A stretch of 64,000 bases of DNA from a virus, in the IMG/VR virus record IMGVR_UViG_3300017963_000016, positions 29,472-93,471 of that record. One strand, 5' to 3'. The position numbers and the translations under genes were made by a program. The notes below the pieces were generated by a model. The model did not search any database. It was not told where the DNA came from and saw nothing but the letters and a program-made list of their open reading frames with translations. Below, piece after piece: positions 1 to 64,000 of the stretch (positions are counted from its first letter, which is position 1; each line of letters begins with the position of its first letter).

Positions 1-444
1 ATGCTCCATATCTTCTAGCCTCTTCTTTTCTTTCTCCTTTTCAAGATTTCCAGCAAAATTAATATTATCTCCTATTTGATTTGGCTCTTCAGGTATTTTA
101 AGTTTATTATCTTCATAATGATAATCTAGCTCACTAAAATCAAGAAAGCCTAAATTTATCATTAGATCGAAAAACCTAAAAAATTCACTATAACTAGTAA
201 ATAATCTTAATCTTGAATCTTTTTTTATAAATGGGTCGATTTGATTAAATAGATTTCGATCTTCATTAAAGCTTAGAGGAGAAAATCCTAATTCAATATC
301 AGTCAATTTTTCTAATTTGCTTTTCAAGAGTTTGAGAAAAATCTTTAATGTTTTATTAGAAATTACTCCCATGTTTACCTGTAATTTATTAGCCTTTTTC
401 TGAATCGCTTTTTTACTTTCTGTTATTATTGATAATGTAGTCAT
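1..444 (-). CDS. Hypothetical protein, C-terminus cut by window edge
   Basis: The frame is open for 148 codons and runs off the left edge, so the C-terminus is missing. The ribosome site decides the start: GGAGGA lies 9 bases before the ATG at 444, while the in-frame ATG at 453 would almost touch it. The visible part is polar and probably helical, ending in a Glu/Lys-rich stretch that may be coiled coil. I recognise no family. It follows the ASCH-domain gene after 76 bases. Confidence 0.7.
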   Translation of the reverse strand, partial: MTTLSIITESKKAIQKKANKLQVNMGVISNKTLKIFLKLLKSKLEKLTDIELGFSPLSFNEDRNLFNQIDPFIKKDSRLRLFTSYSEFFRFFDLMINLGFLDFSELDYHYEDNKLKIPEEPNQIGDNINFAGNLEKEKEKKRLEDMEH

Positions 445-520
445 ACTTATCATTCCTCCATATTTTTTTATATTGTTTTGTTTTTTTTCTGTTTTTTTCT
501 ATTTTTAGTAGATTTGGATA

Positions 521-2740
521 TTAAAACCATTCTGTTATTTTTTTCTGAATATATTTCTTATTATCTCCTGTTCTCTTAGATAATAATTCATAAAACTTAT
601 TAAAAGTTCTATAATTGCTAGGTCTCCAGATTTTAAAGTTAAAACATTTCTTAAATAAAATCAACTGTTGATAACTCATCTTTTTATGATGTTGGCCATT
701 GATAAAATCATAAGCCATTTCTTTTGAAAAATGTTGCTTTATAAATTTAAATCTCTCTCTAAAACCTGGAAAATCTTTAAGATAGTTAATTGTTATCTCT
801 CTAAGATATATCATTGTAATTAATCTCATTGATTGAATACTCATTCTAATAAAAATGTTTAATTCTTTCAATTTTAATATAATATTCTCTATACGTTGTA
901 ATTTAGTGTTTTTACCAATACCTCTTAAATATCTATCAATAACCTCATGATCTTTAGTTTTGAATATTAAATCTTCATTATCTTGAAGTTTATAGACTAT
1001 CTGTTGGCTTATTCTCTGGATTTCATGATCAATATCTTGATAATAAGTGCCTTTAGGAGCCAATTCAATATTTTTTCTTTTAAATATTTTTTTCAATAAG
1101 AGTAATCTTTTAACTGTAAGATTTGAAATATTTGGCTTAATATCCTGGAGAAATAATTTAAATGTATTTTTATTTAATCCTTTCAAGATCATATCTACAT
1201 TATCTTTGAAATCTTTTGTTGTTAAATCTGTTTGATTATTCAAACAACTCATTAGTTTTAGAGGCAACTCTACATTACTAGTAAAGTTTGCTCTAAACTC
1301 TTTTATTTTAGGTTTTATTCTTTCCATTAGGTATTTATAATCTTGAAATGAGAAATTGAATTTAGTTAAAATCTTCAATGAGCCAATAGTCTTCATTGAT
1401 TTATGCTCTATGAGTTTAATTAATTTATCCATTAAAGGAATATTTGAAATTCCTCCTTTGGTTTTTTTATTATACTCCATTATAAGAGCCTCCATATATT
1501 TAGAGATAAAATATTCTGTATAAGGTCGATCTTCCCATTTTATTTTTTTAGATAAGAATTTAATAAAAATATAACTTAGAGGAAGATAAGAGATTTTAGT
1601 CATAATATAATCTTCCTGATCTATAAACTCCTTATCATTAAGAAAATCGTAAATGAAAGCCTCTAAATTTTTTTGCTTTTGAGTTGAGATTGTTTTTTTA
1701 GGCTCCTTAAATAATACATTTGTTTTATATCCAATTGTTTTTGATAATAATATATCATAAATTTTGAAAAGATCGTTTTGATGTAATTCCTCTAAAATTA
1801 TATCTTGGAGAATTGCTTTAAATTCTATTAAATCGAAAATCCATAGATAACCTTGAGTTATTAGGTAGCTCTGAGTAGAGAGAGTTGTTATACCTTCCAA
1901 GAATCCCTGCTTATCCTCAATAATCCTTTTAGCTATTTCCTCCTTAAATACTTTAATAGCCTTAGGCTCTCCTACATCTACTAATTTCTTTAGTAGAGGA
2001 AATGCTAAGTTCCTCCTTAAAAGCCTGGTATCAAAATCATGCTCATACCAGGCCTGGAGATTACTACAATGCCCCCAAAATTCAGTTGTTTTATCTAATT
2101 GTTTTTCCATTTTTATATGTAAATCAAATTGTTTATTATTTCCCTCATGTTTGCCAACATAAGCCTCAGCCATTTCATCAATAGAATTTAAGATTCTGTT
2201 GTTAGGAATTGTTTTTTTTGGATTCACAAATAATAGATATTTACATTGATTAAATAATTGATAAGCTCCTCCCTTATTCTTTATATATATATTGGTTTGG
2301 TTATCTTGGAGCCTTAGCTGAATAAATTTACCAATTTGAAATATAAGTTTTTCTTTTGGATTATCCCATTCAAAGTATATAAATCTATCATCTTTTGAGG
2401 GATGAGATTTATAATAATTAATAAATTTAATATAGCTTTCAAAACCCTGCTTTATGGCTAAATTATCCCATGTGTCAAAAGTGTTTGGGGAGACTGTTCT
2501 AATAGCCTCTGCTGTTGTTCTTGGCATATCCGTTAATCTGAAGTGTCGTTTTCCTGTAATTGATACATCAAATATAAACTCCCTACTTTTATCTTTATTT
2601 ACAATCCAGATATGAGCTATATCTCCAATTCCTAATTTATTACGATAATCATTCTTTCCTACAGCTCTAATACTATTTTTTAGCTCCCCTGAAATTAATT
2701 TTGGCTTTAACCAACTCATAAAAGATAATACCTGATTCAT
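521..2740 (-). CDS. ASCH-domain protein with long helical C-terminal region
   Basis: At 739 residues this is the longest protein in the window. Residues 1-110 look like an ASCH (PUA-like) domain: a SWLKPKLISG start, a lysine before an SIR element, then GIGDIAHIWI and a Phe-Asp-Val strand. ASCH domains are often phage-borne and bind RNA or modified nucleotides. The remaining 600 residues are mainly helical and Lys/Ile/Leu-rich, with no motif I recognise. The start has AAGGAG six bases upstream, and ATGA overlaps the end of the upstream gene. ASCH proteins usually have 100 to 160 residues, so this is a fusion or a large unknown protein with an ASCH head. The domain call is moderately sure; function is unknown. 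Confidence 0.75.
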   Translation of the reverse strand: MNQVLSFMSWLKPKLISGELKNSIRAVGKNDYRNKLGIGDIAHIWIVNKDKSREFIFDVSITGKRHFRLTDMPRTTAEAIRTVSPNTFDTWDNLAIKQGFESYIKFINYYKSHPSKDDRFIYFEWDNPKEKLIFQIGKFIQLRLQDNQTNIYIKNKGGAYQLFNQCKYLLFVNPKKTIPNNRILNSIDEMAEAYVGKHEGNNKQFDLHIKMEKQLDKTTEFWGHCSNLQAWYEHDFDTRLLRRNLAFPLLKKLVDVGEPKAIKVFKEEIAKRIIEDKQGFLEGITTLSTQSYLITQGYLWIFDLIEFKAILQDIILEELHQNDLFKIYDILLSKTIGYKTNVLFKEPKKTISTQKQKNLEAFIYDFLNDKEFIDQEDYIMTKISYLPLSYIFIKFLSKKIKWEDRPYTEYFISKYMEALIMEYNKKTKGGISNIPLMDKLIKLIEHKSMKTIGSLKILTKFNFSFQDYKYLMERIKPKIKEFRANFTSNVELPLKLMSCLNNQTDLTTKDFKDNVDMILKGLNKNTFKLFLQDIKPNISNLTVKRLLLLKKIFKRKNIELAPKGTYYQDIDHEIQRISQQIVYKLQDNEDLIFKTKDHEVIDRYLRGIGKNTKLQRIENIILKLKELNIFIRMSIQSMRLITMIYLREITINYLKDFPGFRERFKFIKQHFSKEMAYDFINGQHHKKMSYQQLILFKKCFNFKIWRPSNYRTFNKFYELLSKRTGDNKKYIQKKITEWF

Positions 2741-2949
2741 AATCCTCTCCTTAATTTTTTTCTTTTAATAAATGAATTAGCATTATTCATAGCATTTAAA
2801 ATTCCCTTAGCTCCTCCAACTTTTAAAGTTGTTAGTAGTAATACCTTAGAGGCATTGATATAATCTTGATTATTTAGGAATTTGCTAAATAGCTTATTCA
2901 TTTTCTTTATTATTGGTAATCTTCTAGGTTTTTTAGGTATTACATACAT
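2737..2949 (-). CDS. Small basic hypothetical protein
   Basis: This 70-residue, strongly basic protein has runs such as KKPRRLP and FIKRKKLRRG at the two ends and a hydrophobic helix (residues 33-55) between. The charge suggests nucleic acid contact, but no family is recognised. It has AAGGAG upstream, and its stop overlaps the start of the ASCH gene, so the two are probably translationally coupled. Confidence 0.65.
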   Translation of the reverse strand: MYVIPKKPRRLPIIKKMNKLFSKFLNNQDYINASKVLLLTTLKVGGAKGILNAMNNANSFIKRKKLRRGL

Positions 2950-2962
2950 TTAATCAATCTCC

Positions 2963-3049
2963 TTAAATTATATTCCTTTTTTTATCTTTGATTTCTCTTT
3001 TCTTATCTTTCTCTTCTAGTTTATTAATCCTTTTTTTAAGCTCCTCCAT
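2963..3049 (-). CDS. Possible 28-residue coiled-coil peptide
   Basis: A short frame begins at an ATG inside the 3' end of the upstream winged-helix-like gene and encodes a Lys/Glu heptad-like peptide (MEELKKRINKLEEK...). It fills the gap between two sure genes. No good ribosome site precedes it, so it could be chance. Confidence 0.3.
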   Translation of the reverse strand: MEELKKRINKLEEKDKKREIKDKKRNII

Positions 3050-3482
3050 TAAACCCAACTCCACTATATATAATATTCCTCCTTATAAAATAATCTTGAA
3101 TAATTGGTATTATAGGCTTTATTTTTTGATTAAGCCTCATCCTCCAATTGTTTTTAATTAATAATTTTATTGTAAATCTATTTACCTCAGATAACCTATT
3201 ATCTTTAATCTCTTTTTTAAGTTTAGCTCCTGTTTCTTTTTCTGTATAGTCTATCATGCCATTCTCCAGGAGAATATAATTATCTCTTAATAAGAATGTA
3301 AATCCTGGAATAGAGGCTTGAATGATATAGCTTTCTTCAGTTAGTTTATTCATTGGTTTAATCTTATCTTTTAGATATGCTATAATATCTAATATAGGAG
3401 AGAAGTTTAAATGTTTAGAATCTAAGTATTCCAAGATTCTAAAATTCTTTAATGTAAGTAAATAATTTTTGTAATTAGTCAT
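3036..3482 (-). CDS. Winged-helix-like protein, family A copy 1
   Basis: This 148-residue protein is clearly related to the one at 12268-12672. Both carry FLL(R/K)(D/N)xYILL(E/K)NG and FT(I/L)KL(I/L)(V/I)KNNW, in the same order and spacing, and share RIL(E/I)YL near the N-terminus. The pattern of helices followed by a short hairpin (YILLENGMIDY) fits a divergent winged helix, but I recognise no named family. Its start overlaps the upstream small gene by eight bases (ATGACTAA). Confidence 0.8.
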   Translation of the reverse strand: MTNYKNYLLTLKNFRILEYLDSKHLNFSPILDIIAYLKDKIKPMNKLTEESYIIQASIPGFTFLLRDNYILLENGMIDYTEKETGAKLKKEIKDNRLSEVNRFTIKLLIKNNWRMRLNQKIKPIIPIIQDYFIRRNIIYSGVGFNGGA

Positions 3483-3630
3483 TATTAAATTGCTCCCTAA
3501 GTAGATTGATTAGTTTGTTCCTCTCCTTAATAACATTCTCTTTTGATATTTCTTGATCTTCAGCTTTTTTCTTTTCAGCCTCATAATCCTTATCTTCATA
3601 AAAATAATCTGGATTAGGTTTATATCCCAT
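3475..3630 (-). CDS. Small acidic/charged hypothetical protein
   Basis: This 51-residue gene has AGGAGG nine bases before the ATG at 3630; the in-frame ATG at 3636 is too close to that site. The protein starts MGYKPNPDYFYEDKDY and continues as a charged helix. Its ends overlap both neighbours, as expected for a packed operon. Function is unknown. Confidence 0.65.
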   Translation of the reverse strand: MGYKPNPDYFYEDKDYEAEKKKAEDQEISKENVIKERNKLINLLREQFNND

Positions 3631-3754
3631 TATCATAATCCTCCTTATAGCTTTTCTTTTTTCTCCTTAATTTCCAATGCTTTTCACACATTAACTTATC
3701 TTTATATCTTTTTTCATTACAGCCTTTTATTATACATTTGTTTTGATTATTCAT
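3620..3754 (-). CDS. Mini zinc-finger protein
   Basis: This 44-residue protein is built around one metal site: Cys7-x4-Cys12, then Cys23-x2-His26 in a CEKHW context. That pattern is common in small phage zinc fingers and in the N-terminus of some HNH nucleases. The C-terminal tail is basic (LRRKKKSYK). The start overlaps the stop of the glycosylase-like gene by one base (TAATG). No nuclease residues are present, so nucleic acid binding is the likely limit of what can be inferred. Confidence 0.7.
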   Translation of the reverse strand: MNNQNKCIIKGCNEKRYKDKLMCEKHWKLRRKKKSYKEDYDNGI

Positions 3755-4488
3755 TATAATCCCTCTTGAAATTGAGTTAAATCTTTAAATTTTGGTTTAC
3801 TTATTTCAATATTAAAAATATCATTCATATTCTTAATGAAAATTGGTTTGCCTCCATAACTAGGATGTTTAATATAAGTTATTTCAATATCAGGAATTTC
3901 ATTATTATCTTTCATTTCTGTTAAGCAATTAAAAGCAACTCTTCCTATACCATGAGCCTGAGTAAATTCAAATACTTCAAATAATTTCTGAATATATTTT
4001 TTTCCCTCTCTGATTTCTTTCTCATTTGGCTTTCTATTTGAATTAGGTAATAAATCGTGAGGATGAAAATTAAATGTATTGAACATTACACATTTCCAAA
4101 ATATCTCAGGGTTTTTTTCAAACCAAGAATAGACTATGGTAGCTGATCTCTCTTTTATTATTTTGCTCCTGGAAAGACTATATTCTGATCTATTCTTAGC
4201 AAATACTTTATGATGTTTTAGGATATAAGTGCTGGTAAATGGTATTCCTGAGTGTTTTAGGCCTGAATATCCTCCTGCTTCTCCTAATAATAAAATGGAG
4301 GCCTCATTATATAAGAGTTTTTTTAGATAGATATTTAGATTTTTATATTGAGGAGTTTTTATAATTAATCTTCCTGATCTATAAGGATTAAAAACAGTTT
4401 GAGTAGATTTTCTTAATGCTAGTGAAGTTAATAACTCATCTAATTCCCTTTCGATTACATCTCTTCTAATCCAATTCAATATACTCAC
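3754..4488 (-). CDS. Uracil-DNA glycosylase superfamily protein
   Basis: The UDG-superfamily signature is clear. Motif 1 GEAGGYSG (residues 69-76) is followed by GIPFTS (81-86), a central NTFNFHP (137-143) and motif 2 HPSYGG (208-213). Such enzymes remove uracil or other damaged bases from DNA. There is no Cys set for the iron-sulfur cluster of family 4 enzymes, so this is closer to phage-type members. Gly replaces the Pro common in motif 1 (GEAPG). Translation appears to start at a GTG overlapping the previous gene; a TTG at 4479 is an alternative. In an element with several DNA methylases it may repair deaminated bases or act on a modified base. Confidence 0.85.
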   Translation of the reverse strand: MSILNWIRRDVIERELDELLTSLALRKSTQTVFNPYRSGRLIIKTPQYKNLNIYLKKLLYNEASILLLGEAGGYSGLKHSGIPFTSTYILKHHKVFAKNRSEYSLSRSKIIKERSATIVYSWFEKNPEIFWKCVMFNTFNFHPHDLLPNSNRKPNEKEIREGKKYIQKLFEVFEFTQAHGIGRVAFNCLTEMKDNNEIPDIEITYIKHPSYGGKPIFIKNMNDIFNIEISKPKFKDLTQFQEGL

Positions 4489-4723
4489 TTTCCTTTATTC
4501 TTTTCTTGTATTCTTTCTTACTTTCTTCCCATTTAGTCATATCATATAGAAAAGGATTCTTAAAGCATGGCTCTCCATGTCTTGCACATCCTCCTAATCC
4601 ATTATTTTTAACATTACTGAACATAGGACAATCAAGACAATCATACTTAAATCTAGGCTCCCATTCATATAAGAGCTTAAATGTTCTTATTTTTGGTAAT
4701 ATAGGCTTAATCAAACTCAACAT
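4466..4723 (-). CDS. Cys-rich small protein
   Basis: This 85-residue protein has a Cys cluster CLDC, then C..HGEPC and no other known motif; a metal-binding knuckle is likely. The ATG at 4723 is preferred because AAGGG lies five bases upstream; a TTG at 4738 would lengthen it by five residues. It overlaps both neighbours by more than 15 bases. Function is unknown. Confidence 0.65.
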   Translation of the reverse strand: MLSLIKPILPKIRTFKLLYEWEPRFKYDCLDCPMFSNVKNNGLGGCARHGEPCFKNPFLYDMTKWEESKKEYKKRIKESEYIELD

Positions 4724-5303
4724 TCTCTCCCTTATCAATTAATTTCTTTAAGCAATCACAACAAACTATTTTTCCAAATTTAATATTAAATAGCTGAAAT
4801 TTATCATTTGTTTTTTTTCTAATAGTATACAATAAATACACATAGAAAATATCTATAAGATTTTCTTTACATTGATTACAGTTGTTATTATAATACCAAT
4901 ATTTTATAAAATCTTTCTCTTGGATATTACATTGAAATTTGAAAAAACAATTAAAACATTGGCTATTAATATTTGGATTAAATAAATGATAGTTTAATTC
5001 AGAGAGTGGAGAGAAAGATTGGGAATAAAGTAGCTTATCATTAATTTCTCTCCAGGAGTATTCTATTTTTTTATTTAATTTCTTGTCATATTCATAGATT
5101 CTCTTAAATTCAGGATTATCAAATGAGAAATAATTTTTACAGATAAATTGGATATGGTTTAGAGGAAATATAAATTGTATCTCAGGAGTTATAAAAGTTC
5201 CTTTTAGGAATTTATTTAGATTTGATTCTATTCTTTCTAGGCTTTCCTTTTGATGTTTATAAAAGAACTGAGCCATTTCCTTTATTATCTCAATCTTAGC
5301 CAT
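4707..5303 (-). CDS. Cys-rich protein, family B copy 1
   Basis: This 198-residue protein has a metal-binding C-terminal half: CFNCFFKFQC, then CNQC, then CCDCLKK. The same arrangement, with matching spacing and the same hydrophobic stretch between the second and third clusters, appears in the gene at 21017-21664. The two are duplicates within this element. The N-terminal 100 residues are helical. No named family is recognised. GAGG precedes the start at 5303. Confidence 0.8.
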   Translation of the reverse strand: MAKIEIIKEMAQFFYKHQKESLERIESNLNKFLKGTFITPEIQFIFPLNHIQFICKNYFSFDNPEFKRIYEYDKKLNKKIEYSWREINDKLLYSQSFSPLSELNYHLFNPNINSQCFNCFFKFQCNIQEKDFIKYWYYNNNCNQCKENLIDIFYVYLLYTIRKKTNDKFQLFNIKFGKIVCCDCLKKLIDKGENVEFD

Positions 5304-5724
5304 TTTTATTTCCTCTTGGATAATCTTTTTGAGTTATTTCTGAAAAATCATTTAATTTTTCTGGTTTTGGAGATAACCATTTTCCTCCAATATTTACCAA
5401 ACAATAATCTTTCTTTTCTTCTATCTCAGAGTCTAAGGATAATGTTAGCTCAGCCTCCTCTCTTATTTCCTCTAGGGCCTTTTCAATTTTTTTGAAAGAT
5501 TTAAATAATTCTTTTCTTTCTGTTTTATCAAATTCTAATCTCTTTTCTAGAGATTCATGATAATCTTTTATTACATTATTCAATTCCTCTGGAGTTATAT
5601 CAAGAGATTGAGCAATTTGATTATGGCTTTCTTTTGATTTACTAATGAAATCGAATATATTTTCATATACTAATTCTGGTTTTTTCTTTTTCTCTTTTTT
5701 TGGTCTCCCTCTTTTCTTAGCCAT
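5296..5724 (-). CDS. AT-hook and coiled-coil protein
   Basis: The protein opens with MAKKRGRPKKEKKKK. The RGRP core is the classic AT-hook that binds the minor groove of A+T-rich DNA. Residues 25-55 include an IAQSLDITPEEL segment that reads like a helix-turn-helix, and residues 60-100 are a charged coiled coil. A DNA-binding role is likely in so A+T-rich a genome. AAGGAGG precedes the start. Confidence 0.75.
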   Translation of the reverse strand: MAKKRGRPKKEKKKKPELVYENIFDFISKSKESHNQIAQSLDITPEELNNVIKDYHESLEKRLEFDKTERKELFKSFKKIEKALEEIREEAELTLSLDSEIEEKKDYCLVNIGGKWLSPKPEKLNDFSEITQKDYPRGNKNG

Positions 5725-6688
5725 TTTTATATTTCCTCCTTATATTATTTATTCGATCTTCTTTCTGCTGTTTCTCCCTCTTGATTCTCTCAATTTTCTG
5801 AGATAACTTTTCATTCCAAAATTTTACTTTATAACATCTAATTCCAAATAATAATTGAGATTTTGGAAATTTGAAAAAAATAGCAGGATCGGTTTTTTGA
5901 GTATAGAGAGTTATTTTAATTTTATCATAATCTTCATTGAATAGATTTACTATATTAGTCAAATGAGGATATAGATCATTTTTCATTAAACAATATCTAA
6001 AAGTATTATCTTTTCTATTATATTCATAAATAGTTATACCCTTAAGCTCTCTATAATAGCTCATTACTTCAGGTAATGTTTCTTCTTTTAATTTTTTAAA
6101 TTCGGTCCAGGAGAATTTTTTTTTAAAAATTAAATCACGAGCTTTATTTTTTTTAAAAGTGAAAATTATAGTTCCTGAGGAGTTTCTTAATAAGTTTGGC
6201 TCTTGGAAATAATATAGCTCAGGATTATTATTATAAAAAGGTCTTTTCTTATTATATTCTTTAGGATAATTCAGAAATAGACTTATTACAGGATTATTAA
6301 CAAATTTACAGAGCTTTTTAGAATTTCTAATACCTAATTGATTTCCCAATCTTAATAAAAACCCATCTTCATTTTCTAAAAGCCAATTAAAAGGCTCTTG
6401 AACTCTCTCCTGGAAATATTTTATTAAAACAAATAAAGCATTAAATCTTACTATGAAATTTGAATCAGAAATTAATAAATTTTCAAAAAGACTAAATAAG
6501 GATTTATCAATCTTGAAATCATTAGTAATAAATTCTTTTATACAAAACTCCCTAGCTTGAGAATATTGATATATCTCAGCCTCTTCTATGAAATAAGCTA
6601 GAGCCTCCTGATATTGATTTTGATCTAAGGCTCCTGATAAAAATCTTTCCTTAGTATTTTCAAATTTTTTAATAGGATTATGTATCAT
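5717..6688 (-). CDS. Hypothetical protein with helical-repeat N-terminus
   Basis: In this 323-residue protein, residues 60-115 have paired helices (IVRFNALFVLIKYF) that could be HEAT-like repeats. The middle has the phrase NNNPELYYF, close to NLNPELFYI in the gene at 6983. The last 30 residues are a basic coiled coil. No family is recognised. Confidence 0.75.
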   Translation of the reverse strand: MIHNPIKKFENTKERFLSGALDQNQYQEALAYFIEEAEIYQYSQAREFCIKEFITNDFKIDKSLFSLFENLLISDSNFIVRFNALFVLIKYFQERVQEPFNWLLENEDGFLLRLGNQLGIRNSKKLCKFVNNPVISLFLNYPKEYNKKRPFYNNNPELYYFQEPNLLRNSSGTIIFTFKKNKARDLIFKKKFSWTEFKKLKEETLPEVMSYYRELKGITIYEYNRKDNTFRYCLMKNDLYPHLTNIVNLFNEDYDKIKITLYTQKTDPAIFFKFPKSQLLFGIRCYKVKFWNEKLSQKIERIKREKQQKEDRINNIRRKYKNG

Positions 6689-6986
6689 TATTATTATTCC
6701 TCAGCTTTTCAAATTTCTTTTTAATGAATAAAAATCTACAATATTTTTCAATTATATTTTCTAATTTATCTGTTAATTCCCATTGGCTCCATTCCAAACA
6801 ATCTCCTCCATATTTATAGGCTCCACACTTTTTATCCTCATATTTATTACAGTTATGACAAATTATAGGAATTGTAAATTCATCAGGGAATCTAATTAAA
6901 GTAAATTCTCTAATATTATCCTCTATTCTAAAACAATTGCTTATAAGAAAATCTATATCTCTTAATTCAAAATCTAAATTGTTCAT
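6678..6986 (-). CDS. Small Cys-containing protein
   Basis: This 102-residue protein has a possible zinc site CHNCNKYEDKKC followed by GGDC. The rest is acidic N-terminally and basic C-terminally. TGAGG lies before the ATG, and the 3' end overlaps the next gene by 11 bases. Function is unknown. Confidence 0.7.
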   Translation of the reverse strand: MNNLDFELRDIDFLISNCFRIEDNIREFTLIRFPDEFTIPIICHNCNKYEDKKCGAYKYGGDCLEWSQWELTDKLENIIEKYCRFLFIKKKFEKLRNNNNDT

Positions 6987-7408
6987 TTAATTTTCCTCAG
7001 TAATTTTCTACTAAATATATAATTTACAATCTCATCTATAATATTTACTCCTGGATTCATTATTTCTAGTTTGGTTATCATTTGTTTTAGTCTATATGTA
7101 AAATCGGTTTGCCTTTTATAGTAAGGTAATATATAGAAAAGCTCAGGATTAAGATTATATGTTGCTTTAATCTTAGAATTATATTTTGGCTTTTTTCCAG
7201 GAACTACATTACTCTCTAAGCTCCAATTATTTTTAGTAAGATAATCCAAAAAATCTTGATAAAAAAAATCCCCTGAGAAAAATATACATCTAAAACATTT
7301 TCTTGATTTTATTTTAGCTTTTTTGCCTGAATATAATCTAATAATTGAAAATCTTTTTTTATAGTAAACCCATAATTCTTTACATTCATAACAGTAATAT
7401 ATTTTCAT
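6983..7408 (-). CDS. Zinc-ribbon-like protein
   Basis: The start is taken at the ATG at 7408, where GGAG lies eight bases upstream; a longer frame would need a TTG with no site. The 141-residue protein begins KIYYCYECKELW and has a second pair KCFRC at about residue 40, giving a four-Cys zinc ribbon. The gene at 24721 starts the same way (VYYCSECKLYWF), so this ribbon recurs. The remainder is unrecognised. Confidence 0.75.
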   Translation of the reverse strand: MKIYYCYECKELWVYYKKRFSIIRLYSGKKAKIKSRKCFRCIFFSGDFFYQDFLDYLTKNNWSLESNVVPGKKPKYNSKIKATYNLNPELFYILPYYKRQTDFTYRLKQMITKLEIMNPGVNIIDEIVNYIFSRKLLRKIK

Positions 7409-7409
7409 T

Positions 7410-7706
7410 TTAATAGCTCCAATCAAATTCCTCAATATGTTTTTTTAACTTATCAATTTTCAATTGAAATTTTGACTTTTTTTTAATATCTTTTATTTTG
7501 GTTTTTATATTTGAAATATCTACTTTAATAACGTGAAGTTGAGCGATTATATTTCTAGGAGGAATCATTTTCTTTTCTCTATTGTAATTAAAAGCCTCCT
7601 CCTCATATTCCTCAATCTTTTTATCTATTGTATTAAATAGACTAAGCAAAAAGTTCTTAGATACTTCTATTTCAGTAAACTCATCTATTTGTTTTTTTTT
7701 TGCCAT
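7410..7706 (-). CDS. Coiled-coil protein
   Basis: This 98-residue protein is mostly helical, with heptad-like Lys/Glu/Ile spacing from residue 20 to the end (SNIKTKIKDIKKK). It probably dimerises. No catalytic motif is seen. GAGG precedes the start, and the stop lies just beside the next start. Confidence 0.7.
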   Translation of the reverse strand: MAKKKQIDEFTEIEVSKNFLLSLFNTIDKKIEEYEEEAFNYNREKKMIPPRNIIAQLHVIKVDISNIKTKIKDIKKKSKFQLKIDKLKKHIEEFDWSY

Positions 7707-7731
7707 ATCTTTAGCCTCTGGATTGTATTCT

Positions 7732-8013
7732 CTATTTAATATTTTTTAATTTGATTAATTTGATAAATGGTTTACAAAATGATAAGTGTCTAGATATAGA
7801 AGAAAATACATGATATGCATTAAATTGTTTTTTACATAAAGGACAATTATAGTTTTTATGTTTTGGATTATAATCGAAAGGTATTTGTTTACAAATTTCG
7901 ATTTTTAATTTGATTAGCTCAGGAGATTCTTTTATAATAACTCTATCTCTAAAACAATCCTTACAAAAAAATCTATAAAAGATTAATTTATTACAAATCT
8001 TACATTTAGCCAT
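7732..8013 (-). CDS. Double zinc-finger protein
   Basis: The start at 8013 has GGGAGGAAG about 10 bases upstream. There are two metal sites: CKICNK with CKDC in the first 25 residues, then CPLCKKQF with H..C near residues 60-80. The second resembles a C2HC finger. Nucleic acid or protein binding is likely; the specific role is unknown. Confidence 0.75.
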   Translation of the reverse strand: MAKCKICNKLIFYRFFCKDCFRDRVIIKESPELIKLKIEICKQIPFDYNPKHKNYNCPLCKKQFNAYHVFSSISRHLSFCKPFIKLIKLKNIK

Positions 8014-8015
8014 TA

Positions 8016-8528
8016 TTAGTTCACTTCCTCCCATTTATCTGAATGTGATTTTAATCCTTTAAAATTATCTGGTAATTCTCTTGAATGATATTTTCTACCT
8101 ATTTTATTTTTATTCCAATTTCTTTTCAATTGCTTATAATATTTTTTGAAAGTGTATTCTGATTTAACAGGATTTAGCAATTTAACAAAATCCTGCTTAA
8201 CCTCATCATAATAATATAATCCTATACCATTCTCCTGTAATTTCTTAATTTGTTTCTCATTGGGTTTTTTAGGTATTAATATTGAATTATAAGGAGTAAA
8301 AACTCTATTCCCTAAGGCTTGAGCAAAAACAGGCATAAAGCCTTTTATCTTAGCCTCAATTCCTATTAATCTATTTTTCTCTCTAATAACAATATCAATC
8401 TTACTTTTATGGTAAGGAAATCCAGGAGCTAATTCTAATTTATATTCGATTTTATTCTTTTCTAAGGATTTACAAAATTCTTTAATCAATTCAATTTCAT
8501 AATTAAATTCATTTAATTTTTCTGTCAA
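8016..8528 (-). CDS. PD-(D/E)XK nuclease-like protein
   Basis: Residues 40-62 carry the core of a restriction-endonuclease-like fold: KSKIDIVIRE followed by LIGIEAKIKG, giving Asp45, Glu58 and Lys60 as a plausible metal site. A Gln-containing helix (AQALGNR) and a strand-helix unit (NSILIPKKP) follow, as in this superfamily. It may act as a small nuclease or VRR-like Holliday-type enzyme. It starts at TTG with GGAGGAG at proper distance. Fold-level call only. Confidence 0.7.
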   Translation of the reverse strand: MTEKLNEFNYEIELIKEFCKSLEKNKIEYKLELAPGFPYHKSKIDIVIREKNRLIGIEAKIKGFMPVFAQALGNRVFTPYNSILIPKKPNEKQIKKLQENGIGLYYYDEVKQDFVKLLNPVKSEYTFKKYYKQLKRNWNKNKIGRKYHSRELPDNFKGLKSHSDKWEEVN

Positions 8529-8817
8529 TTAAATCTCCTCCTGGTTTGTTTTTTCTTCTAGTTTTGAATTTATTAATTTTATCTTTACAATCATTACATA
8601 AAGGAATATTAGGGTCATCGGTTATTTGTTTATTACATTTCAGGCATAATTTCTTTCTAATCATTTTCTCCTCCTTTAATCTTTCATGGTAAAACCAATA
8701 GCAAAAATCACATATCCATTCATTATTGATCTTAATGAAAGCCTCATCTCCACATGAGCAAAAATCCATTTCCTCCCATTTATTCGATTCAAACTTAACT
8801 CTATTCATTAAGCTCAT
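8509..8817 (-). CDS. Double zinc-ribbon small protein
   Basis: Two four-Cys sites are visible in 102 residues: CSCG with CDFC, and CLKCNK with CNDC. The C-terminus is basic (KTRRKNKPGG). GGAGG lies about 10 bases before the ATG. It sits between a coiled-coil protein and the nuclease-like gene and overlaps both. Confidence 0.72.
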   Translation of the reverse strand: MSLMNRVKFESNKWEEMDFCSCGDEAFIKINNEWICDFCYWFYHERLKEEKMIRKKLCLKCNKQITDDPNIPLCNDCKDKINKFKTRRKNKPGGDLIDRKIK

Positions 8818-9457
8818 TTATTATTAGCCTCCAATAGATTTTATCAGTATTACCAGGAATTTTGAAAATCTTAAGATTTTTATACATTTTATCCAAGAGT
8901 ATATTTAACTCTTTTTTTGAATAAGTGAATTTGAAATCTTTTTTAATATCATGATATATCATTGTTAAACTCATAGGAATTTCATTTATTATAGATTTGG
9001 ATAAAACATGAGTAATAATTGATTGAGCAAAATTGTCTTTGTATAATTCTATTAAATCTATTTGATTAGCAAAACTTTCATAGGAAAGCTTTTCTTTTCT
9101 ATATCTCTTCAAATATTTTATTTCATTTGTTAATTTTCTAATCTTATCTGTTAATTTGCTTAGCTTTTTTTCTAAGCTAAGATTCTTCAGCCTAAATTTT
9201 TTGATTTCCTCAATACTATACTGTTCTTTTAGTTTTTTGTTTATTTTCTTCTTTCTTTCTATGGATATTTTTAATTTATTATTTTCAGTCTTCAATGCTC
9301 TTATCTCTCTCCTTAGTTTCACTACTTCCTCTACATTGTATCTCTCCCTAAGTCTTTTTATCTCATCCTCTCTTCCTTTTAATTTAGCTTTTAGTTCAGA
9401 GATTCTTTTGTATAGTTGGTTATTTTCCTGTATTAAATCTTCAATCTTTAGGCTCAC
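8801..9457 (-). CDS. Coiled-coil protein with winged-helix-like C-terminus
   Basis: Residues 1-125 form an almost continuous charged coiled coil. Residues 140-215 look like a winged helix (SIITHVLSKSIINEIPMSL ... KELNILLDKMYKNLK). It starts at GTG: the stop of the small gene upstream overlaps it as GTGA, and AGGAGG lies 7 bases away. It is probably a dimeric DNA-binding protein. Confidence 0.75.
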   Translation of the reverse strand: MSLKIEDLIQENNQLYKRISELKAKLKGREDEIKRLRERYNVEEVVKLRREIRALKTENNKLKISIERKKKINKKLKEQYSIEEIKKFRLKNLSLEKKLSKLTDKIRKLTNEIKYLKRYRKEKLSYESFANQIDLIELYKDNFAQSIITHVLSKSIINEIPMSLTMIYHDIKKDFKFTYSKKELNILLDKMYKNLKIFKIPGNTDKIYWRLIINELNE

Positions 9458-9624
9458 TTCTGTTCCTCCTTTCTAATTTCCTCACATGCTGAATCAAAGG
9501 CCTCCATAATCTTAAGAGAATTATTAACAGCATTTTTTCCTTTAACTTTTAACTTCATTCTTCCCTCTGGATTTTCCATATCTACTCTTACTATTTTTTC
9601 TTGATTGGATTGTTTTTTAGCCAT
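9454..9624 (-). CDS. Small hypothetical protein
   Basis: This 56-residue gene starts MAKKQSNQEKIVRVDMENPEG, has a Lys-rich middle and ends in an acidic helix. It fits exactly between the D12 methylase (one base away) and the coiled-coil gene (GTGA overlap). No family is recognised. Confidence 0.65.
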   Translation of the reverse strand: MAKKQSNQEKIVRVDMENPEGRMKLKVKGKNAVNNSLKIMEAFDSACEEIRKEEQK

Positions 9625-10827
9625 TTAGAAAAACCTCTCTAATGTATTTTGATTTGAATCATGTATCATCTTAGGAACTTTAGAAATATCATAATTACAA
9701 ATAAAGTATTCTTGTTTATCCTCTTGATTATTGGCACTAGTACAATATTTCACTTCTTGAGGAATTATATGCCAATTTTTTAGGTCCTTAAATTCCTCCA
9801 GGTAAAATTTACATTCTCCTCCTATTGAAGTATTGAAATGAAATGGAGATTCTTTCATTATATTAATTAAATCGTAGTGATCATCAAGAGTAAATCTGTA
9901 TAATGTGTAATATTCTTCGGTATCTGGATAAGGAGGATCGGCATATACAAATACTTGTTTAGTAAGACCTTTCTTTTGATTAAGAGCTGTAAGGAGACTT
10001 TTATAGACTTTCCTGAAATCATAGCTAGTTAGATTCACATATCTTAATCTTTCAATAGCTTGAGGGTCGATCATTGTATAGAGGCCTCCATCAGCATTAG
10101 ATATAGGCCTGGTTGTTTTTGGATTAGTTCCTCTAAAGCTAGGGAATATTCTACTTATATTCTTATAATATTCAATAGATTCTTTTGTTTGATATTCTTT
10201 CATAACTGTTGGGAGAGTTGCTCCTCTATAATTCATATTAACTTCAATAGCAGGTTTAATACAATATTCTAAGGCTTGATTTCTCAATTGTTTATTTAAA
10301 TTTTTAATCATTTTAATTGTCTTTTTAATCTCAGGCTGTAAATCTATATTAAATTTAAAAAGCTCTCTCAATTGTCTTATATTCCATTTATATAAATTAA
10401 CTAAATCAAGATTGAAATAACCTAGAGCAATTTGTTTTATTAAATCATAATCATAACTCCCTGAGCCTCCAAAACCAATTCTATTCGAATAGAAAAAAAA
10501 GAAAGCCTGTTCAATTTTATTATGAGGTATAATCTTACCTTTTTTCATATCATTGAAAATCTTTTGAGAAATCAATCCTAATACTCCCTCTTTTAATGAA
10601 TCAAACTCTTGAGGGAAGTCTCTTATTACTTCAAAATAATTAATATAATTTGAATCTAAATCATTAAAACATTCATACTTATATGCTTTCTTTTTATTTA
10701 GCTCATAAACACATGATCCGCAAAAAAGACTAATGAAATAATCGTGAAAAGGAGTATGATTAACTAATTCCTTTCTTAGCCTGTATTTTCCTCCTACCTG
10801 GTTTATTCCTGGATTGATGTATCCCAT
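9625..10827 (-). CDS. D12-class N6-adenine DNA methyltransferase
   Basis: It transfers a methyl group from S-adenosylmethionine to adenine N6 in DNA. The D12 (Dam) order is kept: GGKYRL (12-17), the SAM-binding FCGS (35-38) and the catalytic DPPYP (297-301). At 400 residues it is about 100 longer than typical Dam, with extra sequence between residues 120 and 250. It is unrelated in detail to the second D12 enzyme at 42363. The target is unknown. No cognate restriction enzyme is next to it, so protection or epigenetic marking is more likely than a self-contained restriction system. Confidence 0.92.
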   Translation of the reverse strand: MGYINPGINQVGGKYRLRKELVNHTPFHDYFISLFCGSCVYELNKKKAYKYECFNDLDSNYINYFEVIRDFPQEFDSLKEGVLGLISQKIFNDMKKGKIIPHNKIEQAFFFFYSNRIGFGGSGSYDYDLIKQIALGYFNLDLVNLYKWNIRQLRELFKFNIDLQPEIKKTIKMIKNLNKQLRNQALEYCIKPAIEVNMNYRGATLPTVMKEYQTKESIEYYKNISRIFPSFRGTNPKTTRPISNADGGLYTMIDPQAIERLRYVNLTSYDFRKVYKSLLTALNQKKGLTKQVFVYADPPYPDTEEYYTLYRFTLDDHYDLINIMKESPFHFNTSIGGECKFYLEEFKDLKNWHIIPQEVKYCTSANNQEDKQEYFICNYDISKVPKMIHDSNQNTLERFF

Positions 10828-10844
10828 TTCTTTCTTTTCCTCAT

Positions 10845-11132
10845 TTATTTTAAGTTTTTTATTTTATAATATGTAGTTTTTTTATTTCCAGAATAATTTA
10901 ATTTTCTCATAGCCTTAAGTAATCCTGCTTTATGGAATTGTCTTATGTAAACATAAACCTTTCCAAAAAGAGTTTTATTGAATTTATTAAATATTGAATA
11001 ATAAATATCTCCCATAGTAAATTCCCGATCTTGAAAATTATCGAATATCTCTTTTCTTATCCTTTCTTTCTCAGCCTTTCTATCTTTTTTATAGCCTCTC
11101 CACATCTTACCCCAATCAACTACTTTAGGCAT
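10845..11132 (-). CDS. Winged-helix DNA-binding protein
   Basis: This 95-residue protein has a basic N-terminal helix followed by a winged-helix pattern: FTMGDIYYSIFNKF, a recognition-like helix YVYIRQFHKAGLL, then a Lys-rich wing ending TTYYKI. AGGAGGAG precedes the start. It sits directly upstream of the D12 methylase and may regulate it or act as a local transcription factor. Confidence 0.7.
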   Translation of the reverse strand: MPKVVDWGKMWRGYKKDRKAEKERIRKEIFDNFQDREFTMGDIYYSIFNKFNKTLFGKVYVYIRQFHKAGLLKAMRKLNYSGNKKTTYYKIKNLK

Positions 11133-11137
11133 AGTTA

Positions 11138-11284
11138 TTACTCCTCCTCTTTTATTGTTTTTTTGTAAACCTGGTTATCAAAAACATCCTTTATCTCATA
11201 AGAAGTAAATATATTCATTGAATATCTTAAGATAATTGTATTAGTCTCTTTAGAGGATTGAGGATGTTGTTTTATCCCTGTAAT
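11138..11284 (-). CDS. Possible small gene with ATT start
   Basis: The only frame that fills this 130-base gap encodes 48 residues (ITGIKQHPQSSKETN ... KKTIKEEE) but has no ATG, GTG or TTG near its 5' end. GGAG lies 10 bases before the ATT at 11284. The first ATG, at 11218, would leave 26 residues and no ribosome site. The sequence is polar and unrecognised. It fits a pattern of ATT/ATA starts elsewhere in this window. Confidence 0.35.
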   Translation of the reverse strand: MTGIKQHPQSSKETNTIILRYSMNIFTSYEIKDVFDNQVYKKTIKEEE

Positions 11285-11562
11285 TGAATCTCATCTCCAA
11301 TAATTTTTAGATAATTATAATAATATGGGTCTAGAACCTGAAATTTTGGATAATATATACCATTATAAAATTTATAAAATTTAGGATTAAGTTCTATTCG
11401 GTTATTTTCAATTCCCGGATTATTCCAGATTGATAAAATAAAAACCCTGTAAAAAACTCTAAGAGATAATTTAGCTTTTCTTTTAGTTTGAGTTTTTATG
11501 ATTGTATAAATTAACTTAAATGATAATTTGAATGATCTATTAATAAATTGTATTCTATTCAT
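11272..11562 (-). CDS. Hypothetical basic protein
   Basis: This 96-residue, Lys/Arg- and Tyr-rich protein has a middle phrase NPGIENNRIELNPKFYKFY that resembles NPELFY phrases in the genes at 5717 and 6983. The ATG at 11562 is chosen because AGGAGG lies 7 bases upstream. Family unknown. Confidence 0.65.
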   Translation of the reverse strand: MNRIQFINRSFKLSFKLIYTIIKTQTKRKAKLSLRVFYRVFILSIWNNPGIENNRIELNPKFYKFYNGIYYPKFQVLDPYYYNYLKIIGDEIQLQG

Positions 11563-12265
11563 AATAATCCTCCTTATCAAACCATTTGTCTAATGTTAAA
11601 TTTAATTTCTCCCTTTCTTTCTCTAAATCATTTTGTTTATGAAAAAATGATCTTGTAATAGGAGAGAAATTATTTCCTGCTTTAAATATAGCGATTACTA
11701 AAGGGAATGTGGAGCAAGAGCCTGATTTTTTCTTTTTAGTAAGTTTAGTATAACAAGCCTCACATATTCTTTTCTTATTATAGTTTATTGATTTTTGGAT
11801 TAATACTTTACATAAGGAGCATTGGATAAGGAAATTAACTCTTCCCTTACAATATAGTATCATATAAGCTTTCATAATCCATTTATGCCAATATTTTGTA
11901 TCTGTTCTAGGAGGCAAAATCATTACTACTTTAGTATTTTCCTTTTGGCTTTCATTATAAGCTTTTTTAACCCACTCTCCCATTGCTGAATAAGGAGGAT
12001 TGAGGAATATATTATTTCCTCTCCAGGATTTTATTAACCCATTATCCTTTTTGGTAAAATGTTTTTTAGTTAAAGCATTTTCATCAGTGCTAGCAGGGTC
12101 TAAAGTAAACTTAAATTCAGGCTGTTTATTTGTATTCTGAGGAGGAAAAATTAAATTCATTTGTTTTTCTACTAATTCAAAAAACGGTTTTGGAGTTTGC
12201 CAATTATCCAATGAACTTTCATTCCTGGAGTAAAAACCAGGCTCCTCTTTTTTACTATTTAGCAT
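11555..12265 (-). CDS. Phage-type N6-adenine DNA methyltransferase with inserted zinc finger
   Basis: The signatures of the phage DNA N-6-adenine-methyltransferase family are in order: WQTPKPFFE (22-30), LDPAS (55-59), NPPYS (89-93) and LPPRTDTKYW (117-126). Unusually, a four-Cys zinc site, C149-x2-C152 ... C168-x2-C171, is inserted where family members run straight from the GRVNF strand to the final strand (FPLVIAIF). The insert may aid DNA binding. Host-encoded restriction evasion is the usual role of phage members; the target here is unknown. Confidence 0.88.
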   Translation of the reverse strand: MLNSKKEEPGFYSRNESSLDNWQTPKPFFELVEKQMNLIFPPQNTNKQPEFKFTLDPASTDENALTKKHFTKKDNGLIKSWRGNNIFLNPPYSAMGEWVKKAYNESQKENTKVVMILPPRTDTKYWHKWIMKAYMILYCKGRVNFLIQCSLCKVLIQKSINYNKKRICEACYTKLTKKKKSGSCSTFPLVIAIFKAGNNFSPITRSFFHKQNDLEKEREKLNLTLDKWFDKEDYYE

Positions 12266-12267
12266 AA

Positions 12268-12672
12268 TTATTCTAATCTCTTTATATTATAAAATTCTAT
12301 TAATATAGGTATTAAAGACTTAGCCTCTTCACTAATTTTTAATTTCCAATTGTTTTTAACGATTAATTTTAAGGTAAAATTATTTACATAAGGTAAGGTA
12401 TTATTTTCTATTGTTATTTTTTTAAACCTATTAGTATTTTTATTTAAATACTTTATCTCTCCATTCTTTAGCAGGATATATCTATTTTTCAAAAGGAAAG
12501 GAAAGGATTGTCTTAAACTAATCCTGAAATGTTTATCCTTTCTCTTAGGATTATAGATTTTTACCAGGAAATCTAAAATATCTTTAATTTTAACAAATTC
12601 CAATAAATCCTCTTGGAATAGATAAATCAATATTCTAGCCTGTCTAAAGGTTATTTTAAATAATTTAAGCAT
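12268..12672 (-). CDS. Winged-helix-like protein, family A copy 2
   Basis: This is a paralogue of the gene at 3036-3482, with matching FLLKNRYILLKNGEIKYL and FTLKLIVKNNWKLKI. The ATG at 12672 gives a length like the paralogue and has GAGGG upstream; a GTG at 12684 overlaps the previous stop as GTGA and is also possible. It lies beside the phage-type adenine methylase. Function is unknown. Confidence 0.78.
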   Translation of the reverse strand: MLKLFKITFRQARILIYLFQEDLLEFVKIKDILDFLVKIYNPKRKDKHFRISLRQSFPFLLKNRYILLKNGEIKYLNKNTNRFKKITIENNTLPYVNNFTLKLIVKNNWKLKISEEAKSLIPILIEFYNIKRLE

Positions 12673-12680
12673 ATCCTCCC

Positions 12681-13058
12681 TCACTTACTAATTGGATTAT
12701 TATTTCTTTTGTGTATTCCCTCAAAAAAGTTCTTAGCCTCATATTTTAGGTATTCAGCTATTTTCTCTTTTTTATTCTCATATTTGCTTTTATTCTTTCT
12801 TATCATTAAAGTAATATTCCCAATCGTATAATCGTAATCAGGAGTTAGTTCATTTAATTCAAACCAAATACACATCTTTTTAGGTTTATCAATAAAATTA
12901 TCAATAAATTCCTCTGTTAATTCAAAATATTCTTGGAGAAATATTTCAAAATCTTCATAATTACCAATTACTAAAGTATATGAATCCTCAATCTTATTCA
13001 TATATCTATCTCCATTCCTTTTATGGAAAGCTAAGAATAATTCAAATTTTAAGAACAT
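12681..13058 (-). CDS. Acidic hypothetical protein
   Basis: This protein of 125 residues has an acidic centre (FLQEYFELTEEFIDNF) and a Lys-rich C-terminus. The ATG at 13058 has GGAGGAG at -10; a later ATG at 13001 also has GGAG at -8, so the first 19 residues are uncertain. No family is recognised. Confidence 0.68.
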   Translation of the reverse strand: MFLKFELFLAFHKRNGDRYMNKIEDSYTLVIGNYEDFEIFLQEYFELTEEFIDNFIDKPKKMCIWFELNELTPDYDYTIGNITLMIRKNKSKYENKKEKIAEYLKYEAKNFFEGIHKRNNNPISK

Positions 13059-13466
13059 TTATTTATTCTCCTCCTTTAGCTTTTTAATCTCAGGAATGTT
13101 AGTATCTATTACTTCTTTTAGCAAGAATACATGACTATTATTGAGAAAATACATATTACTTTTCAATTCAGGGAATGTAATATCAAAATCAATTACAATT
13201 CCCTCTCCCTCTTCTATACATGAAAGAAAGTCATATTTACATTCTTTACTAAATCTTATCTCATAACAATTTAATTTTATGAAATAATAAGTATCCCATA
13301 AACTTAATTCCTTTATTTTTTCCTCTGCTATTGTCTCTTTAATTAGTCCAATAATCAAATCAGTTAAATAATTTGGTTTGTCATAGTTCTTTTTGAAAAG
13401 TTCACTACAGCTTGATATTTTATTCCTTAAAGGATGTTTTATTTTTTCAAATAGCTCCATTTTCAT
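13059..13466 (-). CDS. Hypothetical protein
   Basis: This 135-residue mixed alpha/beta protein has an acidic patch CIEEGEGIVIDFD and a charged C-terminal helix. AGAGG precedes the start. It abuts the next gene with no gap. No family or catalytic motif is recognised. Confidence 0.68.
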   Translation of the reverse strand: MKMELFEKIKHPLRNKISSCSELFKKNYDKPNYLTDLIIGLIKETIAEEKIKELSLWDTYYFIKLNCYEIRFSKECKYDFLSCIEEGEGIVIDFDITFPELKSNMYFLNNSHVFLLKEVIDTNIPEIKKLKEENK

Positions 13467-13741
13467 TCTATCCTCTTTTTAATTGGAAATTTTTTCTCAA
13501 TTTCATTATTGTAATATTCTGATAATTCTTTTCTTAATTTAGCAAATTTAGAATCATTATCTATTCTGATATTTTTATCCATAATAAGATTCATATAGAA
13601 ATGATTAAGAAAAATCTCAAATTCATGTAAAACACTAAAAGATTTTTCACATTTAAGATTCTTATAATTATCTTTATGGAATTTTATTCTCTCCTCTAAA
13701 TAATCAATAATATCCTCAAATTTAATCAATTCCTTAGGCAT
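13463..13741 (-). CDS. Small helical hypothetical protein
   Basis: The start at 13741 has AGAGG 7 bases upstream; the longer frame to 13783 lacks one. The 92 residues are mostly helical and charged (FEDIIDYLEERIKFHKDNY). It overlaps the next gene by four bases. Confidence 0.66.
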   Translation of the reverse strand: MPKELIKFEDIIDYLEERIKFHKDNYKNLKCEKSFSVLHEFEIFLNHFYMNLIMDKNIRIDNDSKFAKLRKELSEYYNNEIEKKFPIKKRIE

Positions 13742-13742
13742 A

Positions 13743-13979
13743 TTAAATCCTCTTAATGTTATTATCATTAAACTTATTTCCAACAGGCATTATCTTATTG
13801 ATTAACGTAATTGAAATAGAAGAGATATAAATTCCATTCTTTATAAATTTATAACAGCCATTATCAAATTCATAAGAGCTAGCCCAAATCTGAATAGGAA
13901 GTTCTATATTCTTTAGATAAACTAGATATTGATAAACTTTAGTTTGTTTTCTGTTTTTCTTGATTTTCTTGATTTTCAT
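13743..13979 (-). CDS. Small basic beta-rich protein
   Basis: This protein of 78 residues has a basic N-terminus (MKIKKIKKNRKQ) followed by beta-type sequence (YQYLVYLKNIELPIQIW). It resembles in layout the small beta-alpha proteins of the right arm but without a convincing match. AGAGG precedes the ATG. Confidence 0.6.
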   Translation of the reverse strand: MKIKKIKKNRKQTKVYQYLVYLKNIELPIQIWASSYEFDNGCYKFIKNGIYISSISITLINKIMPVGNKFNDNNIKRI

Positions 13980-13980
13980 T

Positions 13981-14211
13981 TTAATCCTCTAATCTAATAC
14001 ATTCTCTTTTATCTATTAATCCCTGTTCTTTTAACTGAACTATGGCCTCTTTAAAATCCGAGCTTGAGAAAGATATATGCCATTTATCTTGTATCCTCTC
14101 TTCCAAATTATCTATTGGCCAAAACTCAGTATTATTTTTTGAGAAGATATCTGAAGTAAAAAAATCTAATATATCCTCCTTTAATCTCTCAATTACTTCC
14201 TCTTTTTTCAA
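13981..14211 (-). CDS. Small winged-helix-like protein
   Basis: This 76-residue protein starts at TTG, with GGAGG eight bases upstream and no ATG available. The pattern WPIDNLEERIQDKW, then SDFKEAIVQLKEQGLIDKR, fits a winged helix with its recognition helix and wing. It is possibly a regulator. Confidence 0.65.
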   Translation of the reverse strand: MKKEEVIERLKEDILDFFTSDIFSKNNTEFWPIDNLEERIQDKWHISFSSSDFKEAIVQLKEQGLIDKRECIRLED

Positions 14212-14212
14212 T

Positions 14213-14326
14213 TTAATTTCCTCCTGGTATATGTATAATAATCTTTCTTTTGGGAAATTTATTTAGATATTTGTTTTGTAATATCAAGCATATACAGGGA
14301 TTAAACCCACATTTATTACATCCCAT
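14213..14326 (-). CDS. Mini Cys-cluster protein
   Basis: This 37-residue protein begins MGCNKCGFNPCIC, a compact four-Cys metal site, then has a basic, Ile-rich tail. GGAGG lies before the ATG at 14326. The stop overlaps the region of the next gene's ribosome site. Confidence 0.6.
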   Translation of the reverse strand: MGCNKCGFNPCICLILQNKYLNKFPKRKIIIHIPGGN

Positions 14327-14328
14327 TT

Positions 14329-14724
14329 CTAAGCCTCCAATTTTTTAAATAAGTAATCTCTATAAGAAATATATCGGTTTAATAACCATTTATAGCTTTT
14401 AATAGTTGATAAAGTTGTTTTACTCTTACATTTTCGGTCTCTATAAAAAAATGTTTTTCTAGTTAATTCTCTTAAGATATTTTTTGTTTCTTGGAAAAAA
14501 TTATCATAAGTTATTTTTCTATAATACTTACATTTATATTTTCTCAGAAAGTTGCCAAACTCAGAGATTACCTTAGGAGATTTACAGCCTAAGCATATTA
14601 TCCCATCCTCATCAGGCTCAGGAGAGATATAATTATTACAGATAACACATAAACATTTAGGAAACATTACAGAATTACATTTTTCACATCTAATAAATCG
14701 ATCAATTCTTTTCACTTTACTCAT
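14329..14724 (-). CDS. Double zinc-finger protein
   Basis: In this 131-residue protein the first 50 residues hold CEKCNS, CLCVIC and ICLGCKSP, enough for two zinc sites. The C-terminal 80 residues are very basic and helical. Nucleic acid binding is likely. The ribosome site is weak (GGGAT). Confidence 0.7.
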   Translation of the reverse strand: MSKVKRIDRFIRCEKCNSVMFPKCLCVICNNYISPEPDEDGIICLGCKSPKVISEFGNFLRKYKCKYYRKITYDNFFQETKNILRELTRKTFFYRDRKCKSKTTLSTIKSYKWLLNRYISYRDYLFKKLEA

Positions 14725-14726
14725 AG

Positions 14727-15020
14727 TTAAATCCCATATTCTTTTTTTATAATTCTAATTAATTCTTGTATTAATTTATCTATATCAGAGCCATATACAC
14801 ACATAGAGCCAATAGGAGTAATTGGATATATATGTAATTCCCATAACTTATTCTCATTTATACAAATATCCTTATCATTCAATATAAAAACAAAATTCCT
14901 ATGTTCTTTATACTCCTCAAGATATTCTTTAACAGTTCTATGTTCAATCTTATGATCATTATAAGTAATTATTACATTACAGTATTTTTCTAATTCTTTT
15001 AACATAACTCTCAAATCCAT
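14727..15020 (-). CDS. Hypothetical protein
   Basis: In this 97-residue alpha/beta protein, the C-terminal helix is preceded by YGSDIDKLIQELIRIIKKE. Its start overlaps the previous stop (TGGATTTGA) and has no clear ribosome site, so translation is probably coupled. Not recognised. Confidence 0.62.
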   Translation of the reverse strand: MDLRVMLKELEKYCNVIITYNDHKIEHRTVKEYLEEYKEHRNFVFILNDKDICINENKLWELHIYPITPIGSMCVYGSDIDKLIQELIRIIKKEYGI

Positions 15021-15346
15021 TTACAGCTAGGATATTTAGCTTTTAATTTTTTATATTCCTCAGATTCTTTAAACCCTTTGGCAAAAAACCTGGTTTTGTT
15101 TAAAATTACTTTTATTAATTCATTCAATAGTTTTTCTTTAGTGAAATCCTTATAGACCTCATAAATTTCCAAAAGCTTTTCTTTTTTTAACTTCCTTAGC
15201 TCTCTTTTGTCGACAATCTTAATAAGCTCATCCCTTTCTTTTGTTGCTTTCTCATCTATCTCAAATGTAGAATAATCATTACAATCATTACATTTTTTTA
15301 CTCCTAAAAAACAATCTACATTTGAATTACTACAATCTTTTTTCAT
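15011..15346 (-). CDS. Cys-containing helical protein
   Basis: This 111-residue protein has an N-terminal Cys group CSNSNVDCFLGVKKCNDC that may bind metal, followed by a long Lys/Glu/Leu helix. GGAGG lies nine bases before the ATG. Function is unknown. Confidence 0.66.
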   Translation of the reverse strand: MKKDCSNSNVDCFLGVKKCNDCNDYSTFEIDEKATKERDELIKIVDKRELRKLKKEKLLEIYEVYKDFTKEKLLNELIKVILNKTRFFAKGFKESEEYKKLKAKYPSCKWI

Positions 15347-15352
15347 TTTGTT

Positions 15353-15748
15353 TTATTCCTCCACTAATTTAAAGATTTTTAATATTTCTTCATTGATACA
15401 ATATAAATCCTGCTCTTCAATAAGCTCCTGCTTATCTCCAAAAGCCTCAGTAAGAATATCCAGGATTTTTTTCTTTAATCCTTTTATTCCTTTATTCTTT
15501 TCCTCTTCTATTGATTTTAACATCTTATTAGCCTCAGCCATAATATCATTTAAATTCTTATCTAATATATTTTGATTTGCCTCAAATACAGCTTGAATAG
15601 AAATACATAAATCTCCAATGAGATGAATATCTAAAGGCTGTTTCTGAATTAGATTAATCCATAAAACTTTTGAAATAACAAAAAGCTCCTGGAACTTATT
15701 TTTGGAAATGTGAATTAAATTATTCCAATTAATTGTTGGTTTAGGCAT
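15353..15748 (-). CDS. Helical hypothetical protein
   Basis: This 131-residue, nearly all-helical protein has a coiled-coil segment at residues 70-100 (DIMAEANKMLKSIEEEKNK). AGAGG precedes the start. It is not recognised; a structural or adaptor role is possible. Confidence 0.66.
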   Translation of the reverse strand: MPKPTINWNNLIHISKNKFQELFVISKVLWINLIQKQPLDIHLIGDLCISIQAVFEANQNILDKNLNDIMAEANKMLKSIEEEKNKGIKGLKKKILDILTEAFGDKQELIEEQDLYCINEEILKIFKLVEE

Positions 15749-16226
15749 ATCTATCCTCTTTTATTATTGTTTGATTAAAATCCTCCATGTTTATTACATG
15801 GAAATTATTTGTTATTGGCTCATCCCTGATCTCAAATCCAATGGAATTGAAATAGTCTCTACATTTTCTAACATCATTTATTCGATTTTTAAAATAATTG
15901 GTAATTTCTGAGCTTGAAGAAAACAGTCTATTTTGATCTCTCTTAAAATTAAAAACAATAGAATACATATTAATCTCAACAGATTCTATGCCTCCAAAAT
16001 CAGCCTTATTTATATAAACATAATATTTTGGTCTTGGCCAATTATTTAGAATAATAGGTTTAAATTTAATTTCTTCATTATTGATTATTTTAGTTTTAAC
16101 TTTATATGAATCATTCTGTTTAATCGGTATATATTTATTAAGCCAATTAGGTATTGAATCTAATGGTAATCTAAAAGAAAGATTATGTATTTCATATTTC
16201 CCTAATTCCTTACTTAGTTTAGGCAT
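15741..16226 (-). CDS. Hypothetical protein
   Basis: This 161-residue protein has alternating strands (ILNNWPRPKYYVYI) and a C-terminal helix-strand unit. AGAGGG precedes the ATG. The stop overlaps the next start. No motif is recognised. Confidence 0.66.
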   Translation of the reverse strand: MPKLSKELGKYEIHNLSFRLPLDSIPNWLNKYIPIKQNDSYKVKTKIINNEEIKFKPIILNNWPRPKYYVYINKADFGGIESVEINMYSIVFNFKRDQNRLFSSSSEITNYFKNRINDVRKCRDYFNSIGFEIRDEPITNNFHVINMEDFNQTIIKEDRYA

Positions 16227-16542
16227 ATTTATCCCTCTTATATTTTATATTATATTTTTTTAATAAAGTTCTATATAGATTTTGCCATTCTTCTCTATGG
16301 AGTCTATTATCCTCATTATTCGGCAATAAAGCATGAGTAATTTCATGAATAAACCATTTTTTAATATCATTACTAGTTTTATCTAAATATATCAGCTTAA
16401 GATCATTTATACATTCATTCTCTCCTTTAATTTCCCATAATTCTAATTCCCAATCTTCTAAATTATTTTCTCTGCTTACAATTTCAATAAGTTTAATTAA
16501 ATCCTCTGATATATATTCTTGTTCTATATTCCTTATTTTCAA
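16219..16542 (-). CDS. HEXXH metallopeptidase-like protein
   Basis: Residues 64-70 read FIHEITH, the HEXXH zinc site of metallopeptidases, followed by LHREEW at 81-86 that can supply the third ligand, as in small gluzincin or SprT-like phage proteins. At 107 residues it is a minimal domain. It starts at TTG, with AGGGGG seven bases upstream. The substrate is unknown; a processing or anti-host role is only a guess. Confidence 0.75.
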   Translation of the reverse strand: MKIRNIEQEYISEDLIKLIEIVSRENNLEDWELELWEIKGENECINDLKLIYLDKTSNDIKKWFIHEITHALLPNNEDNRLHREEWQNLYRTLLKKYNIKYKRDKYA

Positions 16543-16543
16543 T

Positions 16544-16843
16544 TCAATTCCCCCTTTTTTTTATAGATAAGTAAATCTCATAATAACTCTTAGGATTTCC
16601 AATTTCCATAGTTAAATTATTCTTCCTTAAGAATTTGGCTAATTTATCATATTGCTCTGAAAAGATAATAAATTCCTTAATAAATATTCTATTATCAATT
16701 ATTTGAATTGAATCTATATATCCCTTAAATGCTCTCTTGATAAATTCATTAACATTAATATCCTCATATATTTCCTGGAGATTATTTATTCTCCAATATT
16801 TTTTTAAAAACTTTTCTACCAATTCATCAGGTAATTTTTTCAT
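16544..16843 (-). CDS. Hypothetical protein
   Basis: The ATG at 16843 has AGGAGG seven bases upstream; the longer frame to 16900 would run through the hairpin/T-tract at 16859-16883 and is rejected. The 99-residue protein is mixed alpha/beta and basic at the end (SIKKRGN). Its leader carries a terminator-like hairpin, so its expression may be set by read-through. Confidence 0.68.
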   Translation of the reverse strand: MKKLPDELVEKFLKKYWRINNLQEIYEDINVNEFIKRAFKGYIDSIQIIDNRIFIKEFIIFSEQYDKLAKFLRKNNLTMEIGNPKSYYEIYLSIKKRGN

Positions 16844-16858
16844 CTTAATCCTCCTATT

Positions 16859-16883
16859 AAAAAAAATGAGGAGCAAAGCTCCT
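16859..16883 (-). terminator. Hairpin followed by T8, attenuator or terminator
   Basis: On the coding strand AGGAGC-TTT-GCTCCT forms a perfect six-pair stem and is followed two bases later by eight T. This is the only clear hairpin-plus-T-run inside the left-arm gene array. It lies between the double zinc-finger gene and the gene at 16843. The stem also contains an AGGAG that could mimic a ribosome site. Confidence 0.5.
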
Positions 16884-16887
16884 TTTA

Positions 16888-17394
16888 TTAAATTATACAT
16901 TGTTGAGGCTCCTGGATTGTAATTCCAAATTTAGATTTTATCTTTTTGATATTTAGAGTTTCTAAATCCTCTAACTCTAGCAAAATTACTTTGTCTAAAT
17001 GGCTTTTACATAGTCTTACTTTCCATGTTTCGCTAAAGCCATAAGGAAATCTACCAATTTCCTTACAGCCAATTACCTCACATTCATTAAGCTCTGAGTA
17101 AATATTATGCTCCACTAATAACCATTCTGGATTCTCATATCTAGGCTCATTGATTATTTTCTCTTGGAGATGTAATTCACATAACCAAACTTTATTGATT
17201 ACATCTAAGCCATAAATAGCAACTCCCTCATTTTTACAGTAAAAACAGCTAGGCTTATCAGGATTAGGCCCTAGCTCATCGGTCTCAGCCTCTCCAAACA
17301 TTAAACTATAATGCTTGGAGACTTTAGATTTATCCCTGATATTCAATTCTCTCTTACTCAGGCTTACTAATTCCCATTCCTCTATTGAATACAA
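16888..17394 (-). CDS. Double zinc-finger protein
   Basis: Two similar C2CH sites are seen in 168 residues: CFYCKNEG ... LCELH at about 50-78 and CEVIGCKEIG ... LCKSH at about 105-133. Each finger has Trp-Leu/Arg-Leu before the Cys-x2-His half, suggesting internal duplication. The type is like the small gene at 3620. TTG start, with GGAGG at -8. Confidence 0.75.
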   Translation of the reverse strand: MYSIEEWELVSLSKRELNIRDKSKVSKHYSLMFGEAETDELGPNPDKPSCFYCKNEGVAIYGLDVINKVWLCELHLQEKIINEPRYENPEWLLVEHNIYSELNECEVIGCKEIGRFPYGFSETWKVRLCKSHLDKVILLELEDLETLNIKKIKSKFGITIQEPQQCII

Positions 17395-17436
17395 ATTAAT
17401 TCCTCCAAATTATTTGTTTTGTTAATCTATAAGGTT

Positions 17437-17736
17437 TTATATATATCCTTTCTTCTTAAGAAAAGTATATAACTCCTCTATAAGACTTTCTATAGTTTTT
17501 TTAATATCTCTTATCTTTATTTCAGATATAGAGACTAACTTTTGTAAAACAGATTGATTTAAGGGAATTAAAACCTTAATTGGAGATAAATATTGCTCCA
17601 GGCTTATTCTCTTATTAGACTCTGTTATTACCGTTATATTATCACATTTAGTTAAAAGCTTTAGAGTATAAGCTAAGTTTATCTCTTTTACTTCTAACTC
17701 TTGGTTAAATTCATTCATACTTTTTATTTCAAACAT
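17437..17736 (-). CDS. Helical hypothetical protein
   Basis: This 99-residue protein is acidic N-terminally and basic C-terminally (YTFLKKKGYI), with several amphipathic helices. No clear ribosome site precedes either possible ATG (17736 or 17718). A 42-base gap separates it from the next gene. Confidence 0.6.
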   Translation of the reverse strand: MFEIKSMNEFNQELEVKEINLAYTLKLLTKCDNITVITESNKRISLEQYLSPIKVLIPLNQSVLQKLVSISEIKIRDIKKTIESLIEELYTFLKKKGYI

Positions 17737-17750
17737 GATTATTTAAACTT

Positions 17751-18071
17751 CTATTTTATTCTTGTTAATTCTGGAAATTCTTTAAACATCTTGTTTAATC
17801 CATTTTCTAACATCTTTAAAGGAGTTAATTTAATAAAACTAAAAATACACATATCCTGAGGAATCTTAAAAATTCCTCCATAAAAGATATAACTAATAAC
17901 AGCTCTTGTAAATCTCCCTGTATATTGTTTTTTATCAGGATTATATTCTCTTAAGCATATAAAATCTCCTTTCTTAAAATCCCGATCATTTAATCTAACT
18001 TCAAAAGTTTTATTATTTAGTTCAATCTCTTCATAATATATAGGCCATACTTTTAGTTCATGCTCAGCCAT
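17751..18071 (-). CDS. DUF3850 / ASCH-like protein
   Basis: The DUF3850 pattern is plain: HELKVWPIYYEEI (4-16), KTFEVRLNDRDFKKGD (21-36), LREYNPDKKQYTGR (40-53) and a YIFYGG strand. This PUA-like/ASCH subfamily is frequent in phages and is thought to bind RNA or modified bases. Its length of 106 residues is slightly above normal. CCAGGAGG precedes the start. With the ASCH head of the gene at 521 it gives two such domains in the element. Confidence 0.88.
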   Translation of the reverse strand: MAEHELKVWPIYYEEIELNNKTFEVRLNDRDFKKGDFICLREYNPDKKQYTGRFTRAVISYIFYGGIFKIPQDMCIFSFIKLTPLKMLENGLNKMFKEFPELTRIK

Positions 18072-18153
18072 GATTTTTTGCCTCCTGGTTTTTATCTTTA
18101 ATTTGATTTCCGAACATCCCCTTTCTTTTATCCCCTCTTGTTTTTTTTAGCAT
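18064..18153 (-). CDS. Small basic peptide
   Basis: This is a 29-residue, Lys/Arg-rich peptide (MLKKTRGDKRKGMFGN...) with AGGAGG upstream of the ATG at 18153 and an overlap with the DUF3850 start. Its position and ribosome site support it; function is unknown. Confidence 0.5.
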   Translation of the reverse strand: MLKKTRGDKRKGMFGNQIKDKNQEAKNHG

Positions 18154-18156
18154 TAT

Positions 18157-18654
18157 TTATTCCTCCTGTTTATCTTTAGTTTTCTCTTCATTTAGTTCCT
18201 CAAGAGGAAATAATTTTAAATCCTCTCCATTCAGGATATGAGATTGAAATTTCTGCTTTCCTCCTGCTTTCTTATTTAAGTCAATTGGAGGAATGTGTAT
18301 CTCAAACATGCCTTTCCTAATAATTGCAGGAGAAAATTTCTCAGGCTCAGTAATTATCTCAATATAATCTTTCTGAGATAGCTCCTCAAGAATATCAAAA
18401 GCATATCTAATTAATTCTATATTAAAAATACTTTTTCCTGGTTTAGAGGTCTCAAAGTCTCCATAAAAGGAGCCTTCACTTCTAGGGCATAATAAAAGAG
18501 TATGTGTTTTATTTACTATAACTCCCTCCATTTCATAGAAAGTCTCTGATTTTATTCCCATGCCTATAAAATCCTCATTATCATTATTTAATAGGCTTAA
18601 AACATAAGTAATCATTTGTTTATCGAATCTAGGATATTTTTCATTTAAAGGCAT
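18157..18654 (-). CDS. Hypothetical protein, possible sliding-clamp-like domain
   Basis: This 165-residue protein's segment SIFNIELIRYAFDILEEL ... FSPAIIRKGMFEIHIPPI resembles the last domain of DNA-polymerase clamps (strand, helix with DAL-type spacing, then a SPAxIR turn and final strand). Only one clamp domain would be present, and the early part has no match, so this is a weak fold-level suggestion. The C-terminus is charged. GGAGG precedes the start. Confidence 0.6.
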   Translation of the reverse strand: MPLNEKYPRFDKQMITYVLSLLNNDNEDFIGMGIKSETFYEMEGVIVNKTHTLLLCPRSEGSFYGDFETSKPGKSIFNIELIRYAFDILEELSQKDYIEIITEPEKFSPAIIRKGMFEIHIPPIDLNKKAGGKQKFQSHILNGEDLKLFPLEELNEEKTKDKQEE

Positions 18655-19172
18655 TAAATTTCCTCCAGAAATTCTTTTACATCTTTTATATTCTTTTTAT
18701 CAGTAAATAAGAAATCCTTTCCAACATTTTCTCTAAATCTAAGAAAGTATAGGCAAGATTGAGCAATATGATCGACTAATTGAGTAAGCTCTTGAAAATT
18801 CCCTAATTCCTGTTTATCCCAATCCACTAAGTTAAGCTTTTCATAGGTTATTTTGAATCTTTCTTTCAGATCATTTATATCTGTATTTTTCCAAGAATAA
18901 CCATTTTTTAGATGTTTATCTTTCAGCCTATTAACTATATAAAGGGATACTTTTCTAATTAACATCTCATAAATTCCATAGGTTTTATTATGTTTATCAA
19001 AAAATTCAGCCATTAAAGAATCTTCTAACAATCTTTCAAATTCATTATTGTATTGTTTTATTATTTCCTGAAATTCATGGATATTAAATTTAAACTCTTG
19101 GCCATGATGGTTTGATAAGATAATTTCTACTCTTCCTAAATAATTAATGTTTAGATTAATTCTGTAATCCAT
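18654..19172 (-). CDS. Hypothetical protein
   Basis: This 172-residue protein opens with beta-type sequence (INLNINYLGRVEIILSNHHG), then is helical. The stop overlaps the next start by one base. The ribosome site is poor. No family is recognised. Confidence 0.65.
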   Translation of the reverse strand: MDYRINLNINYLGRVEIILSNHHGQEFKFNIHEFQEIIKQYNNEFERLLEDSLMAEFFDKHNKTYGIYEMLIRKVSLYIVNRLKDKHLKNGYSWKNTDINDLKERFKITYEKLNLVDWDKQELGNFQELTQLVDHIAQSCLYFLRFRENVGKDFLFTDKKNIKDVKEFLEEI

Positions 19173-19200
19173 TTTTTTTCTCAGCCTCTTTTTTTATCTC

Positions 19201-19248
19201 CTAAGAGTTTAATAAATTAATTTCTTTTGGTTTTATTATTTTAGCCAT
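19201..19248 (-). CDS. Possible 15-residue peptide
   Basis: A tiny frame (MAKIIKPKEINLLNS) with GGAG 11 bases upstream fills part of the only gap in this stretch and overlaps the 3' end of the TIM-barrel gene. It may simply be the leader of the next gene. Confidence 0.25.
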   Translation of the reverse strand: MAKIIKPKEINLLNS

Positions 19249-20132
19249 TTTTTTTTTTCTCCTGGTATTTTTTCTAAATTTATTCTAATATCTAATATGC
19301 TTTTGATAAATTCTGAAAGAAAATTATTAATTTTATTAATCTCTAATTTATCCTCAGGATTTCTAACTCCTGATTGAGTATCAATTGAAAAATTGATATT
19401 TCCTAATAATTTATAGATTTTCTTTATTTTCTTATAAATATTTGATTCGTTAAGTCCTCCCGCAAATCCAACATTATAATTAGAATGTAATCCATTATTG
19501 AAGACTTTTCTATAAATTTCTTGGTTTTTATCTAAATTAATTTCAGCTCCAAAACCTAAGGATTGATCAAAAAGAATATAATCGAAAACTTGATATTTTC
19601 TTACAAAATTTTTTAGATTGAAATTCTTATGATATTTTCTCCTGAATTGAAATATTATTTTTAATCCTGGAAATCTCTTTCTAATTTTTAAAATCTCTAA
19701 AGGATTAGGAGATTCTATATTTAGTTGGATTCCTCCAATTAGATTATTTAGATTTACTAATCTCTCTCTTAAGTCTATTGAATTAGCTGAAAATTCCCTC
19801 TGTTGTTTTAGAGGAATGGCTATTGGTAATTTCAATAATTCTGTTATTTCTTTAGAAAATGCCTGATTATTTTCTGTATAGTAATGAATTGTTTTGAATA
19901 TTGGTTTGTTAAATAAATAGATTAAATTATTATATAATTCTTCCAGAGTTGGTTTTTTCTTACTTTCTAAAGCATAATCCTCAGTTTTGAATTGGTAATT
20001 AACTAAATAACCTATCATTCCAAAATGGGAGAATTGGTTATCTAACAGATTGTAATATTTAAATTTCTTAAAAACAGCCTTAGTTTGACTAAGGGTTTTT
20101 ACTCCTGTTATACCTATATAATTTTGATTCAT
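19236..20132 (-). CDS. TrpF-like TIM-barrel protein
   Basis: This 298-residue protein has the late strands of phosphoribosylanthranilate isomerase: GFAGGLNESNI (222-232) and FSIDTQSGVR (248-257), matching the phosphate-binding LAGGL and DxxSGV elements. Earlier strands (YIGITGV, PIAIPLKQ, LKIIFQF, YILFDQ) complete a (beta/alpha)8 barrel. TrpF usually has about 200 to 220 residues, so this one is longer. No other tryptophan gene is near, so a role in a different phosphoribosyl or base-modifying reaction is more likely than amino acid synthesis. The fold is fairly sure, the reaction unknown. Confidence 0.7.
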   Translation of the reverse strand: MNQNYIGITGVKTLSQTKAVFKKFKYYNLLDNQFSHFGMIGYLVNYQFKTEDYALESKKKPTLEELYNNLIYLFNKPIFKTIHYYTENNQAFSKEITELLKLPIAIPLKQQREFSANSIDLRERLVNLNNLIGGIQLNIESPNPLEILKIRKRFPGLKIIFQFRRKYHKNFNLKNFVRKYQVFDYILFDQSLGFGAEINLDKNQEIYRKVFNNGLHSNYNVGFAGGLNESNIYKKIKKIYKLLGNINFSIDTQSGVRNPEDKLEINKINNFLSEFIKSILDIRINLEKIPGEKKKWLK

Positions 20133-20350
20133 ATCTCTATATCTACCTCTATTGAGTAAATTCTAAAAATTGGATTTTTGAGAATTTCTATTAAACAATC
20201 CCTGCAAACTAATTCTATTTTTTTTATTTCAGTTTTAATGGAATAATATTTTGTAATAAACATATCTGTTTGATTATGATTACAAATATTATATTCTGTA
20301 TTCTCCATTTCCATAAAGTTCTTTTTTCTTAACCATTCTATTGATCTCAA
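20129..20350 (-). CDS. Small Cys-containing protein
   Basis: This 73-residue protein has C..H (ICNHNQ) and CRDC, a possible four-ligand zinc site. It probably starts at TTG in the TTGA overlap with the upstream gene, with GGGAGG close by; an ATG 12 codons later has no site. Function is unknown. Confidence 0.6.
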   Translation of the reverse strand: MRSIEWLRKKNFMEMENTEYNICNHNQTDMFITKYYSIKTEIKKIELVCRDCLIEILKNPIFRIYSIEVDIEI

Positions 20351-20769
20351 TTTCCTCCCTCTTTTGTTTTAAAAAACTCATTAAACTTTATACAGGGTTT
20401 ATGATCTGAGTTTTTACCTGTAAGATTGTTATTTAATTTCTGAGAATATTTGGCTGAGCTTGTTATAAACATAAAACCCTCATCCTCAGTATAATATATT
20501 AGACAAACAAAATTATCTCTTTTCTCAAATCTCTGAGTTGGAATAAAACCATAAAAAACTATATAACCCTCTCCCTCAATTACTCTATCCCATTCGATTG
20601 GTATTCCTTTAGAAAAGGCCTCTATTTCCTCCAAAAGCCATTGCTCTAATTCTTTTAGTATATTACATTGCTTTCCTAAACTCTCTATACAAAAAAGATC
20701 ATCAATTACTACTCCCTTATGGGAGCAATTGGAATGTTTGTCTAAATACGGGCAATTTTTATAATTCAT
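20347..20769 (-). CDS. Cys-rich hypothetical protein
   Basis: In this 140-residue protein, the first 35 residues hold CPYLDKHSNCSH, then C and C, a likely zinc knuckle. Beta-type sequence follows (EGYIVFYGFIP, NFVCLIYYTEDEGFMF). GGAG lies eight bases before the ATG. Not recognised. Confidence 0.66.
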   Translation of the reverse strand: MNYKNCPYLDKHSNCSHKGVVIDDLFCIESLGKQCNILKELEQWLLEEIEAFSKGIPIEWDRVIEGEGYIVFYGFIPTQRFEKRDNFVCLIYYTEDEGFMFITSSAKYSQKLNNNLTGKNSDHKPCIKFNEFFKTKEGGN

Positions 20770-21020
20770 GGCCTAACTCCTGTTTTTTCAAAAAGGTCTA
20801 ATATTTTTACTCTATTTATATTAGTTAATTTATTAAGGAGTTTTACTGAAATTGATAAGTCTTTAAGCTCTTGAATTTTCTCCTGGTTAAAAACCTGATA
20901 TATATCATTAATATCATTAATAGAGATTTTTAAACATTCCAGGAAATCATAGTATCCTCCAAAACCAATTTTTCTTAGTAGATTGTCTAATTTATTCCAT
21001 TCTTCCTTATTTAACTTCAT
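20766..21020 (-). CDS. Small helical protein
   Basis: This 84-residue, all-helical protein includes KIGFGGYYDFLECLKISI, which is loosely like KKIGFWKILDILKDWI in the winged-helix gene at 46985. GGAGG lies 14 bases before the ATG. Overlaps at both ends are ATGA type. Confidence 0.64.
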   Translation of the reverse strand: MKLNKEEWNKLDNLLRKIGFGGYYDFLECLKISINDINDIYQVFNQEKIQELKDLSISVKLLNKLTNINRVKILDLFEKTGVRP

Positions 21021-21664
21021 AGATCAAAATCTTCCTCCTCAGGATTATTCTCTAATTTTTTGAAAATTGTTAAAATTCTTTCTTGATGTTCTATAAGAAT
21101 GGGAGATTGATTGATTAAGCTCTTTAATCGGTTTTTCTTATTTTTCTTTCTAAAGCAATTACAACATAATATGTTATTTTCGATAGAGATTTTAAAATCA
21201 TACTTATTATCTTTTATTTTATTAAAGATTTCAAATATAAGAAATAATGCTGTTTGGCTATGTAATTTATCATTACATTTCATACAATAGTTATATTTCT
21301 CTGAAAAATCTTTAAATTCTTGATCATTGATTTTACAAACTATTTGGAATATACAATACTCACAATATCCTGAGGATAATGTTTCTATTTTATTGATTTC
21401 CTTTATATCTGAATTTGTTATGTTCAATTTCCCTTTAATTGAGTTTATACAATTATCTTTCATTTCAAAATGAAATTGCTCTATATAGTTTTGGCATTTT
21501 ATATAATCTTCCTCATCTATCTTTAATATTGGGAATATCTTATGATTTATATTGAGATTTTCTTTAATTAATTTTATTTTTCTCTCAGTTTCCTCTAATT
21601 GCTCATTATAGCTATAAATCATGGCCTCTTTTATGATATTTATTATTCTTTTCTTATCCCTCAT
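21017..21664 (-). CDS. Cys-rich protein, family B copy 2
   Basis: This 215-residue paralogue of the gene at 4707-5303 has CEYCIFQIVC, CMKCNDKL and CCNCFRKK in the same order and spacing, linked by the same long hydrophobic helix. Copy 2 has extra residues at the C-terminus that are acidic. AAGGAGG precedes the start. Metal binding is likely; the role is unknown. Confidence 0.8.
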   Translation of the reverse strand: MRDKKRIINIIKEAMIYSYNEQLEETERKIKLIKENLNINHKIFPILKIDEEDYIKCQNYIEQFHFEMKDNCINSIKGKLNITNSDIKEINKIETLSSGYCEYCIFQIVCKINDQEFKDFSEKYNYCMKCNDKLHSQTALFLIFEIFNKIKDNKYDFKISIENNILCCNCFRKKNKKNRLKSLINQSPILIEHQERILTIFKKLENNPEEEDFDL

Positions 21665-21671
21665 CTTTATT

Positions 21672-22403
21672 TTATTCCTCCTTTATGTTATGCTCTACTT
21701 TATCAGGCTCAGCATTGGCTTTCTTTTTGAAAATGCCTGTATTTCTCTCATCTCCAAAAGAAATAACATTTTTAATCTTTTTTGAATAACTAGGATTTAT
21801 ATCTTCTTTTGAAAGTTCCTCTTTAAACTTCCTGGAATAGTAATCATTAAACTCCTCCTTACTAAGCTCTATTTCATGATCTAAATGATTATAAACATAT
21901 TTTCTTTCAAATAACACATTGAAGTTGGAGGAGCCATTTTTCAATTTCAAATAGCTGTAAAATTCCTTTCGATAATCAGAGCCTAAGAGTAATTGGAGGA
22001 TTATAATATCAACATTGGTAAAAATATTATCAGTATAAATATAGATGTGATACCCATGCTTAGTATCATAAACCTCTATATCTTTTACAGAAATACCTAA
22101 ATACTTTATAATCCAGGCTCTATTTAGAAATTCATTCAATTCATTCTCAGAATCTAAATCTAACTTAATAATTGGATTCTTTTGCTTTTCAAGAAAAAAC
22201 TCCAGGTAATTTATAATAATAATGGGTTTTTTTGTTTCATGATCATTTTTTTCCTGGTTCATAAAATTTGATTCATGAAATTTTGGTTTGAATTTTATTT
22301 CTATATCTTCTAAATCAGGGAATTGTTTTAGAATTGTTTGTTTAACCTCTCCCTGTAAATATTTCTCAATAACTCCTAATATAGTATTTTGAAAGCTCTC
22401 CAT
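21672..22403 (-). CDS. Archaeo-eukaryotic primase-like protein
   Basis: Three features match small AEP-type primases of mobile elements: an acidic DLD pair (82-84), KHGYHIY (115-121), and a late LLLGSDYRKEFYSYLKL with NVLFERK (138-168), which resembles the archaeal LxLGDDPxR ... NVLFxxK block. Residues 1-60 and the last 60 are unlike primases. It may prime replication or have lost activity. This is a fold-level inference made by eye and may be wrong. It sits beside the radical SAM gene. Confidence 0.6.
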   Translation of the reverse strand: MESFQNTILGVIEKYLQGEVKQTILKQFPDLEDIEIKFKPKFHESNFMNQEKNDHETKKPIIIINYLEFFLEKQKNPIIKLDLDSENELNEFLNRAWIIKYLGISVKDIEVYDTKHGYHIYIYTDNIFTNVDIIILQLLLGSDYRKEFYSYLKLKNGSSNFNVLFERKYVYNHLDHEIELSKEEFNDYYSRKFKEELSKEDINPSYSKKIKNVISFGDERNTGIFKKKANAEPDKVEHNIKEE

Positions 22404-22413
22404 TTTTTTAACC

Positions 22414-23169
22414 TCATTGAATTAAATATGGTATATACTTTAATTTTAATTTAATATTTCTTAGCTCAGTTTGGATTTTCTGAATAAAGGCTTTTGTTTT
22501 TTCAGTTCCCGGATTATTTAGATTACATTTTTTAGTGTCAAACCCTAAATAAATTTTCTCAGGATTAATTTGTTTTATTAAATCGAAAAATTCTTCTAAA
22601 TCAAAATCTAGTATTGGCTCTATGGTTATCCTCTTCCTTTCATGTTCAATCTCCAGGAAGTCTTTAAATCTCTTTATTGGTAATGGAGCTTTTGATATTA
22701 AATCATATCCTTTTTTTTTAAACTCTTCAGGAACTTTAAAGTATTCTTTATCTCTATTAGTCTCAAGAGTAATGCCTAATACTGTATTCTGAGGAAAATC
22801 ATATTTATTAAAACATTCTGGAGCTTTTGATTGAAAAAAGAATGTTTTGGCTTGGAGTTTTTTAACTCTTTCTAAAATAATATTTATCCATAGCTCCTCT
22901 GAAAAATAAATATCAGAGGAGGAATTAACCCAAATAAACTGATCTCCACTAGTTCTAGGTAATGAATCAAATAATCTTTCATAGTGAAAGTGAGGCTCAT
23001 AGAGATAACATTTACTTTCTCCTAATTCTTGGTTTATATACCTACAGTTATGCCTCTGTCTTTTCATAGTCTTTTGAAATGATTTACTACAGTATAAACA
23101 ATCAAATTTACAGCCTATGCAAACATTCCATTGTTTTTTAGAATCTGAATACATATTATTCTCAGGCAT
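22414..23169 (-). CDS. Radical SAM protein of the phage Gp37 / DUF5131 type
   Basis: The iron-sulfur motif is C20-x3-C24-x2-C27 (GCKFDCLYC). Later FIWVNSSSDIYF, TVLGITLETN and RITIEPILDF follow the order seen in phage Gp37/Gp68 (DUF5131) proteins, whose substrate is unknown. At 251 residues it has normal length. Part of it is duplicated at high identity in the gene directly upstream (61 identical bases at 22595-22655 and 23317-23377). It may act in base or tRNA modification. Confidence 0.82.
   Translation of the reverse strand: MPENNMYSDSKKQWNVCIGCKFDCLYCSKSFQKTMKRQRHNCRYINQELGESKCYLYEPHFHYERLFDSLPRTSGDQFIWVNSSSDIYFSEELWINIILERVKKLQAKTFFFQSKAPECFNKYDFPQNTVLGITLETNRDKEYFKVPEEFKKKGYDLISKAPLPIKRFKDFLEIEHERKRITIEPILDFDLEEFFDLIKQINPEKIYLGFDTKKCNLNNPGTEKTKAFIQKIQTELRNIKLKLKYIPYLIQ
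22595..22655 (-). repeat. 61-base direct repeat, copy 1 (inside radical SAM gene)
   Basis: These bases are identical to 23317-23377 by direct reading. They encode LEIEHERKRITIEPILDFDL in both genes. Confidence 0.85.
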
Positions 23170-23174
23170 ATTTC

Positions 23175-23618
23175 TTACACTTCCTTATTTTTCTTTTTAT
23201 TTATTGAATCAAATTTACAGCCAATAATTACATTCCAATTTTTTAGTGAATCTGAATAAATATTTCCTATATATACTTTCTCAGGATTAATATTTTTTAT
23301 GTTGGATAGAACTTCCTCTAAATCAAAATCTAGTATTGGCTCTATGGTTATCCTCTTCCTTTCATGTTCAATCTCCAAGAGATCAATACGTTTACAGTTC
23401 AGGTATTGTTTTGTAAATAAATATAATAATATTGAAGTTAGATAAATAGTATTCAAAAACCAAAAATGATGAGGAGAATAATTCCAATTGAAAGCTTGAG
23501 AGGAATTTAATAAGTTAAATATCCATAGTAAAAGTATTAATAATTGAACACTAAACCATAAAAATAAGAATCCTAAGATTGTTAATTTGATTAATTCTTT
23601 TATCCTTTTACTAAGCAT
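23175..23618 (-). CDS. Chimeric membrane protein with rearranged radical SAM fragments
   Basis: Residues 1-70 contain two hydrophobic segments (TILGFLFLWFSVQLLILLLW and a second near 55-68). Residues 80-115 then repeat the middle of the downstream radical SAM protein, and residues 118-138 repeat its N-terminus (NIYSDSLKNWNVIIGCKFD), so the fragments are in reversed order. Two of the three cluster Cys are replaced (CIGCKFDC becomes IIGCKFDS), so it cannot be an active radical SAM enzyme. A remnant of tandem duplication and deletion joined to a membrane gene is the simplest reading. GGGAGG precedes the start, so it may still be translated. Confidence 0.7.
   Translation of the reverse strand: MLSKRIKELIKLTILGFLFLWFSVQLLILLLWIFNLLNSSQAFNWNYSPHHFWFLNTIYLTSILLYLFTKQYLNCKRIDLLEIEHERKRITIEPILDFDLEEVLSNIKNINPEKVYIGNIYSDSLKNWNVIIGCKFDSINKKKNKEV
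23317..23377 (-). repeat. 61-base direct repeat, copy 2 (inside chimeric gene)
   Basis: The match to 22595-22655 is perfect by eye and is flanked by weaker similarity on both sides, showing a recent partial duplication 722 bases apart. Confidence 0.85.
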
Positions 23619-24093
23619 TGGTCAATTTCCTCCCTTTACATTCCTTAATATGATCATCTAAACATTCATAACAAAATTTTTCCAGGCATTTTTCACAATT
23701 ATTCATACAGGCATTGCAAAAGTCTTCATAACAGTTTTGGCATGTTGCCATACCTAAACACTCATTACATATAGATTTCTTACAATGAGAGCATTTATTC
23801 TTATTTCCAGGATTAATATAGTTAGAGCAATAATTATTACTACAATAACCTAATAATTCTTGATATTGAATACACACTTCAGGAAGATTGAGTAAGTCTA
23901 TATATTCCCTAAGAATATTCTTTAAGGAATTAATTAAATTGGTATTTCTCTTCCTAAATATCTTATCCAAAAACTCACTCCTTAATTTACAGGAATTTTC
24001 CTGGTATTTCTTACAATTACCACATGAAAAGGGATTAAGATTGTTCTTAAAATCTTGACCTCCATTATTAACAAAAAATTTTAGATTAGGCAT
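23611..24093 (-). CDS. RING/B-box-like multi-zinc protein
   Basis: This 160-residue protein has about 20 Cys. The C-terminal 70 residues read CSHCKKSICNEC, CQNCYEDFCNAC and CEKCLEKFCYEC followed by DDHIKEC, that is repeated C-x2-C-x4-C-x2-C units like cross-brace zinc domains (RING, B-box or IBR). An N-terminal CGNCKKYQENSC adds another site. Such domains often mediate protein contacts or ubiquitin transfer in eukaryotes and Asgard archaea; no E3 activity can be claimed here. GGGAGG precedes the start. Confidence 0.72.
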   Translation of the reverse strand: MPNLKFFVNNGGQDFKNNLNPFSCGNCKKYQENSCKLRSEFLDKIFRKRNTNLINSLKNILREYIDLLNLPEVCIQYQELLGYCSNNYCSNYINPGNKNKCSHCKKSICNECLGMATCQNCYEDFCNACMNNCEKCLEKFCYECLDDHIKECKGRKLTNA

Positions 24094-24508
24094 TGGCTAT
24101 TTCCTCCCTTAGCTCTTTAATTTTATTCATTTTATCTAAGGTTTCTTTTAATTCAGGAATAGTGTAGTATTTTAAATTATAAATCTTTTCACTATATCCC
24201 TTGTTTTTATTGTTATGCTTTTTAATTCTCCTCTCTGAAAGACTTAATAATTCTGTAAAAAGTTCATACTTACTAGGCTTTTTTGGTTTTGGAGAATAGT
24301 AATCTTTAAGGATTTGATATAACAGTTCTAATTTTGATTGATGTATGATAGTTGATATTCCATTAGAGCAACTTTCTATCTTTTGTCTCTCCTCATCTTT
24401 ATTCTTATATTTACCATTTAGAATTTCATTTTTCCTTTTTTCCAGATAAATAAGATAATCCTCTTCCTCTTTTATTAACCTCATTATTTCTTTTTTACCT
24501 AATGGCAT
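24086..24508 (-). CDS. Coiled-coil protein
   Basis: This 140-residue, charged helical protein contains heptad-like stretches at residues 5-35 and 85-135. AAGGAGG precedes the ATG. Not recognised. Confidence 0.66.
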   Translation of the reverse strand: MPLGKKEIMRLIKEEEDYLIYLEKRKNEILNGKYKNKDEERQKIESCSNGISTIIHQSKLELLYQILKDYYSPKPKKPSKYELFTELLSLSERRIKKHNNKNKGYSEKIYNLKYYTIPELKETLDKMNKIKELREEIANA

Positions 24509-24731
24509 GATTATCCTCCTTTTTGATTTTTATTTTATGTAAAATAATTCCAATGGATATTAGAATTATACCTAAGATAAATACTATAATCTCTGCTAAA
24601 GTATCTGGATAATTACAAAAACAATAATCATACTCATAATCTTTTGGAAAAATGGCCAATATACAAAAACAGCCAAATGTAAAGATTATATTCATGACTC
24701 CAAATAAAATTAAAATATTTCTATATTCCAT
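24495..24731 (-). CDS. Two-pass membrane protein
   Basis: Two membrane segments (ILILFGVMNIIFTFGCFCIL and IIVFILGIILISIGIIL) flank an acidic, Cys-containing loop (YDYCFCNYPD). The tail is basic. The ATG at 24731 has GGAG 12 bases upstream; an earlier ATG at 24749 has none. Small membrane proteins recur in this arm. Confidence 0.66.
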   Translation of the reverse strand: MEYRNILILFGVMNIIFTFGCFCILAIFPKDYEYDYCFCNYPDTLAEIIVFILGIILISIGIILHKIKIKKEDNHAIR

Positions 24732-24996
24732 TTGAATTATCAACTCCATAGATTTTATGATAATGCTCTATACTCATTTCTCCTTTAGCAACTTTTATAA
24801 AGTCTTTAAGTCTCTGAGTTATTGGAGATTTATTAGTTCCTTTACAGAATGGGCATTTCTCAACATTTATAGGAGCAAATATATATAATCTAAATTCAAT
24901 CTCCTTTTCATTCACTTTAAACCAATATAATTTACACTCAGAGCAATAATAAACCTGGTTTGAAATATTTGAGGAAATATGTTTATGTTTTTCCAT
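24721..24996 (-). CDS. Zinc-ribbon small protein
   Basis: This 91-residue protein has VYYCSECKLYWF near the N-terminus and CPFCKG at about residue 50, together a zinc ribbon like that of the gene at 6983. AAGGAGATG precedes the start, and TAATG joins it to the gene upstream. Confidence 0.7.
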   Translation of the reverse strand: MEKHKHISSNISNQVYYCSECKLYWFKVNEKEIEFRLYIFAPINVEKCPFCKGTNKSPITQRLKDFIKVAKGEMSIEHYHKIYGVDNSNGI

Positions 24997-25157
24997 TAAT
25001 CTAACATCTCCTTAATTTTATCTTCTAATCTCTCATCAATTATTTTATCTATTTTATTTAATGTTTTACACATCCTATTTAAGATATAGTCAAAACACTT
25101 ATCCTGCTTTCCTTTATTACATATATCATAAAATTTACATTTCCATTTTTTACTCAT
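24996..25157 (-). CDS. Small Cys-containing protein
   Basis: This 53-residue frame starts MSKKWKCKFYDICNKGKQDKC, a possible metal site, then has a charged helix. It begins at the ATGA overlap with the gene upstream and ends at the TAATG overlap with the gene downstream, which strongly supports coupled translation although no ribosome site is seen. Confidence 0.62.
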   Translation of the reverse strand: MSKKWKCKFYDICNKGKQDKCFDYILNRMCKTLNKIDKIIDERLEDKIKEMLD

Positions 25158-25324
25158 GGTAATTTCACTAAGATTTGGTTATTTTCTAATAATTTTAGCT
25201 TAATTGCTCTAGATTTATCTATAGTTGTATCAATACCAGGCATTTCATAGATTTTCTCAATAGCCTTATATACCTCAGGGTCGTAGATTCTGAGTAATCC
25301 ATTATTCTGAAATTTAACTTTCAT
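25154..25324 (-). CDS. Small hypothetical protein
   Basis: This 56-residue gene has CAGGAGG 9 bases before the ATG at 25324 and an ATGA overlap with the membrane gene upstream. The sequence (MKVKFQNNGLLRIYDPEVY...) is beta-alpha type. Not recognised. Confidence 0.65.
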   Translation of the reverse strand: MKVKFQNNGLLRIYDPEVYKAIEKIYEMPGIDTTIDKSRAIKLKLLENNQILVKLP

Positions 25325-25758
25325 TGTTTTTGGCCTCCTGGAATTTTATAGGCATATCTATCCTCTTTTGACTTATCAGAATATTTCTCCTCCAATGTTT
25401 TAATATTTAAAGCTAATTCATTTACATTTCTATTGAATACAAATTTAATACAAATGTTAAAATTTCCCTCTAATGAGGAGCCTGTGTATATACAAGATTC
25501 ATGCTTTAAATTAAAATAAGAGCAACAATAACAGCCTAAAAACTCAGTATGAAGTTTATTTCTTTTGAATCTTAAGGAAATTAATGAATCCACTATTATT
25601 AAGCCTATTAGCAATACTAAGATATAGCTATGAAATTCCATAAATAGCATTAAGGCTAAGATTACTATAAAAATAGTAATTACTATAAGGAAATTTTTAA
25701 TTTCTTTATTCTCTTCAAACTTCTTATTTCCATTTACCATTCTCATTATTTTATCCAT
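25321..25758 (-). CDS. Membrane protein with Cys cluster
   Basis: This 145-residue protein's residues 22-62 form two adjacent membrane helices. A soluble tail follows with CYCCSYF and later single Cys residues, a possible metal site at the membrane face. GGAG precedes the ATG. Confidence 0.68.
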   Translation of the reverse strand: MDKIMRMVNGNKKFEENKEIKNFLIVITIFIVILALMLFMEFHSYILVLLIGLIIVDSLISLRFKRNKLHTEFLGCYCCSYFNLKHESCIYTGSSLEGNFNICIKFVFNRNVNELALNIKTLEEKYSDKSKEDRYAYKIPGGQKQ

Positions 25759-25951
25759 TTCTTTCAGCTCCTTTTGATTTAATTACAAGAGGAAGAGCCT
25801 GGTAATCCAGGCTCTTTTCTTTCCTCTCTGAAAAAATACTCTCAATTTGGTTATTACTATGATTTTTTGATAATTGTTTACCTGAGACTTTCTTACTATA
25901 TTTAAAATAACAAATATCCAGGTATTCTTTCAATTTTTTAAATAATTTCAT
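25751..25951 (-). CDS. Small basic hypothetical protein
   Basis: The ATG at 25951 has GGAG eight bases upstream, lying in the first of three 22-base tandem units. The 66-residue protein is Lys-rich (MKLFKKLKEYLDICYFKY). Not recognised. Confidence 0.62.
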   Translation of the reverse strand: MKLFKKLKEYLDICYFKYSKKVSGKQLSKNHSNNQIESIFSERKEKSLDYQALPLVIKSKGAERNG

Positions 25952-26017
25952 TTCTTTCACTCCTATTGATAATTTCTTTCACTCCTATTGATAATTTCTT
26001 TCACTCCTATTGATAAT
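25952..26017. repeat. 22-base tandem repeat, three units
   Basis: Three identical units follow one another without gap. On the coding strand each unit holds AGGAGTGAAAGAAAT, that is a ribosome site plus the start region of the gene at 25951. Because 22 is not a multiple of three, the upstream gene reads the copies in different frames at its C-terminus. Confidence 0.9.
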
Positions 26018-26214
26018 TTCTGATTTGATGTAAATTTATGAATATAAACTACTCTTAAATTATGCTCTTCCTTAATCATTTGAATAAGCTCTTGAATATC
26101 TAATTCCTCTAAAACCCTATCATGTATCATAACTGTTATATCAACTAACTTTAAATCCTCATCTAAAATTTGATCTGTTATTTCATTCTCTTCCCTAATT
26201 ATTATTTCATTCAT
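25963..26214 (-). CDS. Small acidic hypothetical protein
   Basis: This 83-residue protein's first 60 residues are acidic and helical (NEITDQILDEDLKLVDI). The last 18 residues are coded by the tandem repeat in shifting frames and are unlikely to be ancestral. GGAG lies 14 bases before the ATG at 26214. Confidence 0.62.
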   Translation of the reverse strand: MNEIIIREENEITDQILDEDLKLVDITVMIHDRVLEELDIQELIQMIKEEHNLRVVYIHKFTSNQKLSIGVKEIINRSERNYQ

Positions 26215-26222
26215 TCTTTTTA

Positions 26223-26651
26223 TCAACTCTCCTGTTTTAATTTCTCAATAGAATTACATTGACAACAGTATAACTCAATATTCTCATTATTCCATAATTG
26301 AATCATATCCCTCACTTTTTCTCTATTAGAATCAATATATTTTACATTACTTAGGTAATATTCATAGAAATTAAGTATTTTATTACAATTAAAGCATAGT
26401 CCATATTTTATTTCTTTTAACTCTCTCTCAATGATTAGATTATCAATTATAGTATAAAGATAACTTTCAGGAACAGATAATTTATTGAAATTGCTTTTAA
26501 AAACACTAAAAATAATTACAGGGATTATAACAAAATCTATATAAAAAACAATTATAAAGAAATTAGGGAAATAATAAGAAAAAATAATTGATATATACAT
26601 TGAGAAAACCCATATAATATATAAAATAGGAATTAATATTTTTTCTTTCAT
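26223..26651 (-). CDS. Membrane protein with zinc ribbon
   Basis: This 142-residue protein has two membrane helices in the first 55 residues, then a soluble part with CFNCNK and CCQCNS, a split zinc ribbon. The ATG at 26651 has GGAGG eight bases upstream. It is similar in plan to the membrane/Cys gene at 25321. Confidence 0.68.
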   Translation of the reverse strand: MKEKILIPILYIIWVFSMYISIIFSYYFPNFFIIVFYIDFVIIPVIIFSVFKSNFNKLSVPESYLYTIIDNLIIERELKEIKYGLCFNCNKILNFYEYYLSNVKYIDSNREKVRDMIQLWNNENIELYCCQCNSIEKLKQES

Positions 26652-26857
26652 TCTGTTGGCCTCCAATTATGATTACAACTATTACAATGATTATAATTGA
26701 GGATATCTAATCTCCCATCATTAAATTGCTGATCTTGATATTTTGAGATTATATTTACCGAATTACAGATAGGGCATTTCTCAAGAGAATCGGAGAGAGG
26801 CTTTTCAGCCTCTCCCCTGTGTTGCTCCTTTATATATGGGTTTTGTGGATTAGCCAT
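26648..26857 (-). CDS. Zinc-ribbon small protein
   Basis: This 69-residue protein has CPICNS and CNSCNHNW, 28 residues apart, a rubredoxin/zinc-ribbon type knuckle pair ending in NWRPTE. The ATG at 26857 is set by AGGAGG seven bases upstream. A seven-pair hairpin at 26795-26814 lies within the coding sequence. Confidence 0.7.
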   Translation of the reverse strand: MANPQNPYIKEQHRGEAEKPLSDSLEKCPICNSVNIISKYQDQQFNDGRLDILNYNHCNSCNHNWRPTE

Positions 26858-26868
26858 ATTCATTCCTC

Positions 26869-27045
26869 CTATTCAATTATTTCTTTCTTAATTTCAATTG
26901 TTTTTATTTCGTAATCGTGAATTTCTTGGTTTTTTATTAAAATATTTTCTAATTTTTCCAATACTTCTTTTATATCTTCATTCTTGAATGCTCTTTCATT
27001 ATTCATTGTTATATCAAGATTTATTATTATCTTACTATTTTCCAT
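26869..27045 (-). CDS. Small hypothetical protein
   Basis: This 58-residue protein has a beta strand (KIIINLDITM) followed by charged helix. GGAG precedes the ATG at 27045. Not recognised. Confidence 0.58.
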   Translation of the reverse strand: MENSKIIINLDITMNNERAFKNEDIKEVLEKLENILIKNQEIHDYEIKTIEIKKEIIE

Positions 27046-27187
27046 TTCTCTTTTCTCCCTCACTAATAGCATTTTTAATTAATTGACAAAAAGGCTCTTG
27101 GTTTAATTTAAAATGACAAACTTCTTTATATATATGATTTGGATTACAGTCTCCTCTACATAAGGCCTGGTTAAGTTTACTAATCAT
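27035..27187 (-). CDS. Mini Cys/His protein
   Basis: This 50-residue protein contains CRGDCNPNH, C.H and C in a pattern suited to one zinc ion. It overlaps the end of the upstream gene by eight bases and the start of the next by eleven. The ribosome site is weak. Confidence 0.55.
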   Translation of the reverse strand: MISKLNQALCRGDCNPNHIYKEVCHFKLNQEPFCQLIKNAISEGEKRNGK

Positions 27188-27569
27188 TCTTATTTCTCAC
27201 TATCCTCTGATCTTGTAATGTAAAACCTAATTTCTCTGCTAAAATATGTAAATGATCATAAAACCAACTCTGAGAGCATTTCAAATATCTTAAAGTAAAT
27301 TCTATAGGAGTATGATCTGAAAATTCTAACATTCTTTCCATTCTTTCAATCATAACCTCTAAGGGAGGCTCCAGGTTTGATGAGGAGAGTTTTTCATTCC
27401 TCCAAGATTCAAATCTTTCTAATAATTTAAAAGTCTCAGGTATAGTAAAATAATTCTGAATACACTTTTCAAATACTTCCTCTTTTGTCCTCCCAAAAAA
27501 GCCAATTAACTCCTCAGCTAATTTAGAATAAATTGGTAATACTTTTATTTCAAATTTTTCTTTCTCCAT
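27180..27569 (-). CDS. Hypothetical protein with HTH-like C-terminus
   Basis: This 129-residue helical protein's residues 85-120 (TLRYLKCSQSWFYDHLHILA) resemble a helix-turn-helix. AGAGG precedes the start. Function is unknown. Confidence 0.64.
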   Translation of the reverse strand: MEKEKFEIKVLPIYSKLAEELIGFFGRTKEEVFEKCIQNYFTIPETFKLLERFESWRNEKLSSSNLEPPLEVMIERMERMLEFSDHTPIEFTLRYLKCSQSWFYDHLHILAEKLGFTLQDQRIVRNKND

Positions 27570-27570
27570 T

Positions 27571-28272
27571 TTAATCCTCTTTTAATATATTATATTCAAA
27601 TCCACATATAAAGCAAATAATGGAATGTTCTAAGGTTAAGGGATAATGCCTTTCTTCTGAATTACAACTAGGGCATTTTGGATTTAATTCTCTAATCCTT
27701 TTTTCAGTTTTTATAGCAATAGGATGAGAAAATAGTAAACCATGTATTTCATTAGTGTTTAAAGAAATTTGATGATCAATAATTAATACAAATTGAAGTT
27801 GATCAAGAGAAATCTCAGGATTTTTATTAACATAATCGAATAAGAAATCTCTTAGCTCTTTTGTTATTTTAGGATGAGAGGCTTGATTTATTTTTTCATG
27901 TATCTTTCTAATATCTTTTACTCCTTTCATTGAAGTATATTCTAAAACTTCTATATTAGCTGTCTCATATTTCTTTTCATTATCATTTGGATATTTATTA
28001 TATAATTCAGGCATTTCATCCCATGAGTGATCTGCTTTAAGTAAAATCTCAGCAATATCTCTCCATTTATTTCTTATAAATGTGTAATCTATGTTATCTT
28101 TATTATATTCGGTATTAAGCTGATTTCCTAATTTAAGGGATTCAATGTATTTACCAAGCATATTATATAATTCTTTTAGATCAATTGTTTTATCTAATTT
28201 TAATAATAAATATTCAGGCTCTTTTTTTCTCAAAATAGCTCCTTGATTAACAAATTCTTTTTGATTACTCAT
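27571..28272 (-). CDS. Protein with C-terminal zinc ribbon
   Basis: This 233-residue protein ends in CPSCNSEER ... CFICGFEY, a TFIIS/TFIIB-like ribbon. The middle is helical and acidic. A transcription- or DNA-related role is plausible but not shown. The ribosome site is weak (GAGG). Confidence 0.68.
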   Translation of the reverse strand: MSNQKEFVNQGAILRKKEPEYLLLKLDKTIDLKELYNMLGKYIESLKLGNQLNTEYNKDNIDYTFIRNKWRDIAEILLKADHSWDEMPELYNKYPNDNEKKYETANIEVLEYTSMKGVKDIRKIHEKINQASHPKITKELRDFLFDYVNKNPEISLDQLQFVLIIDHQISLNTNEIHGLLFSHPIAIKTEKRIRELNPKCPSCNSEERHYPLTLEHSIICFICGFEYNILKED

Positions 28273-28277
28273 TTTAC

Positions 28278-28745
28278 CTAAACCTCAAAAAAGTTATTCT
28301 CTATTATTTTTCTTGTTTGTTTAATCTTTTCTTCTAATCTTTCTGGATTTTCTATTAGATAATCTTCTTTCTTTAGATTCCCAATAAAATTGTTTAGATC
28401 ACTTTCTTTAATATGCTCCGCTATGTTTTTAGAACTCCAGAGTAATGATCTAAGAGTATAGCTTAAAGCTTTTGTAATAGTATTTACTTCCTCTTCATAT
28501 CTTATATTATTATAGAAATGAAAATTACAGAATGGGCAAAACATCCAGGCCATTGATTCCTCATTATTTTCTATTCCCTTATCATAGTAAACCCAATTTC
28601 CAAACAAACCCTGAACTTTAAGAAAGATATGGTTATAGCTTGTATAATTGGAATAGAATTTAATTTTCTTTTCTTTATATAATATCTCTAAATTACTACA
28701 GCAAAAGAAAATCCAATTTCCTTTCTCATCCTTATCTATTTTCAA
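28278..28745 (-). CDS. Hypothetical protein with split zinc knuckle
   Basis: This 155-residue protein has FFCCSN near residue 15 and FCPFCNF near residue 70, joined by beta-type sequence, then a helical tail. It starts at TTG in a TTGA overlap. Not recognised. Confidence 0.64.
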   Translation of the reverse strand: MKIDKDEKGNWIFFCCSNLEILYKEKKIKFYSNYTSYNHIFLKVQGLFGNWVYYDKGIENNEESMAWMFCPFCNFHFYNNIRYEEEVNTITKALSYTLRSLLWSSKNIAEHIKESDLNNFIGNLKKEDYLIENPERLEEKIKQTRKIIENNFFEV

Positions 28746-29419
28746 AACAACTCATCCTCATACTCTTCTATTAATTTAGTATTACAATATATACAATTTA
28801 CCAAAGGAAATAGGCCATAAAATTCCTCAGGGTCGTAAACCTCTCCTGTTATTATATTTCCAACTTTCTTAGGAATAACAGCATGGTTATAAGATAACTC
28901 ATAAACATCATTACAGTTATAATATTGAGGAGCATTACTCAGAGTGAAAAAACCTAATAATGTTGCTTTCTCTAAATCCTTACAGCAGAATTTATATTTA
29001 TTTAAATGAATTAATTGCTCCTGAGAAAAATATTTAATATTAAAGTTGGCTCCAGGCTCATTATTATAATTGATATTTTTTAAATCAAATTCAAATTTAG
29101 TTGGTTTAAAGCAAAAACAACACTTATCAATTACCAAAGAATAATAATCAGAATCCTTTTGATAAGGCTCTAAATTAAATTGCTCTAAACTAATTTCTGG
29201 AAATGGCTCTAAATTCTTTTCAAGAATGGATTTTGGAATAAAATGATTTATAACAATCTTACTATTCCTTATAGTTAAGAGGCCTCTTATAACTGAATCA
29301 TATAGCTCATAACAGCAAAACTTAATATTTTCCTGAATAAAATAAGCTATAGCTTTCAAAATATCCTGCTGATCAAACTTACAATCCATTAACCAATTTA
29401 TTTTTCCTGTATTATTCAT
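28742..29419 (-). CDS. Cys-rich hypothetical protein
   Basis: This 225-residue protein has CC, CCFC, CC and CIYC pairs spread over its length, suggesting two zinc sites. An ATGA overlap with the upstream gene and lack of ribosome site suggest coupling. It shares no clear alignment with the other Cys-rich families here. Confidence 0.66.
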   Translation of the reverse strand: MNNTGKINWLMDCKFDQQDILKAIAYFIQENIKFCCYELYDSVIRGLLTIRNSKIVINHFIPKSILEKNLEPFPEISLEQFNLEPYQKDSDYYSLVIDKCCFCFKPTKFEFDLKNINYNNEPGANFNIKYFSQEQLIHLNKYKFCCKDLEKATLLGFFTLSNAPQYYNCNDVYELSYNHAVIPKKVGNIITGEVYDPEEFYGLFPLVNCIYCNTKLIEEYEDELF

Positions 29420-29685
29420 AATAAACTATTGAATATGTTAATTAGTATCTTATTATGTTCTGGTATTTTAATATCATTTTCATTAAACTTTTTTAAAAAC
29501 TCATCTTGAATCTCTTTTACTTCCTCTCTGAATGAAAACATTTGCTCTTTAGTGAGTAATGTTTCAGCTCTTTTCATCATATCTGATAATATTTTGATAT
29601 TATTAGAATCTGGAAAGAATAAAATCTCCTGCTTTAACATCATTTCTAAATGTTCTTTTATTGCTTTAATTATTTGGTTATTCAT
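29416..29685 (-). CDS. Small helical protein
   Basis: This 89-residue, amphipathic and acidic protein (EMLLKQEILFF, KEIQDEFLKKF) is of uncertain start: GAGG is close to the ATG at 29685, and a GTG lies three codons earlier. Not recognised. Confidence 0.6.
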   Translation of the reverse strand: MNNQIIKAIKEHLEMMLKQEILFFPDSNNIKILSDMMKRAETLLTKEQMFSFREEVKEIQDEFLKKFNENDIKIPEHNKILINIFNSLL

Positions 29686-30112
29686 ATTCCTCACTTAAAT
29701 CAATTATATCTAAAGCATTTTTTATACAAATTATTTTTATAGGCTCATAATCATAGTTCTTTTGAACTTCTTTTATACAGTCTAATATAGTAGAAAATGT
29801 TTTGATTACATCAGTAAATATTATATATGGAGCTTTAACTCTCCCATCAATTATAGTTTTAAGCTCTGGATTATAATGATATACAATAATCTTATCTTGG
29901 ATTAATTGAGTAATGGCCATTCCTATCTTGCCAATACTTATTATTACTAAATCCTCAAAAATATCCTTAGCAATTAAAAACTCCCTCTTTAATAATTCAG
30001 CAATTTTTAATTTATCTTCAGGAGTAATTTTTTCAAAATTATAATATTGATCTGTTTTTAATCCTGAACTTAGTTGTATTTTTCCATTTATAGTATATTT
30101 GTCAATATCCAT
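29678..30112 (-). CDS. Orotate-phosphoribosyltransferase-like protein, degenerate
   Basis: Residues 9-25 (NGKIQLSSGLKTDQYYN) match the N-terminal SSGxxS/TxxY element of orotate phosphoribosyltransferases, and residues 97-108 (IFTDVIKTFSTI) sit where the PRPP loop should be. The loop lacks the second acidic residue and the glycines (DDVxTxGxS), and the protein, at 144 residues, is shorter than OPRT (about 200). It may bind a nucleotide without catalysis, or use a different substrate. AGAGGAG precedes the start. Confidence 0.68.
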   Translation of the reverse strand: MDIDKYTINGKIQLSSGLKTDQYYNFEKITPEDKLKIAELLKREFLIAKDIFEDLVIISIGKIGMAITQLIQDKIIVYHYNPELKTIIDGRVKAPYIIFTDVIKTFSTILDCIKEVQKNYDYEPIKIICIKNALDIIDLSEEYE

Positions 30113-30123
30113 GATTATCTCCT

Positions 30124-30414
30124 CTATTTTAATTTAAATTCTTTTTTACATGAATTACATGAATAAGTATTTTCACTTTTATAGGTAATACTCTGAGATT
30201 TACAATGAATACAATTTAAGCTTTTTTGATATTCAATTTTTATAGTAAATACTTCTTTCTCTTTTGAAATATTAACATTAATCCCTAAACCTTGTTTTAT
30301 TCCTTTAATAGAATATTTAGATAATTTATTTAGTTTAAATCTTTTATCTGATTCTAAAGCCTTTTTTATTAGGTCAGCTAGATATATTATTTCCTCCTCT
30401 ATCCATTCTAACAT
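30124..30414 (-). CDS. Small protein with C-terminal zinc ribbon
   Basis: This 96-residue protein's last 30 residues, CIHCKSQSITY ... CNSCKKEF, form a zinc ribbon. The N-terminus is helical. AGGAGG precedes the ATG. It lies just downstream of the C5 methylase. Confidence 0.7.
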   Translation of the reverse strand: MLEWIEEEIIYLADLIKKALESDKRFKLNKLSKYSIKGIKQGLGINVNISKEKEVFTIKIEYQKSLNCIHCKSQSITYKSENTYSCNSCKKEFKLK

Positions 30415-30417
30415 CTT

Positions 30418-31377
30418 TTATTCCTCCTGAATAAACTCCATTAAATTAAATTTATTATTATTTACTCCATTAATTTCTAAAGCTAACTGATAAGAGAAAT
30501 ATGGAGGAACTGAATTTCCGATCATCTTATACTGATTTGTAAGGCTCCCGGATATTTTATATGAATCAGGGAATGTTTGGATTCTCATTAATTCTCTAGG
30601 TGTAAATCTCCTGAGATTTACTTTTCTTTCTTCCTCACTTTCCAGGCTTAAATTGATATTTTGATTTCTCCTGATCAATTTAAAGTCATCTTTTGTTGTT
30701 ATAGTTCTACATGGCTCATCAAGAATTTGCTCTCCATGTTTAGTATAGAAAGAATCTTTTACTTCAGAGTCTCTTGGGATAAGTCTCTTATTTAATTTAT
30801 CTGAGTATTCTTGAGGAGGCATATCCCTTAAGGCTTTTCTAACAATATTCCATTTATGAATCTTATTTCCAAATAGATCAATTCCTCCTAGTTTTGAATG
30901 AGTTGGTTTTAATCTTTTGAAAGCTCCTGAGAAAGCTCTAACTCTGAATTGAGGAATAGCATAATTAACAAGATCATACTCAGCTATTATTGGGATTGTT
31001 ATATTGAATGTTCCTCTTTTTAGTAATGGAATTATTTGGGATACATTTTCCATTATCCAATATTTAGGCTTAATTACCTCAATCCATTTAAGAAATACTT
31101 TAACTAACTCCATTCCCTTATCTTTAAGGCTCCTGAAATTTGCTATTGATAACTCCTTACATGGAGGAGAGCCTATAATGAAATCAATCTTATCTCCTAA
31201 GAAATCATAGGGATTAAGCTCTCTAATATCAGCCAATATAAACTCAGAATCAATATTATCAGTATAAGACTTTTTTACAAATTTCCAATTGTCAATAGCA
31301 TATAATATTTTAAATCCTGCTTTTATGAATCCCAATGAAAAGCCTCCCATTCCTGAAAATAAATCTATTCCATTCAT
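30418..31377 (-). CDS. C5-cytosine DNA methyltransferase
   Basis: It transfers a methyl group to cytosine C5 in DNA. The conserved motifs are in place: LFSGMGGFSLGF (motif I, 6-17), GSPPC with catalytic Cys73 (69-73), ENV (110-112), PQFRVR (142-147) and GNSVPP near the C-terminus. Length 319 is at the short end, so the target-recognition region is compact. The specificity is unknown; CCWGG sites seem over-represented in this window. It starts at the ATGA overlap with the upstream gene. No restriction partner is adjacent. Confidence 0.93.
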   Translation of the reverse strand: MNGIDLFSGMGGFSLGFIKAGFKILYAIDNWKFVKKSYTDNIDSEFILADIRELNPYDFLGDKIDFIIGSPPCKELSIANFRSLKDKGMELVKVFLKWIEVIKPKYWIMENVSQIIPLLKRGTFNITIPIIAEYDLVNYAIPQFRVRAFSGAFKRLKPTHSKLGGIDLFGNKIHKWNIVRKALRDMPPQEYSDKLNKRLIPRDSEVKDSFYTKHGEQILDEPCRTITTKDDFKLIRRNQNINLSLESEEERKVNLRRFTPRELMRIQTFPDSYKISGSLTNQYKMIGNSVPPYFSYQLALEINGVNNNKFNLMEFIQEE

Positions 31378-31778
31378 TCTATTTTTATATTATATTTATT
31401 TGCTAATTCTAATAATGGTTTTAATTCTTTTTTTAATTGTTTTTTCCATTGCCTCTGTTGTTTTTCAGGCAGAAATATTCTCTCATTACAATCTTTAATG
31501 TATATTTGCTTTTCTTTAATTTTTCTAATTAAATCAGGAGTAAAATATTTTATATCCTGGATTGAAATTATTTTAAAGTTTTCTTTTAACTCTATTATTT
31601 TGTTTTTACCTACTCTCAAGCAATCCTCAAGAGAGCTTAAATGAGATTCTAAGCATTGAGCATTTTCCTTATCTATAAAATTGGCCATTACTCTTAAAGC
31701 TTTAAAGCTTACATTCATAGAGTCGAAAAGGAAATCCATTAATCCCTCAAAATCCTCAATTGTTTTTATTTCAGGCAT
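31374..31778 (-). CDS. Helical hypothetical protein
   Basis: This 134-residue protein has four or five helices and a basic C-terminal half (KQQRQWKKQLKKELK). It is translated just before the C5 methylase and coupled to it by ATGA. AAGGAG precedes its start. Partner or regulator of the methylase is possible. Confidence 0.66.
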   Translation of the reverse strand: MPEIKTIEDFEGLMDFLFDSMNVSFKALRVMANFIDKENAQCLESHLSSLEDCLRVGKNKIIELKENFKIISIQDIKYFTPDLIRKIKEKQIYIKDCNERIFLPEKQQRQWKKQLKKELKPLLELANKYNIKIE

Positions 31779-31792
31779 ATTTCATTCACTCC

Positions 31793-32281
31793 TTAGTATT
31801 TAACTTTAAGCTCCTCCCTTAATTTTAAATGTAATGATAATTGATCAATTAATTTAAGATGTTGTTTATTCATTCTTTCTAATTGAGTATAAGTATTAGT
31901 TAAATCATTAAATTGTTTCTTTAGCTCTTTAAACTCAGGATGATCTTCATAGATAATCATTGGTTTTATGTAATCATTAACTTTTAAGCGTAATATATAT
32001 ATATATATAAATGTTTTATAGCCTCCTCCATTGTCGCAAAATACTCCATAGCCAAATGACTTAACCTCTTCTTTAGCCTCTCTCCAATATTCCCAAAACC
32101 AATTAAAGAACTCTCCCTCAGATAACCATTCAACAACATCTTTCCTACCATAATACCATCTAATGACTGATGTATTACCTCTTCTGATATATTCTTGAAT
32201 AGCCATAACCTTTAATCTTTCAGCTCTGCTTTCTAAAGAAAGTATTTGAACATCTGAAATAAATGGCCTGGATTCAGTAAT
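31793..32281 (-). CDS. Hypothetical protein with probable ATT start
   Basis: The frame continues without stop for 25 codons before the first ATG (32206) and reads as ordinary protein (TESRPFISDVQILSLESRAE). AGGAGG lies seven bases before an ATT at 32281, two bases after the upstream stop, whereas the ATG has no ribosome site. I therefore extend the gene to 162 residues. A Trp-rich segment (EWLSEGEFFNWFWEYW) and a C-terminal coiled coil are visible; no family is recognised. Confidence 0.62.
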   Translation of the reverse strand: MTESRPFISDVQILSLESRAERLKVMAIQEYIRRGNTSVIRWYYGRKDVVEWLSEGEFFNWFWEYWREAKEEVKSFGYGVFCDNGGGYKTFIYIYILRLKVNDYIKPMIIYEDHPEFKELKKQFNDLTNTYTQLERMNKQHLKLIDQLSLHLKLREELKVKY

Positions 32282-32283
32282 TA

Positions 32284-32718
32284 TTATTCCTCCTCCTTTA
32301 GTTTTATTAAGTGTAGTTCCTCAAGAATGTTCATATCAATTAGCATATCTTTTGTTTTATTAGTTAAGTCTAATGAGAATCCTTTTTCTGTTGCTCTCTC
32401 AAAAAGCAACTCTCTTGAAATACTACATTGCTTTTCTCTTAGAAAGGAAAGAAGATCATTCATTATCATTTCCATTTCTTTATTATCTCTCAGTTTATTT
32501 TCAAGAGACTCTTCTTTAATATCTATAAAGTATCTTAAGAATTCCATTATCAATTTTGCTCTCTCACGATCTAAGATTATCTCATTCAGATATTTCTTTT
32601 TTCTAAACCAAGATCGTTTATAGATTGTTAATGATACCTCATCAAAATCTTTTAGATATTCAAATCTGAGAATTTCACATAAACAGGAACATTCAATAAA
32701 TATTTTAGGCTCAGCCAT
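32284..32718 (-). CDS. Hypothetical protein with winged-helix-like C-terminus
   Basis: This 144-residue protein's N-terminal part (IECSCLCEILRFEYLKDFDE) resembles small phage proteins of unknown role. Residues 90-140 look like a winged helix (SISRELLFERATEKGFSL). GGAGGAGG precedes the ATG at 32718. Confidence 0.66.
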   Translation of the reverse strand: MAEPKIFIECSCLCEILRFEYLKDFDEVSLTIYKRSWFRKKKYLNEIILDRERAKLIMEFLRYFIDIKEESLENKLRDNKEMEMIMNDLLSFLREKQCSISRELLFERATEKGFSLDLTNKTKDMLIDMNILEELHLIKLKEEE

Positions 32719-32719
32719 T

Positions 32720-32911
32720 TTAATTTCCTCCTCCAAAATTAATTATTGTAATTACTATAGTAAGCATAATTAATTGAATAATGAATAATATTACTAAAAA
32801 GAAAAAAAAGAACTTAGAGAATGAATTATTATCAAAGTCTTTGCTGTAATCTATTCCAAAAAATACTATTCCAAAAAAATTGATTATTAAAGCTAGTATA
32901 ATAAAAATCAT
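32720..32911 (-). CDS. Two-pass small membrane protein
   Basis: This 63-residue protein has two membrane helices (residues 2-20 and 36-58) joined by an acidic loop. CAGGAGG precedes the start. Function is unknown. Confidence 0.66.
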   Translation of the reverse strand: MIFIILALIINFFGIVFFGIDYSKDFDNNSFSKFFFFFLVILFIIQLIMLTIVITIINFGGGN

Positions 32912-32912
32912 T

Positions 32913-33866
32913 TTAACAATTAGCCTCCTGTCTTTGTTCTAAATATTCTTTTACACATTTTCTATTTCTTGAATCTCTTAATTCTAAAAACTCCTCCCAT
33001 GTTTTACTCCAAAATACACTCTTAAGATTAACCCATCTATGTAGTGCTTTCTGATAATGATCATCTTTATTATAAGGCATAACATAAGGGTCAATTCTGT
33101 ATTTCTTAAGAAAGTTTATTCTACTCATATCCTCTGATTCAGTTGTATTAAAACCAATTAGAACATAAAACATCATATTACCAAATTTGAATCCTGCTTT
33201 CTCTAGTATATGGAGCTTTTCCTCAATAGTAGATTCTAATCTTGGGTCGTCAAAAGCAAATCTAATTTGTTTACCAGGCCACATTTTAATTTTATAAAGT
33301 AATTTAGCATTATCATTATTTATTAATCTTATATCTAATCCCTGAGTAAAGTCAATCCTCTTTTTAGACTCTTTTAGTTTTTGTAATTCCTTAATATGAT
33401 CTTCATAAGCTAAAATATTATTATCTAATAGTAATACCTTATCTTGATCTTTTGTAAACTCACTTAGATCGGCATTCTTCTTGATAAAATTTTCTTTTTG
33501 AGGAACTATACAAAACTTACATTTTCTTATACAGCCTCTTGTAATAAAACCCATACTATAATCTAGATTGTTATATAGTGAGTAATCTGGATATAGATGT
33601 TCAATAGATTCAGGTAAATCTTTTCTAATAACATTTCCATTAGAATCTCTAAAGCCTGAGCCTCCTTTAATCATATCAGCTCTTAAATAATTATCATTAA
33701 GGTTTGGATATGTGAAAATTTTAGAGGCGTATATCTTATCATAAAAATTATGGAATAAAGGAGAATACCAGGATACAATATCTCCTTTCTGCTTATGATA
33801 AGAGCTTAATTTCATAAGAGCTAAGTTTGGTATTTTAGAATCTACATTGAATAGAGCAACTTTCAT
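32913..33866 (-). CDS. Radical SAM protein
   Basis: The iron-sulfur motif is C112-x3-C116-x2-C119 (RGCIRKCKFC). The 110 residues before it look like the N-terminal alpha/beta domain of B12-type radical SAM proteins (KVALFNVDSKIPNLALMKLS), although the cobalamin His motif is not evident. Later strands (IDFTQGLDIRLI, IRFAFDDPR, MFYVLIGFN) fit the barrel. The reaction is unknown. CCAGGAGG precedes the start. Confidence 0.85.
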   Translation of the reverse strand: MKVALFNVDSKIPNLALMKLSSYHKQKGDIVSWYSPLFHNFYDKIYASKIFTYPNLNDNYLRADMIKGGSGFRDSNGNVIRKDLPESIEHLYPDYSLYNNLDYSMGFITRGCIRKCKFCIVPQKENFIKKNADLSEFTKDQDKVLLLDNNILAYEDHIKELQKLKESKKRIDFTQGLDIRLINNDNAKLLYKIKMWPGKQIRFAFDDPRLESTIEEKLHILEKAGFKFGNMMFYVLIGFNTTESEDMSRINFLKKYRIDPYVMPYNKDDHYQKALHRWVNLKSVFWSKTWEEFLELRDSRNRKCVKEYLEQRQEANC

Positions 33867-34193
33867 TTATGAATTGGCCTCCTGGATTATTGTAAGTAAT
33901 GATTTCCCTAATTCAGTTATTTTTAATTTAATATTACCATTCTCATTTATTTTATTTTTAAAATTCTTCATAAGGAAATTAACTTCTTTTATTTTTTGAT
34001 TTATTGAAATGAATCTTTTATCCTGGAGTTTACTTAATACATGGAATAAAGCAACAGGAGACCTTAAAGTTATATCATTCTTAAAGTCTAACCATAATCT
34101 CACTATAGATTGTTCTCCTCCTTTATTTAATCTTTTTAAAACCTTAGTCATGTTTTTACCAATAGTTAAGCAAATTCTAGAATCTTCACACAT
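33867..34193 (-). CDS. Winged-helix regulator-like protein
   Basis: In this 108-residue protein SPVALFHVLSKLQDKRFISIN and the closing LKITELGKSLLTII form a winged helix like MarR/PadR-type domains. TGAGG precedes the ATG. It is probably DNA-binding, with target unknown. Confidence 0.68.
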   Translation of the reverse strand: MCEDSRICLTIGKNMTKVLKRLNKGGEQSIVRLWLDFKNDITLRSPVALFHVLSKLQDKRFISINQKIKEVNFLMKNFKNKINENGNIKLKITELGKSLLTIIQEANS

Positions 34194-34195
34194 TA

Positions 34196-34441
34196 CTATT
34201 CCTCATCAGAGATAAGTATTAATTTTTTTAAATCTAATTCCAGGTATTCTTTTTTAGTAATTTTTTTTACTGAATATTCTATTCCTGGACCATAATTTTT
34301 TTTTAGATATTCTTCAAATTTTCTAAGTTGTTTTTCTGAATAAAAAATAAAACCCTCTACCTCTCTATCTGAGTATTTCAATATAGGGATTGAGAGAGCT
34401 TGGCATTCATTAGGTTTTAATAGATATATTTGTATACTCAT
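34196..34441 (-). CDS. Small hypothetical protein
   Basis: This 81-residue alpha/beta protein has the order strand, strand, helix (SEKQLRKFEEYLKKNYG), strand. The one-base overlap with the gene upstream and GAGGATT support the start. Not recognised. Confidence 0.62.
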   Translation of the reverse strand: MSIQIYLLKPNECQALSIPILKYSDREVEGFIFYSEKQLRKFEEYLKKNYGPGIEYSVKKITKKEYLELDLKKLILISDEE

Positions 34442-35046
34442 TAATCCTCATCTTCCTCATCAGTTGTAATTCTAGGAGCAAATATAAAGTTATATTTATC
34501 ATTCAGAATAATTAAGGGAGCCTTAGGAGAAAAGAAAATATTATGAGGAGCTTTTATCAATTCAAATGATTTATCTATAATAGCTTTTTTATATTGTTGT
34601 TCATTTGAATCCGAAATTCCATAAAGAACAGCCTCATTAACTCCTTTTTTCTTTTTTGTTATTTTATTATCTATCAATTGATCATTTACAGGAATTGATT
34701 TCAAATCTTCTTTCTTTATTTCTTGAAAATTTCTTTTCCAGAGTTTTTCTAAGTCTTTAATGTTAACTATCTCAGTTGTTATTCCAAGAAGTCTCCTAGA
34801 GTCAATTGCCCATGTATATCCATAAACTTCCTGAATATGAAAATCCTCCAATACTAATTTATAATATTCTTTCTTTGCCTCCTCAAGCTTTTCACAATCA
34901 GATTGAGAATTACCACAATCAATATAATTACCACAACAATCACATTTAGTTTTTGAACAGATATTATTACAGTAATTATCCTCTCCAAAAGCCTCATCTC
35001 TGTAATAAGCAAAATGATTGTTTAACATTTCTAAGTCTATATCCAT
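34441..35046 (-). CDS. Tandem Cys-knuckle family C, copy 3
   Basis: In this 201-residue protein, residues 1-20 (MDIDLEMLNNHFAYYRDEAF) are almost the same as in the next gene upstream, followed by a seven-Cys cluster (YC, C, CDCCG, C, C) and a C-terminal FSPKAPLIILNDKYNF. This is one of three adjacent paralogues. The Cys pattern suggests two metals. The ATG at 35046 is preferred by similarity; its ribosome site is weak. Confidence 0.8.
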   Translation of the reverse strand: MDIDLEMLNNHFAYYRDEAFGEDNYCNNICSKTKCDCCGNYIDCGNSQSDCEKLEEAKKEYYKLVLEDFHIQEVYGYTWAIDSRRLLGITTEIVNIKDLEKLWKRNFQEIKKEDLKSIPVNDQLIDNKITKKKKGVNEAVLYGISDSNEQQYKKAIIDKSFELIKAPHNIFFSPKAPLIILNDKYNFIFAPRITTDEEDED

Positions 35047-35054
35047 TTTAATTC

Positions 35055-35603
35055 TCAACCCTCTGTCTCATGGCTTATTCTATAAGCAATGAGTATTGTA
35101 TAATGTTTATCTTTGATTATTAAAGGAGTCTCAGGAGAAAAATAAATTTTGTAAGGAGCATTAATTAATTTTAAACAAGAATCAATCAGTCTTTTTTTGT
35201 ATTGAGTTTTTGAATCTGGAATTTCATAAAGCTCAGGAATTATTTTAGGTATTAGCTTTAGATCAGATTTCTTTATTTCCTGAAATACTTTATTCCATAA
35301 TACTTTATAATGTTGTATATCAATAATCTTATCTGTAATAGCAACAATCCTCTCAGAATTAGTAGCCATATCAAACCCATGTATTTTCTTAACTATGAAA
35401 TTCTCAGTAATTAATTTCTCATATTTTTTCTTAGCCTCTTGTAGTATCCCGCATGTTCTAGGATCATTTTCGCAATCTATTCTTGATCCACAACAATCAC
35501 AAACACATTCATTGCAATTGTAATCACAATAATATTCAGCAGAAAAACTTTCCTCCCTATAATAAGCAAAATGATTGTTTAATATTTCTAAGTCTATATC
35601 CAT
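35055..35603 (-). CDS. Tandem Cys-knuckle family C, copy 2
   Basis: This 182-residue protein shares with copy 3 the opening DIDLEILNNHFAYYREE, the Cys cluster with CDCCG, the central VFQEIKKSDLK and the closing FSPETPLIIKDKHY. GGAGGAGG precedes the ATG. The conservation of both ends suggests a common fold with an N-terminal metal site and C-terminal beta unit. No family is recognised. Confidence 0.8.
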   Translation of the reverse strand: MDIDLEILNNHFAYYREESFSAEYYCDYNCNECVCDCCGSRIDCENDPRTCGILQEAKKKYEKLITENFIVKKIHGFDMATNSERIVAITDKIIDIQHYKVLWNKVFQEIKKSDLKLIPKIIPELYEIPDSKTQYKKRLIDSCLKLINAPYKIYFSPETPLIIKDKHYTILIAYRISHETEG

Positions 35604-35604
35604 A

Positions 35605-36180
35605 TTAACTTTCAGCCTCCTCCTTATCAGGATATTTAGGAGATATTATAATGCTATATTTTTTATCTTGAATAATCATGGGTCTTTCAGGAGCAAAAAG
35701 AATTTTGGGATTTTTAATTAAGTTAAAAGAAGAATCTATTACTCTTTTAAGAAAGGAGTGTTTATTTTCTGGGATTTCATATTCTTTAGGTATTACTCCC
35801 TCTTTCTCAATGAATACAGATTTATTAATCTCTAAGTATTGAGTTTTAAATCTTTTATTAAGGTATTCTGTATTAATCTCCTCTGAGCTTTCCCATATAC
35901 CAAAATAATGAGAGATGTTGATAGCCATATCAAAACCATAGATATTTTCGATATTAAATACTTCTATTACTTTCTTCTCATATTTCTTCTTATATTGCTC
36001 CTCAGCCTCTTTAAGTTCAGAGCAATCAGATTGGGTAATCTCACATCCAGAATAATTACCACAACATTCACATTCATGATAACGATCTCCACATTCATTA
36101 TCACAATACTCCTCCTTATCAAATTCCTCCTCTTTGAAATAAGAAAAGGCTTGGCCTAACATTTTTAAATCTAATGGCAT
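35605..36180 (-). CDS. Tandem Cys-knuckle family C, copy 1
   Basis: This 191-residue protein is the most diverged of the three copies: LDLKMLGQAFSYFKEEEF, a Cys cluster with CECCG, and FAPERPMIIQDKKYSI at the end. The last phrase recurs as ERPMIIQDNKY in the right-arm gene at 49499. AAGGAGG precedes the ATG. Confidence 0.8.
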   Translation of the reverse strand: MPLDLKMLGQAFSYFKEEEFDKEEYCDNECGDRYHECECCGNYSGCEITQSDCSELKEAEEQYKKKYEKKVIEVFNIENIYGFDMAINISHYFGIWESSEEINTEYLNKRFKTQYLEINKSVFIEKEGVIPKEYEIPENKHSFLKRVIDSSFNLIKNPKILFAPERPMIIQDKKYSIIISPKYPDKEEAES

Positions 36181-36186
36181 ATTGAT

Positions 36187-36438
36187 CTATTCCTCCTTAA
36201 TAGATTTTAAAAGTTTAATAAGATAATCTTTCTCTCCTGTTAGAATTTGTTTTTCAATGAGAGATTTGATTAGACTTCCTAAGCTACCTATTCTTCCTGA
36301 GAAATCATAATCTTGAATATATGTAGTTATCAATTCCTCAAAATCAGAACAATGAAATATTAGATTAGGTTTTGTTAATTCCTTATCGAATATTATTACA
36401 TAAGGCTGATCTTTCTCTTTAATGATTTTTAATTTCAT
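36187..36438 (-). CDS. Small hypothetical protein
   Basis: This 83-residue protein begins with beta strands (KLKIIKEKDQPYVIIFDK) followed by helices. GGAGGAG precedes the ATG. Not recognised. Confidence 0.64.
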   Translation of the reverse strand: MKLKIIKEKDQPYVIIFDKELTKPNLIFHCSDFEELITTYIQDYDFSGRIGSLGSLIKSLIEKQILTGEKDYLIKLLKSIKEE

Positions 36439-36439
36439 A

Positions 36440-36838
36440 TTACTCCTCCAATTTTAAGATTACTTCTTTTAATATTTTTCTATGGCATTTATTCTTATCC
36501 TTACAATAGCAAATCAGGTAAACATCTTTCTCTTTTGCCATTTGTTTTAATTCAGCCATTCTTGAAATCTTTTTACTGTTATTCATTAATTCTTCAACGT
36601 ATAGTTTTGAATACTCTTTAAAATTCATTAGAGGATTCTTACTCCCATCTTTTTTCTTTTCAACTCCTGCTCTAATCTTTAATTCTTTACTAGGTGCTAG
36701 CAGATTATAATTATTCACATATTCAAAATGAGGCTCAGGATATTTTTTTTTAGAGAGTAAATCGAAAAGGATAAGAGCTTTATTAATTGCTCTTATTGTT
36801 TTTAGTTTACCTAAATAACAATCAATCTTTATTGGCAT
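36440..36838 (-). CDS. DUF488 family protein
   Basis: The protein has the DUF488 landmarks: LLAPSKELKI at about 46-55, FKEYSKLYVEEL at 73-84 and, near the end, VYLICYCKDKNKCHRKIL, the conserved C..C/CHR signature. The family is widespread in phages and bacteria and has no proven activity, though a link to nucleic acid or thiol chemistry has been suggested. At 132 residues the length is normal. GGAGG precedes the ATG. Confidence 0.86.
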   Translation of the reverse strand: MPIKIDCYLGKLKTIRAINKALILFDLLSKKKYPEPHFEYVNNYNLLAPSKELKIRAGVEKKKDGSKNPLMNFKEYSKLYVEELMNNSKKISRMAELKQMAKEKDVYLICYCKDKNKCHRKILKEVILKLEE

Positions 36839-36840
36839 GA

Positions 36841-37290
36841 TTAATCCTCCATTTCAGATAATTTCATATCTAAATAAGAATCCAATATTACCTCTTTGAA
36901 TAAATCTGAATTATTAAATAAATCTTGAATAAGGCTCTGAATTTGAGCATATAACTTATCTATAATTCTTTTTTGCTCTTCTGTAAAATCTATAAACATT
37001 GTTTTTCTAACTTTTGCTATTTCATTATTCATTATATGTTTTTGCTCTTCAGTAATATCATTGTATTTACTTAGCCTCCCTTTATAATAACCATAACCGT
37101 TTATGGCTCCTAGCTTTGATGAGCCTTTGGTATCAATCTCATTTTCCAGATAATCAAAATTATATTGGAAAATTCTTTTTTCAATTGTCTTTAATAGTTT
37201 GTCTTTTAATTGATTAGCATTATCAACACTAACAAGCTGAACTAATTTTAATTCAAATATATATTCCTGCTTTTTAAATTCCTTTCCCAT
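36841..37290 (-). CDS. Hypothetical protein
   Basis: In this 149-residue helical protein two similar phrases, ITEEQKHIMNNEI and FTEEQKRIIDKLY, follow each other near residues 78 and 102. GGAGG precedes the ATG. No family is recognised. Confidence 0.66.
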   Translation of the reverse strand: MGKEFKKQEYIFELKLVQLVSVDNANQLKDKLLKTIEKRIFQYNFDYLENEIDTKGSSKLGAINGYGYYKGRLSKYNDITEEQKHIMNNEIAKVRKTMFIDFTEEQKRIIDKLYAQIQSLIQDLFNNSDLFKEVILDSYLDMKLSEMED

Positions 37291-37306
37291 ATTATTATTC
37301 CTCCAA

Positions 37307-37468
37307 TTACCTAATTAATAAATCTGTTATTTTTATATCTTCTGAGATTAGAATAACTCTTCCCAAACAAAATGAGCAATTAAGAAATCTCTCATCCTTT
37401 TTAATTTGCTCCTCTAAATCCTTTGGTATCTCCCTTTCAAAACAACCATTAAGGCATTTTGCTCTCAT
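37307..37468 (-). CDS. Mini zinc-finger protein
   Basis: This 53-residue protein has C-x3-C (AKCLNGCF) and CSFC, 24 residues apart, a zinc ribbon of Com/phage type. GGAGG lies before the ATG at 37468. It fills what would otherwise be a 180-base gap. Confidence 0.66.
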   Translation of the reverse strand: MRAKCLNGCFEREIPKDLEEQIKKDERFLNCSFCLGRVILISEDIKITDLLIR

Positions 37469-37469
37469 C

Positions 37470-37682
37470 TTAAGCCTCCAGGATTTTTGATAAAAGATAT
37501 ATTAAAACATAAAAACCTAATAAACCTAAATAAATGAAATATCCTATTAAAGCATAGATAATTAAATCCTCAGAGATTAGTATTGCTCCGATTATACCTG
37601 TAAAAGCAAATACCATTCCAATTAAAACAACTGTAATATTCAGTAAGCTAAACCAAACAGGCTCCTCTAATTTAATTCCCAT
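37470..37682 (-). CDS. Two-pass small membrane protein
   Basis: This 70-residue protein has membrane helices at about 12-36 and 40-66, rich in Ile, Leu and Gly. CAGGAGG precedes the ATG. Function is unknown. Confidence 0.66.
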   Translation of the reverse strand: MGIKLEEPVWFSLLNITVVLIGMVFAFTGIIGAILISEDLIIYALIGYFIYLGLLGFYVLIYLLSKILEA

Positions 37683-37794
37683 CTTTTTTAGCCTCCTGAT
37701 TAAAACAATATCTTTTGAAAATTAAATAATAATATAATAAAGCAATAATCCATAATCCAATTGTTATTAATAATGTTAATGGAATATTATTCAT
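37672..37794 (-). CDS. Single-pass membrane peptide
   Basis: This 40-residue peptide has one membrane helix (LTLLITIGLWIIALLYYYLI) and a charged tail. CAGGAGG lies 10 bases before the ATG at 37794. It overlaps the start of the next membrane gene. Confidence 0.6.
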   Translation of the reverse strand: MNNIPLTLLITIGLWIIALLYYYLIFKRYCFNQEAKKDGN

Positions 37795-38012
37795 TCTAAT
37801 TTATTTCCTCCTGGTAATACTCCTGCTAAAAAGCCTTTATTCAAATCCATAATATCTTTTATTTTATTATCTTCAATATGAGCTATAATTGGATTATGAT
37901 CATTTTGACAAAAAAAAATAAAATCCTTTTCTGTAATATCAGATTGAGAATTACAAACTTTACAAATGATCTTATTATCTTTTAATTCAACAGGAATAAT
38001 TTTCTCATTCAA
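37791..38012 (-). CDS. Small zinc-ribbon protein
   Basis: This 73-residue protein has CKVCNSQ and C..DH, 17 residues apart, a C2CH-type ribbon. Its ATGA overlap with the upstream RHH-like gene and GAGG support the start. Confidence 0.66.
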   Translation of the reverse strand: MNEKIIPVELKDNKIICKVCNSQSDITEKDFIFFCQNDHNPIIAHIEDNKIKDIMDLNKGFLAGVLPGGNKLE

Positions 38013-38206
38013 GAATCCTCAACTCCTTTATTCTCTGATTTCTTAGTATAGAGCATTACAAAATGCCTTAGGGCTGTTTTGACTAAATCAGCATTAGAAG
38101 AACAATTAATATTAAATTGATTTTTCATTACATCATTTAAAGTTATTAAAAAAGACTTACTTAGCTTTATGTTAGTAATTTCCTTTTCTTTAGTATCCTC
38201 TGTCAT
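38009..38206 (-). CDS. Ribbon-helix-helix-like protein, first gene of the left operon
   Basis: In this 65-residue protein a strand (NIKLSKSFLITLNDVM) is followed by NADLVKTALRHFVMLY, the usual strand-helix-turn-helix layout of RHH repressors. It is the first gene after the promoter region, a common place for an autoregulator. The ATG at 38206 has no ribosome site but lies about 35 bases after a TATA box, so the leader is very short. Confidence 0.66.
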   Translation of the reverse strand: MTEDTKEKEITNIKLSKSFLITLNDVMKNQFNINCSSNADLVKTALRHFVMLYTKKSENKGVEDS

Positions 38207-38238
38207 TTTAATCAAATCAGAATAGATATTTTTTTTTT

Positions 38239-38250
38239 ACAATATATGAA
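38239..38250 (-). promoter_or_regulatory. TATA box of the left operon (proximal)
   Basis: TTCATATATTGT on the minus strand lies 33 to 44 bases before the ATG at 38206. This predicts a transcript start 10 to 15 bases before the first gene. Confidence 0.5.
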
Positions 38251-38347
38251 GAGGAGATATTCTTATTTAACTACGATCCCCTGATGGATTAGTAATGATC
38301 TTTCTGAGGATTGGAAAAAAAATCAAAGAATAATAAACATCCCCTCC

Positions 38348-38358
38348 CTTTTATACCC
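38348..38358 (-). promoter_or_regulatory. Second TATA-like box (distal)
   Basis: GGGTATAAAAG on the minus strand is flanked by purine-rich GGAGGG and GGGAGGGG. It would give a leader of about 115 bases. Confidence 0.4.
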
Positions 38359-38684
38359 TCCTGGTTTTTGGGCATTTTTTCGGGAGTCTATCCAGGAGTT
38401 GAATACAAGCTTTCTTAATCCCTCCTGTATTTACCTGTTTTTACTATCCCTGAGCCTTTTCCATTGATCTTTCAATGGCCAAAAAATCTCTACATATAAT
38501 GGGATGTTTTAACCCCCTGCGGTTTTTTCACAATTTCATACTTCATATACCAGGATAACATTCAAAATCATTAACGATTTAGCCTATAAATTAAGAAGAA
38601 TTATATTTTCAGAAATTAAATGGGATGACTTTACAGAGCTTTAGGTGTTAGCCTATGGGGAGATAAAACTTCACATTTTATAAA

Positions 38685-38740
38685 AACTTATCAAAACTTT
38701 AATAACATATAAAAACTCAAACAAAAACATATAAAAACGT
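38685..38740. repeat. A+T-rich iterated ATAAAAAC motif
   Basis: The eight-base motif ATAAAAAC occurs three times, twice within the longer ACATATAAAAAC. Iterons beside an A+T-rich stretch are typical of replication origins, though A+T bias makes chance matches possible. Confidence 0.4.
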
Positions 38741-38884
38741 AAATTTTAGAGCCTGAAATTTTTGCTATGGTAAATTTATATTGAAAAAATCAAATTTGCT
38801 CTAAAAATTATGTTTAATTTGATTTTCTCTGAGATAAGGTTAATTATTAATAATATTAGTTTAAAGAGGATTGTAGGAAATTAG

Positions 38885-38912
38885 TTCTATTCAGCTCCCG
38901 GATAATTTTAAG
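38885..38912 (-). repeat. Copy of the leader sequence found at 63636-63663
   Basis: The 28 bases differ from 63636-63663 by one base. On the minus strand they hold CGGGAGCTGAATAGAA, a ribosome-site-like segment, but no gene follows here. Confidence 0.75.
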
Positions 38913-39010
38913 GAATTTTTATCTCAAGAGATAATTTGAAAGCATTAAATCTCTTTAGCTGATTAGATTTATTTATAAAAACTATATTATAAAATTTTAA
39001 TCTGGAGTTT

Positions 39011-39241
39011 TTATTTGATATTCCATTCCTTTTTGACTTTTCTTTTAAGATCATTAACATCATTAGCATAAATATAAAATAATCTCTCAGATAACATTTT
39101 TGGAGTTTTAACAAATCCAAAATACAAATATTTTCCCTTTCTTTTATCTTCTGATTCTCTTCTAGCTAATTTTGTTATAGTATATTTACTAGTTTTTATA
39201 TCTTTTAAATCAATAGTCTCAGGATAAATTTTTCCAGGCAT
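39011..39241 (-). CDS. Small beta-alpha protein
   Basis: This 76-residue protein starts at the ATG at 39241, exactly 26 bases after a TTTATTAAATTC box, so the message is probably leaderless. The end (ERLFYIYANDVNDLKRKVKKEW) has the strand-then-'aND..DLK.KV' helix plan seen in the genes at 56318, 58342 and 59547. Function is unknown. Confidence 0.7.
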   Translation of the reverse strand: MPGKIYPETIDLKDIKTSKYTITKLARRESEDKRKGKYLYFGFVKTPKMLSERLFYIYANDVNDLKRKVKKEWNIK

Positions 39242-39261
39242 GATTATAATTAGATCAATGA

Positions 39262-39273
39262 ATTTAATAAATT
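39262..39273 (-). promoter_or_regulatory. TATA box of the 39241 gene
   Basis: TTTATTAAATTC is centred 26 bases before the start codon. A TTGATCAA palindrome lies just upstream. Confidence 0.55.
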
Positions 39274-39309
39274 TGATCAAATACAGGAGAATTATTTAAT
39301 AAATCAAAT

Positions 39310-39318
39310 AAAAAAAAA
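39310..39318 (-). terminator. T9 tract after the 39336 gene
   Basis: Nine T on the coding strand, 18 bases past the stop and without hairpin, as in archaeal terminators. Confidence 0.5.
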
Positions 39319-39335
39319 TTCGATATTTAGTTTTA

Positions 39336-39752
39336 TTATGTTTTTCTTGATCTCTGCTTTTTTCCTATTCCATAGGCTTGTTTAACACTCTCTCCCATAG
39401 ATTCTAAAGCAATCCAACTGTTAAGAATATCTATTATGCCTAATATAATAAGAGCAAACTCAGAAATCCCTATTTGAATAACAGCATAATAAAACATAAA
39501 AATCATTCCTATTATAGCTAAGCCAACATTAATAAATACTCCTAAGGCTCTTGTTTTTCTCAAGAAAGCAAAATTGAAGATATCTATAAAGAGAATCCCA
39601 ATAGATAACCAGATTAACCATATAATCTCTGGATTGAAAAATAGAGAATTTTCTTTTAGATGTAAGTAATAATGGAGCCAAATTCCTGAGATAGCTAATA
39701 ACATATTTATTAACATTGAAGTATTGAAAATAAATGTATTTTTTACTTTCAT
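39336..39752 (-). CDS. Four-pass membrane protein
   Basis: This 138-residue protein has four hydrophobic helices at about 12-30, 40-60, 72-92 and 98-118, with a basic C-terminus (KKQRSRKT). No family motif. It stands alone between its own promoter and a T9 tract. Confidence 0.72.
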   Translation of the reverse strand: MKVKNTFIFNTSMLINMLLAISGIWLHYYLHLKENSLFFNPEIIWLIWLSIGILFIDIFNFAFLRKTRALGVFINVGLAIIGMIFMFYYAVIQIGISEFALIILGIIDILNSWIALESMGESVKQAYGIGKKQRSRKT

Positions 39753-39819
39753 GCTTATAATTTATATTTTTGTTTTAATAAATTGTTCTATTAGATCAAA
39801 AATATGGGCGGTGTTAACT

Positions 39820-39834
39820 AAAAAAGAAAAAAAA
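39820..39834 (-). terminator. T-rich tract after the 39845 gene
   Basis: The coding strand reads T8-C-T6, 10 bases past the stop. Confidence 0.5.
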
Positions 39835-39844
39835 TAAATCCTGA

Positions 39845-40132
39845 TTAGTCTTTAGTTCCTGTAGAGCTGATAGATAATATTCTTTTTAATTCTACAGCAG
39901 ATAATCTCAATACCTCTTCGGCTTTTTTAATCTTTCTAACTAATTCCTTATCCTTTTGGTAAATTAAATGATTCTCATTTAGTTTATCAACTCTAACAGC
40001 TATGGCAATCTGTTTATCCAGGATTTCTCTTAATAATTGATGTATATTATTGAACTGAGCAACAGTTTTAGTTCTTTTTAGCCTCTTAATTCTTTCTTCC
40101 CAACTTTCTCCCTCAATCAATTTTCTAGGCAT
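39845..40132 (-). CDS. Coiled-coil protein
   Basis: This 95-residue protein has a basic N-terminus, then two helices (FNNIHQLLREILDKQIAI and LVRKIKKAEEVLRLSAVEL) likely to form a hairpin. It may assemble with other helical-hairpin proteins of this arm. No ribosome site is seen. Confidence 0.68.
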   Translation of the reverse strand: MPRKLIEGESWEERIKRLKRTKTVAQFNNIHQLLREILDKQIAIAVRVDKLNENHLIYQKDKELVRKIKKAEEVLRLSAVELKRILSISSTGTKD

Positions 40133-40441
40133 AATATTAATTTGACTTTTCTTGTATTAAAAACTTAGGTTATATGGCTCCAAATCATTAATTTATCAGA
40201 GTAAAAATTTTTTTAAAGGAATATGATTACTTATTATTTGGTTATGAAAGTCAAAATTATCCTGGATTTATTTGAATTTAATTCAAATTCAGAGTCTAAT
40301 TGTCTTTTGGTTAAGAGATTATTCCCAATAGTCTCTCTGAATTTCAACCCTTACTCCCCCTATCTATTTTAGCATAGTTTCTATGAATTTTGATAATCAT
40401 AACTTAGCTATTTATTTAAAATAAATAAAAAAAAGAGAAAT
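40133..40441. other. Intergenic region with palindromes
   Basis: No supported gene. It contains a 17-base palindrome centred at 40279 (perfect apart from the middle base) and a nine-pair hairpin with one mismatch at 40315-40335. A G-rich stretch (AGGGGGAGTAAGGG on the minus strand) lies beside the hairpin. An 18-codon frame on the minus strand is too short to claim. A small structured RNA is possible. Confidence 0.4.
40427..40440 (-). terminator. T-rich tract after the 40442 gene
   Basis: Coding strand TTTCTC-T8 directly follows the stop. Confidence 0.5.
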
Positions 40442-40753
40442 TTATATTATAGTAAAGATATTGAACTTATTTTTTTTATTACTCCCGATTTCATTAGCAG
40501 GATTATGTTTTGAAGTTGCTAGATTCATTATTCCTGAGGGAGTAAGCCTAGCTGAATATTCCTTTATTTGTCTAGCCTTTTTTAGTTCAATATACTTAGT
40601 TGGCTGAAGTTTGAATAATGTATTGATTACTTGTTGATCTGTTTTTCCCAACTTCTTAGCAATCCTATTTACATTAACCCATTCAGTTCTATTCACTTTA
40701 GAGGCTGTGGAAAAAAGAGCCTCCAATGTTTTATATTGATTTAAACTAAGCAT
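40442..40753 (-). CDS. Winged-helix regulator
   Basis: This 103-residue protein has the order VNVNRIAKKLGKTDQQVINTLFKL (helix-turn-helix) and YSARLTPSGIMNL (wing and last helix), a MarR-like DNA-binding domain. It has its own T-rich terminator. It could control one of the repeated promoter motifs in this arm. Confidence 0.75.
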   Translation of the reverse strand: MLSLNQYKTLEALFSTASKVNRTEWVNVNRIAKKLGKTDQQVINTLFKLQPTKYIELKKARQIKEYSARLTPSGIMNLATSKHNPANEIGSNKKNKFNIFTII

Positions 40754-40802
40754 AGAATCAACTAACTATTTTAAATTTAATTAGGATTATCAGGTATTTA
40801 TA

Positions 40803-41102
40803 TTATAAGCTTTTATCCCATTGAACAAATCTTCTTTTAACATCATTTCTATTATTAAGTTTATCCCTATATTCCAGATCATCTCCAAAATAAACATAAT
40901 TCCCATTTTGAAGAGATTTTAACATCATATCAATCTCCCATTTATGATATGAATGTTTATACTTCTTTAACCATAATTCTAAGTTTTTCTTAGTTCTAAT
41001 CTCAATTACATAAAGATCATAAGTCTTATCTATATATCTCCATTTAAAGATTCTATGATCTCCTTTAAACAGAAATATTTTATATTTTCCTTTAAGAGCC
41101 AT
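40803..41102 (-). CDS. Small hypothetical protein
   Basis: This 99-residue, basic protein is rich in aromatic residues (FLFKGDHRIFKWRYIDKTYDLYVI). Strands are followed by helices. The start lies in an ordinary leaderless context. Not recognised. Confidence 0.68.
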   Translation of the reverse strand: MALKGKYKIFLFKGDHRIFKWRYIDKTYDLYVIEIRTKKNLELWLKKYKHSYHKWEIDMMLKSLQNGNYVYFGDDLEYRDKLNNRNDVKRRFVQWDKSL

Positions 41103-41304
41103 GAATAATAATTTATTTTACTTTAATATAAAATTACAGGAGAAAGAAAAAAAATTGTTTAAACTCTCCTGGAGCTTAAACATTATTTAATTTTAAAATA
41201 TTCATATCCTCCAAATAACTAATTTATTTTAATATATTTAATTTTTCAGGTCCTGTAATAATTATTTTAAAAAAGACAGGATAATTATATTTTAGGAAAT
41301 AACT

Positions 41305-41976
41305 CTATTTAATGATAGGTTTAAATTCTTTAGAGGCTGTAGAGTAATCCCTAATTCCTCTGCTAGGAATTTTAGCAATTATCTTAAATGGATAATTTGC
41401 TTTAGCATTGGCTTTTGTTAAGATTTTATAATGATGTTGGCCTCCAATATAGTAAATATTTTTTCTTTTTGGATTGTCTTTCTTTAGATTAATTAGGAAT
41501 TGGCTCAGCCTGTCAATAAATATTTGTTTTTCAGCTTTTGTAAGAAGTTTTGGAGGATAATTATAATCAGGCATATCGTCTTCAATAGAATAAGGAATGG
41601 CTGTTAAAGGCTCTGAAATAATTATTTTAGTAAATCTCTTATCTCTAGTTATTACACTGAGGAATTGATGTGATGTTGATTGAGAGATTTTCTTTTTTCC
41701 ATATTTACAACGTGTCTTTCTAGCTGAGGCACATGGGAGAAATACAATTGGTTTTTGATTATCTGGATTATAGGCTAAGAGCTTTTTGTTAAACCAATTA
41801 GTATTAGACTCAGTTAAGAATGAGGCATTAAAGGGTTTATCAACTTCAGGTTTTTTACCTGTTTTAATATATTGAATGAGTTGAGCCTTATTCATTTTGG
41901 ATATTCCTGTTAATTTTTTCTTTTTAGCAATCTCAATAAGCTCTGATTTAAGCATATCTTCATATTTTTTAGCCAT
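41305..41976 (-). CDS. Archaeosine-synthase-like (DUF5591) protein with N-terminal SAP/Rho-N-like segment
   Basis: Residues 8-38 (MLKSELIEIAKKKKLTGISK ...) are a SAP or Rho-N-like helical unit that binds nucleic acid. Residues 78-145 match the core of archaeosine synthase ArcS (DUF5591): FLPCASARK, then SQSTSHQF, SEPLTAIP and PDYNYPP. In ArcS the Cys/Lys/Ser/His elements surround the site that converts preQ0 in tRNA to archaeosine. Here the domain is free of the tRNA-binding PUA region, so the target could be DNA. It is a single gene without ribosome site. Confidence 0.7.
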   Translation of the reverse strand: MAKKYEDMLKSELIEIAKKKKLTGISKMNKAQLIQYIKTGKKPEVDKPFNASFLTESNTNWFNKKLLAYNPDNQKPIVFLPCASARKTRCKYGKKKISQSTSHQFLSVITRDKRFTKIIISEPLTAIPYSIEDDMPDYNYPPKLLTKAEKQIFIDRLSQFLINLKKDNPKRKNIYYIGGQHHYKILTKANAKANYPFKIIAKIPSRGIRDYSTASKEFKPIIK

Positions 41977-42020
41977 ATTATCTCAACTTTTTGATATTCT
42001 CAATTTTATATTTTTTCATA

Positions 42021-42314
42021 TTAAATAAGTGTATAAGTTATTTGTTTTTCTTTCCAGGTTTGTTTATCTCTATATTTTTCAGTAATAGTAATTTTACCTT
42101 GTTTTATTTTGAAAGTATAACTCCTGGATACTCCAGAGGATTGAGTTAAGTAAGATGTTTTGCCTGTATAGAATGTTTTTTCGATATCCTCTCCTTTCTT
42201 TGCCATTGCTAAGATTTTCTCAATTACATCAGGCTTTCTATACTCATTATACCTGCTGTTTGTCCAATGTAATATTTTGTTAAGATTTGTTTTATTAAGC
42301 TTTAGTTTAGGCAT
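42021..42314 (-). CDS. Small beta-rich protein
   Basis: This 97-residue protein has an N-terminal helix followed by beta strands (SYTFKIKQGKITITEKY) and ends at a strand. Basic. Not recognised. Confidence 0.68.
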   Translation of the reverse strand: MPKLKLNKTNLNKILHWTNSRYNEYRKPDVIEKILAMAKKGEDIEKTFYTGKTSYLTQSSGVSRSYTFKIKQGKITITEKYRDKQTWKEKQITYTLI

Positions 42315-42362
42315 ATTAAAATTCTCTTGATAATTTCTATTAAAAATAATACTCTTTTTCTT

Positions 42363-43211
42363 TTATTTATAATTGTTGAATATAAAATTATCTAATGGGA
42401 GAGGCTTTTTAATTCTTAATCTCATATTTGAAATTAATAACTCTTTTACCAATTGATGTTTAGAATTAATTTGATGTTTAGTTAAATTCTCATAAACATA
42501 GCAAAAAGAGAATCTTTCTTTTATAGCTTCAGAATAATTTATTGTCATAATCCATTTTGCTCTTTTAAGTTGCTCTACTAAATAGAAAAATTTTTTATGA
42601 TCAAAATTTCTATGTAAGCCTCCATTTTTCCCATAGAGATTTGATAATTTATTATTAGTATAAGGAGGATCGAAATAATAGAAAATTCCAAGATGATCTT
42701 CTAATAATTCACTATAATCTTGATTAAATAATTGGGTATTAATAAAGGGAGATTTATATTCCCTTATTTTCAGAATAGATTTAATAGTAAAATGATCTTT
42801 AAATGATTTTTCAGAATATCCACTATTTAAAGCAATTCCATTAAAACCAATTCTGCTGAGGATAAAATATCTTGAGGCCTTTATTAATGAATTAGAATCA
42901 GGATTGAAAAGCTCTTTTTTACATTTCAAAAAAAGTTCCTTTCCAGATTTATATTTCTCTTTTAGCCTTAAAATCTCCTTAATTAAATCTTCATTGGAAT
43001 TAATTAGAGTATACCAAAAACAATAGAGATTTGTATTAATATCATTCAAGATTGAGGGAATTTTATTATGCTTCCTTAATTGGAAAAAAACAGAGCCTCC
43101 TCCCAAAAATAGTTCCCTATATTCTTTCATATCTTTTGGAAAGTGATTTACTAGACTTTTAGCCATGAGGCTTTTGCCTCCAGGATACCTTAATACTGAT
43201 TTAGATTTCAT
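42363..43211 (-). CDS. D12-class N6-adenine DNA methyltransferase (Dam-like)
   Basis: This is a standard D12 enzyme of 282 residues: LRYPGGKSLM (motif X, 7-16), ELFLGGGSVFFQL (motif I, 33-45), RIGFNG (region of residue 120) and FDPPYTNN (motif IV, near 180). It closely follows Dam/DpnM layout, unlike the longer left-arm enzyme, so the two probably have different targets; GATC is a guess. It has its own promoter region, which holds the GAATGACTAACT motif. Confidence 0.93.
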   Translation of the reverse strand: MKSKSVLRYPGGKSLMAKSLVNHFPKDMKEYRELFLGGGSVFFQLRKHNKIPSILNDINTNLYCFWYTLINSNEDLIKEILRLKEKYKSGKELFLKCKKELFNPDSNSLIKASRYFILSRIGFNGIALNSGYSEKSFKDHFTIKSILKIREYKSPFINTQLFNQDYSELLEDHLGIFYYFDPPYTNNKLSNLYGKNGGLHRNFDHKKFFYLVEQLKRAKWIMTINYSEAIKERFSFCYVYENLTKHQINSKHQLVKELLISNMRLRIKKPLPLDNFIFNNYK

Positions 43212-43213
43212 AG

Positions 43214-43236
43214 TTAGTCATTCATTTCCAGGATTA
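43214..43236 (-). repeat. Dispersed CCTGGA-GAATGACTAACT motif, copy 1
   Basis: CCTGGAAATGAATGACTAACT on the minus strand lies immediately before the Dam start. Related copies are at 44233-44250 and 52128-52148. Confidence 0.5.
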
Positions 43237-43239
43237 TTA

Positions 43240-43650
43240 TCAAATCCTGAATCCTCCTCCTCTTCTTTTTAATGCTTTCTGAAATTCCTCTTCATTAAAA
43301 ACATCATTTCTAAAACTGATATTATCAGCTCTCTCAAATACTCCAGGTATTTTTTTTCTAGCTTTAAGAACTTTAAATCTTACGGGCCTGGATTTCTCCA
43401 CTTCTATATATCCTAAATCTCTTAGATTTCTGATATATTTATTTATATTAGTTTTATTAACTCCTGTAGTATCAGCAATATCTTGATAAGTAAACCAGGT
43501 TTCTTTAGGAAATCTATTAATTATAAAATAAGCTAAATTAGTTTTATAAGGATTTCCCATTTTATTGCTAGAAAGTCTTTTAAATAATTCTTCAGCAGAA
43601 TTAAAGTTATTTTTCTCTAATTCACTCATTTTTATCTTTATAACAGTCAA
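43240..43650 (-). CDS. Winged-helix regulator
   Basis: In this 136-residue protein WFTYQDIADTTGVNKTNINKYIRNLRDLGYIEV is a textbook winged helix; the last 40 residues are a charged tail. TTG at 43650 is preferred because GGAGAG lies nine bases upstream and the codon forms a TTGA overlap with the zinc protein. It lies directly upstream of the Dam gene, a sensible position for its regulator. Confidence 0.75.
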   Translation of the reverse strand: MTVIKIKMSELEKNNFNSAEELFKRLSSNKMGNPYKTNLAYFIINRFPKETWFTYQDIADTTGVNKTNINKYIRNLRDLGYIEVEKSRPVRFKVLKARKKIPGVFERADNISFRNDVFNEEEFQKALKRRGGGFRI

Positions 43651-43997
43651 TGATATTTTCTCTCTCCATATTCTAATTCTTTTTTATCCATTTGGATTTT
43701 ATTTAAATCTTTATAATAATAACCAACTCCTTTCCATGTATATTTATCCTTAACATAGAGCCTGGTTTTATTTCTATAGATTTCCTTTAGAATAGTTAAA
43801 TCCTTATCTATAATTGTAGAATAACATTTCTTACAATAATAACCAACAGCTTTCCAGGAGCCTTTAAATTTTATATATAATCTGTTCATTGAATAAGCAT
43901 TATATCTAGCCTGAAGGCCTGAGCCTGAAGTATACAAATAATAACATTTTTCACATTTTCTGGATTGCTTTTTGCCTGTTGCTATTTTCTTTGCCAT
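43647..43997 (-). CDS. Zinc-finger protein with repeated aromatic unit
   Basis: This 116-residue protein has CEKC near residue 15 and CKKC near 56. The phrase KGSWKAVGYYCKK recurs as KYTWKGVGYYYKD 35 residues later, so the protein holds an internal repeat in which the second copy has lost the Cys. A TATA box lies 29 bases upstream, so it is probably leaderless. It heads a three-gene unit with the regulator and Dam. Confidence 0.75.
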   Translation of the reverse strand: MAKKIATGKKQSRKCEKCYYLYTSGSGLQARYNAYSMNRLYIKFKGSWKAVGYYCKKCYSTIIDKDLTILKEIYRNKTRLYVKDKYTWKGVGYYYKDLNKIQMDKKELEYGERKYH

Positions 43998-44020
43998 AAT
44001 TAAATATGATCTTAAGGATT

Positions 44021-44040
44021 TAAAAATTTATAGTATACTA
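44021..44040 (-). promoter_or_regulatory. AGTATACT-linked TATA box of the 43997 gene
   Basis: The minus strand reads TAGTATACTATAAATTTTTA, in which a palindromic AGTATACT directly precedes the TATA box at about -29. The same octamer lies in the R2 repeat at 46436. Confidence 0.5.
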
Positions 44041-44105
44041 AACTTATCATTATTTTCATCATTCATCATTCCAGGTAATGAGTTGGTAAAATTCTGGTAA
44101 GATCA

Positions 44106-44121
44106 GATTTCTATAGAAATC
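44106..44121. promoter_or_regulatory. 16-base perfect palindrome
   Basis: GATTTCTATAGAAATC reads the same on both strands. It lies in a 294-base gene-free stretch upstream of the 43997 gene and may be an operator. Confidence 0.45.
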
Positions 44122-44145
44122 TATAGTTTTCTCAGGTTTGGAAAA

Positions 44146-44230
44146 ATCGATCACTAGTCGTAAAATTTTTAGAGGAGAAAATATTTTAAATGAATCCTAT
44201 AATGTTTTGGAGGCTCCATGTATTCAAAAT
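44146..44230. repeat. 85-base intergenic repeat R1, copy 1
   Basis: It matches 54470-54554 without gaps at 79 of 85 positions. The most constant parts are ATCGATCACTAGTCG at one end and TTTTGGAGGCTCCA near the other. Both copies lie in long gene-free stretches and hold no convincing frame. Confidence 0.85.
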
Positions 44231-44272
44231 GCTAAGTTAGTCATTCAATATATTTTTTAATTTCGGTCCAGG

Positions 44273-44286
44273 AAAAAAATAAAAAA
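44273..44286 (-). terminator. T-rich tract after the 44292 gene
   Basis: Coding strand T6-A-T7 starts a few bases past the stop. Confidence 0.5.
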
Positions 44287-44291
44287 TTTTT

Positions 44292-45020
44292 TTAAATGGC
44301 TCCAGGATATGCTGTTTGTCTTTTTTTTCTTCTAGTTCTAATAATAAGAAATCCAATTAAAACACTCATAATTGAAAAGACAAATATAGATATGAGAATA
44401 AAAAGAAGATCACTCTCTGCAATTGAAAAGTCTCCAAAAGTTATTAACTCCTCTTCTATTATGGTTATTCCTGAAGTAAAATCTACTCCAATTTTTTGAG
44501 GAGCTAATTCTTTTAATTCTTTCCTATAAGATATTATTTCAAAATTATTAATATTAAATGGTATTCCAATTGAGATTAATAAATTTCCCTCATGTAATGA
44601 TACATACGATTGTTTTGATATAATAAAGAAAGGCTCTGAACTCCCATTTGATTGTATTTTCAAATCATATCCCTCTATTTTACTGAAATCTGTAAAATCT
44701 TTAAACTCTAATTTATCAGGGTCAAAAAAGATATAGAAAATAAATAGATATTTGTCAAAATCTTCTTTTTTTAAATCATATTTGAAATCAATATGGAGAT
44801 TATAAGCCATAGTTGAGTAGTGTCTAATAATATCAATATTCTCATAGCCAATTTGAACATTCTCAGTTTTGAGATTTCCAAAATATTCGATTACATCATT
44901 CTGAGTATCAGTTCTTATATCTACAATTGGAGGAGGAGGCATTTCAGCTTTAGAAATTCCAACAAATATATTAAGAGTTATAAGAATTAGAAGAGTAAGA
45001 AATATTTTATTAGTTTTCAT
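44292..45020 (-). CDS. Secreted single-pass membrane protein, Asgard-like surface type
   Basis: This 242-residue protein has a signal peptide at 1-25 (IFLTLLILITLNIFVGISKA), an extracellular beta-rich domain, and a C-terminal membrane helix at about 207-228 followed by RTRRKKR. The pattern D-T-QNDV-EYFG-NVQIGYENIDI near residues 36-65 resembles domains common in Asgard surface proteins (a 'GDV ... DI' beta unit). It may be exposed on the host cell or virion surface. It has its own promoter and terminator. Confidence 0.8.
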   Translation of the reverse strand: MKTNKIFLTLLILITLNIFVGISKAEMPPPPIVDIRTDTQNDVIEYFGNLKTENVQIGYENIDIIRHYSTMAYNLHIDFKYDLKKEDFDKYLFIFYIFFDPDKLEFKDFTDFSKIEGYDLKIQSNGSSEPFFIISKQSYVSLHEGNLLISIGIPFNINNFEIISYRKELKELAPQKIGVDFTSGITIIEEELITFGDFSIAESDLLFILISIFVFSIMSVLIGFLIIRTRRKKRQTAYPGAI

Positions 45021-45102
45021 AATATAAAATTAGGCTTAGTTTAATTTAAGTTATAAGTAAAAAAAAAGAAATTAATGAGAGAGTTTTATTTCAATTTTTA
45101 AT

Positions 45103-45117
45103 AAAAAAGGAAAAAAA
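45103..45117 (-). terminator. T-rich tract after the 45118 gene
   Basis: Coding strand T7-CC-T6 touches the stop codon. Confidence 0.5.
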
Positions 45118-45600
45118 TTATTTTAATACATAAACTTGAACTCTATTTTTTCCAAAAGACTTAGAGGCCATTACTTTAAGTTTAGATAACGGTATATTAT
45201 TTTCTTTTGAATATTCTTTTACAAATCTCTCAGCCTCTCCTTTAGCCTGTAATCCAGGAGAGCTATATGATTTCAAGAGGCTTTTGATCTTTCTTCCCTT
45301 TAAATTAATATACATATCCTCCCAAATCTTACCTGCGATAATCCCATCATTATATAGAGTATAACATTGGAGTTTTGTATTTTTACAGCCAATATACTCA
45401 ACTAGACCTCTATTGTTCAATCCTTTCAAGATATTATACAGGGATTTTCTTTCCTTACTCACATCTAATTTATTTACTTTTGATAATATTTGTTTATGAG
45501 TTAAGGGTTTTTCAGCCTTATATAAAACTCTTAATACTAGGGCCTCCACACTTCCTATTGAAAAGGAGCCTGGATACTTATACCATAGAATCTTATACAT
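45118..45600 (-). CDS. Winged-helix regulator
   Basis: In this 160-residue protein residues 15-85 (GSVEALVLRVLYKAEKPLTH ... ILKGLNNRGLVEYI) form a winged helix. The C-terminal 60 residues are basic and include a LSKLKVMASKSFGKNRVQVYVLK end. No ribosome site is seen. Confidence 0.74.
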   Translation of the reverse strand: MYKILWYKYPGSFSIGSVEALVLRVLYKAEKPLTHKQILSKVNKLDVSKERKSLYNILKGLNNRGLVEYIGCKNTKLQCYTLYNDGIIAGKIWEDMYINLKGRKIKSLLKSYSSPGLQAKGEAERFVKEYSKENNIPLSKLKVMASKSFGKNRVQVYVLK

Positions 45601-45665
45601 TTTTTATAAACCAATTTAATTTAATTGATTAATATATTATTTATTAAATTAATAAATTTCATGCT

Positions 45666-45681
45666 AAAAAAAGAAAAAAAA
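45666..45681 (-). terminator. T-rich tract after the 45690 gene
   Basis: Coding strand reads T8-C-T7, nine bases past the stop. Confidence 0.5.
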
Positions 45682-45689
45682 GAAAGGAT

Positions 45690-45929
45690 TTATTTTAAAG
45701 CTCTTACTTTATTGAGAAATTCATTATGAGGAATCCTTTTTTTCTTATCAGGGTCGATTTCGTTTAAATGTCTCCCTGTTGTATTTCCCCATTGGTTTTC
45801 AGAGATAAGTAATTTATTCCCTTTTTTAACAGCAACTAAAGTCTTATAGCTAAAAAAGAATCTAAATCCATTTATCCTCACTTCATTAAAATTTGGTTTA
45901 ATAGGATTAATCTCAGGTATACCTACCAT
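45690..45929 (-). CDS. Small conserved-looking mobile-element protein
   Basis: The 79-residue protein has FSYKTLVAVKKGNKLLISENQWGNTTGRHLN, split here as SYKTLVA, then W.NTTGRHLN, a signature I associate with small phage proteins of the DUF8033 type. The ATG at 45929 fits a TATA-like TTTAATTAAA about 26 bases upstream. Role unknown. Confidence 0.7.
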   Translation of the reverse strand: MVGIPEINPIKPNFNEVRINGFRFFFSYKTLVAVKKGNKLLISENQWGNTTGRHLNEIDPDKKKRIPHNEFLNKVRALK

Positions 45930-46019
45930 TATTTTCACTAATAATTTTTTTAATTAAAGTATTATTTTAGTTTTATTTTAATATTTAGATAAATAAAAAG
46001 AAAATTAAAGATTGAGTAT

Positions 46020-46361
46020 TTATTGAATATTGTATTTTCTCATGTTTTTCTCAACAAAATATCCCATACTAGCTATCATAGGCATTTTAGTAATAGTATT
46101 GAATATTATAGTTGTATCATAAGTATCTCCTTTATTTATATATAGAGCAACTATATCTCCATAATAACCTCTTCTAAATGATGAGCCTCTAATAGCCTCC
46201 ACTCCATAGCCTCCAATTAACTTGTTTATTCTTTTAAGCATAACTTCAGCTTTAGCTCCTGATACTTTTCTGATTTTGGATAACAATAAATCTATCTCTT
46301 TAGCCTCTTCTTTTGAAATACTGAATACTTGTAATAATCTTTTTTGCCTTTCATATCCCAT
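46020..46361 (-). CDS. Small conserved-looking mobile-element protein
   Basis: This 113-residue protein has the phrases GGYGVEAIRG, YYGDIVALYINKGDTYDTTIIF and MGYFVE, which resemble a short phage and plasmid protein with a GVEAI ... LYVNxGDTYxxT pattern. No activity is known for that group. The N-terminal 50 residues are helical. Confidence 0.72.
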   Translation of the reverse strand: MGYERQKRLLQVFSISKEEAKEIDLLLSKIRKVSGAKAEVMLKRINKLIGGYGVEAIRGSSFRRGYYGDIVALYINKGDTYDTTIIFNTITKMPMIASMGYFVEKNMRKYNIQ

Positions 46362-46435
46362 AAAGTTCACTTAATTTTGTTTTAATTAATAATGAGATTA
46401 AGTTCTATTTTAGTTTTAAGATCAATTGATTAATT

Positions 46436-46461
46436 AGTATACTAAATAAAAGTTATACCAG
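46436..46461. repeat. R2 repeat, copy 1 (AGTATAC motif)
   Basis: These 26 bases match 54672-54697 at 24 positions. This copy is centred in a 12-base palindrome, TTAGTATACTAA. Confidence 0.6.
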
Positions 46462-46492
46462 GAAATGATCAATTTGTTTTGGATTGAGGAGA

Positions 46493-46711
46493 TTATATTG
46501 GTTTAATCTTTATTCTTTTACTCAATTCCTTAGCAATTTTCTGAGATTTTAATAATGATTGAATCATAATCCTGGCCTGTTTTTTATCTTTCTCAAACCT
46601 AAATGAATATTCATTCGGCAATAATCCAAAAATATTATCTACTTTTTTAACAAAATCATCTAGGAATTTCTTAGTATATACAGGAGATTTAGTATCAACA
46701 ACAATATTCAT
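46493..46711 (-). CDS. Small basic protein
   Basis: This 72-residue protein has a strand (NIVVDTKSPVY) then helices with basic residues (EKDKKQARIMIQSLLKSQK). Single gene, no ribosome site. Not recognised. Confidence 0.66.
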   Translation of the reverse strand: MNIVVDTKSPVYTKKFLDDFVKKVDNIFGLLPNEYSFRFEKDKKQARIMIQSLLKSQKIAKELSKRIKIKPI

Positions 46712-46751
46712 AATAATATTATATCAATCTTAGATTAAAGTTTTTTTATTT

Positions 46752-46771
46752 AAAAAAAAAAGAAAAAAAAA
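46752..46771 (-). terminator. T-rich tract at the end of the 52000-46776 cluster
   Basis: Coding strand T9-C-T10 follows directly after the last gene of the cluster. It is the strongest T-tract in the window. Confidence 0.6.
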
Positions 46772-46775
46772 TTAA

Positions 46776-46991
46776 TTAGTGATTATATCTCTTATCTTCT
46801 AAAATCTCATCAATTTGTTTAATTAATGGCTCCCTGATTTTAGGAGAGGCTTGTTTAATTAAACCTCTCCTATAAACTTTAAGCATTTCAAGAAAAACCT
46901 TATCAGTTATTTTATCATAGGTTAATCCATGCTGTTTAATAAGAGCTATACTTATCTCTATATGAGATATTTTCAAACTATATACTACCAT
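46776..46991 (-). CDS. Small helical protein
   Basis: This 71-residue, all-helical and basic protein is the last gene of the SD-led cluster that begins at 52000. It overlaps the winged-helix gene by seven bases. Not recognised. Confidence 0.66.
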   Translation of the reverse strand: MVVYSLKISHIEISIALIKQHGLTYDKITDKVFLEMLKVYRRGLIKQASPKIREPLIKQIDEILEDKRYNH

Positions 46992-47338
46992 TCTTTAAAT
47001 CCCTCTAGATTGTTTTTAAATACTCTTCTTTTCAAATATACCAAAACCTGATATAATTCTACTCCTTTTGGAGTAAGCTGAATCTGTTTTTCATGATCAT
47101 TCAGTTTAAAGATTCTGATTAGTTGCTCTTGGAGGAGAATATCTTTATTTCTAATAAACATATTCTTATTTCCGATATTATCTAATCTTGTATAGAATGA
47201 AGAGTAAGGCAAACAATTAACCCATTCCTGAGGAGGCCTTTCCTCAGGATTATTATTACTCTCATCTATCCAATCTTTAAGAATATCTAATATTTTCCAA
47301 AAGCCTATTTTTTTGAAGAGCTGATGTAATTTTTTCAT
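46985..47338 (-). CDS. Winged-helix-like protein
   Basis: This 117-residue protein ends KQIQLTPKGVELYQVLVYLKRR, the wing and final helix of a winged helix. The N-terminus (KKIGFWKILDILKDWI) is similar to KIGFGGYYDFLECLK in the gene at 20766. GGAGG precedes the ATG. Confidence 0.7.
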   Translation of the reverse strand: MKKLHQLFKKIGFWKILDILKDWIDESNNNPEERPPQEWVNCLPYSSFYTRLDNIGNKNMFIRNKDILLQEQLIRIFKLNDHEKQIQLTPKGVELYQVLVYLKRRVFKNNLEGFKEW

Positions 47339-47361
47339 AATTTTTCCTCCATTTCTATTTA

Positions 47362-48114
47362 TTATAAGGTATTATTTCTTATTATATTATCTGAAATAAT
47401 CTTTAAGTTCTTTTTTGTTAAAATATACTCCTTAGGGTTTAGACCTGAATTTTCATAATCCTGTTTAAATTTTTTTATTTTATCTTGATAAGTATGAAAT
47501 ATCTTAGGCTCCTCATATCTTAATTTATTATCGAATACTTTTTCTAATCCCTTTTGAGTTATACTATAATAATATTCTGATAACTCAAAGTTAGTCTTAA
47601 AAGCTAAGCCATTACTTATTAAATCCTCTAGGATACCTCTTATTTTATTATAAGGGATTATAATATCATGGCATTGGAATAAATAGCTTTTAATTCTAGA
47701 GATAGTTATCTCATCACTATCATAACTTAGGCCATAGTTTTCTGTAAATGGGAATTTTCTGAAAAATCTTATCTTAATCCAGGTTTTATGTAATTTCCTC
47801 TTCTTATAATTAAACCAAACAAAATATAATTGTTTTAAAATAATTTCATGTAAATCCTGGTTTAATCTATTAATAAACTTAAACTCTCTCTGAGCTTTTA
47901 ATAATGAGCTTAATTTCTGAAAGTTAAAACATTTTTCCTTGAAATAGGTTTTTATCTCATTAATACTCTTAGTATGAAATCTAATATCAAAATTATAAGT
48001 CTTTTTATCTTTAAAATCCTGGAATTTAATTTCTATTAAATAATAATCTTTAGCTTTTCTAATATTAAAAAAATGAATATTATTAAAAAAAAAGTTAGTT
48101 TTTAATTCTTTCAT
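47362..48114 (-). CDS. Hypothetical protein with winged-helix-like domain
   Basis: In this 250-residue protein residues 145-200 (IPYNKIRGILEDLISNGLAF ... YYSITQKGLEKVF) look like a winged helix. The N-terminal 100 residues are beta then helix and basic. AAGGAGG precedes the ATG. Confidence 0.7.
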   Translation of the reverse strand: MKELKTNFFFNNIHFFNIRKAKDYYLIEIKFQDFKDKKTYNFDIRFHTKSINEIKTYFKEKCFNFQKLSSLLKAQREFKFINRLNQDLHEIILKQLYFVWFNYKKRKLHKTWIKIRFFRKFPFTENYGLSYDSDEITISRIKSYLFQCHDIIIPYNKIRGILEDLISNGLAFKTNFELSEYYYSITQKGLEKVFDNKLRYEEPKIFHTYQDKIKKFKQDYENSGLNPKEYILTKKNLKIISDNIIRNNTL

Positions 48115-48131
48115 ATAATATAAGCCTCCTT

Positions 48132-48359
48132 TTAATTGCTCCTTTCATACCAATAATTTTCTATTAATTCAAATAGGTTTTTAGCAACTAATTCACGATC
48201 ATCTTGGTTTAGCTCATCTAATAGGCCTAAGTCCTCTATAAAATCAGTAATTCCATCAAAAAAATAGACTAATAGATCAGGTTTATCAGATAGATCAATA
48301 TTGTATACATCTTTAATCTCTCTTTTAATGCTTTCAATATCCTTATCCAAATTTTTCAT
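48132..48359 (-). CDS. Small acidic helical protein
   Basis: This 75-residue, very acidic protein (LGLLDELNQDDRELVAKNLFELIENY) could be a DNA mimic or adaptor, but no family is known. GGAG lies 12 bases before the ATG. Confidence 0.66.
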   Translation of the reverse strand: MKNLDKDIESIKREIKDVYNIDLSDKPDLLVYFFDGITDFIEDLGLLDELNQDDRELVAKNLFELIENYWYERSN

Positions 48360-48367
48360 TTAATTTC

Positions 48368-48649
48368 TCAGCTCCAAAAATCCATATTGTAATTTTTGAT
48401 AAATTCGGCAACTATAAATCTTAGCTTATTCTCATCATTAATTAATTCTGAAATCCAGGAATGAAGAGTTTTAGTAAAAGCATTATTTTTATTAGATTCT
48501 AAAGTCTCTTTAAATTTTTTCTGTAAATCAGGCTCTAAAGAAAAGTGAAATCCTGCTATGGTATCTATGAATCCTCCAATTTTAATTAAGCAATCTCTAA
48601 AACCATGTAAATAACCTTTTTTAAACCATTTTTCAGTTGTTTTTGCCAT
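48368..48649 (-). CDS. Helical hypothetical protein
   Basis: This 93-residue protein has mixed charge and is likely a helical bundle (FRDCLIKIGGFIDTIAGFHF). TGAGG precedes the ATG. Not recognised. Confidence 0.66.
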   Translation of the reverse strand: MAKTTEKWFKKGYLHGFRDCLIKIGGFIDTIAGFHFSLEPDLQKKFKETLESNKNNAFTKTLHSWISELINDENKLRFIVAEFIKNYNMDFWS

Positions 48650-48650
48650 T

Positions 48651-49502
48651 TTATTTTACCTCAAAGTTTATTATATATTTTTGATATTTTTCCATAAATT
48701 CTTTCGGCTTAGACTCATTTTCTAAGCATTCCTCAGGAAGTAATGATTTTATAATTATTAAGGCTTTTTTAGATATTTGTGTTAAACACTTTTCGCAAAT
48801 AAAGAAAATCTCTTTAATTTTAAAGTAATCCTTATCAGAGCAAATATCCTCTGTTTTATAGTATCTTAGTAAATGGCTCTCACATAGCTTTTGGTTTTTT
48901 AATTGCTCTTCTTTATCCTCCAGGCTAAATCCTAATGTAGATTTAAATCTTTTCATAAGTCTCTCATAATAATCAGCATAGCATGGATAGGCTTTATTTG
49001 GATATTCATGTTGGCATTTGAATAATCTACTAGGCTTTTCTGATGAGAAATCCTTATTGCTAATCTCCTCATCTTCCTCAGGAGATACAAAAGAATCATA
49101 AGCCTCTCCTAAAAAATCTTTATAGAAATCTGATTGTTTTACTGAAGTATGTAAATCAAAATACATTTGATTAGCCATTTTAATAATTTTATCTAGGCTC
49201 CCTTTCTCAACTACTATACTCTCTCCATAATGAACATTTTTTTTAAATAAGTTAAATTCCTGCTGTTGAGTATGTTTATTGAAATATGTAAAAGAGGAAA
49301 TCCTATTCTCCATTATATCCATGACTAATTCAAATTCATTAGTTATAAAGTTCCTCCAGATTTTTAGCCTATGGTTTGGTAATCCATGCTTTTCTTGGCT
49401 TACTTTTGGAATCCAGGCATAAAGATCATATTCTAACATGCTATAACCAGGATGATCTAAATCCTCTGAAAAAAATTCATGTTCACATATATAAGACTTC
49501 AT
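48651..49502 (-). CDS. Hypothetical protein with Cys/His sites
   Basis: This 283-residue protein has scattered pairs (CEHEFF, CQHEY, CESH, CEKC) that could bind zinc. The centre is acidic (SPEEDEEISNKDFSSEK). GGAGG precedes the ATG. Not recognised. Confidence 0.7.
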   Translation of the reverse strand: MKSYICEHEFFSEDLDHPGYSMLEYDLYAWIPKVSQEKHGLPNHRLKIWRNFITNEFELVMDIMENRISSFTYFNKHTQQQEFNLFKKNVHYGESIVVEKGSLDKIIKMANQMYFDLHTSVKQSDFYKDFLGEAYDSFVSPEEDEEISNKDFSSEKPSRLFKCQHEYPNKAYPCYADYYERLMKRFKSTLGFSLEDKEEQLKNQKLCESHLLRYYKTEDICSDKDYFKIKEIFFICEKCLTQISKKALIIIKSLLPEECLENESKPKEFMEKYQKYIINFEVK

Positions 49503-49822
49503 GTGTGAGCCTCCATTTCATCTATTATATCGAAGATTTTGGATAATAAATCTTTATTTGGTTGTTTATATTTATTATCTTGGATAATCATTGGTCTTTC
49601 TTTTGCCTTTATGATTCTTACTAAATGCTTATCAAATTGCTTGGTAAAAGGTATCATTTTACTCATTTGCTTCTCAGATAATAGTAGAAATCCCTTAGTA
49701 ATTCCTTTTTTGATTAATTCTATGGATAATCTTTCCTTATTTATTTTTTCCATGATAAACTTAGTTTGAATGTTGATTTCTAACTCTATTTTTTCTATTA
49801 CTTTTGTTTGATTATTTTCCAT
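49499..49822 (-). CDS. Hypothetical protein sharing the ERPMIIQD motif
   Basis: This 107-residue helical protein contains ERPMIIQDNKY, nearly identical to the end of the left-arm family C copy 1 (ERPMIIQDKKY). This may be a small shared element or a remnant. It has its own promoter with paired AATCATTTCGATT boxes, then GGGAGG before the ATG. Confidence 0.7.
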   Translation of the reverse strand: MENNQTKVIEKIELEINIQTKFIMEKINKERLSIELIKKGITKGFLLLSEKQMSKMIPFTKQFDKHLVRIIKAKERPMIIQDNKYKQPNKDLLSKIFDIIDEMEAHT

Positions 49823-49857
49823 AATTTTTTCCTCCCTGTTTGATTATTTTGTTTATT

Positions 49858-49912
49858 CAAATTTTTATTTAGAATCGAAATGATTTTTCTTTTCAGGCTA
49901 ATCGAATTGGTT
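49858..49912 (-). promoter_or_regulatory. Paired AATCATTTCGATT boxes and TATA, upstream of 49822
   Basis: One box (49873-49885) touches the TATA-like CTAAATAAAAATTTG; a variant box (49900-49912) lies 27 bases further upstream. The same layout recurs at 50467-50520. Confidence 0.65.
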
Positions 49913-49927
49913 AAGCCTATAGAAAAG

Positions 49928-49936
49928 AAAAAAAAA
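49928..49936 (-). terminator. T9 tract after the 49955 gene
   Basis: Nine T on the coding strand, 19 bases past the stop, followed by C and four more T. Confidence 0.45.
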
Positions 49937-49954
49937 GTCATTGATATTTCCTCC

Positions 49955-50434
49955 TTAGATGTGGTTATCCTCAAAATTAGGGCAATCGAAAAGAGGATGA
50001 GGCTCTACATGAAAATATTTATCATAATCTTGCTTTTCTGATTTATATTTATTATAAATCATTTTCCATTCTGAAATCTGATTCATTATTATATCAATCT
50101 CATCAGTTAATTCTTCCTGAGTTGGCTCCTTAACTTCAATTAATACCTTCTCTTCAGGATGTTGCTTATAATATTCCTCTAGCTCTTTAAACTCATCCTC
50201 ATCAATATCAAATTCCACATGGCCATTGACAAAATCTATTAGTTCCTGTTCAGATTTTTGCTCCTCTTCTTTTACCAACTCTGGATTGAATAGTTTTTCT
50301 AACTCATAGGCTAATATACTTAGTTGCTCCTCAAAATTCCCTATAGTCATTTCAATACATCCCTGTAAACTATTGAAATAAATATCGTGCCGATCAAATG
50401 CCTTTCCTAATACTTCTAAAACTTCCTTATCCAT
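49955..50434 (-). CDS. Very acidic hypothetical protein
   Basis: This 159-residue protein is strongly acidic over its central 100 residues (FDIDEDEFKELEEYYKQHPE). Charge alone suggests a DNA-mimic or chaperone-like role, but there is no family match. AGGAGG precedes the ATG, and the promoter holds two perfect AATCATTTCGATT boxes. Confidence 0.7.
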   Translation of the reverse strand: MDKEVLEVLGKAFDRHDIYFNSLQGCIEMTIGNFEEQLSILAYELEKLFNPELVKEEEQKSEQELIDFVNGHVEFDIDEDEFKELEEYYKQHPEEKVLIEVKEPTQEELTDEIDIIMNQISEWKMIYNKYKSEKQDYDKYFHVEPHPLFDCPNFEDNHI

Positions 50435-50466
50435 GATAATATTCCTCCTTATTTTTTGATTTATTC

Positions 50467-50520
50467 TTTTTTTATATTCAAATCGAAATGATTTTCCCTT
50501 TCAGAGCAATCGAAATGATT
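50467..50520 (-). promoter_or_regulatory. Paired AATCATTTCGATT boxes and TATA, upstream of 50434
   Basis: Identical 13-base boxes at 50481-50493 and 50508-50520, 27 bases apart, precede AATATAAAAAAAG. Each box is an imperfect inverted repeat (AATC ... GATT). Confidence 0.7.
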
Positions 50521-50562
50521 AATCTCTTTAGAAATAGGAAAAAAACAATTTTATTCATTTTA

Positions 50563-51231
50563 TTAGCCTCCATTTGCTATTTGAACTATTCTTTTAACAT
50601 CCTTTATATATGTGAGCTGAGCCTTAGTAAGATTGCCATTTCTCTTAATCCATTCAGTAAATACTCTAAAGATTTTATTTCTCTCTGATAATGTAAAAAG
50701 TTCAATAGATATTTCATGTTTGGAGAGAAATTCAGCAAGATTACCAATAAAAATAATACTCCCTGCTGATAATTCTGTGAATTTTATAATATTTCTAAAA
50801 TATTCTATTCTTTCGTTTTTATGATTTAAATCAGCTCTTAACTCAGATATTTCTTTTCTTAATCTTTCGATCTCTTTATTTTGAGTATGTTGATCTATTA
50901 TTGTATTTTCTTTATACAATTTTTCTTTCTCAAAAATCTCACGATCAATCAAATTTACTATTTTCTCAAGATCATCAAAAAAGCTAAGCTCATTATCTTC
51001 TACTTTAGATTTTATTGAATCTATTTTCTCTTTTCTTGTCTTTCCAACAAATATCATATCATTCTTGATTATTCTGAGAGTTTTTTTATCAGATTGGGAA
51101 ATTCCTCTCATTTTAATCATATAATTGACAATTTGTTTTAATAATAAATCTGATCGGTTATAAAAAGGATTCTCAAAAATATAATCTCCCTTTCTTTTCA
51201 AGAAATCAACGATCTTATTTACAATTCCCAT
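50563..51231 (-). CDS. Coiled-coil hypothetical protein
   Basis: The ATG at 51231 has AGGAGG nine bases upstream; the longer frame is ignored. In 222 residues a coiled coil spans about 115-150 (KEIERLRKEISELRADLNHK) and the rest is helical and basic. Not recognised. Confidence 0.7.
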   Translation of the reverse strand: MGIVNKIVDFLKRKGDYIFENPFYNRSDLLLKQIVNYMIKMRGISQSDKKTLRIIKNDMIFVGKTRKEKIDSIKSKVEDNELSFFDDLEKIVNLIDREIFEKEKLYKENTIIDQHTQNKEIERLRKEISELRADLNHKNERIEYFRNIIKFTELSAGSIIFIGNLAEFLSKHEISIELFTLSERNKIFRVFTEWIKRNGNLTKAQLTYIKDVKRIVQIANGG

Positions 51232-51232
51232 T

Positions 51233-51418
51233 TTATAAGTCCTCCTGATTTTTTTCAATATAGAACATAAAGAAGTCAATTTCATTAAGCCATATTCCTT
51301 TAATATGCTTTTCGGCATAAGGCCTGGTATATCCAAAATTCTTTACAAAACTCTTGATTGCTCTCTCTTTTAGTTCTATATAAATATGCTCTGGAATTAA
51401 ACCATTTATTTCATTCAT
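51233..51418 (-). CDS. Small helical protein
   Basis: This 61-residue protein has aromatic, charged helices (RPYAEKHIKGIWLNEIDFF). AGGAGG lies 11 bases before the ATG. It is coupled to the next gene with one base between. Confidence 0.65.
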   Translation of the reverse strand: MNEINGLIPEHIYIELKERAIKSFVKNFGYTRPYAEKHIKGIWLNEIDFFMFYIEKNQEDL

Positions 51419-51439
51419 TTTATATCATTCCTCCTTAAA

Positions 51440-52000
51440 TTAAAAAAAAGATGTAATTAATTTGTTTATTTGTTTAGTTTTTTGCTCTTTGGTATCCTCT
51501 TGATTTAAGTGTTTATAACATAATGGGCATAAGCATATTTGAGAGTTGCCTGGAAAGTTTTTCTTATCAAGAATGTGAAATGTATTTCCTGGAGCCATAA
51601 CAATATTACAGGTTAAACATCTCACTACTTTATTTGTTCTAATTTTCCAGAAAGCATAATCAATTTCACATTTAGGACAATGAGCAAAAATCCATTGTCT
51701 TTCTTTAAAGCCTTTAATAAACATGCCTCCCTCATGTTTGAAATGTTCTAAAGGGTCTAGGAGGCTTTTACAACTAGGACAATTCCTTTTAGAGTTTTTT
51801 TGATAAAAAGATAAGGGAGGATATTCATTTACCTCTCTTATTCCCTTATCTAATATCATATCAATAAGCTCTTGATAAGGATTTGCTAGCTTTTTCCAAC
51901 ATATCGGGCCTAGTCCTCTAGATATTGATTTAGGGTCGGATAAGGGTTTACCACAACATCGGCAAAAACAAGAGACTACCGTATTATTCATATTTTCCAT
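51440..52000 (-). CDS. DUF6011-like multi-zinc protein
   Basis: The N-terminus has the DUF6011 signature, CRCCGKPLSDPKSISRGLGPICW (given here as its key parts: CxCCGxPL, S, RGLGPxC), usual in phage proteins of unknown role. Three more zinc pairs follow: CPSCKS with CPKC, and CLTC with CPLC. At 186 residues it is larger than the bare domain. It heads the 52000-46776 cluster and sits behind three operator-like palindromes, so it may regulate itself. Confidence 0.78.
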   Translation of the reverse strand: MENMNNTVVSCFCRCCGKPLSDPKSISRGLGPICWKKLANPYQELIDMILDKGIREVNEYPPLSFYQKNSKRNCPSCKSLLDPLEHFKHEGGMFIKGFKERQWIFAHCPKCEIDYAFWKIRTNKVVRCLTCNIVMAPGNTFHILDKKNFPGNSQICLCPLCYKHLNQEDTKEQKTKQINKLITSFF

Positions 52001-52014
52001 AATGATCATTTTAT

Positions 52015-52061
52015 ATTATTTCTAATAATATTATTTCCAATAATATATTATTTCCAATAAT
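52015..52061 (-). promoter_or_regulatory. Three tandem ATTATTnGAAATAAT palindromes
   Basis: Three 15-base units, two of them ATTATTGGAAATAAT and one with a single change, lie one after another between the TATA box and the start codon. Each is an inverted repeat with a three-base centre. The place suggests repressor binding over the transcript start. Confidence 0.65.
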
Positions 52062-52076
52062 ATATAAATATATCTC
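52062..52076 (-). promoter_or_regulatory. TATA box of the 52000 cluster
   Basis: A run of ATATTTATATAT on the minus strand directly precedes the palindromes, placing the transcript start inside them. Confidence 0.5.
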
Positions 52077-52127
52077 TCCTCTAAAAAAGGCTGTAGTATT
52101 AAAATAACTTTAAAATTACTAAGTATT

Positions 52128-52148
52128 AGTTAGTCATTCAATTCCAGG
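52128..52148 (-). repeat. Dispersed CCTGGA-TTGAATGACTAACT motif, copy 3
   Basis: The minus strand reads CCTGGAATTGAATGACTAAC, close to the copies at 43214 and 44233. Here it lies past the end of the 52196 gene, after its T-rich tract. Confidence 0.5.
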
Positions 52149-52195
52149 AAAAAAAGAAAAAATTGGTAGAATAATTAAAAAAGAAAAGAAAAAAA
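52149..52195 (-). terminator. Double T-rich tract after the 52196 gene
   Basis: The coding strand has two T-rich runs with single C interruptions, the first touching the stop. Confidence 0.5.
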
Positions 52196-52498
52196 TTATC
52201 TAATTAATAAGCCATCCTCTATATTTTGCCAAACCAGGTATCTTTTTCTTAATTTTTCTCCTTTTGGAGATTCAGAAATTCTCTCCATTGTTAATTTATT
52301 TACATTGTTTAAGGTTTGATAAAAGCTTTTTTTAATAGCTACTACTTTTCCGTTTAGTTTATAGCCTTTCTTTAGAGGCCTCCATAATGTTCCTAATTTA
52401 GTATTGATAGTATAATGATCATCCTGGATTAAAATATCTCCAATTTCTAGCAGAGGCTTTTTTTGTCTATTATATCCTGAGATTGTTATAGTTTTCAT
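52196..52498 (-). CDS. Small basic beta-rich protein
   Basis: This 100-residue protein's first 60 residues alternate short strands and turns (LEIGDILIQDDHYTINTKLG), then a basic helix follows. Possibly an SH3-like or OB-like small barrel. Not recognised. Confidence 0.68.
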   Translation of the reverse strand: MKTITISGYNRQKKPLLEIGDILIQDDHYTINTKLGTLWRPLKKGYKLNGKVVAIKKSFYQTLNNVNKLTMERISESPKGEKLRKRYLVWQNIEDGLLIR

Positions 52499-52506
52499 AA
52501 AGAATC

Positions 52507-52755
52507 TTATCCTTTCATTTTGTTTAAGGCTTTATTTAAAGTTTCAATACAGATATTCAGAACAGGATAACCCAATTCAGCAGGAGTGTGAACATAAGGC
52601 TCTTTTCTTGGTCTTTTAGACTTTCCTAAAAGATCATAAAGCTCCTCTAACTCTTCTTTACTGAGAGATTTTAGCTTTTTATCTACTCTTTTCAATTCAG
52701 CTAAATTAGTTTGTTTTCCTGAATACCAACATCTATATTTTACTTTTTTAGGCAT
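52507..52755 (-). CDS. Small helical protein
   Basis: This 82-residue protein has SLSKEELEELYDLLGKSKRPRKEP in the middle, helical and basic. It precedes the 52498 gene by eight bases with no ribosome site between, so the two are likely co-transcribed. Not recognised. Confidence 0.66.
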   Translation of the reverse strand: MPKKVKYRCWYSGKQTNLAELKRVDKKLKSLSKEELEELYDLLGKSKRPRKEPYVHTPAELGYPVLNICIETLNKALNKMKG

Positions 52756-52841
52756 GAATAATATTTAGATTTCAAGAATTTAAAATTTAAGTTATCAGGA
52801 TTTTAAGAAAATGTTTTGAATAGTTTGATCATTTATTTGTA

Positions 52842-53000
52842 TCACTCTCCTGCTATACAATATCCATTTTCTAGTTTCAATAATCCTTTTTTAATTAAAA
52901 TTAATGATATATCTCTGATTTCTTGCTCACTATATCTTGAAAAATATTCCTTTATTTCATAGAATTTAACTCTCTTTCTCATTTTCACAAATGTAATCAT
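52842..53000 (-). CDS. Small winged-helix-like protein
   Basis: The frame gives 52 residues from the ATG at 53000. VKFYEIKEYFSRYSEQEIRD and LKLENGYCIAGE resemble a minimal winged helix. Start uncertain (GTG at 53030 or later ATG). Confidence 0.55.
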   Translation of the reverse strand: MITFVKMRKRVKFYEIKEYFSRYSEQEIRDISLILIKKGLLKLENGYCIAGE

Positions 53001-53086
53001 ATTATTCTCAGTTAAAATAATTATTATCACATCATTTAATCTTCTATTTTAATCTTGGAATAAAAAGAATTACAGCTTTAGTTCCT

Positions 53087-53269
53087 TCATTTAGGCTCAT
53101 ATATCCATTTATCTTTACATTTCTTAATCTCTAATCCTGAGGATATAATTTTGGCTTTTTTAGAATCATTTTTGTCAATAAGAATCCTTTTTTTCCTCCC
53201 AAATTCTATTAAAGGCTCATTCTTCATTCTTATATATATTTGAACAGTTTGAGATAATTTTTCAGGCAA
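53087..53269 (-). CDS. Small basic protein
   Basis: This 60-residue, Lys-rich protein has short strands (VQIYIRMKNEPLIEFG). It begins at TTG just after the stop of the gene upstream. Not recognised. Confidence 0.58.
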   Translation of the reverse strand: MPEKLSQTVQIYIRMKNEPLIEFGRKKRILIDKNDSKKAKIISSGLEIKKCKDKWIYEPK

Positions 53270-53273
53270 TTTT

Positions 53274-53531
53274 TTACCATTTTTCTATTTTTATTATCAA
53301 ATCAATCAAATTGCTTTTTTTTAGTGTATTCAGATTTTCCTTTAGGTTTTTCTCAAAATCGGGTTTAGCTAGGAAGAAAGGAGAAAAGGATAATACTTTA
53401 GATTTGTTTTGATAAATTAGGTTTATCAATTCTTCTTTCTTGTAATTCTTATTGAGGAAGTTTTTTCTAACTTCAATATTTTTCTTTCTAGCCTCCTCAA
53501 CTATCCCTTTTTTAAATTCCGTTTTTACCAT
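53274..53531 (-). CDS. Small basic helical protein
   Basis: This 85-residue protein is very basic (FKKGIVEEARKKNIEVRKNFL) and helical. The ATG at 53531 overlaps the 3' end of the next gene upstream. Possible DNA binding by charge; no family. Confidence 0.64.
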   Translation of the reverse strand: MVKTEFKKGIVEEARKKNIEVRKNFLNKNYKKEELINLIYQNKSKVLSFSPFFLAKPDFEKNLKENLNTLKKSNLIDLIIKIEKW

Positions 53532-53541
53532 TGAATACACT

Positions 53542-53751
53542 TTATTTAGTAATTTTCTTATCTTTAAGCTCTTTTGGTAAATTAAGCCAAAAATTAGTTA
53601 TTCTACTCCTCATTTTATCTAATGCTTTCTTTATAGCATTTAGCTCTGCTTTTCTTGTTTTATTCAAAAGTTTTACAACAGGAGTTAGTTCATTATTTGC
53701 TGAATTAACTCCACTAAGAGCTTTATTTATTTGATCTGTTATATCAGGCAT
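53542..53751 (-). CDS. Small helical-hairpin protein
   Basis: This 69-residue protein has two amphipathic helices (ITDQINKALSGVNSANNEL and KAELNAIKKALDKMRSRI), like the helical-hairpin proteins at 57800-58328. It heads a three-gene unit. Confidence 0.66.
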   Translation of the reverse strand: MPDITDQINKALSGVNSANNELTPVVKLLNKTRKAELNAIKKALDKMRSRITNFWLNLPKELKDKKITK

Positions 53752-53881
53752 AATTACTCATTTAAATTATTTTAATCTAAATAATATTTTCATTAACTTT
53801 TATTTAATTCTTAGGTAATATTACGATAATATTTAGATATAGCTATTTATTCGTAAAACTGAAATTTCACGAAGATAAAAT

Positions 53882-53889
53882 AAAAAAAA
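53882..53889 (-). terminator. T8 tract after the 53898 gene
   Basis: Eight T on the coding strand, eight bases past the stop. Confidence 0.45.
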
Positions 53890-53897
53890 TAGAGAGA

Positions 53898-54320
53898 TTA
53901 TCTCTTTTCTACATAAGCATAATTATATCCTTTTAATTTAACCAATTCTACTTTCTTGAACTTATGCTTTATCTGATATAATTCTCTTCCTTTTTGCCAA
54001 TATATTTTCTCCCAAATATCCTCTTTATAGAGTTTTTTATCGGTTTTGATATATCTAAGAGCATTTTTATAACTAAAAGTATACACTTCATTACCGATTA
54101 ACCAAATTCTCTTAGGTTTTAAACCCATTCTTTTAATTTTATCTCTAGTTGTTAAGATAAAATCTAATCTCTCTGATTTTGATAAATTACTGCTTACTTT
54201 TATGCCTTTTTCACTAGCATATAATTTCAATTGTCTACTAGTTAATTTATCTAATTCTCTCTTTGTTATTTTTGGGAGAGGCATCTTCATTGTTTTACTA
54301 AAAATCTCAAAATCAGCCAT
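53898..54320 (-). CDS. SAP-like DNA-binding protein
   Basis: In this 140-residue protein residues 18-55 (ITKRELDKLTSRQLKLYASEKGIKV ...) fit a SAP/HeH helix-extended-helix unit. The rest is beta-rich and basic. With the gene at 41305 it gives two SAP-type proteins in this arm. Confidence 0.7.
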   Translation of the reverse strand: MADFEIFSKTMKMPLPKITKRELDKLTSRQLKLYASEKGIKVSSNLSKSERLDFILTTRDKIKRMGLKPKRIWLIGNEVYTFSYKNALRYIKTDKKLYKEDIWEKIYWQKGRELYQIKHKFKKVELVKLKGYNYAYVEKR

Positions 54321-54469
54321 ATTTAATAATTTGTTTTTCTTTTATAAAAATTTGATGTAATTTCTAAACTAATAACCTTTTTATCATAACAATATGAGCA
54401 TGAAAGCCTCTTACTCAAAACTATCGTTTTGGTAAAATCCCTAAGAGTAAATATATAATATTCAAATCA

Positions 54470-54554
54470 ATCGATCACTAGTCGTAAAATTTTCAGAGGA
54501 GAAAATTTTTAAAATGAATTTTATAATGTTTTGGAGGCTCCAGGTATTCAAAAT
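54470..54554. repeat. 85-base intergenic repeat R1, copy 2
   Basis: Matches 44146-44230 at 79 of 85 positions with no gap. Confidence 0.85.
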
Positions 54555-54671
54555 CAACCTTTTATCCTGGAAATCAGGATATTAAAAATGATCAAATCTG
54601 AACATAAAATTTTGTCCCGGATAAATTGAATGATCAAATATGATCATTAGTTCTAAAACCTGAGGATTTGA

Positions 54672-54697
54672 AGTATACCAAATAAAAGTTTTACCAG
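54672..54697. repeat. R2 repeat, copy 2
   Basis: Matches 46436-46461 at 24 of 26 positions. Both copies lie a short way past the 3' end of a minus-strand gene. Confidence 0.6.
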
Positions 54698-54723
54698 ATA
54701 TTTTCATTTTTCAGGTCCTGTTA

Positions 54724-55050
54724 TCAAGAATTGATGAAATTTTTTAATAACGGTTTTGAGTTAAAATATTTAATAAATTTCTCATAACTCTCAGGAGTTT
54801 TAATAATTATGCTGAGGCCTTTCCTCTGGGCATTTAAAACAATTCCTGCAATTCTTTCAGCCTCTTTTGATGAGAATGGTATTGGATTAGGAAATAGTTT
54901 ATCATAACATTCTAAACAATAGATTTCAGAGGCAAAAAAATTTATTCTAAAAGCATGATGTTTTTCTAGTAATCCTTTCTCTATCCCATTTCCTTTATTA
55001 CAATCTAGATTAGAACATATAATTTTACCATTAATTATTCTTATAGGCAT
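54724..55050 (-). CDS. Zinc-finger protein
   Basis: This 108-residue protein has CSNLDC near residue 12 and YCLECY near 46, a split zinc site. The C-terminal half is helix-strand-helix (AERIAGIVLNAQRKGLSIII). Single gene. Not recognised. Confidence 0.7.
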   Translation of the reverse strand: MPIRIINGKIICSNLDCNKGNGIEKGLLEKHHAFRINFFASEIYCLECYDKLFPNPIPFSSKEAERIAGIVLNAQRKGLSIIIKTPESYEKFIKYFNSKPLLKNFINS

Positions 55051-55120
55051 ATAATTTTACTAGAATCAATCTATATAAGTTTTAGGCTATTTATATTCTC
55101 AGGATAATTTTTAGGGTCCT

Positions 55121-55144
55121 AAAAAAATAAAAAAAAATAAAAAA
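55121..55144 (-). terminator. T-rich tract after the 55150 gene
   Basis: Coding strand T-runs of 6, 9 and 7 interrupted by A, beginning close to the stop. Confidence 0.55.
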
Positions 55145-55149
55145 TTTAA

Positions 55150-56001
55150 TTAAGGCTTTGAGCCTCTTTGTCTTGATTTCTTTTTTGGTTTGGCTCCCTT
55201 TTTTGCTCTTCTATTATATCTTATAAATGCTAATCCTGTAATAAGGCCTATTAAAACAACTCCTCCAAATGTTATTATTCCCATTGTTATAATATAAGTA
55301 TAATCTTGTTTAACCTGTATTAACACATGGTCAAAATATAGCTCAAAATCAGCTCCATAATTGAGTTTTATCCAAACTAATTCAATATTTAAGCAATTGC
55401 TCTCATCCCTCTCAGTAAAATCCTTATGTATAATTTCTTTCTTTTCAAAATTGAATGTTATTTCATCATTCCTAGAACTCCATAAGGAATTTTCAGCTAT
55501 ATCGTCTTTGCTATCTTGATCTTCTATAGAAGAATTATAGAATACTAACTCATCAATTAGATTATCATGGAAATCTAAAGCTATGTAGAATTTCTTATCA
55601 ATTTGGTTTCTTAAAAGAAGTATGAAATCTGTTGTGGTTTGATTTAATACAAGATCATCTCTCAATTTCATATCTATTTCAATTTCATCCTTATCCTCTT
55701 TAAATTTCAGCTCTGATATATCAACATCTTTAGGTTTTGATTTAATTTGTTTTTCCTCAGGATTATCAATTTTGTAATGAATTATCTCTAATAGATCATC
55801 GAAATTATCTATATCCCATTCATAAGGCCATATAATTTCCTCTAATAATGAGATAATTAATAATGGATTTATTTTATGTATATCCTCCTCATTATCCTTA
55901 ATTATAATATCTAGGTCTTCTGATTCTTCAGCATAAACAATTGGAATAGATAGGGAGATTAAGATCAAAAAGAGAAAAGCCATAGGTTTGTATGCTTTCA
56001 T
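55150..56001 (-). CDS. Secreted single-pass membrane protein, Asgard-like surface type
   Basis: This 283-residue protein has a signal peptide at 1-24 (MAFLFLILISLSIPIVYA), an acidic beta-rich outer domain and a C-terminal membrane helix at about 238-260 followed by a very basic tail (RRAKKGAKPKKKSRQRG). DISELKFKEDKDEIEIDMKL and YIALDF match the strand pattern of Asgard surface domains and of the gene at 44292. It may be an envelope or host-surface protein. Confidence 0.8.
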   Translation of the reverse strand: MKAYKPMAFLFLILISLSIPIVYAEESEDLDIIIKDNEEDIHKINPLLIISLLEEIIWPYEWDIDNFDDLLEIIHYKIDNPEEKQIKSKPKDVDISELKFKEDKDEIEIDMKLRDDLVLNQTTTDFILLLRNQIDKKFYIALDFHDNLIDELVFYNSSIEDQDSKDDIAENSLWSSRNDEITFNFEKKEIIHKDFTERDESNCLNIELVWIKLNYGADFELYFDHVLIQVKQDYTYIITMGIITFGGVVLIGLITGLAFIRYNRRAKKGAKPKKKSRQRGSKP

Positions 56002-56091
56002 TTTTCTAAAATATTTTTTTCAATAGATTATTAGCTATAAATACCATTATTGAATTAATAAAGTTTAAGAAAAAAATTAAAGAAGTAATAA

Positions 56092-56316
56092 TTACTCTTT
56101 TACTCTTTTATGTAGATTTTCTAATTCTAATATTGCTAGGCCTATATTCTTATAGATTTTTGATATACTCTGATTATCCTTTTTATATTTAAATGGAAAA
56201 CCTTTGAATAGAAAAGAGTCTTGAAGTTTATCTAAGTTCCTTTTCATTTTATATATCTCATTTGAAAACTCTACTTTCTTCTTATTATCTTTTAAAATTG
56301 GTTTTTTTTGGCTTAT
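56092..56316 (-). CDS. Small basic protein with probable ATA start
   Basis: A 74-codon frame (SQKKPILKDNKKKVEFSNEI ... LENLHKRVKE) fills this gap and is followed by an archaeal T-run, yet it has no ATG, GTG or TTG near its 5' end. AGGAG lies 11 bases before an ATA at 56316, one base after the previous stop. Helical and basic; not recognised. Starting at the internal ATG would remove a third of the protein. Confidence 0.55.
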   Translation of the reverse strand: MSQKKPILKDNKKKVEFSNEIYKMKRNLDKLQDSFLFKGFPFKYKKDNQSISKIYKNIGLAILELENLHKRVKE

Positions 56317-56317
56317 A

Positions 56318-56554
56318 TTATTTCAGCTCCTTAAAATCTTTAAACCATTGTATTCTGATCATGACTTTCTCTTGTAAGTCTTTCAGGTTAAAAGCATAGA
56401 CTTTTCTAACTCCATGATTATAACCATTAATCCATAGATTAAAAGCATAATATATTTTTCCATTAGCCTCTTTTACCTTATGAATCTTATCCAATTTAAT
56501 TTTCATATTGAAAATTAATGGTTTATTCAATTTTTTTAATTTTTCTTCAGGCAT
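56318..56554 (-). CDS. Small beta-alpha protein
   Basis: This 78-residue protein has strands (KIYYAFNLWINGYNHGVRKVYA) then a helix (LKDLQEKVMIRI), the module seen also at 39011, 58342 and 59547. The stop carries AAGGAG that serves the next gene. Function is unknown. Confidence 0.7.
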   Translation of the reverse strand: MPEEKLKKLNKPLIFNMKIKLDKIHKVKEANGKIYYAFNLWINGYNHGVRKVYAFNLKDLQEKVMIRIQWFKDFKELK

Positions 56555-56825
56555 GATTAAGGAATAAAAGATTATTTTTTATGGTTTTTTTTTTCTTGTT
56601 TAATCTGTTTTTGGAGTTGATTCCAATAAATAGGAGGCCTCCAATACAATATGTAATTTGAGCCTTATAATTTTTATTTATTTGTTTTGTTAAGATATTC
56701 CCATTATTCTTACACTCATAACAGGCTATACATTTCTTTCCATTTAATATAAATGAGCTAGTAGTTCTCCTAACTTCCTTATTATTCTTATTGATCTTCT
56801 TATTACAAAATGAGCATTTTGGCAT
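56547..56825 (-). CDS. Zinc-finger protein
   Basis: In this 92-residue protein CSFCNKKI and CIACYECK, 28 residues apart, form a treble-clef or ribbon site; the C-terminus is basic. Overlaps neighbours by eight bases and one base. Confidence 0.7.
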   Translation of the reverse strand: MPKCSFCNKKINKNNKEVRRTTSSFILNGKKCIACYECKNNGNILTKQINKNYKAQITYCIGGLLFIGINSKNRLNKKKKTIKNNLLFLNHA

Positions 56826-57052
56826 TATCTATTATCCTTAATTTCTTTAAGTAAATCTGTAAAGATAACTTTATGATTAGAGATATGTATAAGTATTTTG
56901 CCTAAATTCTGTATATCTTTTATACGGTTTATATTCCTATTTAATTTGCGAATTTCTTTCTCCATTGAATTGAGATTATTTAATGAAGATTTTATAATGT
57001 TTAATGATTCTAATTTTTTATCAGGGTTTTTCAGAATTTTTTTCTTAGGCAT
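56825..57052 (-). CDS. Small helical protein
   Basis: This 75-residue, basic protein is probably two helices (LNNLNSMEKEIRKLNRNINRI). It resembles in size and plan the other helical hairpins of this arm. Confidence 0.66.
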   Translation of the reverse strand: MPKKKILKNPDKKLESLNIIKSSLNNLNSMEKEIRKLNRNINRIKDIQNLGKILIHISNHKVIFTDLLKEIKDNR

Positions 57053-57070
57053 ATTAAACCTCTTTAAAAT

Positions 57071-57080
57071 AAAAAAAAAA
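57071..57080 (-). terminator. T10 tract after the 57086 gene
   Basis: Ten T on the coding strand, six bases past the stop. Confidence 0.5.
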
Positions 57081-57085
57081 TAATA

Positions 57086-57331
57086 TTAAAAAGTCATTCC
57101 AATTAGTATAGCTCTTAGAAATTCATTTATTTCACTTGCAGTTCCTGAAGTAAGAGGATCGCCTGATAAAACCCACTTCTCCTTTCCTCCTGGTTTGAAG
57201 TTGTATTGATCGATATATTTCCTACCATATCTCTGTCCTAGCATTAGTCTCCTTTTTGAGCCTTTCTTAGCTAATCTGTTGTTTATACTTTCAAATTTTT
57301 TCTCTAACTCTTTAATAGTTATTCTTGGCAT
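57086..57331 (-). CDS. Small basic protein
   Basis: This 81-residue, Arg/Lys-rich protein (NNRLAKKGSKRRLMLGQRYG) ends in a short hydrophobic helix. The promoter carries the extended AACCTAAT motif. Not recognised. Confidence 0.68.
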   Translation of the reverse strand: MPRITIKELEKKFESINNRLAKKGSKRRLMLGQRYGRKYIDQYNFKPGGKEKWVLSGDPLTSGTASEINEFLRAILIGMTF

Positions 57332-57373
57332 AATTATTTCCTTTTAGTTTTATATTAAAATTAGTTTAAAGGA

Positions 57374-57392
57374 TATAAATAAATTAGGTTTA
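57374..57392 (-). promoter_or_regulatory. AACCTAAT-type promoter, copy 1
   Basis: AAACCTAATTTATTTATAT lies about 45 to 60 bases before the ATG at 57331 and overlaps the previous stop. Confidence 0.55.
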
Positions 57393-57800
57393 TCCCATCA
57401 ATTTATCGAAAATAAGCATACTAGGTAATACTATCAATATTACTACTCCAATTATCTCTAAAGATTGATTTAATGCCATTCCTATTATATAGACTTCAAT
57501 AATAGAGATTGTAATAACTATTGAGGAAGTGTAGAAATCTGATAAATTGTTATATCTAAGAGCATAAATGTATAACAGAATTATCAATAATACTAAGAAT
57601 CCAATGATTACTAAATAGCCTGATATGGTCTCAATCTCTAATGTTGGGGATTGGAAAATACCAACACTCAATAAACCTCCTACTATAGAATCAATACTAG
57701 TTTTAAGCAGAATTTTATTACGGTTAACTTTCTCCCTTTCTCCTGGTTTTTTTCCAGGTTTATTTTCTTTTCTCCTAGATTTCTTTTTATCATTATCCAT
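57390..57800 (-). CDS. Membrane protein with basic N-terminus
   Basis: In this 136-residue protein residues 1-32 are very basic (KKKSRRKENKPGKKPGERE), then there are three or four membrane helices from 36 to 132. It might anchor DNA or protein at the membrane. Not recognised. Confidence 0.7.
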   Translation of the reverse strand: MDNDKKKSRRKENKPGKKPGEREKVNRNKILLKTSIDSIVGGLLSVGIFQSPTLEIETISGYLVIIGFLVLLIILLYIYALRYNNLSDFYTSSIVITISIIEVYIIGMALNQSLEIIGVVILIVLPSMLIFDKLMG

Positions 57801-58027
57801 TAATCTAAATCAGCTCTATTCTGTAATCTATTTAACAAACCAATTATTTTGTTATATTCATTCTCAATTTTCTGAACTGTTGCCTGATCTTGTTTAAATT
57901 TAAAGGCTTTTCTTAAAATTTTAGTTGATTTGATAATATCTCCTAATGGTTTTTTTATATTATCTTGGATATGATCTGATATTGAGTAAGCCTTTCCTGA
58001 ATATTTATCTTCTAATATCTTTCCCAT
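57800..58027 (-). CDS. Helical-hairpin protein, family D copy 1
   Basis: This 75-residue protein shares MGKIL(E/K)DxYS at the start and NRAxxD at the end with the next gene upstream, and is helical between. The two are tandem duplicates. One-base overlap with the membrane gene downstream. Confidence 0.72.
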   Translation of the reverse strand: MGKILEDKYSGKAYSISDHIQDNIKKPLGDIIKSTKILRKAFKFKQDQATVQKIENEYNKIIGLLNRLQNRADLD

Positions 58028-58028
58028 T

Positions 58029-58328
58029 TTATTGGTCTTCTTTTGCTCTATTTTTTAAGGATATTAATTTGACTTTTAGTTTTGCTAAATTCTTCATAGA
58101 TTTAGATAAGTCATTATAGAGATTAAAGGCTTGATTCTGTAGTTCCTTATCTTTCTGGAGCTTAAATATATCTCCTATTAATACATTTTTATTATCATTG
58201 AAGATATTGTAAATACCTTTAGCTTGGTTATTACTTATAGAGCTTAATCCATTTAAGAGTTTATCAATATCGTTAATTATTTTTGAATAAACGTGTTTTG
58301 AATAATAATCCTTTAATATTTTTCCCAT
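58029..58328 (-). CDS. Helical-hairpin protein, family D copy 2
   Basis: This 99-residue paralogue of the gene just downstream has MGKILKDYYS at the start and LKNRAKED at the end. Likely a long helical hairpin. Role unknown; small structural or DNA-organising proteins are possible. Confidence 0.72.
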   Translation of the reverse strand: MGKILKDYYSKHVYSKIINDIDKLLNGLSSISNNQAKGIYNIFNDNKNVLIGDIFKLQKDKELQNQAFNLYNDLSKSMKNLAKLKVKLISLKNRAKEDQ

Positions 58329-58341
58329 ATTAATTATCTCT

Positions 58342-58758
58342 TTATTTTAATAAATTGATTAATTTATTTTTTAGTTCTTCAATATTATTAGCCTCAATAG
58401 TTAGATATTTTTCTATTCTCTCACTACCGTATTTAGTTGGTTTCCAGATTTCATTTATTTGATAAACAGTCTTATTATCTTTCTTAGTTTTTGTAATGCC
58501 TCTTATAGAATATCCATTAAGCTTAAAGTTTGCTATCTTACCTTTTTTCTTCTTTTTGATTGTTTTGACTTCCCAATTTATTAAATTATTCAAATCCTTT
58601 ACAGTTTTAATCTGATCAGGTCTTACCCAATCCTCAAACTCAGTTCCCGTTTTGAGATTCTTAATATTAACATAGATAAGCCATTGATTTCCATATTTTC
58701 TTTTCTGTATTCTATTTATAACAAAATCCTTTTTCTGATATTTATATTGACTTGGCAT
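58342..58758 (-). CDS. Double beta-alpha module protein
   Basis: This 138-residue protein contains two copies of the small module found singly elsewhere: WLIYVNIKNLKTG ... DLNNLINWEV, and VYQINEIWKPTKYG ... NIEELKNKLINLL. Each is two or three strands and a helix. Basic overall. Function is unknown. Confidence 0.74.
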   Translation of the reverse strand: MPSQYKYQKKDFVINRIQKRKYGNQWLIYVNIKNLKTGTEFEDWVRPDQIKTVKDLNNLINWEVKTIKKKKKGKIANFKLNGYSIRGITKTKKDNKTVYQINEIWKPTKYGSERIEKYLTIEANNIEELKNKLINLLK

Positions 58759-58776
58759 ATAATCCCTCTTTAAAAT

Positions 58777-58995
58777 CTAATCAATTTTTATTTTATCAGC
58801 TCTACTAACAAAATCCTCTAATAATTTAATAGCCTCATTAACATTAGCACTAGCCTTAAATAATAAAGTGTAATCTTTTTTAAATTTCATAGAGATAATT
58901 CCTACTCTAATATCTTTCTGGAGGCTTTTTAGTTTTTTAATTACTTCTATTTTCTTTTGAATTATTGATTGCTTTCTTTCTTCTTTAGTTGCCAT
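58777..58995 (-). CDS. Small helical protein
   Basis: This 72-residue protein has coiled-coil type helices (IIQKKIEVIKKLKSLQKDI) and ends SRADKIKID, like the NRA end of family D. Not recognised. Confidence 0.68.
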   Translation of the reverse strand: MATKEERKQSIIQKKIEVIKKLKSLQKDIRVGIISMKFKKDYTLLFKASANVNEAIKLLEDFVSRADKIKID

Positions 58996-59044
58996 AATTA
59001 CTTTACCTGTTTGTTTTTTCTGTTTATTTTATGATTAAAAAAAA

Positions 59045-59473
59045 TTAATCCTTAGAGGATACTACTCTTGATATTAAGTCTTTAAGGATTTGTTTATTAG
59101 AATTTAGATTTTTATTGAACTTATCAGCCTTAGCTATATCTGTTTTATATTTCCAGGTTTTTTGGTCTCCTAGCTGTGGAATATTATTTAATTGTTTTAA
59201 CATATCTTGTAATGTGTAAATTGTTGCGTTGGCCTCAAATCTTTTACTCTTAACTAATACTGAGGATTCATGTTGTTTGAAATAGAAATTTACTACAGGT
59301 TTGCCATTATGTTCAGATTTATCCATTTTAACTATGAATCCCTTTCTTAGAAGATCATTTTTTCGATCTTGAATCAGGGGAGAATCGCCTGGAAAGTTTT
59401 TGAAAGGTCTATATAATCTAAAAGTCTTTTCAGTTCCTTTATGAATAAATTTCTTCTTATCTGGAGGCTCCAT
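59045..59473 (-). CDS. Basic hypothetical protein
   Basis: In this 142-residue, Lys-rich protein the central segment KPVVNFYFKQHESSVLVKSKRF ... TLQDMLKQL resembles the small beta-alpha module. It is served by an AACCTAAT-type promoter. Confidence 0.7.
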   Translation of the reverse strand: MEPPDKKKFIHKGTEKTFRLYRPFKNFPGDSPLIQDRKNDLLRKGFIVKMDKSEHNGKPVVNFYFKQHESSVLVKSKRFEANATIYTLQDMLKQLNNIPQLGDQKTWKYKTDIAKADKFNKNLNSNKQILKDLISRVVSSKD

Positions 59474-59517
59474 AATAAACTATTTTTTTTTTTAAAATTA
59501 AATAAAAATAAGATTTT

Positions 59518-59538
59518 GAAAATAAAAAGATTAGGTTT
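59518..59538 (-). promoter_or_regulatory. AACCTAAT-type promoter, copy 2
   Basis: AAACCTAATCTTTTTATTTTC lies 45 to 65 bases before the ATG at 59473. Confidence 0.6.
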
Positions 59539-59546
59539 GATTTAGA

Positions 59547-59801
59547 TTAAAATATACCTGTTGGATATAATTGATCTTTTAGCTTTTTAATTATAATGTC
59601 TTGAACTATAGATTTTAAATTTGATTTAGAGGAGGCATTTAATATTACTTTTTTCTTGTTTATTTTTTTGCCATTTACAAATAAATCAAATTTGTATTCT
59701 GTTGGTCTCACTCTTCCCGCATATATTGGGATTTCTCTGATTATATTCTTAATCTCTATTTTCAATCCAAATCTAATATCGGTTATAGCTTTTTCGCTCA
59801 T
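59547..59801 (-). CDS. Small beta-alpha protein
   Basis: In this 84-residue protein YKFDLFVNGKKINKKKVILN then SNLKSIVQDIII matches the small module of this arm. TATA-like AATATAAAAAAAC and AGGAGC precede the start. Function is unknown. Confidence 0.7.
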   Translation of the reverse strand: MSEKAITDIRFGLKIEIKNIIREIPIYAGRVRPTEYKFDLFVNGKKINKKKVILNASSKSNLKSIVQDIIIKKLKDQLYPTGIF

Positions 59802-59866
59802 TTTATTTTTGCTCCTAGTTTTTTTATATTGAATTAGCCTGGAAAAAAAAATTAAAATATTTTAAA

Positions 59867-60184
59867 TTATTTATATGGCTTATCTAAGTAATCGTCTCCC
59901 CAAACAACCCATTTTTTTTCTTCCTGGAGATATACTACGTTAGTATGGTTATCATATCCATATATTTGTTTAGTGAAGTAAAAGCCTGTAAGTCTCCCTG
60001 TCTTTCCTTTAACAGATTGTTTCTCTCTATTCTTTCTAACAAATATATTTCTCCTGCCAACTGATCTAACTAATTGATTTGTTTGATAAGCCTCTATTGT
60101 TTTGACTAATTCTGTTATTATCCAATTGCCTCTAGATTTTTCTAATTTTTCTAAAATTTTCTCTTGATTTGTTATTCTTCCCAT
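59867..60184 (-). CDS. Hypothetical protein with winged-helix-like N-terminus
   Basis: In this 105-residue protein residues 5-50 (NQEKILEKLEKSRGNWIITELV ... LVRSVGRR) read like a DNA-binding helix-turn-helix. The end is aromatic (WVVWGDDYLDKPYK). ATG at 60184 is preferred over a GTG three codons earlier. Confidence 0.68.
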   Translation of the reverse strand: MGRITNQEKILEKLEKSRGNWIITELVKTIEAYQTNQLVRSVGRRNIFVRKNREKQSVKGKTGRLTGFYFTKQIYGYDNHTNVVYLQEEKKWVVWGDDYLDKPYK

Positions 60185-60193
60185 TTTTTTCAC

Positions 60194-60454
60194 TTAATTA
60201 TTTTTTTTGAAGATTAGATTTTTTTCTTTAATAAATTTCTCAGTAATAGTATATGAAGTTCCTCCTATATGATTTTTGAAAGTCTTTACATAACCTTTCT
60301 GTCTTAGTTCTAGGAGGTGTTTTTTTATGATCTTTTCATTTATATTAACTCCATGTTTACCATAAATAGTTGAGTTAATAAAGGATAAATCAGTGAAAAC
60401 GTATTGATAATTATCCTCTAATATCAAGAGGATTCTTTTCTTATTTTTACTCAT
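60194..60454 (-). CDS. Winged-helix regulator
   Basis: In this 86-residue protein KRILLILEDNYQYVFTDLSF ... IIKKHLLELRQKGYVKTF and TSYTITEKF form a complete winged helix. The ATG at 60454 is taken since the upstream extension overlaps nothing else and lacks a site. Confidence 0.72.
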   Translation of the reverse strand: MSKNKKRILLILEDNYQYVFTDLSFINSTIYGKHGVNINEKIIKKHLLELRQKGYVKTFKNHIGGTSYTITEKFIKEKNLIFKKNN

Positions 60455-60486
60455 AATGAACTTTTCTGAAATGATTACCAACTCAT

Positions 60487-60705
60487 TTATTCAATTAAAA
60501 TATTACCTGTATTATTTCTTTCAATTAATTGTCTTAGTTTAATATTAGCCTTATTCAAAAGAGATTGTATCTCTGAATTTAAATTTTGATCTTTTATATT
60601 TACAAAATTATCCTGGATAAGAGATAATCTAGTCATTTCAGCATTAATATTTTTCATTACACTTAAAATTTTAATATTGAATTGTTTTTTGGTTATTTTC
60701 TTCAT
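60487..60705 (-). CDS. Small helical protein
   Basis: This 72-residue protein is two amphipathic helices joined by a polar loop (LSVMKNINAEMTRLSLIQ and IQSLLNKANIKLRQLIE). Co-transcribed with the possible histone-fold gene nine bases upstream. Confidence 0.68.
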   Translation of the reverse strand: MKKITKKQFNIKILSVMKNINAEMTRLSLIQDNFVNIKDQNLNSEIQSLLNKANIKLRQLIERNNTGNILIE

Positions 60706-60714
60706 TTTAAATCC

Positions 60715-61005
60715 TCATAAATATCTAATTGATTCAAAATTATCAATATCCTTAGCAGAAATAGTCTTTTTATTAAGAGTCCTCATAAATCTGTCTAATT
60801 TAAATATTTCTCTGAGAAATGAATCCTTACTCAAAATTCTTTTTGATGTTAGGCCATTACCAATTGCGATAATTAAAGTTTTGGTATTCTCATTATTAAT
60901 TCTATATCCCTCATCATTCAGATATTTTTTTACTCCTGAGATTGTTATACCAATTTTCTTTTTATAGAAAGCAACTTCCTTATCTTTTTTAGTTTTTTTA
61001 GCCAT
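60715..61005 (-). CDS. Possible histone-fold protein
   Basis: This 96-residue, basic protein has GVKKYLNDEGYRINNENTKT (24-43), which resembles helix 1, loop 1 and early helix 2 of archaeal histones (the xxAGxxRVSxxA region). Residues 63-90, FLREIFKLDRFMRTLNKKTISAKDIDN shown here in parts FLREIF, RTLNKKTISAKDI, resemble the end of helix 2, the RKTI loop and helix 3. About 10 extra residues lie in helix 2. A basic tail (MAKKTKKDKE) precedes. This is an inference by eye. Confidence 0.7.
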   Translation of the reverse strand: MAKKTKKDKEVAFYKKKIGITISGVKKYLNDEGYRINNENTKTLIIAIGNGLTSKRILSKDSFLREIFKLDRFMRTLNKKTISAKDIDNFESIRYL

Positions 61006-61006
61006 T

Positions 61007-61432
61007 TTACTTTCCTCCTTTCTTTTTAGCCTTAACCTCAGCTTTTTTCTGCTTTTTAATTATTTTGGCTTTTTGTTTTAAGACTAATGCTAAACTCTGC
61101 TTTTCTGAGGAAAGATCACTCTTGTATTGGGAGACTTCCTGGTTTAATTGTTTAATCTCCTCTCTTTTAGCTATAATTTCAATGTATATTTCATCAGGCT
61201 CCTTAGCTAATCTTCCTAGCTCAGATTTATCCTGAGCAATATCATCTTGTAATTTGCTGGTTAATCTCTTCTTAGTAAATCTCCAATCTGAAAGTTTGCT
61301 AGCCTCTATTCTTTTTGCTCTTGCTAATCTTTCTAATCTATTTGTAAGCTTTTTCTCAATGCCTCTAATAGTTGATTTGATGGCTTTCTCTTGATTTGTA
61401 AGGTTTTGTATAGTTATTTTTTGTTTTGCCAT
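61007..61432 (-). CDS. Coiled-coil protein with basic tail
   Basis: This 141-residue protein is almost fully helical, with heptads through residues 15-120 and a tail KKQKKAEVKAKKKGGK. Such a protein could bundle or coat DNA. It is just upstream of the possible histone gene, one base apart, which supports a DNA-packing role. Confidence 0.72.
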   Translation of the reverse strand: MAKQKITIQNLTNQEKAIKSTIRGIEKKLTNRLERLARAKRIEASKLSDWRFTKKRLTSKLQDDIAQDKSELGRLAKEPDEIYIEIIAKREEIKQLNQEVSQYKSDLSSEKQSLALVLKQKAKIIKKQKKAEVKAKKKGGK

Positions 61433-61480
61433 AATAACACTTTTTTTTATTTTTATTATAGATAATGATTAGTTTAGTAA

Positions 61481-61499
61481 GTATAAAAAAATTAGGTTA
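61481..61499 (-). promoter_or_regulatory. AACCTAAT-type promoter, copy 3
   Basis: TAACCTAATTTTTTTATAC lies 50 to 65 bases before the ATG at 61432, beside the previous stop. Confidence 0.6.
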
Positions 61500-61501
61500 A
61501 A

Positions 61502-61762
61502 CTATTTCAATAACTTATATACTCTTTTACCTCTTGATGTAATGAAATATTTTCCTTTAGATAGTTTTATATCTCCTTTCCTCATTAGAAAGTTAAATCT
61601 TTTCTTAGCATTTTCATTAGAGATTGAGTAAAAGTCATCTTGGGAGACTATTTCTTTAAAAGTATAACCAACTCTAGGATTATTTTTTGCTTGATAATAT
61701 AGTTCCTCTAAAATTATTTTATCAATAATCCAATATCCTGATATATCTATTTTTTTTGACAA
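61502..61762 (-). CDS. Winged-helix-like protein
   Basis: In this 86-residue protein VGYTFKEIVSQDDFYSISNE, then KRFNFLMRKGDIKLSKGKYFI, fit a winged helix. It starts at TTG with AAGGG seven bases upstream; no ATG is available. Confidence 0.7.
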   Translation of the reverse strand: MSKKIDISGYWIIDKIILEELYYQAKNNPRVGYTFKEIVSQDDFYSISNENAKKRFNFLMRKGDIKLSKGKYFITSRGKRVYKLLK

Positions 61763-61804
61763 TTAAATCCCTTTAATTTTTTAATTAAATAAGTATTAGA
61801 TTCA

Positions 61805-61825
61805 GTATATAAAAAAATTAGGTTT
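61805..61825 (-). promoter_or_regulatory. AACCTAAT-type promoter, copy 4
   Basis: AAACCTAATTTTTTTATATAC lies 43 to 63 bases before the TTG at 61762. Confidence 0.6.
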
Positions 61826-61849
61826 GAGTCAATATTTCTTTTAGAATCA

Positions 61850-62149
61850 CTAATAGCCTTTTCTTTTATTATTAAAATACCTATACAGAAAATAGCAAAT
61901 GAATAGAAATACTAGCATAGTTATTAATCCCTCAATGCTAATTAATTCTGCTGTTATAACAGTTGATAATCCAATATCAGAGAGAAAGTCTAAATTACCT
62001 GCTATTAGATAATATACACTAAGAAATACCATAAGGCCTAGAATAACAGTAATTCCTAGAAAAATTACAGTTCCTAAAGAATATACTAATTTTTTTTGAT
62101 TACCACTCCAATTTCTAGGGTTTAATCTCCTGCTTTGATAACCACTCAT
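61850..62149 (-). CDS. Two-pass membrane protein
   Basis: This 99-residue protein has a basic N-terminus (QSRRLNPRNWSGNQKK) and membrane helices at about 24-50 and 65-90, with a basic tail. Not recognised. Confidence 0.7.
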   Translation of the reverse strand: MSGYQSRRLNPRNWSGNQKKLVYSLGTVIFLGITVILGLMVFLSVYYLIAGNLDFLSDIGLSTVITAELISIEGLITMLVFLFICYFLYRYFNNKRKGY

Positions 62150-62193
62150 GTTTTATCAATAAAAAGTTTTTTTTTAAATAAAAAATAGAATAT

Positions 62194-62215
62194 GAAAATA
62201 AAAAGATTAGGTTTA
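62194..62215 (-). promoter_or_regulatory. AACCTAAT-type promoter, copy 5
   Basis: AAACCTAATCTTTTTATTTTC lies 45 to 65 bases before the ATG at 62149, and is identical in its core to copy 2. Confidence 0.6.
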
Positions 62216-62219
62216 ATTC

Positions 62220-62621
62220 TTAATTAACTTCAGGATCGATGTTTAAGGCTTTTAGGGGAGTTTTAGTTAAAGCAGGTTTAAAGATAAAATGTTTAAATCC
62301 TAATTGAGTTGGGAAATTATGACTAGGTGTTTTTTGAGGAATCCATGCTAGTAAATATATTCTTCCAGGATACCTTATTTTTCCAATATAGAATTGAACT
62401 TTCCCTGTTTTACCTTTATACTTTACATCTTTAGCCAAAATGGATTTATATCTATAAGTTCCTGAGTTAATTAATCCTGAGTATTTGCTATAATCTATAT
62501 TTGCTATTCCTGAAATCTTTAGCTTTTGTTTTATTTTATTGTTGATAATAGGTAATATAAATTCCTTAGCAAATTTCATAGTTTCTTTAATATCCTTATC
62601 GAATTGCTCTCTAGAACTCAT
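62220..62621 (-). CDS. Hypothetical protein
   Basis: This 133-residue protein is helical to about residue 45, then beta-rich (GKVQFYIGKIRYPGRIYLLA). The ATG at 62621 is used; a GTG at 62630 abuts the previous stop. Not recognised. Confidence 0.68.
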   Translation of the reverse strand: MSSREQFDKDIKETMKFAKEFILPIINNKIKQKLKISGIANIDYSKYSGLINSGTYRYKSILAKDVKYKGKTGKVQFYIGKIRYPGRIYLLAWIPQKTPSHNFPTQLGFKHFIFKPALTKTPLKALNIDPEVN

Positions 62622-62630
62622 TTCACTCAC

Positions 62631-62957
62631 TTATTTTCTTCTTGGTTTTCTTAAATCATATTTCTTTATTTTGGCCTTAGTATCTAATAATTTCCCATCT
62701 AACTTTATAGAAATAGCTAAGGTTCTATATTCTTTCTTTACTAACTGAAAAACAGCATATCCATTTAAAGTTCTAAAAGATTTCATTTTAGCACTCTGAG
62801 GAAAATCTTTTTTAACACTTTCAATCCCTTTTAATGAGGCTGATTTGCTAGAATAGAATCTATAAAGACTCCAGGCATAAGTTCTACCTAAAACCCATAA
62901 TTGATTTTTCCATAAATAAACTTCAGAGATGGGAGTTATTTTTCTTGGTCCAGGCAT
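62631..62957 (-). CDS. Basic hypothetical protein
   Basis: This 108-residue, Lys/Arg-rich protein is rich in aromatic residues (LWKNQLWVLGRTYAWSLYRF). The ATG at 62957 suits the AACCTAAT-type promoter 45 to 60 bases upstream. Not recognised. Confidence 0.68.
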   Translation of the reverse strand: MPGPRKITPISEVYLWKNQLWVLGRTYAWSLYRFYSSKSASLKGIESVKKDFPQSAKMKSFRTLNGYAVFQLVKKEYRTLAISIKLDGKLLDTKAKIKKYDLRKPRRK

Positions 62958-62996
62958 ATTAATCATTTTAAATTTTCTAATTAATACATTATTTTA

Positions 62997-63018
62997 CAAA
63001 AATAAAAAGATTAAGTTA
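62997..63018 (-). promoter_or_regulatory. AACCTAAT-type promoter, copy 6 (variant)
   Basis: TAACTTAATCTTTTTATTTTTG lies before the 62957 gene and overlaps the previous stop. One base differs in the AACCTAAT core. Confidence 0.5.
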
Positions 63019-63636
63019 AAAATTTAATCCAAAATAAATGAATAAAAAGCCTATTCCAATGCCTATTATTCCCATAATAACATCTTGGATAATATTAGGT
63101 AATGGCTCTGATATGAATTTGGTATAGGAGCCTGTTATTTGATATTTTTTATTAAACATTCGATTAGCCATTTCAAAAGTAAATTCTATAAATTCAAATA
63201 ATAAAACAAAAAGAAAAGTAATCCAGATTGATTCTTGAGAAAAAACTAGTGTCAAGAATTGGGATATACTTTTAACCTCAGGAAGAGAAATCTCAAAATC
63301 AAAAATAACTATTGTATAAAAATAGAAAGCTAAGCCTCCTGCTAAATGGCTCCATATATCTATAGCTTTCCAGGAGGCAAAAAAACTATTAGCCTCAGGC
63401 CTTTTGAATAATCCTTTCCTCATTCCTGATACTTGAATCATTACAAAAATCCAGAAAAACACATTAGCCTCTTGATAATACTTGTTTTCTGTGTTTGAAT
63501 AGAAGAAAATAATTATTCCTAATAAAACCAAGATTATGTAAAGGGAGATATACCATATATTCTTATGAGCTGAACTATGAAAAACTTTAGGCTCTCTTCT
63601 TTTTTTTTTCCTCCTGGAATTATTATTACTTTTAAT
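63016..63636 (-). CDS. Multi-pass membrane protein with probable ATT start
   Basis: This 206-residue protein has a basic N-terminus (SRRKKKRREPK) followed by four or five membrane helices. AIDIWSHLAGGLAFYFY and NIIQDVIMGIIGIGIGF resemble YjdF/VanZ-like membrane proteins, where acidic residues sit inside helices. CCAGGAG lies nine bases before an in-frame ATT at 63636; the nearest normal start is a TTG at 63714 deep in the upstream gene and without ribosome site. Confidence 0.68.
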   Translation of the reverse strand: MKSNNNSRRKKKRREPKVFHSSAHKNIWYISLYIILVLLGIIIFFYSNTENKYYQEANVFFWIFVMIQVSGMRKGLFKRPEANSFFASWKAIDIWSHLAGGLAFYFYTIVIFDFEISLPEVKSISQFLTLVFSQESIWITFLFVLLFEFIEFTFEMANRMFNKKYQITGSYTKFISEPLPNIIQDVIMGIIGIGIGFLFIYFGLNF

Positions 63637-63663
63637 TCTATTCAGCTCCTGGATAATTTTAAG
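63636..63663 (-). repeat. Leader sequence repeated at 38885-38912
   Basis: CTTAAAATTATCC(A/G)GGAGCTGAATAGAA differs at one base from the copy in the central intergenic region. Here it contains the ribosome site and start of the membrane gene. Confidence 0.75.
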
Positions 63664-64000
63664 AATGAATAAATGGATTATTTTCTTCCCATATATCTTG
63701 ATAAATAAATTCAATTAAACAATTCAGCAGATCATCTTTAAAATCTTTAAAATATGAAAGATTAAAGCAATCCCAATCCAGAAATAACTCTTTATAAGAA
63801 AAGATAATATCGGTTATCACTTTTATAATTTCAGGTAGATCATTTTTTATAGCCTCATCATATAGAATTGCTAAACTCATAGGAAAAATCTTAATTTCAT
63901 TCTCTATTTCTAAGTCTATAATTTTTATCAATATTCCTTTAAACTCTACATTCTTTAATGGTTTTCCCTTAAGCATAGTCTTAGAGAAATATTGTAAAGC
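63659..64000 (-). CDS. Hypothetical protein, N-terminus cut by window edge
   Basis: The frame is open to the right edge (ALQYFSKT before the ATG at 63976), so the true start may lie outside the window. The visible part is alpha-helical (ILYDEAIKNDLPEIIKVITDI) with two Cys. No family is recognised. Confidence 0.65.
   Translation of the reverse strand, partial: ALQYFSKTMLKGKPLKNVEFKGILIKIIDLEIENEIKIFPMSLAILYDEAIKNDLPEIIKVITDIIFSYKELFLDWDCFNLSYFKDFKDDLLNCLIEFIYQDIWEENNPFIHS

Follow-up and report, generated by a model that had tools for sequence, protein, structure and literature searches.

The genome studied here carries five copies of a non-coding DNA element, R1. R1 is tentatively read, at a little under an even chance, as a multi-copy, cis-acting control element to which a protein binds. 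This reading draws on block-wise conservation, a palindrome, helically spaced GATC pairs, and strict placement between genes. An earlier note on this DNA had offered a small RNA gene, a recombination or resolution site, a nicking site, or an origin element as possible roles. Its idea of a functional intergenic element holds, given the five copies, the patchy conservation, the strictly intergenic location, and the GATC dyad in three copies, but some of the roles it offered do not; a regulatory or operator role, which was absent from its list, is the best supported.

The window analysed is a stretch of 64,000 nucleotides, from base 29472 to base 93471 of a virus record that is 93,471 bp long. 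The first and last 123 bases of the record form a perfect direct terminal repeat (genome 1-123 and 93349-93471; window 63878-64000), and because of this identity the genome looks complete, at about 93,348 bp, and is probably circular or terminally redundant. The count of five R1 copies is therefore probably final. In our own selection of open reading frames across the whole genome, the minus strand carries about 176 of 180 genes. TATA-like boxes precede genes, and winged-helix proteins match the Sso10a, Lrs14, Sta1, and MsvR models at scores below those models' cut-offs; these archaeal signs suggest that the carrier of R1 is an archaeal-type virus or virus-like episome. Counts across the whole genome are 1 for GTAC and 16 for TGCA, where trinucleotides predict 80 and 90, a scarcity that suggests avoidance of host restriction sites; CpG is scarce as well (299). 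Other features of the window include a radical SAM protein (32913-33866) that matches PHROG 9298 strongly and is 26-40% identical to homologues in Bacteroides phages and Methanomassiliicoccales viruses, and three tandem paralogues at 34441-36180 (direct repeats D1 and D2) coding for Cys-rich proteins.

The earlier note had described two copies of R1, and this pair is confirmed as a gap-free match at 79 of 85 positions (44145-44230 and 54469-54554; 93%), far beyond chance by BLAST (E = 1.5e-32). The gene-free stretches in which it had placed them are gaps between genes of 294 and 403 bp, and few gaps in the genome are longer. It had also proposed looking for copies outside the window, and three more are found there, at genome positions 5446-5524, 21347-21425, and 27700-27787. 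Named by genome position, the copies are c5, c21, c27, c73, and c83; their features in the window are listed in the table. All five have the same orientation and all are intergenic, a confinement also seen in the repeats of halovirus HF2, and the gaps that hold them rank 2nd, 3rd, 5th, 9th, and 14th in the genome by length. A 79-bp element would fit wholly between genes at only 5.5% of genome positions, which makes the chance probability of five intergenic copies about 5e-7. The longest part of the genome without R1, 27.7-73.6 kb, is mostly densely packed with genes. The note had held that a copy inside a gene, or at the edge of a duplicated gene, would speak against the element; none of the five is so placed.

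Features of the R1 copies in the window and of the genes next to them (window positions unless marked as genome)
Feature	Position	Strand	Remarks
R1 copy c73, left half	44146..44230 (genome 73617-73701)	+	right half: none detected
c73 51-bp core	starts at CACTAGTCG, 44152	+	
c73 mostly variable 6 bp	44203-44208	+	
c73 conserved GGAGGCTCC block	after the variable 6 bp	+	
TGGAGGCTCCA near-palindrome of c73	44208..44218	.	
R1 copy c83, left half	54470..54554 (genome 83941-84025)	+	core and conserved TGGAGGCTCCA block
TGGAGGCTCCA near-palindrome of c83	54532..54542	.	
c83 right half	54555..54648	+	TCCTGGAAATCAGGA hairpin and GATC dyad around TGTCCCGGAT
TCCTG-GAAAT-CAGGA hairpin	54565..54579	.	kept in c21 and c83
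Imperfect dyad of c83	54590..54648	.	GATC in left arm, centre TGTCCCGGAT
First gene downstream of c73	43647..43997	-	116-aa Cys-rich protein
Second gene, c73 unit	43240..43650	-	winged-helix protein, TrmB/MarR-like
Third gene, c73 unit	42363..43211	-	D12-class adenine DNA methyltransferase
Gene downstream of c83	53898..54320	-	140 aa, weak N-terminal similarity to PHROG 3281 (endonuclease VII)

In the left half of R1, conservation comes in blocks. Counted from CACTAGTCG, positions 1-51 form an AT-rich core in which 46 of 51 positions are invariant among the five copies, positions 52-57 keep only 1 of 6, and the conserved TGGAGGCTCCA block at positions 58-79 keeps 18 of 22. Identical blocks are thus separated by variable stretches, as in the HF2 repeats, and such a pattern is expected of a binding site and not of uniform decay. 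The fully conserved end that the earlier note had pointed out exists, but its sequence is CACTAGTCG and not ATCGATCACTAGTCG, since two of the five copies lack ATCGAT. The TGGAGGCTCCA near-palindrome broadens to CCTGGAGGCTCCAGG in c27.

Three copies, c21, c27, and c83, extend to about 180-200 bp through a right half; c5 and c73 lack this GATC half. The likeness of c83 to c21 is 91% over 174 bp, core included, and that of its right half to c27 is weaker. A dyad centred on TGTSCCGGAT ends all three full copies, and a model of the right half matches its own reverse complement with E values of 3e-5 in c21, 0.01 in c83, and 1.5 in c27. Every dyad arm in these copies carries GATC-N6-GATC, such as TGATCAAATATGATCA in the right arm of c83, except the left arm of c83, where the second GATC has been lost and reads GAAC. 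There are five GATC pairs spaced 10 bp apart in the genome, and all five are within R1. The two pairs of a dyad are separated by 42 bp in c21 and by 53 bp in c27, and the remaining left GATC of c83 keeps the 42-bp spacing; the 11-bp difference between c21 and c27 is about one helical turn, and it is one length difference, a single event. The seven CCGG sites of the genome (21488, 27869, 40886, 51980, 60019, 68369, and 84088) are all within CCGGAT, six of them in TCCCGGAT, and three are the centres of the R1 dyads.

As a control element, R1 would be a composite protein-binding site in which an ultra-conserved, AT-rich core has a promoter-like arrangement, the TGGAGGCTCCA near-palindrome is the operator-like part, and the distal dyad of three copies has its GATC pairs facing the same side of the helix. 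By binding several of the sites, a DNA-binding protein could coordinate the adjacent minus-strand units. The binder is plausibly the virus's own winged-helix regulator, encoded just downstream of R1 copies, and the winged-helix protein of the c73 unit is a candidate for it. We infer protein binding, autoregulation, and a direction of control at R1. Only 2 of 132 proteins have winged-helix Pfam matches at E<=0.001; the two have a domain in common, and their genes are the first after c21 (genome 20785-21279) and the second after c73. In simulations, placement beside R1 by chance had a probability of 0.009-0.055, depending on the null model and the gaps sampled, so the adjacency is suggestive only; weaker winged-helix-like proteins are found elsewhere in the genome. 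The Cys-rich protein that comes first after c73 had no Pfam match, and the structures modelled from single sequences for two downstream proteins had low confidence.

For four copies, the distances to the minus-strand gene downstream are 68, 72, 155, and 156 bp, a placement that favours a control element. Copy c5 sits in a small island of plus-strand genes and is inverted relative to its neighbours, which counts against this reading. Two other upstream repeat families keep 8-25 bp from gene starts, whereas the distance varies for R1, and R1 is for this reason not an ordinary core promoter. By inspection of the plus strand, GAGAAAATATTTTAA and the conserved block that follows it after 27 nt have the look of a BRE/TATA box and a start site, but a promoter read in this way points away from most of the neighbouring genes. 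A motif model built from the virus's own upstream regions misses the R1 core, although the model is poor and its A-rich motif uninformative. As for the other two families, the AATCAAACCTAATCTTTTTATTTTC family (window 59498-59542, 61785-61829, and 62174-62218) stands 23-25 bp before three minus-strand gene starts and looks like a shared promoter element. The AATCATTTCGATT-type sites (window 49843-49936 and 50451-50544; genome 24421-24502), which are 8-22 bp before gene starts, look like an operator for another regulator.

The nearest described kind of element appears to be the intergenic repeats of halovirus HF2, which contain blocks of identical bases and have been shown to be promoters (PMC8707807). 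R1 resembles the class I/II repeats of HF2 (PMC8707807) in being multi-copy, in lying only between genes, and in alternating identical blocks with variable stretches; both come from archaeal-type viruses, and in both an AT-rich box is followed by a conserved G some 26-27 nt later. R1 differs from the HF2 repeats in its greater length (79 to about 190 bp), its GATC dyad half, and its variable distance from genes, and its better promoter-like reading is opposed to most of the genes beside it.

The GATC pairs also invite a doubtful alternative, in which R1 is a replication origin or a segregation (centromere-like) site. An initiator or partition protein would then bind several R1 copies; the DNA would unwind at the AT-rich core, and the adjoining GATC dyads would serve for assembly or for sensing methylation. 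Of all GATC clusters in the genome, the three densest are R1 regions, an excess over the genome background of the kind expected of an origin controlled by GATC sequestration. In E. coli, oriC is enriched in GATC, which SeqA reads there (PMC4285127). R1 resembles oriC in its clustered GATC beside AT-rich DNA, and the virus, like E. coli, codes for adenine methyltransferases of the Dam kind. The window holds four DNA methyltransferases (9625-10827, 11555-12265, 30418-31377, and 42363-43211), of which two are D12, one is of the Dam family, and one is a C5-cytosine enzyme. The D12 class takes in Dam/DpnM; the D12 enzyme of the c73 unit matches the DpnM and Dam structures, a match that gives no site specificity. 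Against an origin, known replication initiator families (DnaA included), ParA/ParB, and SeqA were not found by Pfam among the 132 proteins, five dispersed sites are many for an origin, and two of the copies are without the GATC half. The GC skew is monotonic and dominated by the coding strand and so gives no origin signal. A more specific proposal, and a long shot, is that a viral adenine methyltransferase, one of which is the third gene of the R1-headed c73 unit, methylates the GATC pairs, whose sites are one helical turn apart, and that a viral winged-helix protein reads their methylation state at up to three sites, thereby timing replication or transcription. If true, a methylation-sensing R1 would be a functional analogue of Dam/SeqA outside bacteria.

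It is unlikely that R1 acts as RNA, either as a small structured family or as the structured 3' trailer of upstream minus-strand transcripts. A long hairpin can form from the right half whichever strand is taken (z -1 to -3), and in all three full copies the right arm of the dyad ends 75-81 nt from the stop codon of the upstream gene, but any DNA palindrome yields the same hairpin, and c5 is located among plus-strand genes. The small RNA gene suggested by the earlier note is weakly supported at best, as there is no Rfam covariance-model match for R1, z-scores for folds of the core are near 0, the same as for shuffles, and the covariance folding that the note had recommended gives no covarying pair in the core. 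A tRNA-like site was rejected, no tRNA being found in the window. A very unlikely origin for the repeats is that they are mobile or derived from recombination, as MITE-like elements or recombination sites spread by copying. A sharp left boundary fits this, as does the 99% identity of c5 and c27 over 98 bp, which reaches outside the common core and makes one of the two a fairly recent duplicate. R1 is also short, non-coding, and dispersed, as prokaryote MITEs are, but neither terminal inverted repeats nor target duplications are apparent when boundaries and flanks are read by eye, and block-wise conservation and strict intergenic placement in one orientation argue against spread of this kind. 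With transposase, recombinase, and relaxase families all absent from the 132 scanned proteins, a partner transposase is missing, and the recombination, resolution, or nicking site suggested by the note finds no support. Hardly credible is a decayed or short protein-coding repeat: four of the five copies keep one frame (SRKILRGENILNESY..LEAPGIQN) open through the core, but an in-frame stop interrupts it in c83, three copies (c5, c21, and c83) have no start codon, and there is no match in Pfam or PDB. The variable columns fall 6/5/3 over the codon positions, and a coding repeat was rejected on this split, the stop, and the absent starts. The lack of codon bias, core folds that equal those of shuffles, and the absence of covariation make DNA the likelier functional form of the core.

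To judge from database searches, R1 appears to be a previously unmatched non-coding DNA element. It had no match by blastn in phage and plasmid records, and the patterns tried in scans of viral and prokaryote contigs gave none either. Single-protein queries of the viral and prokaryote contigs found no related viruses; the collections may lack near records, and distant relatives may be missed because such queries use arbitrary peptides.

An archaeal virus is hard to interpret when its replication or structural genes are not recognised, and a five-copy element with clear blocks shows where tests of regulation or replication in this lineage could begin. Should the GATC pairs of R1 be sensitive to methylation, they would offer an example from an archaeal virus of control timed by methylation.
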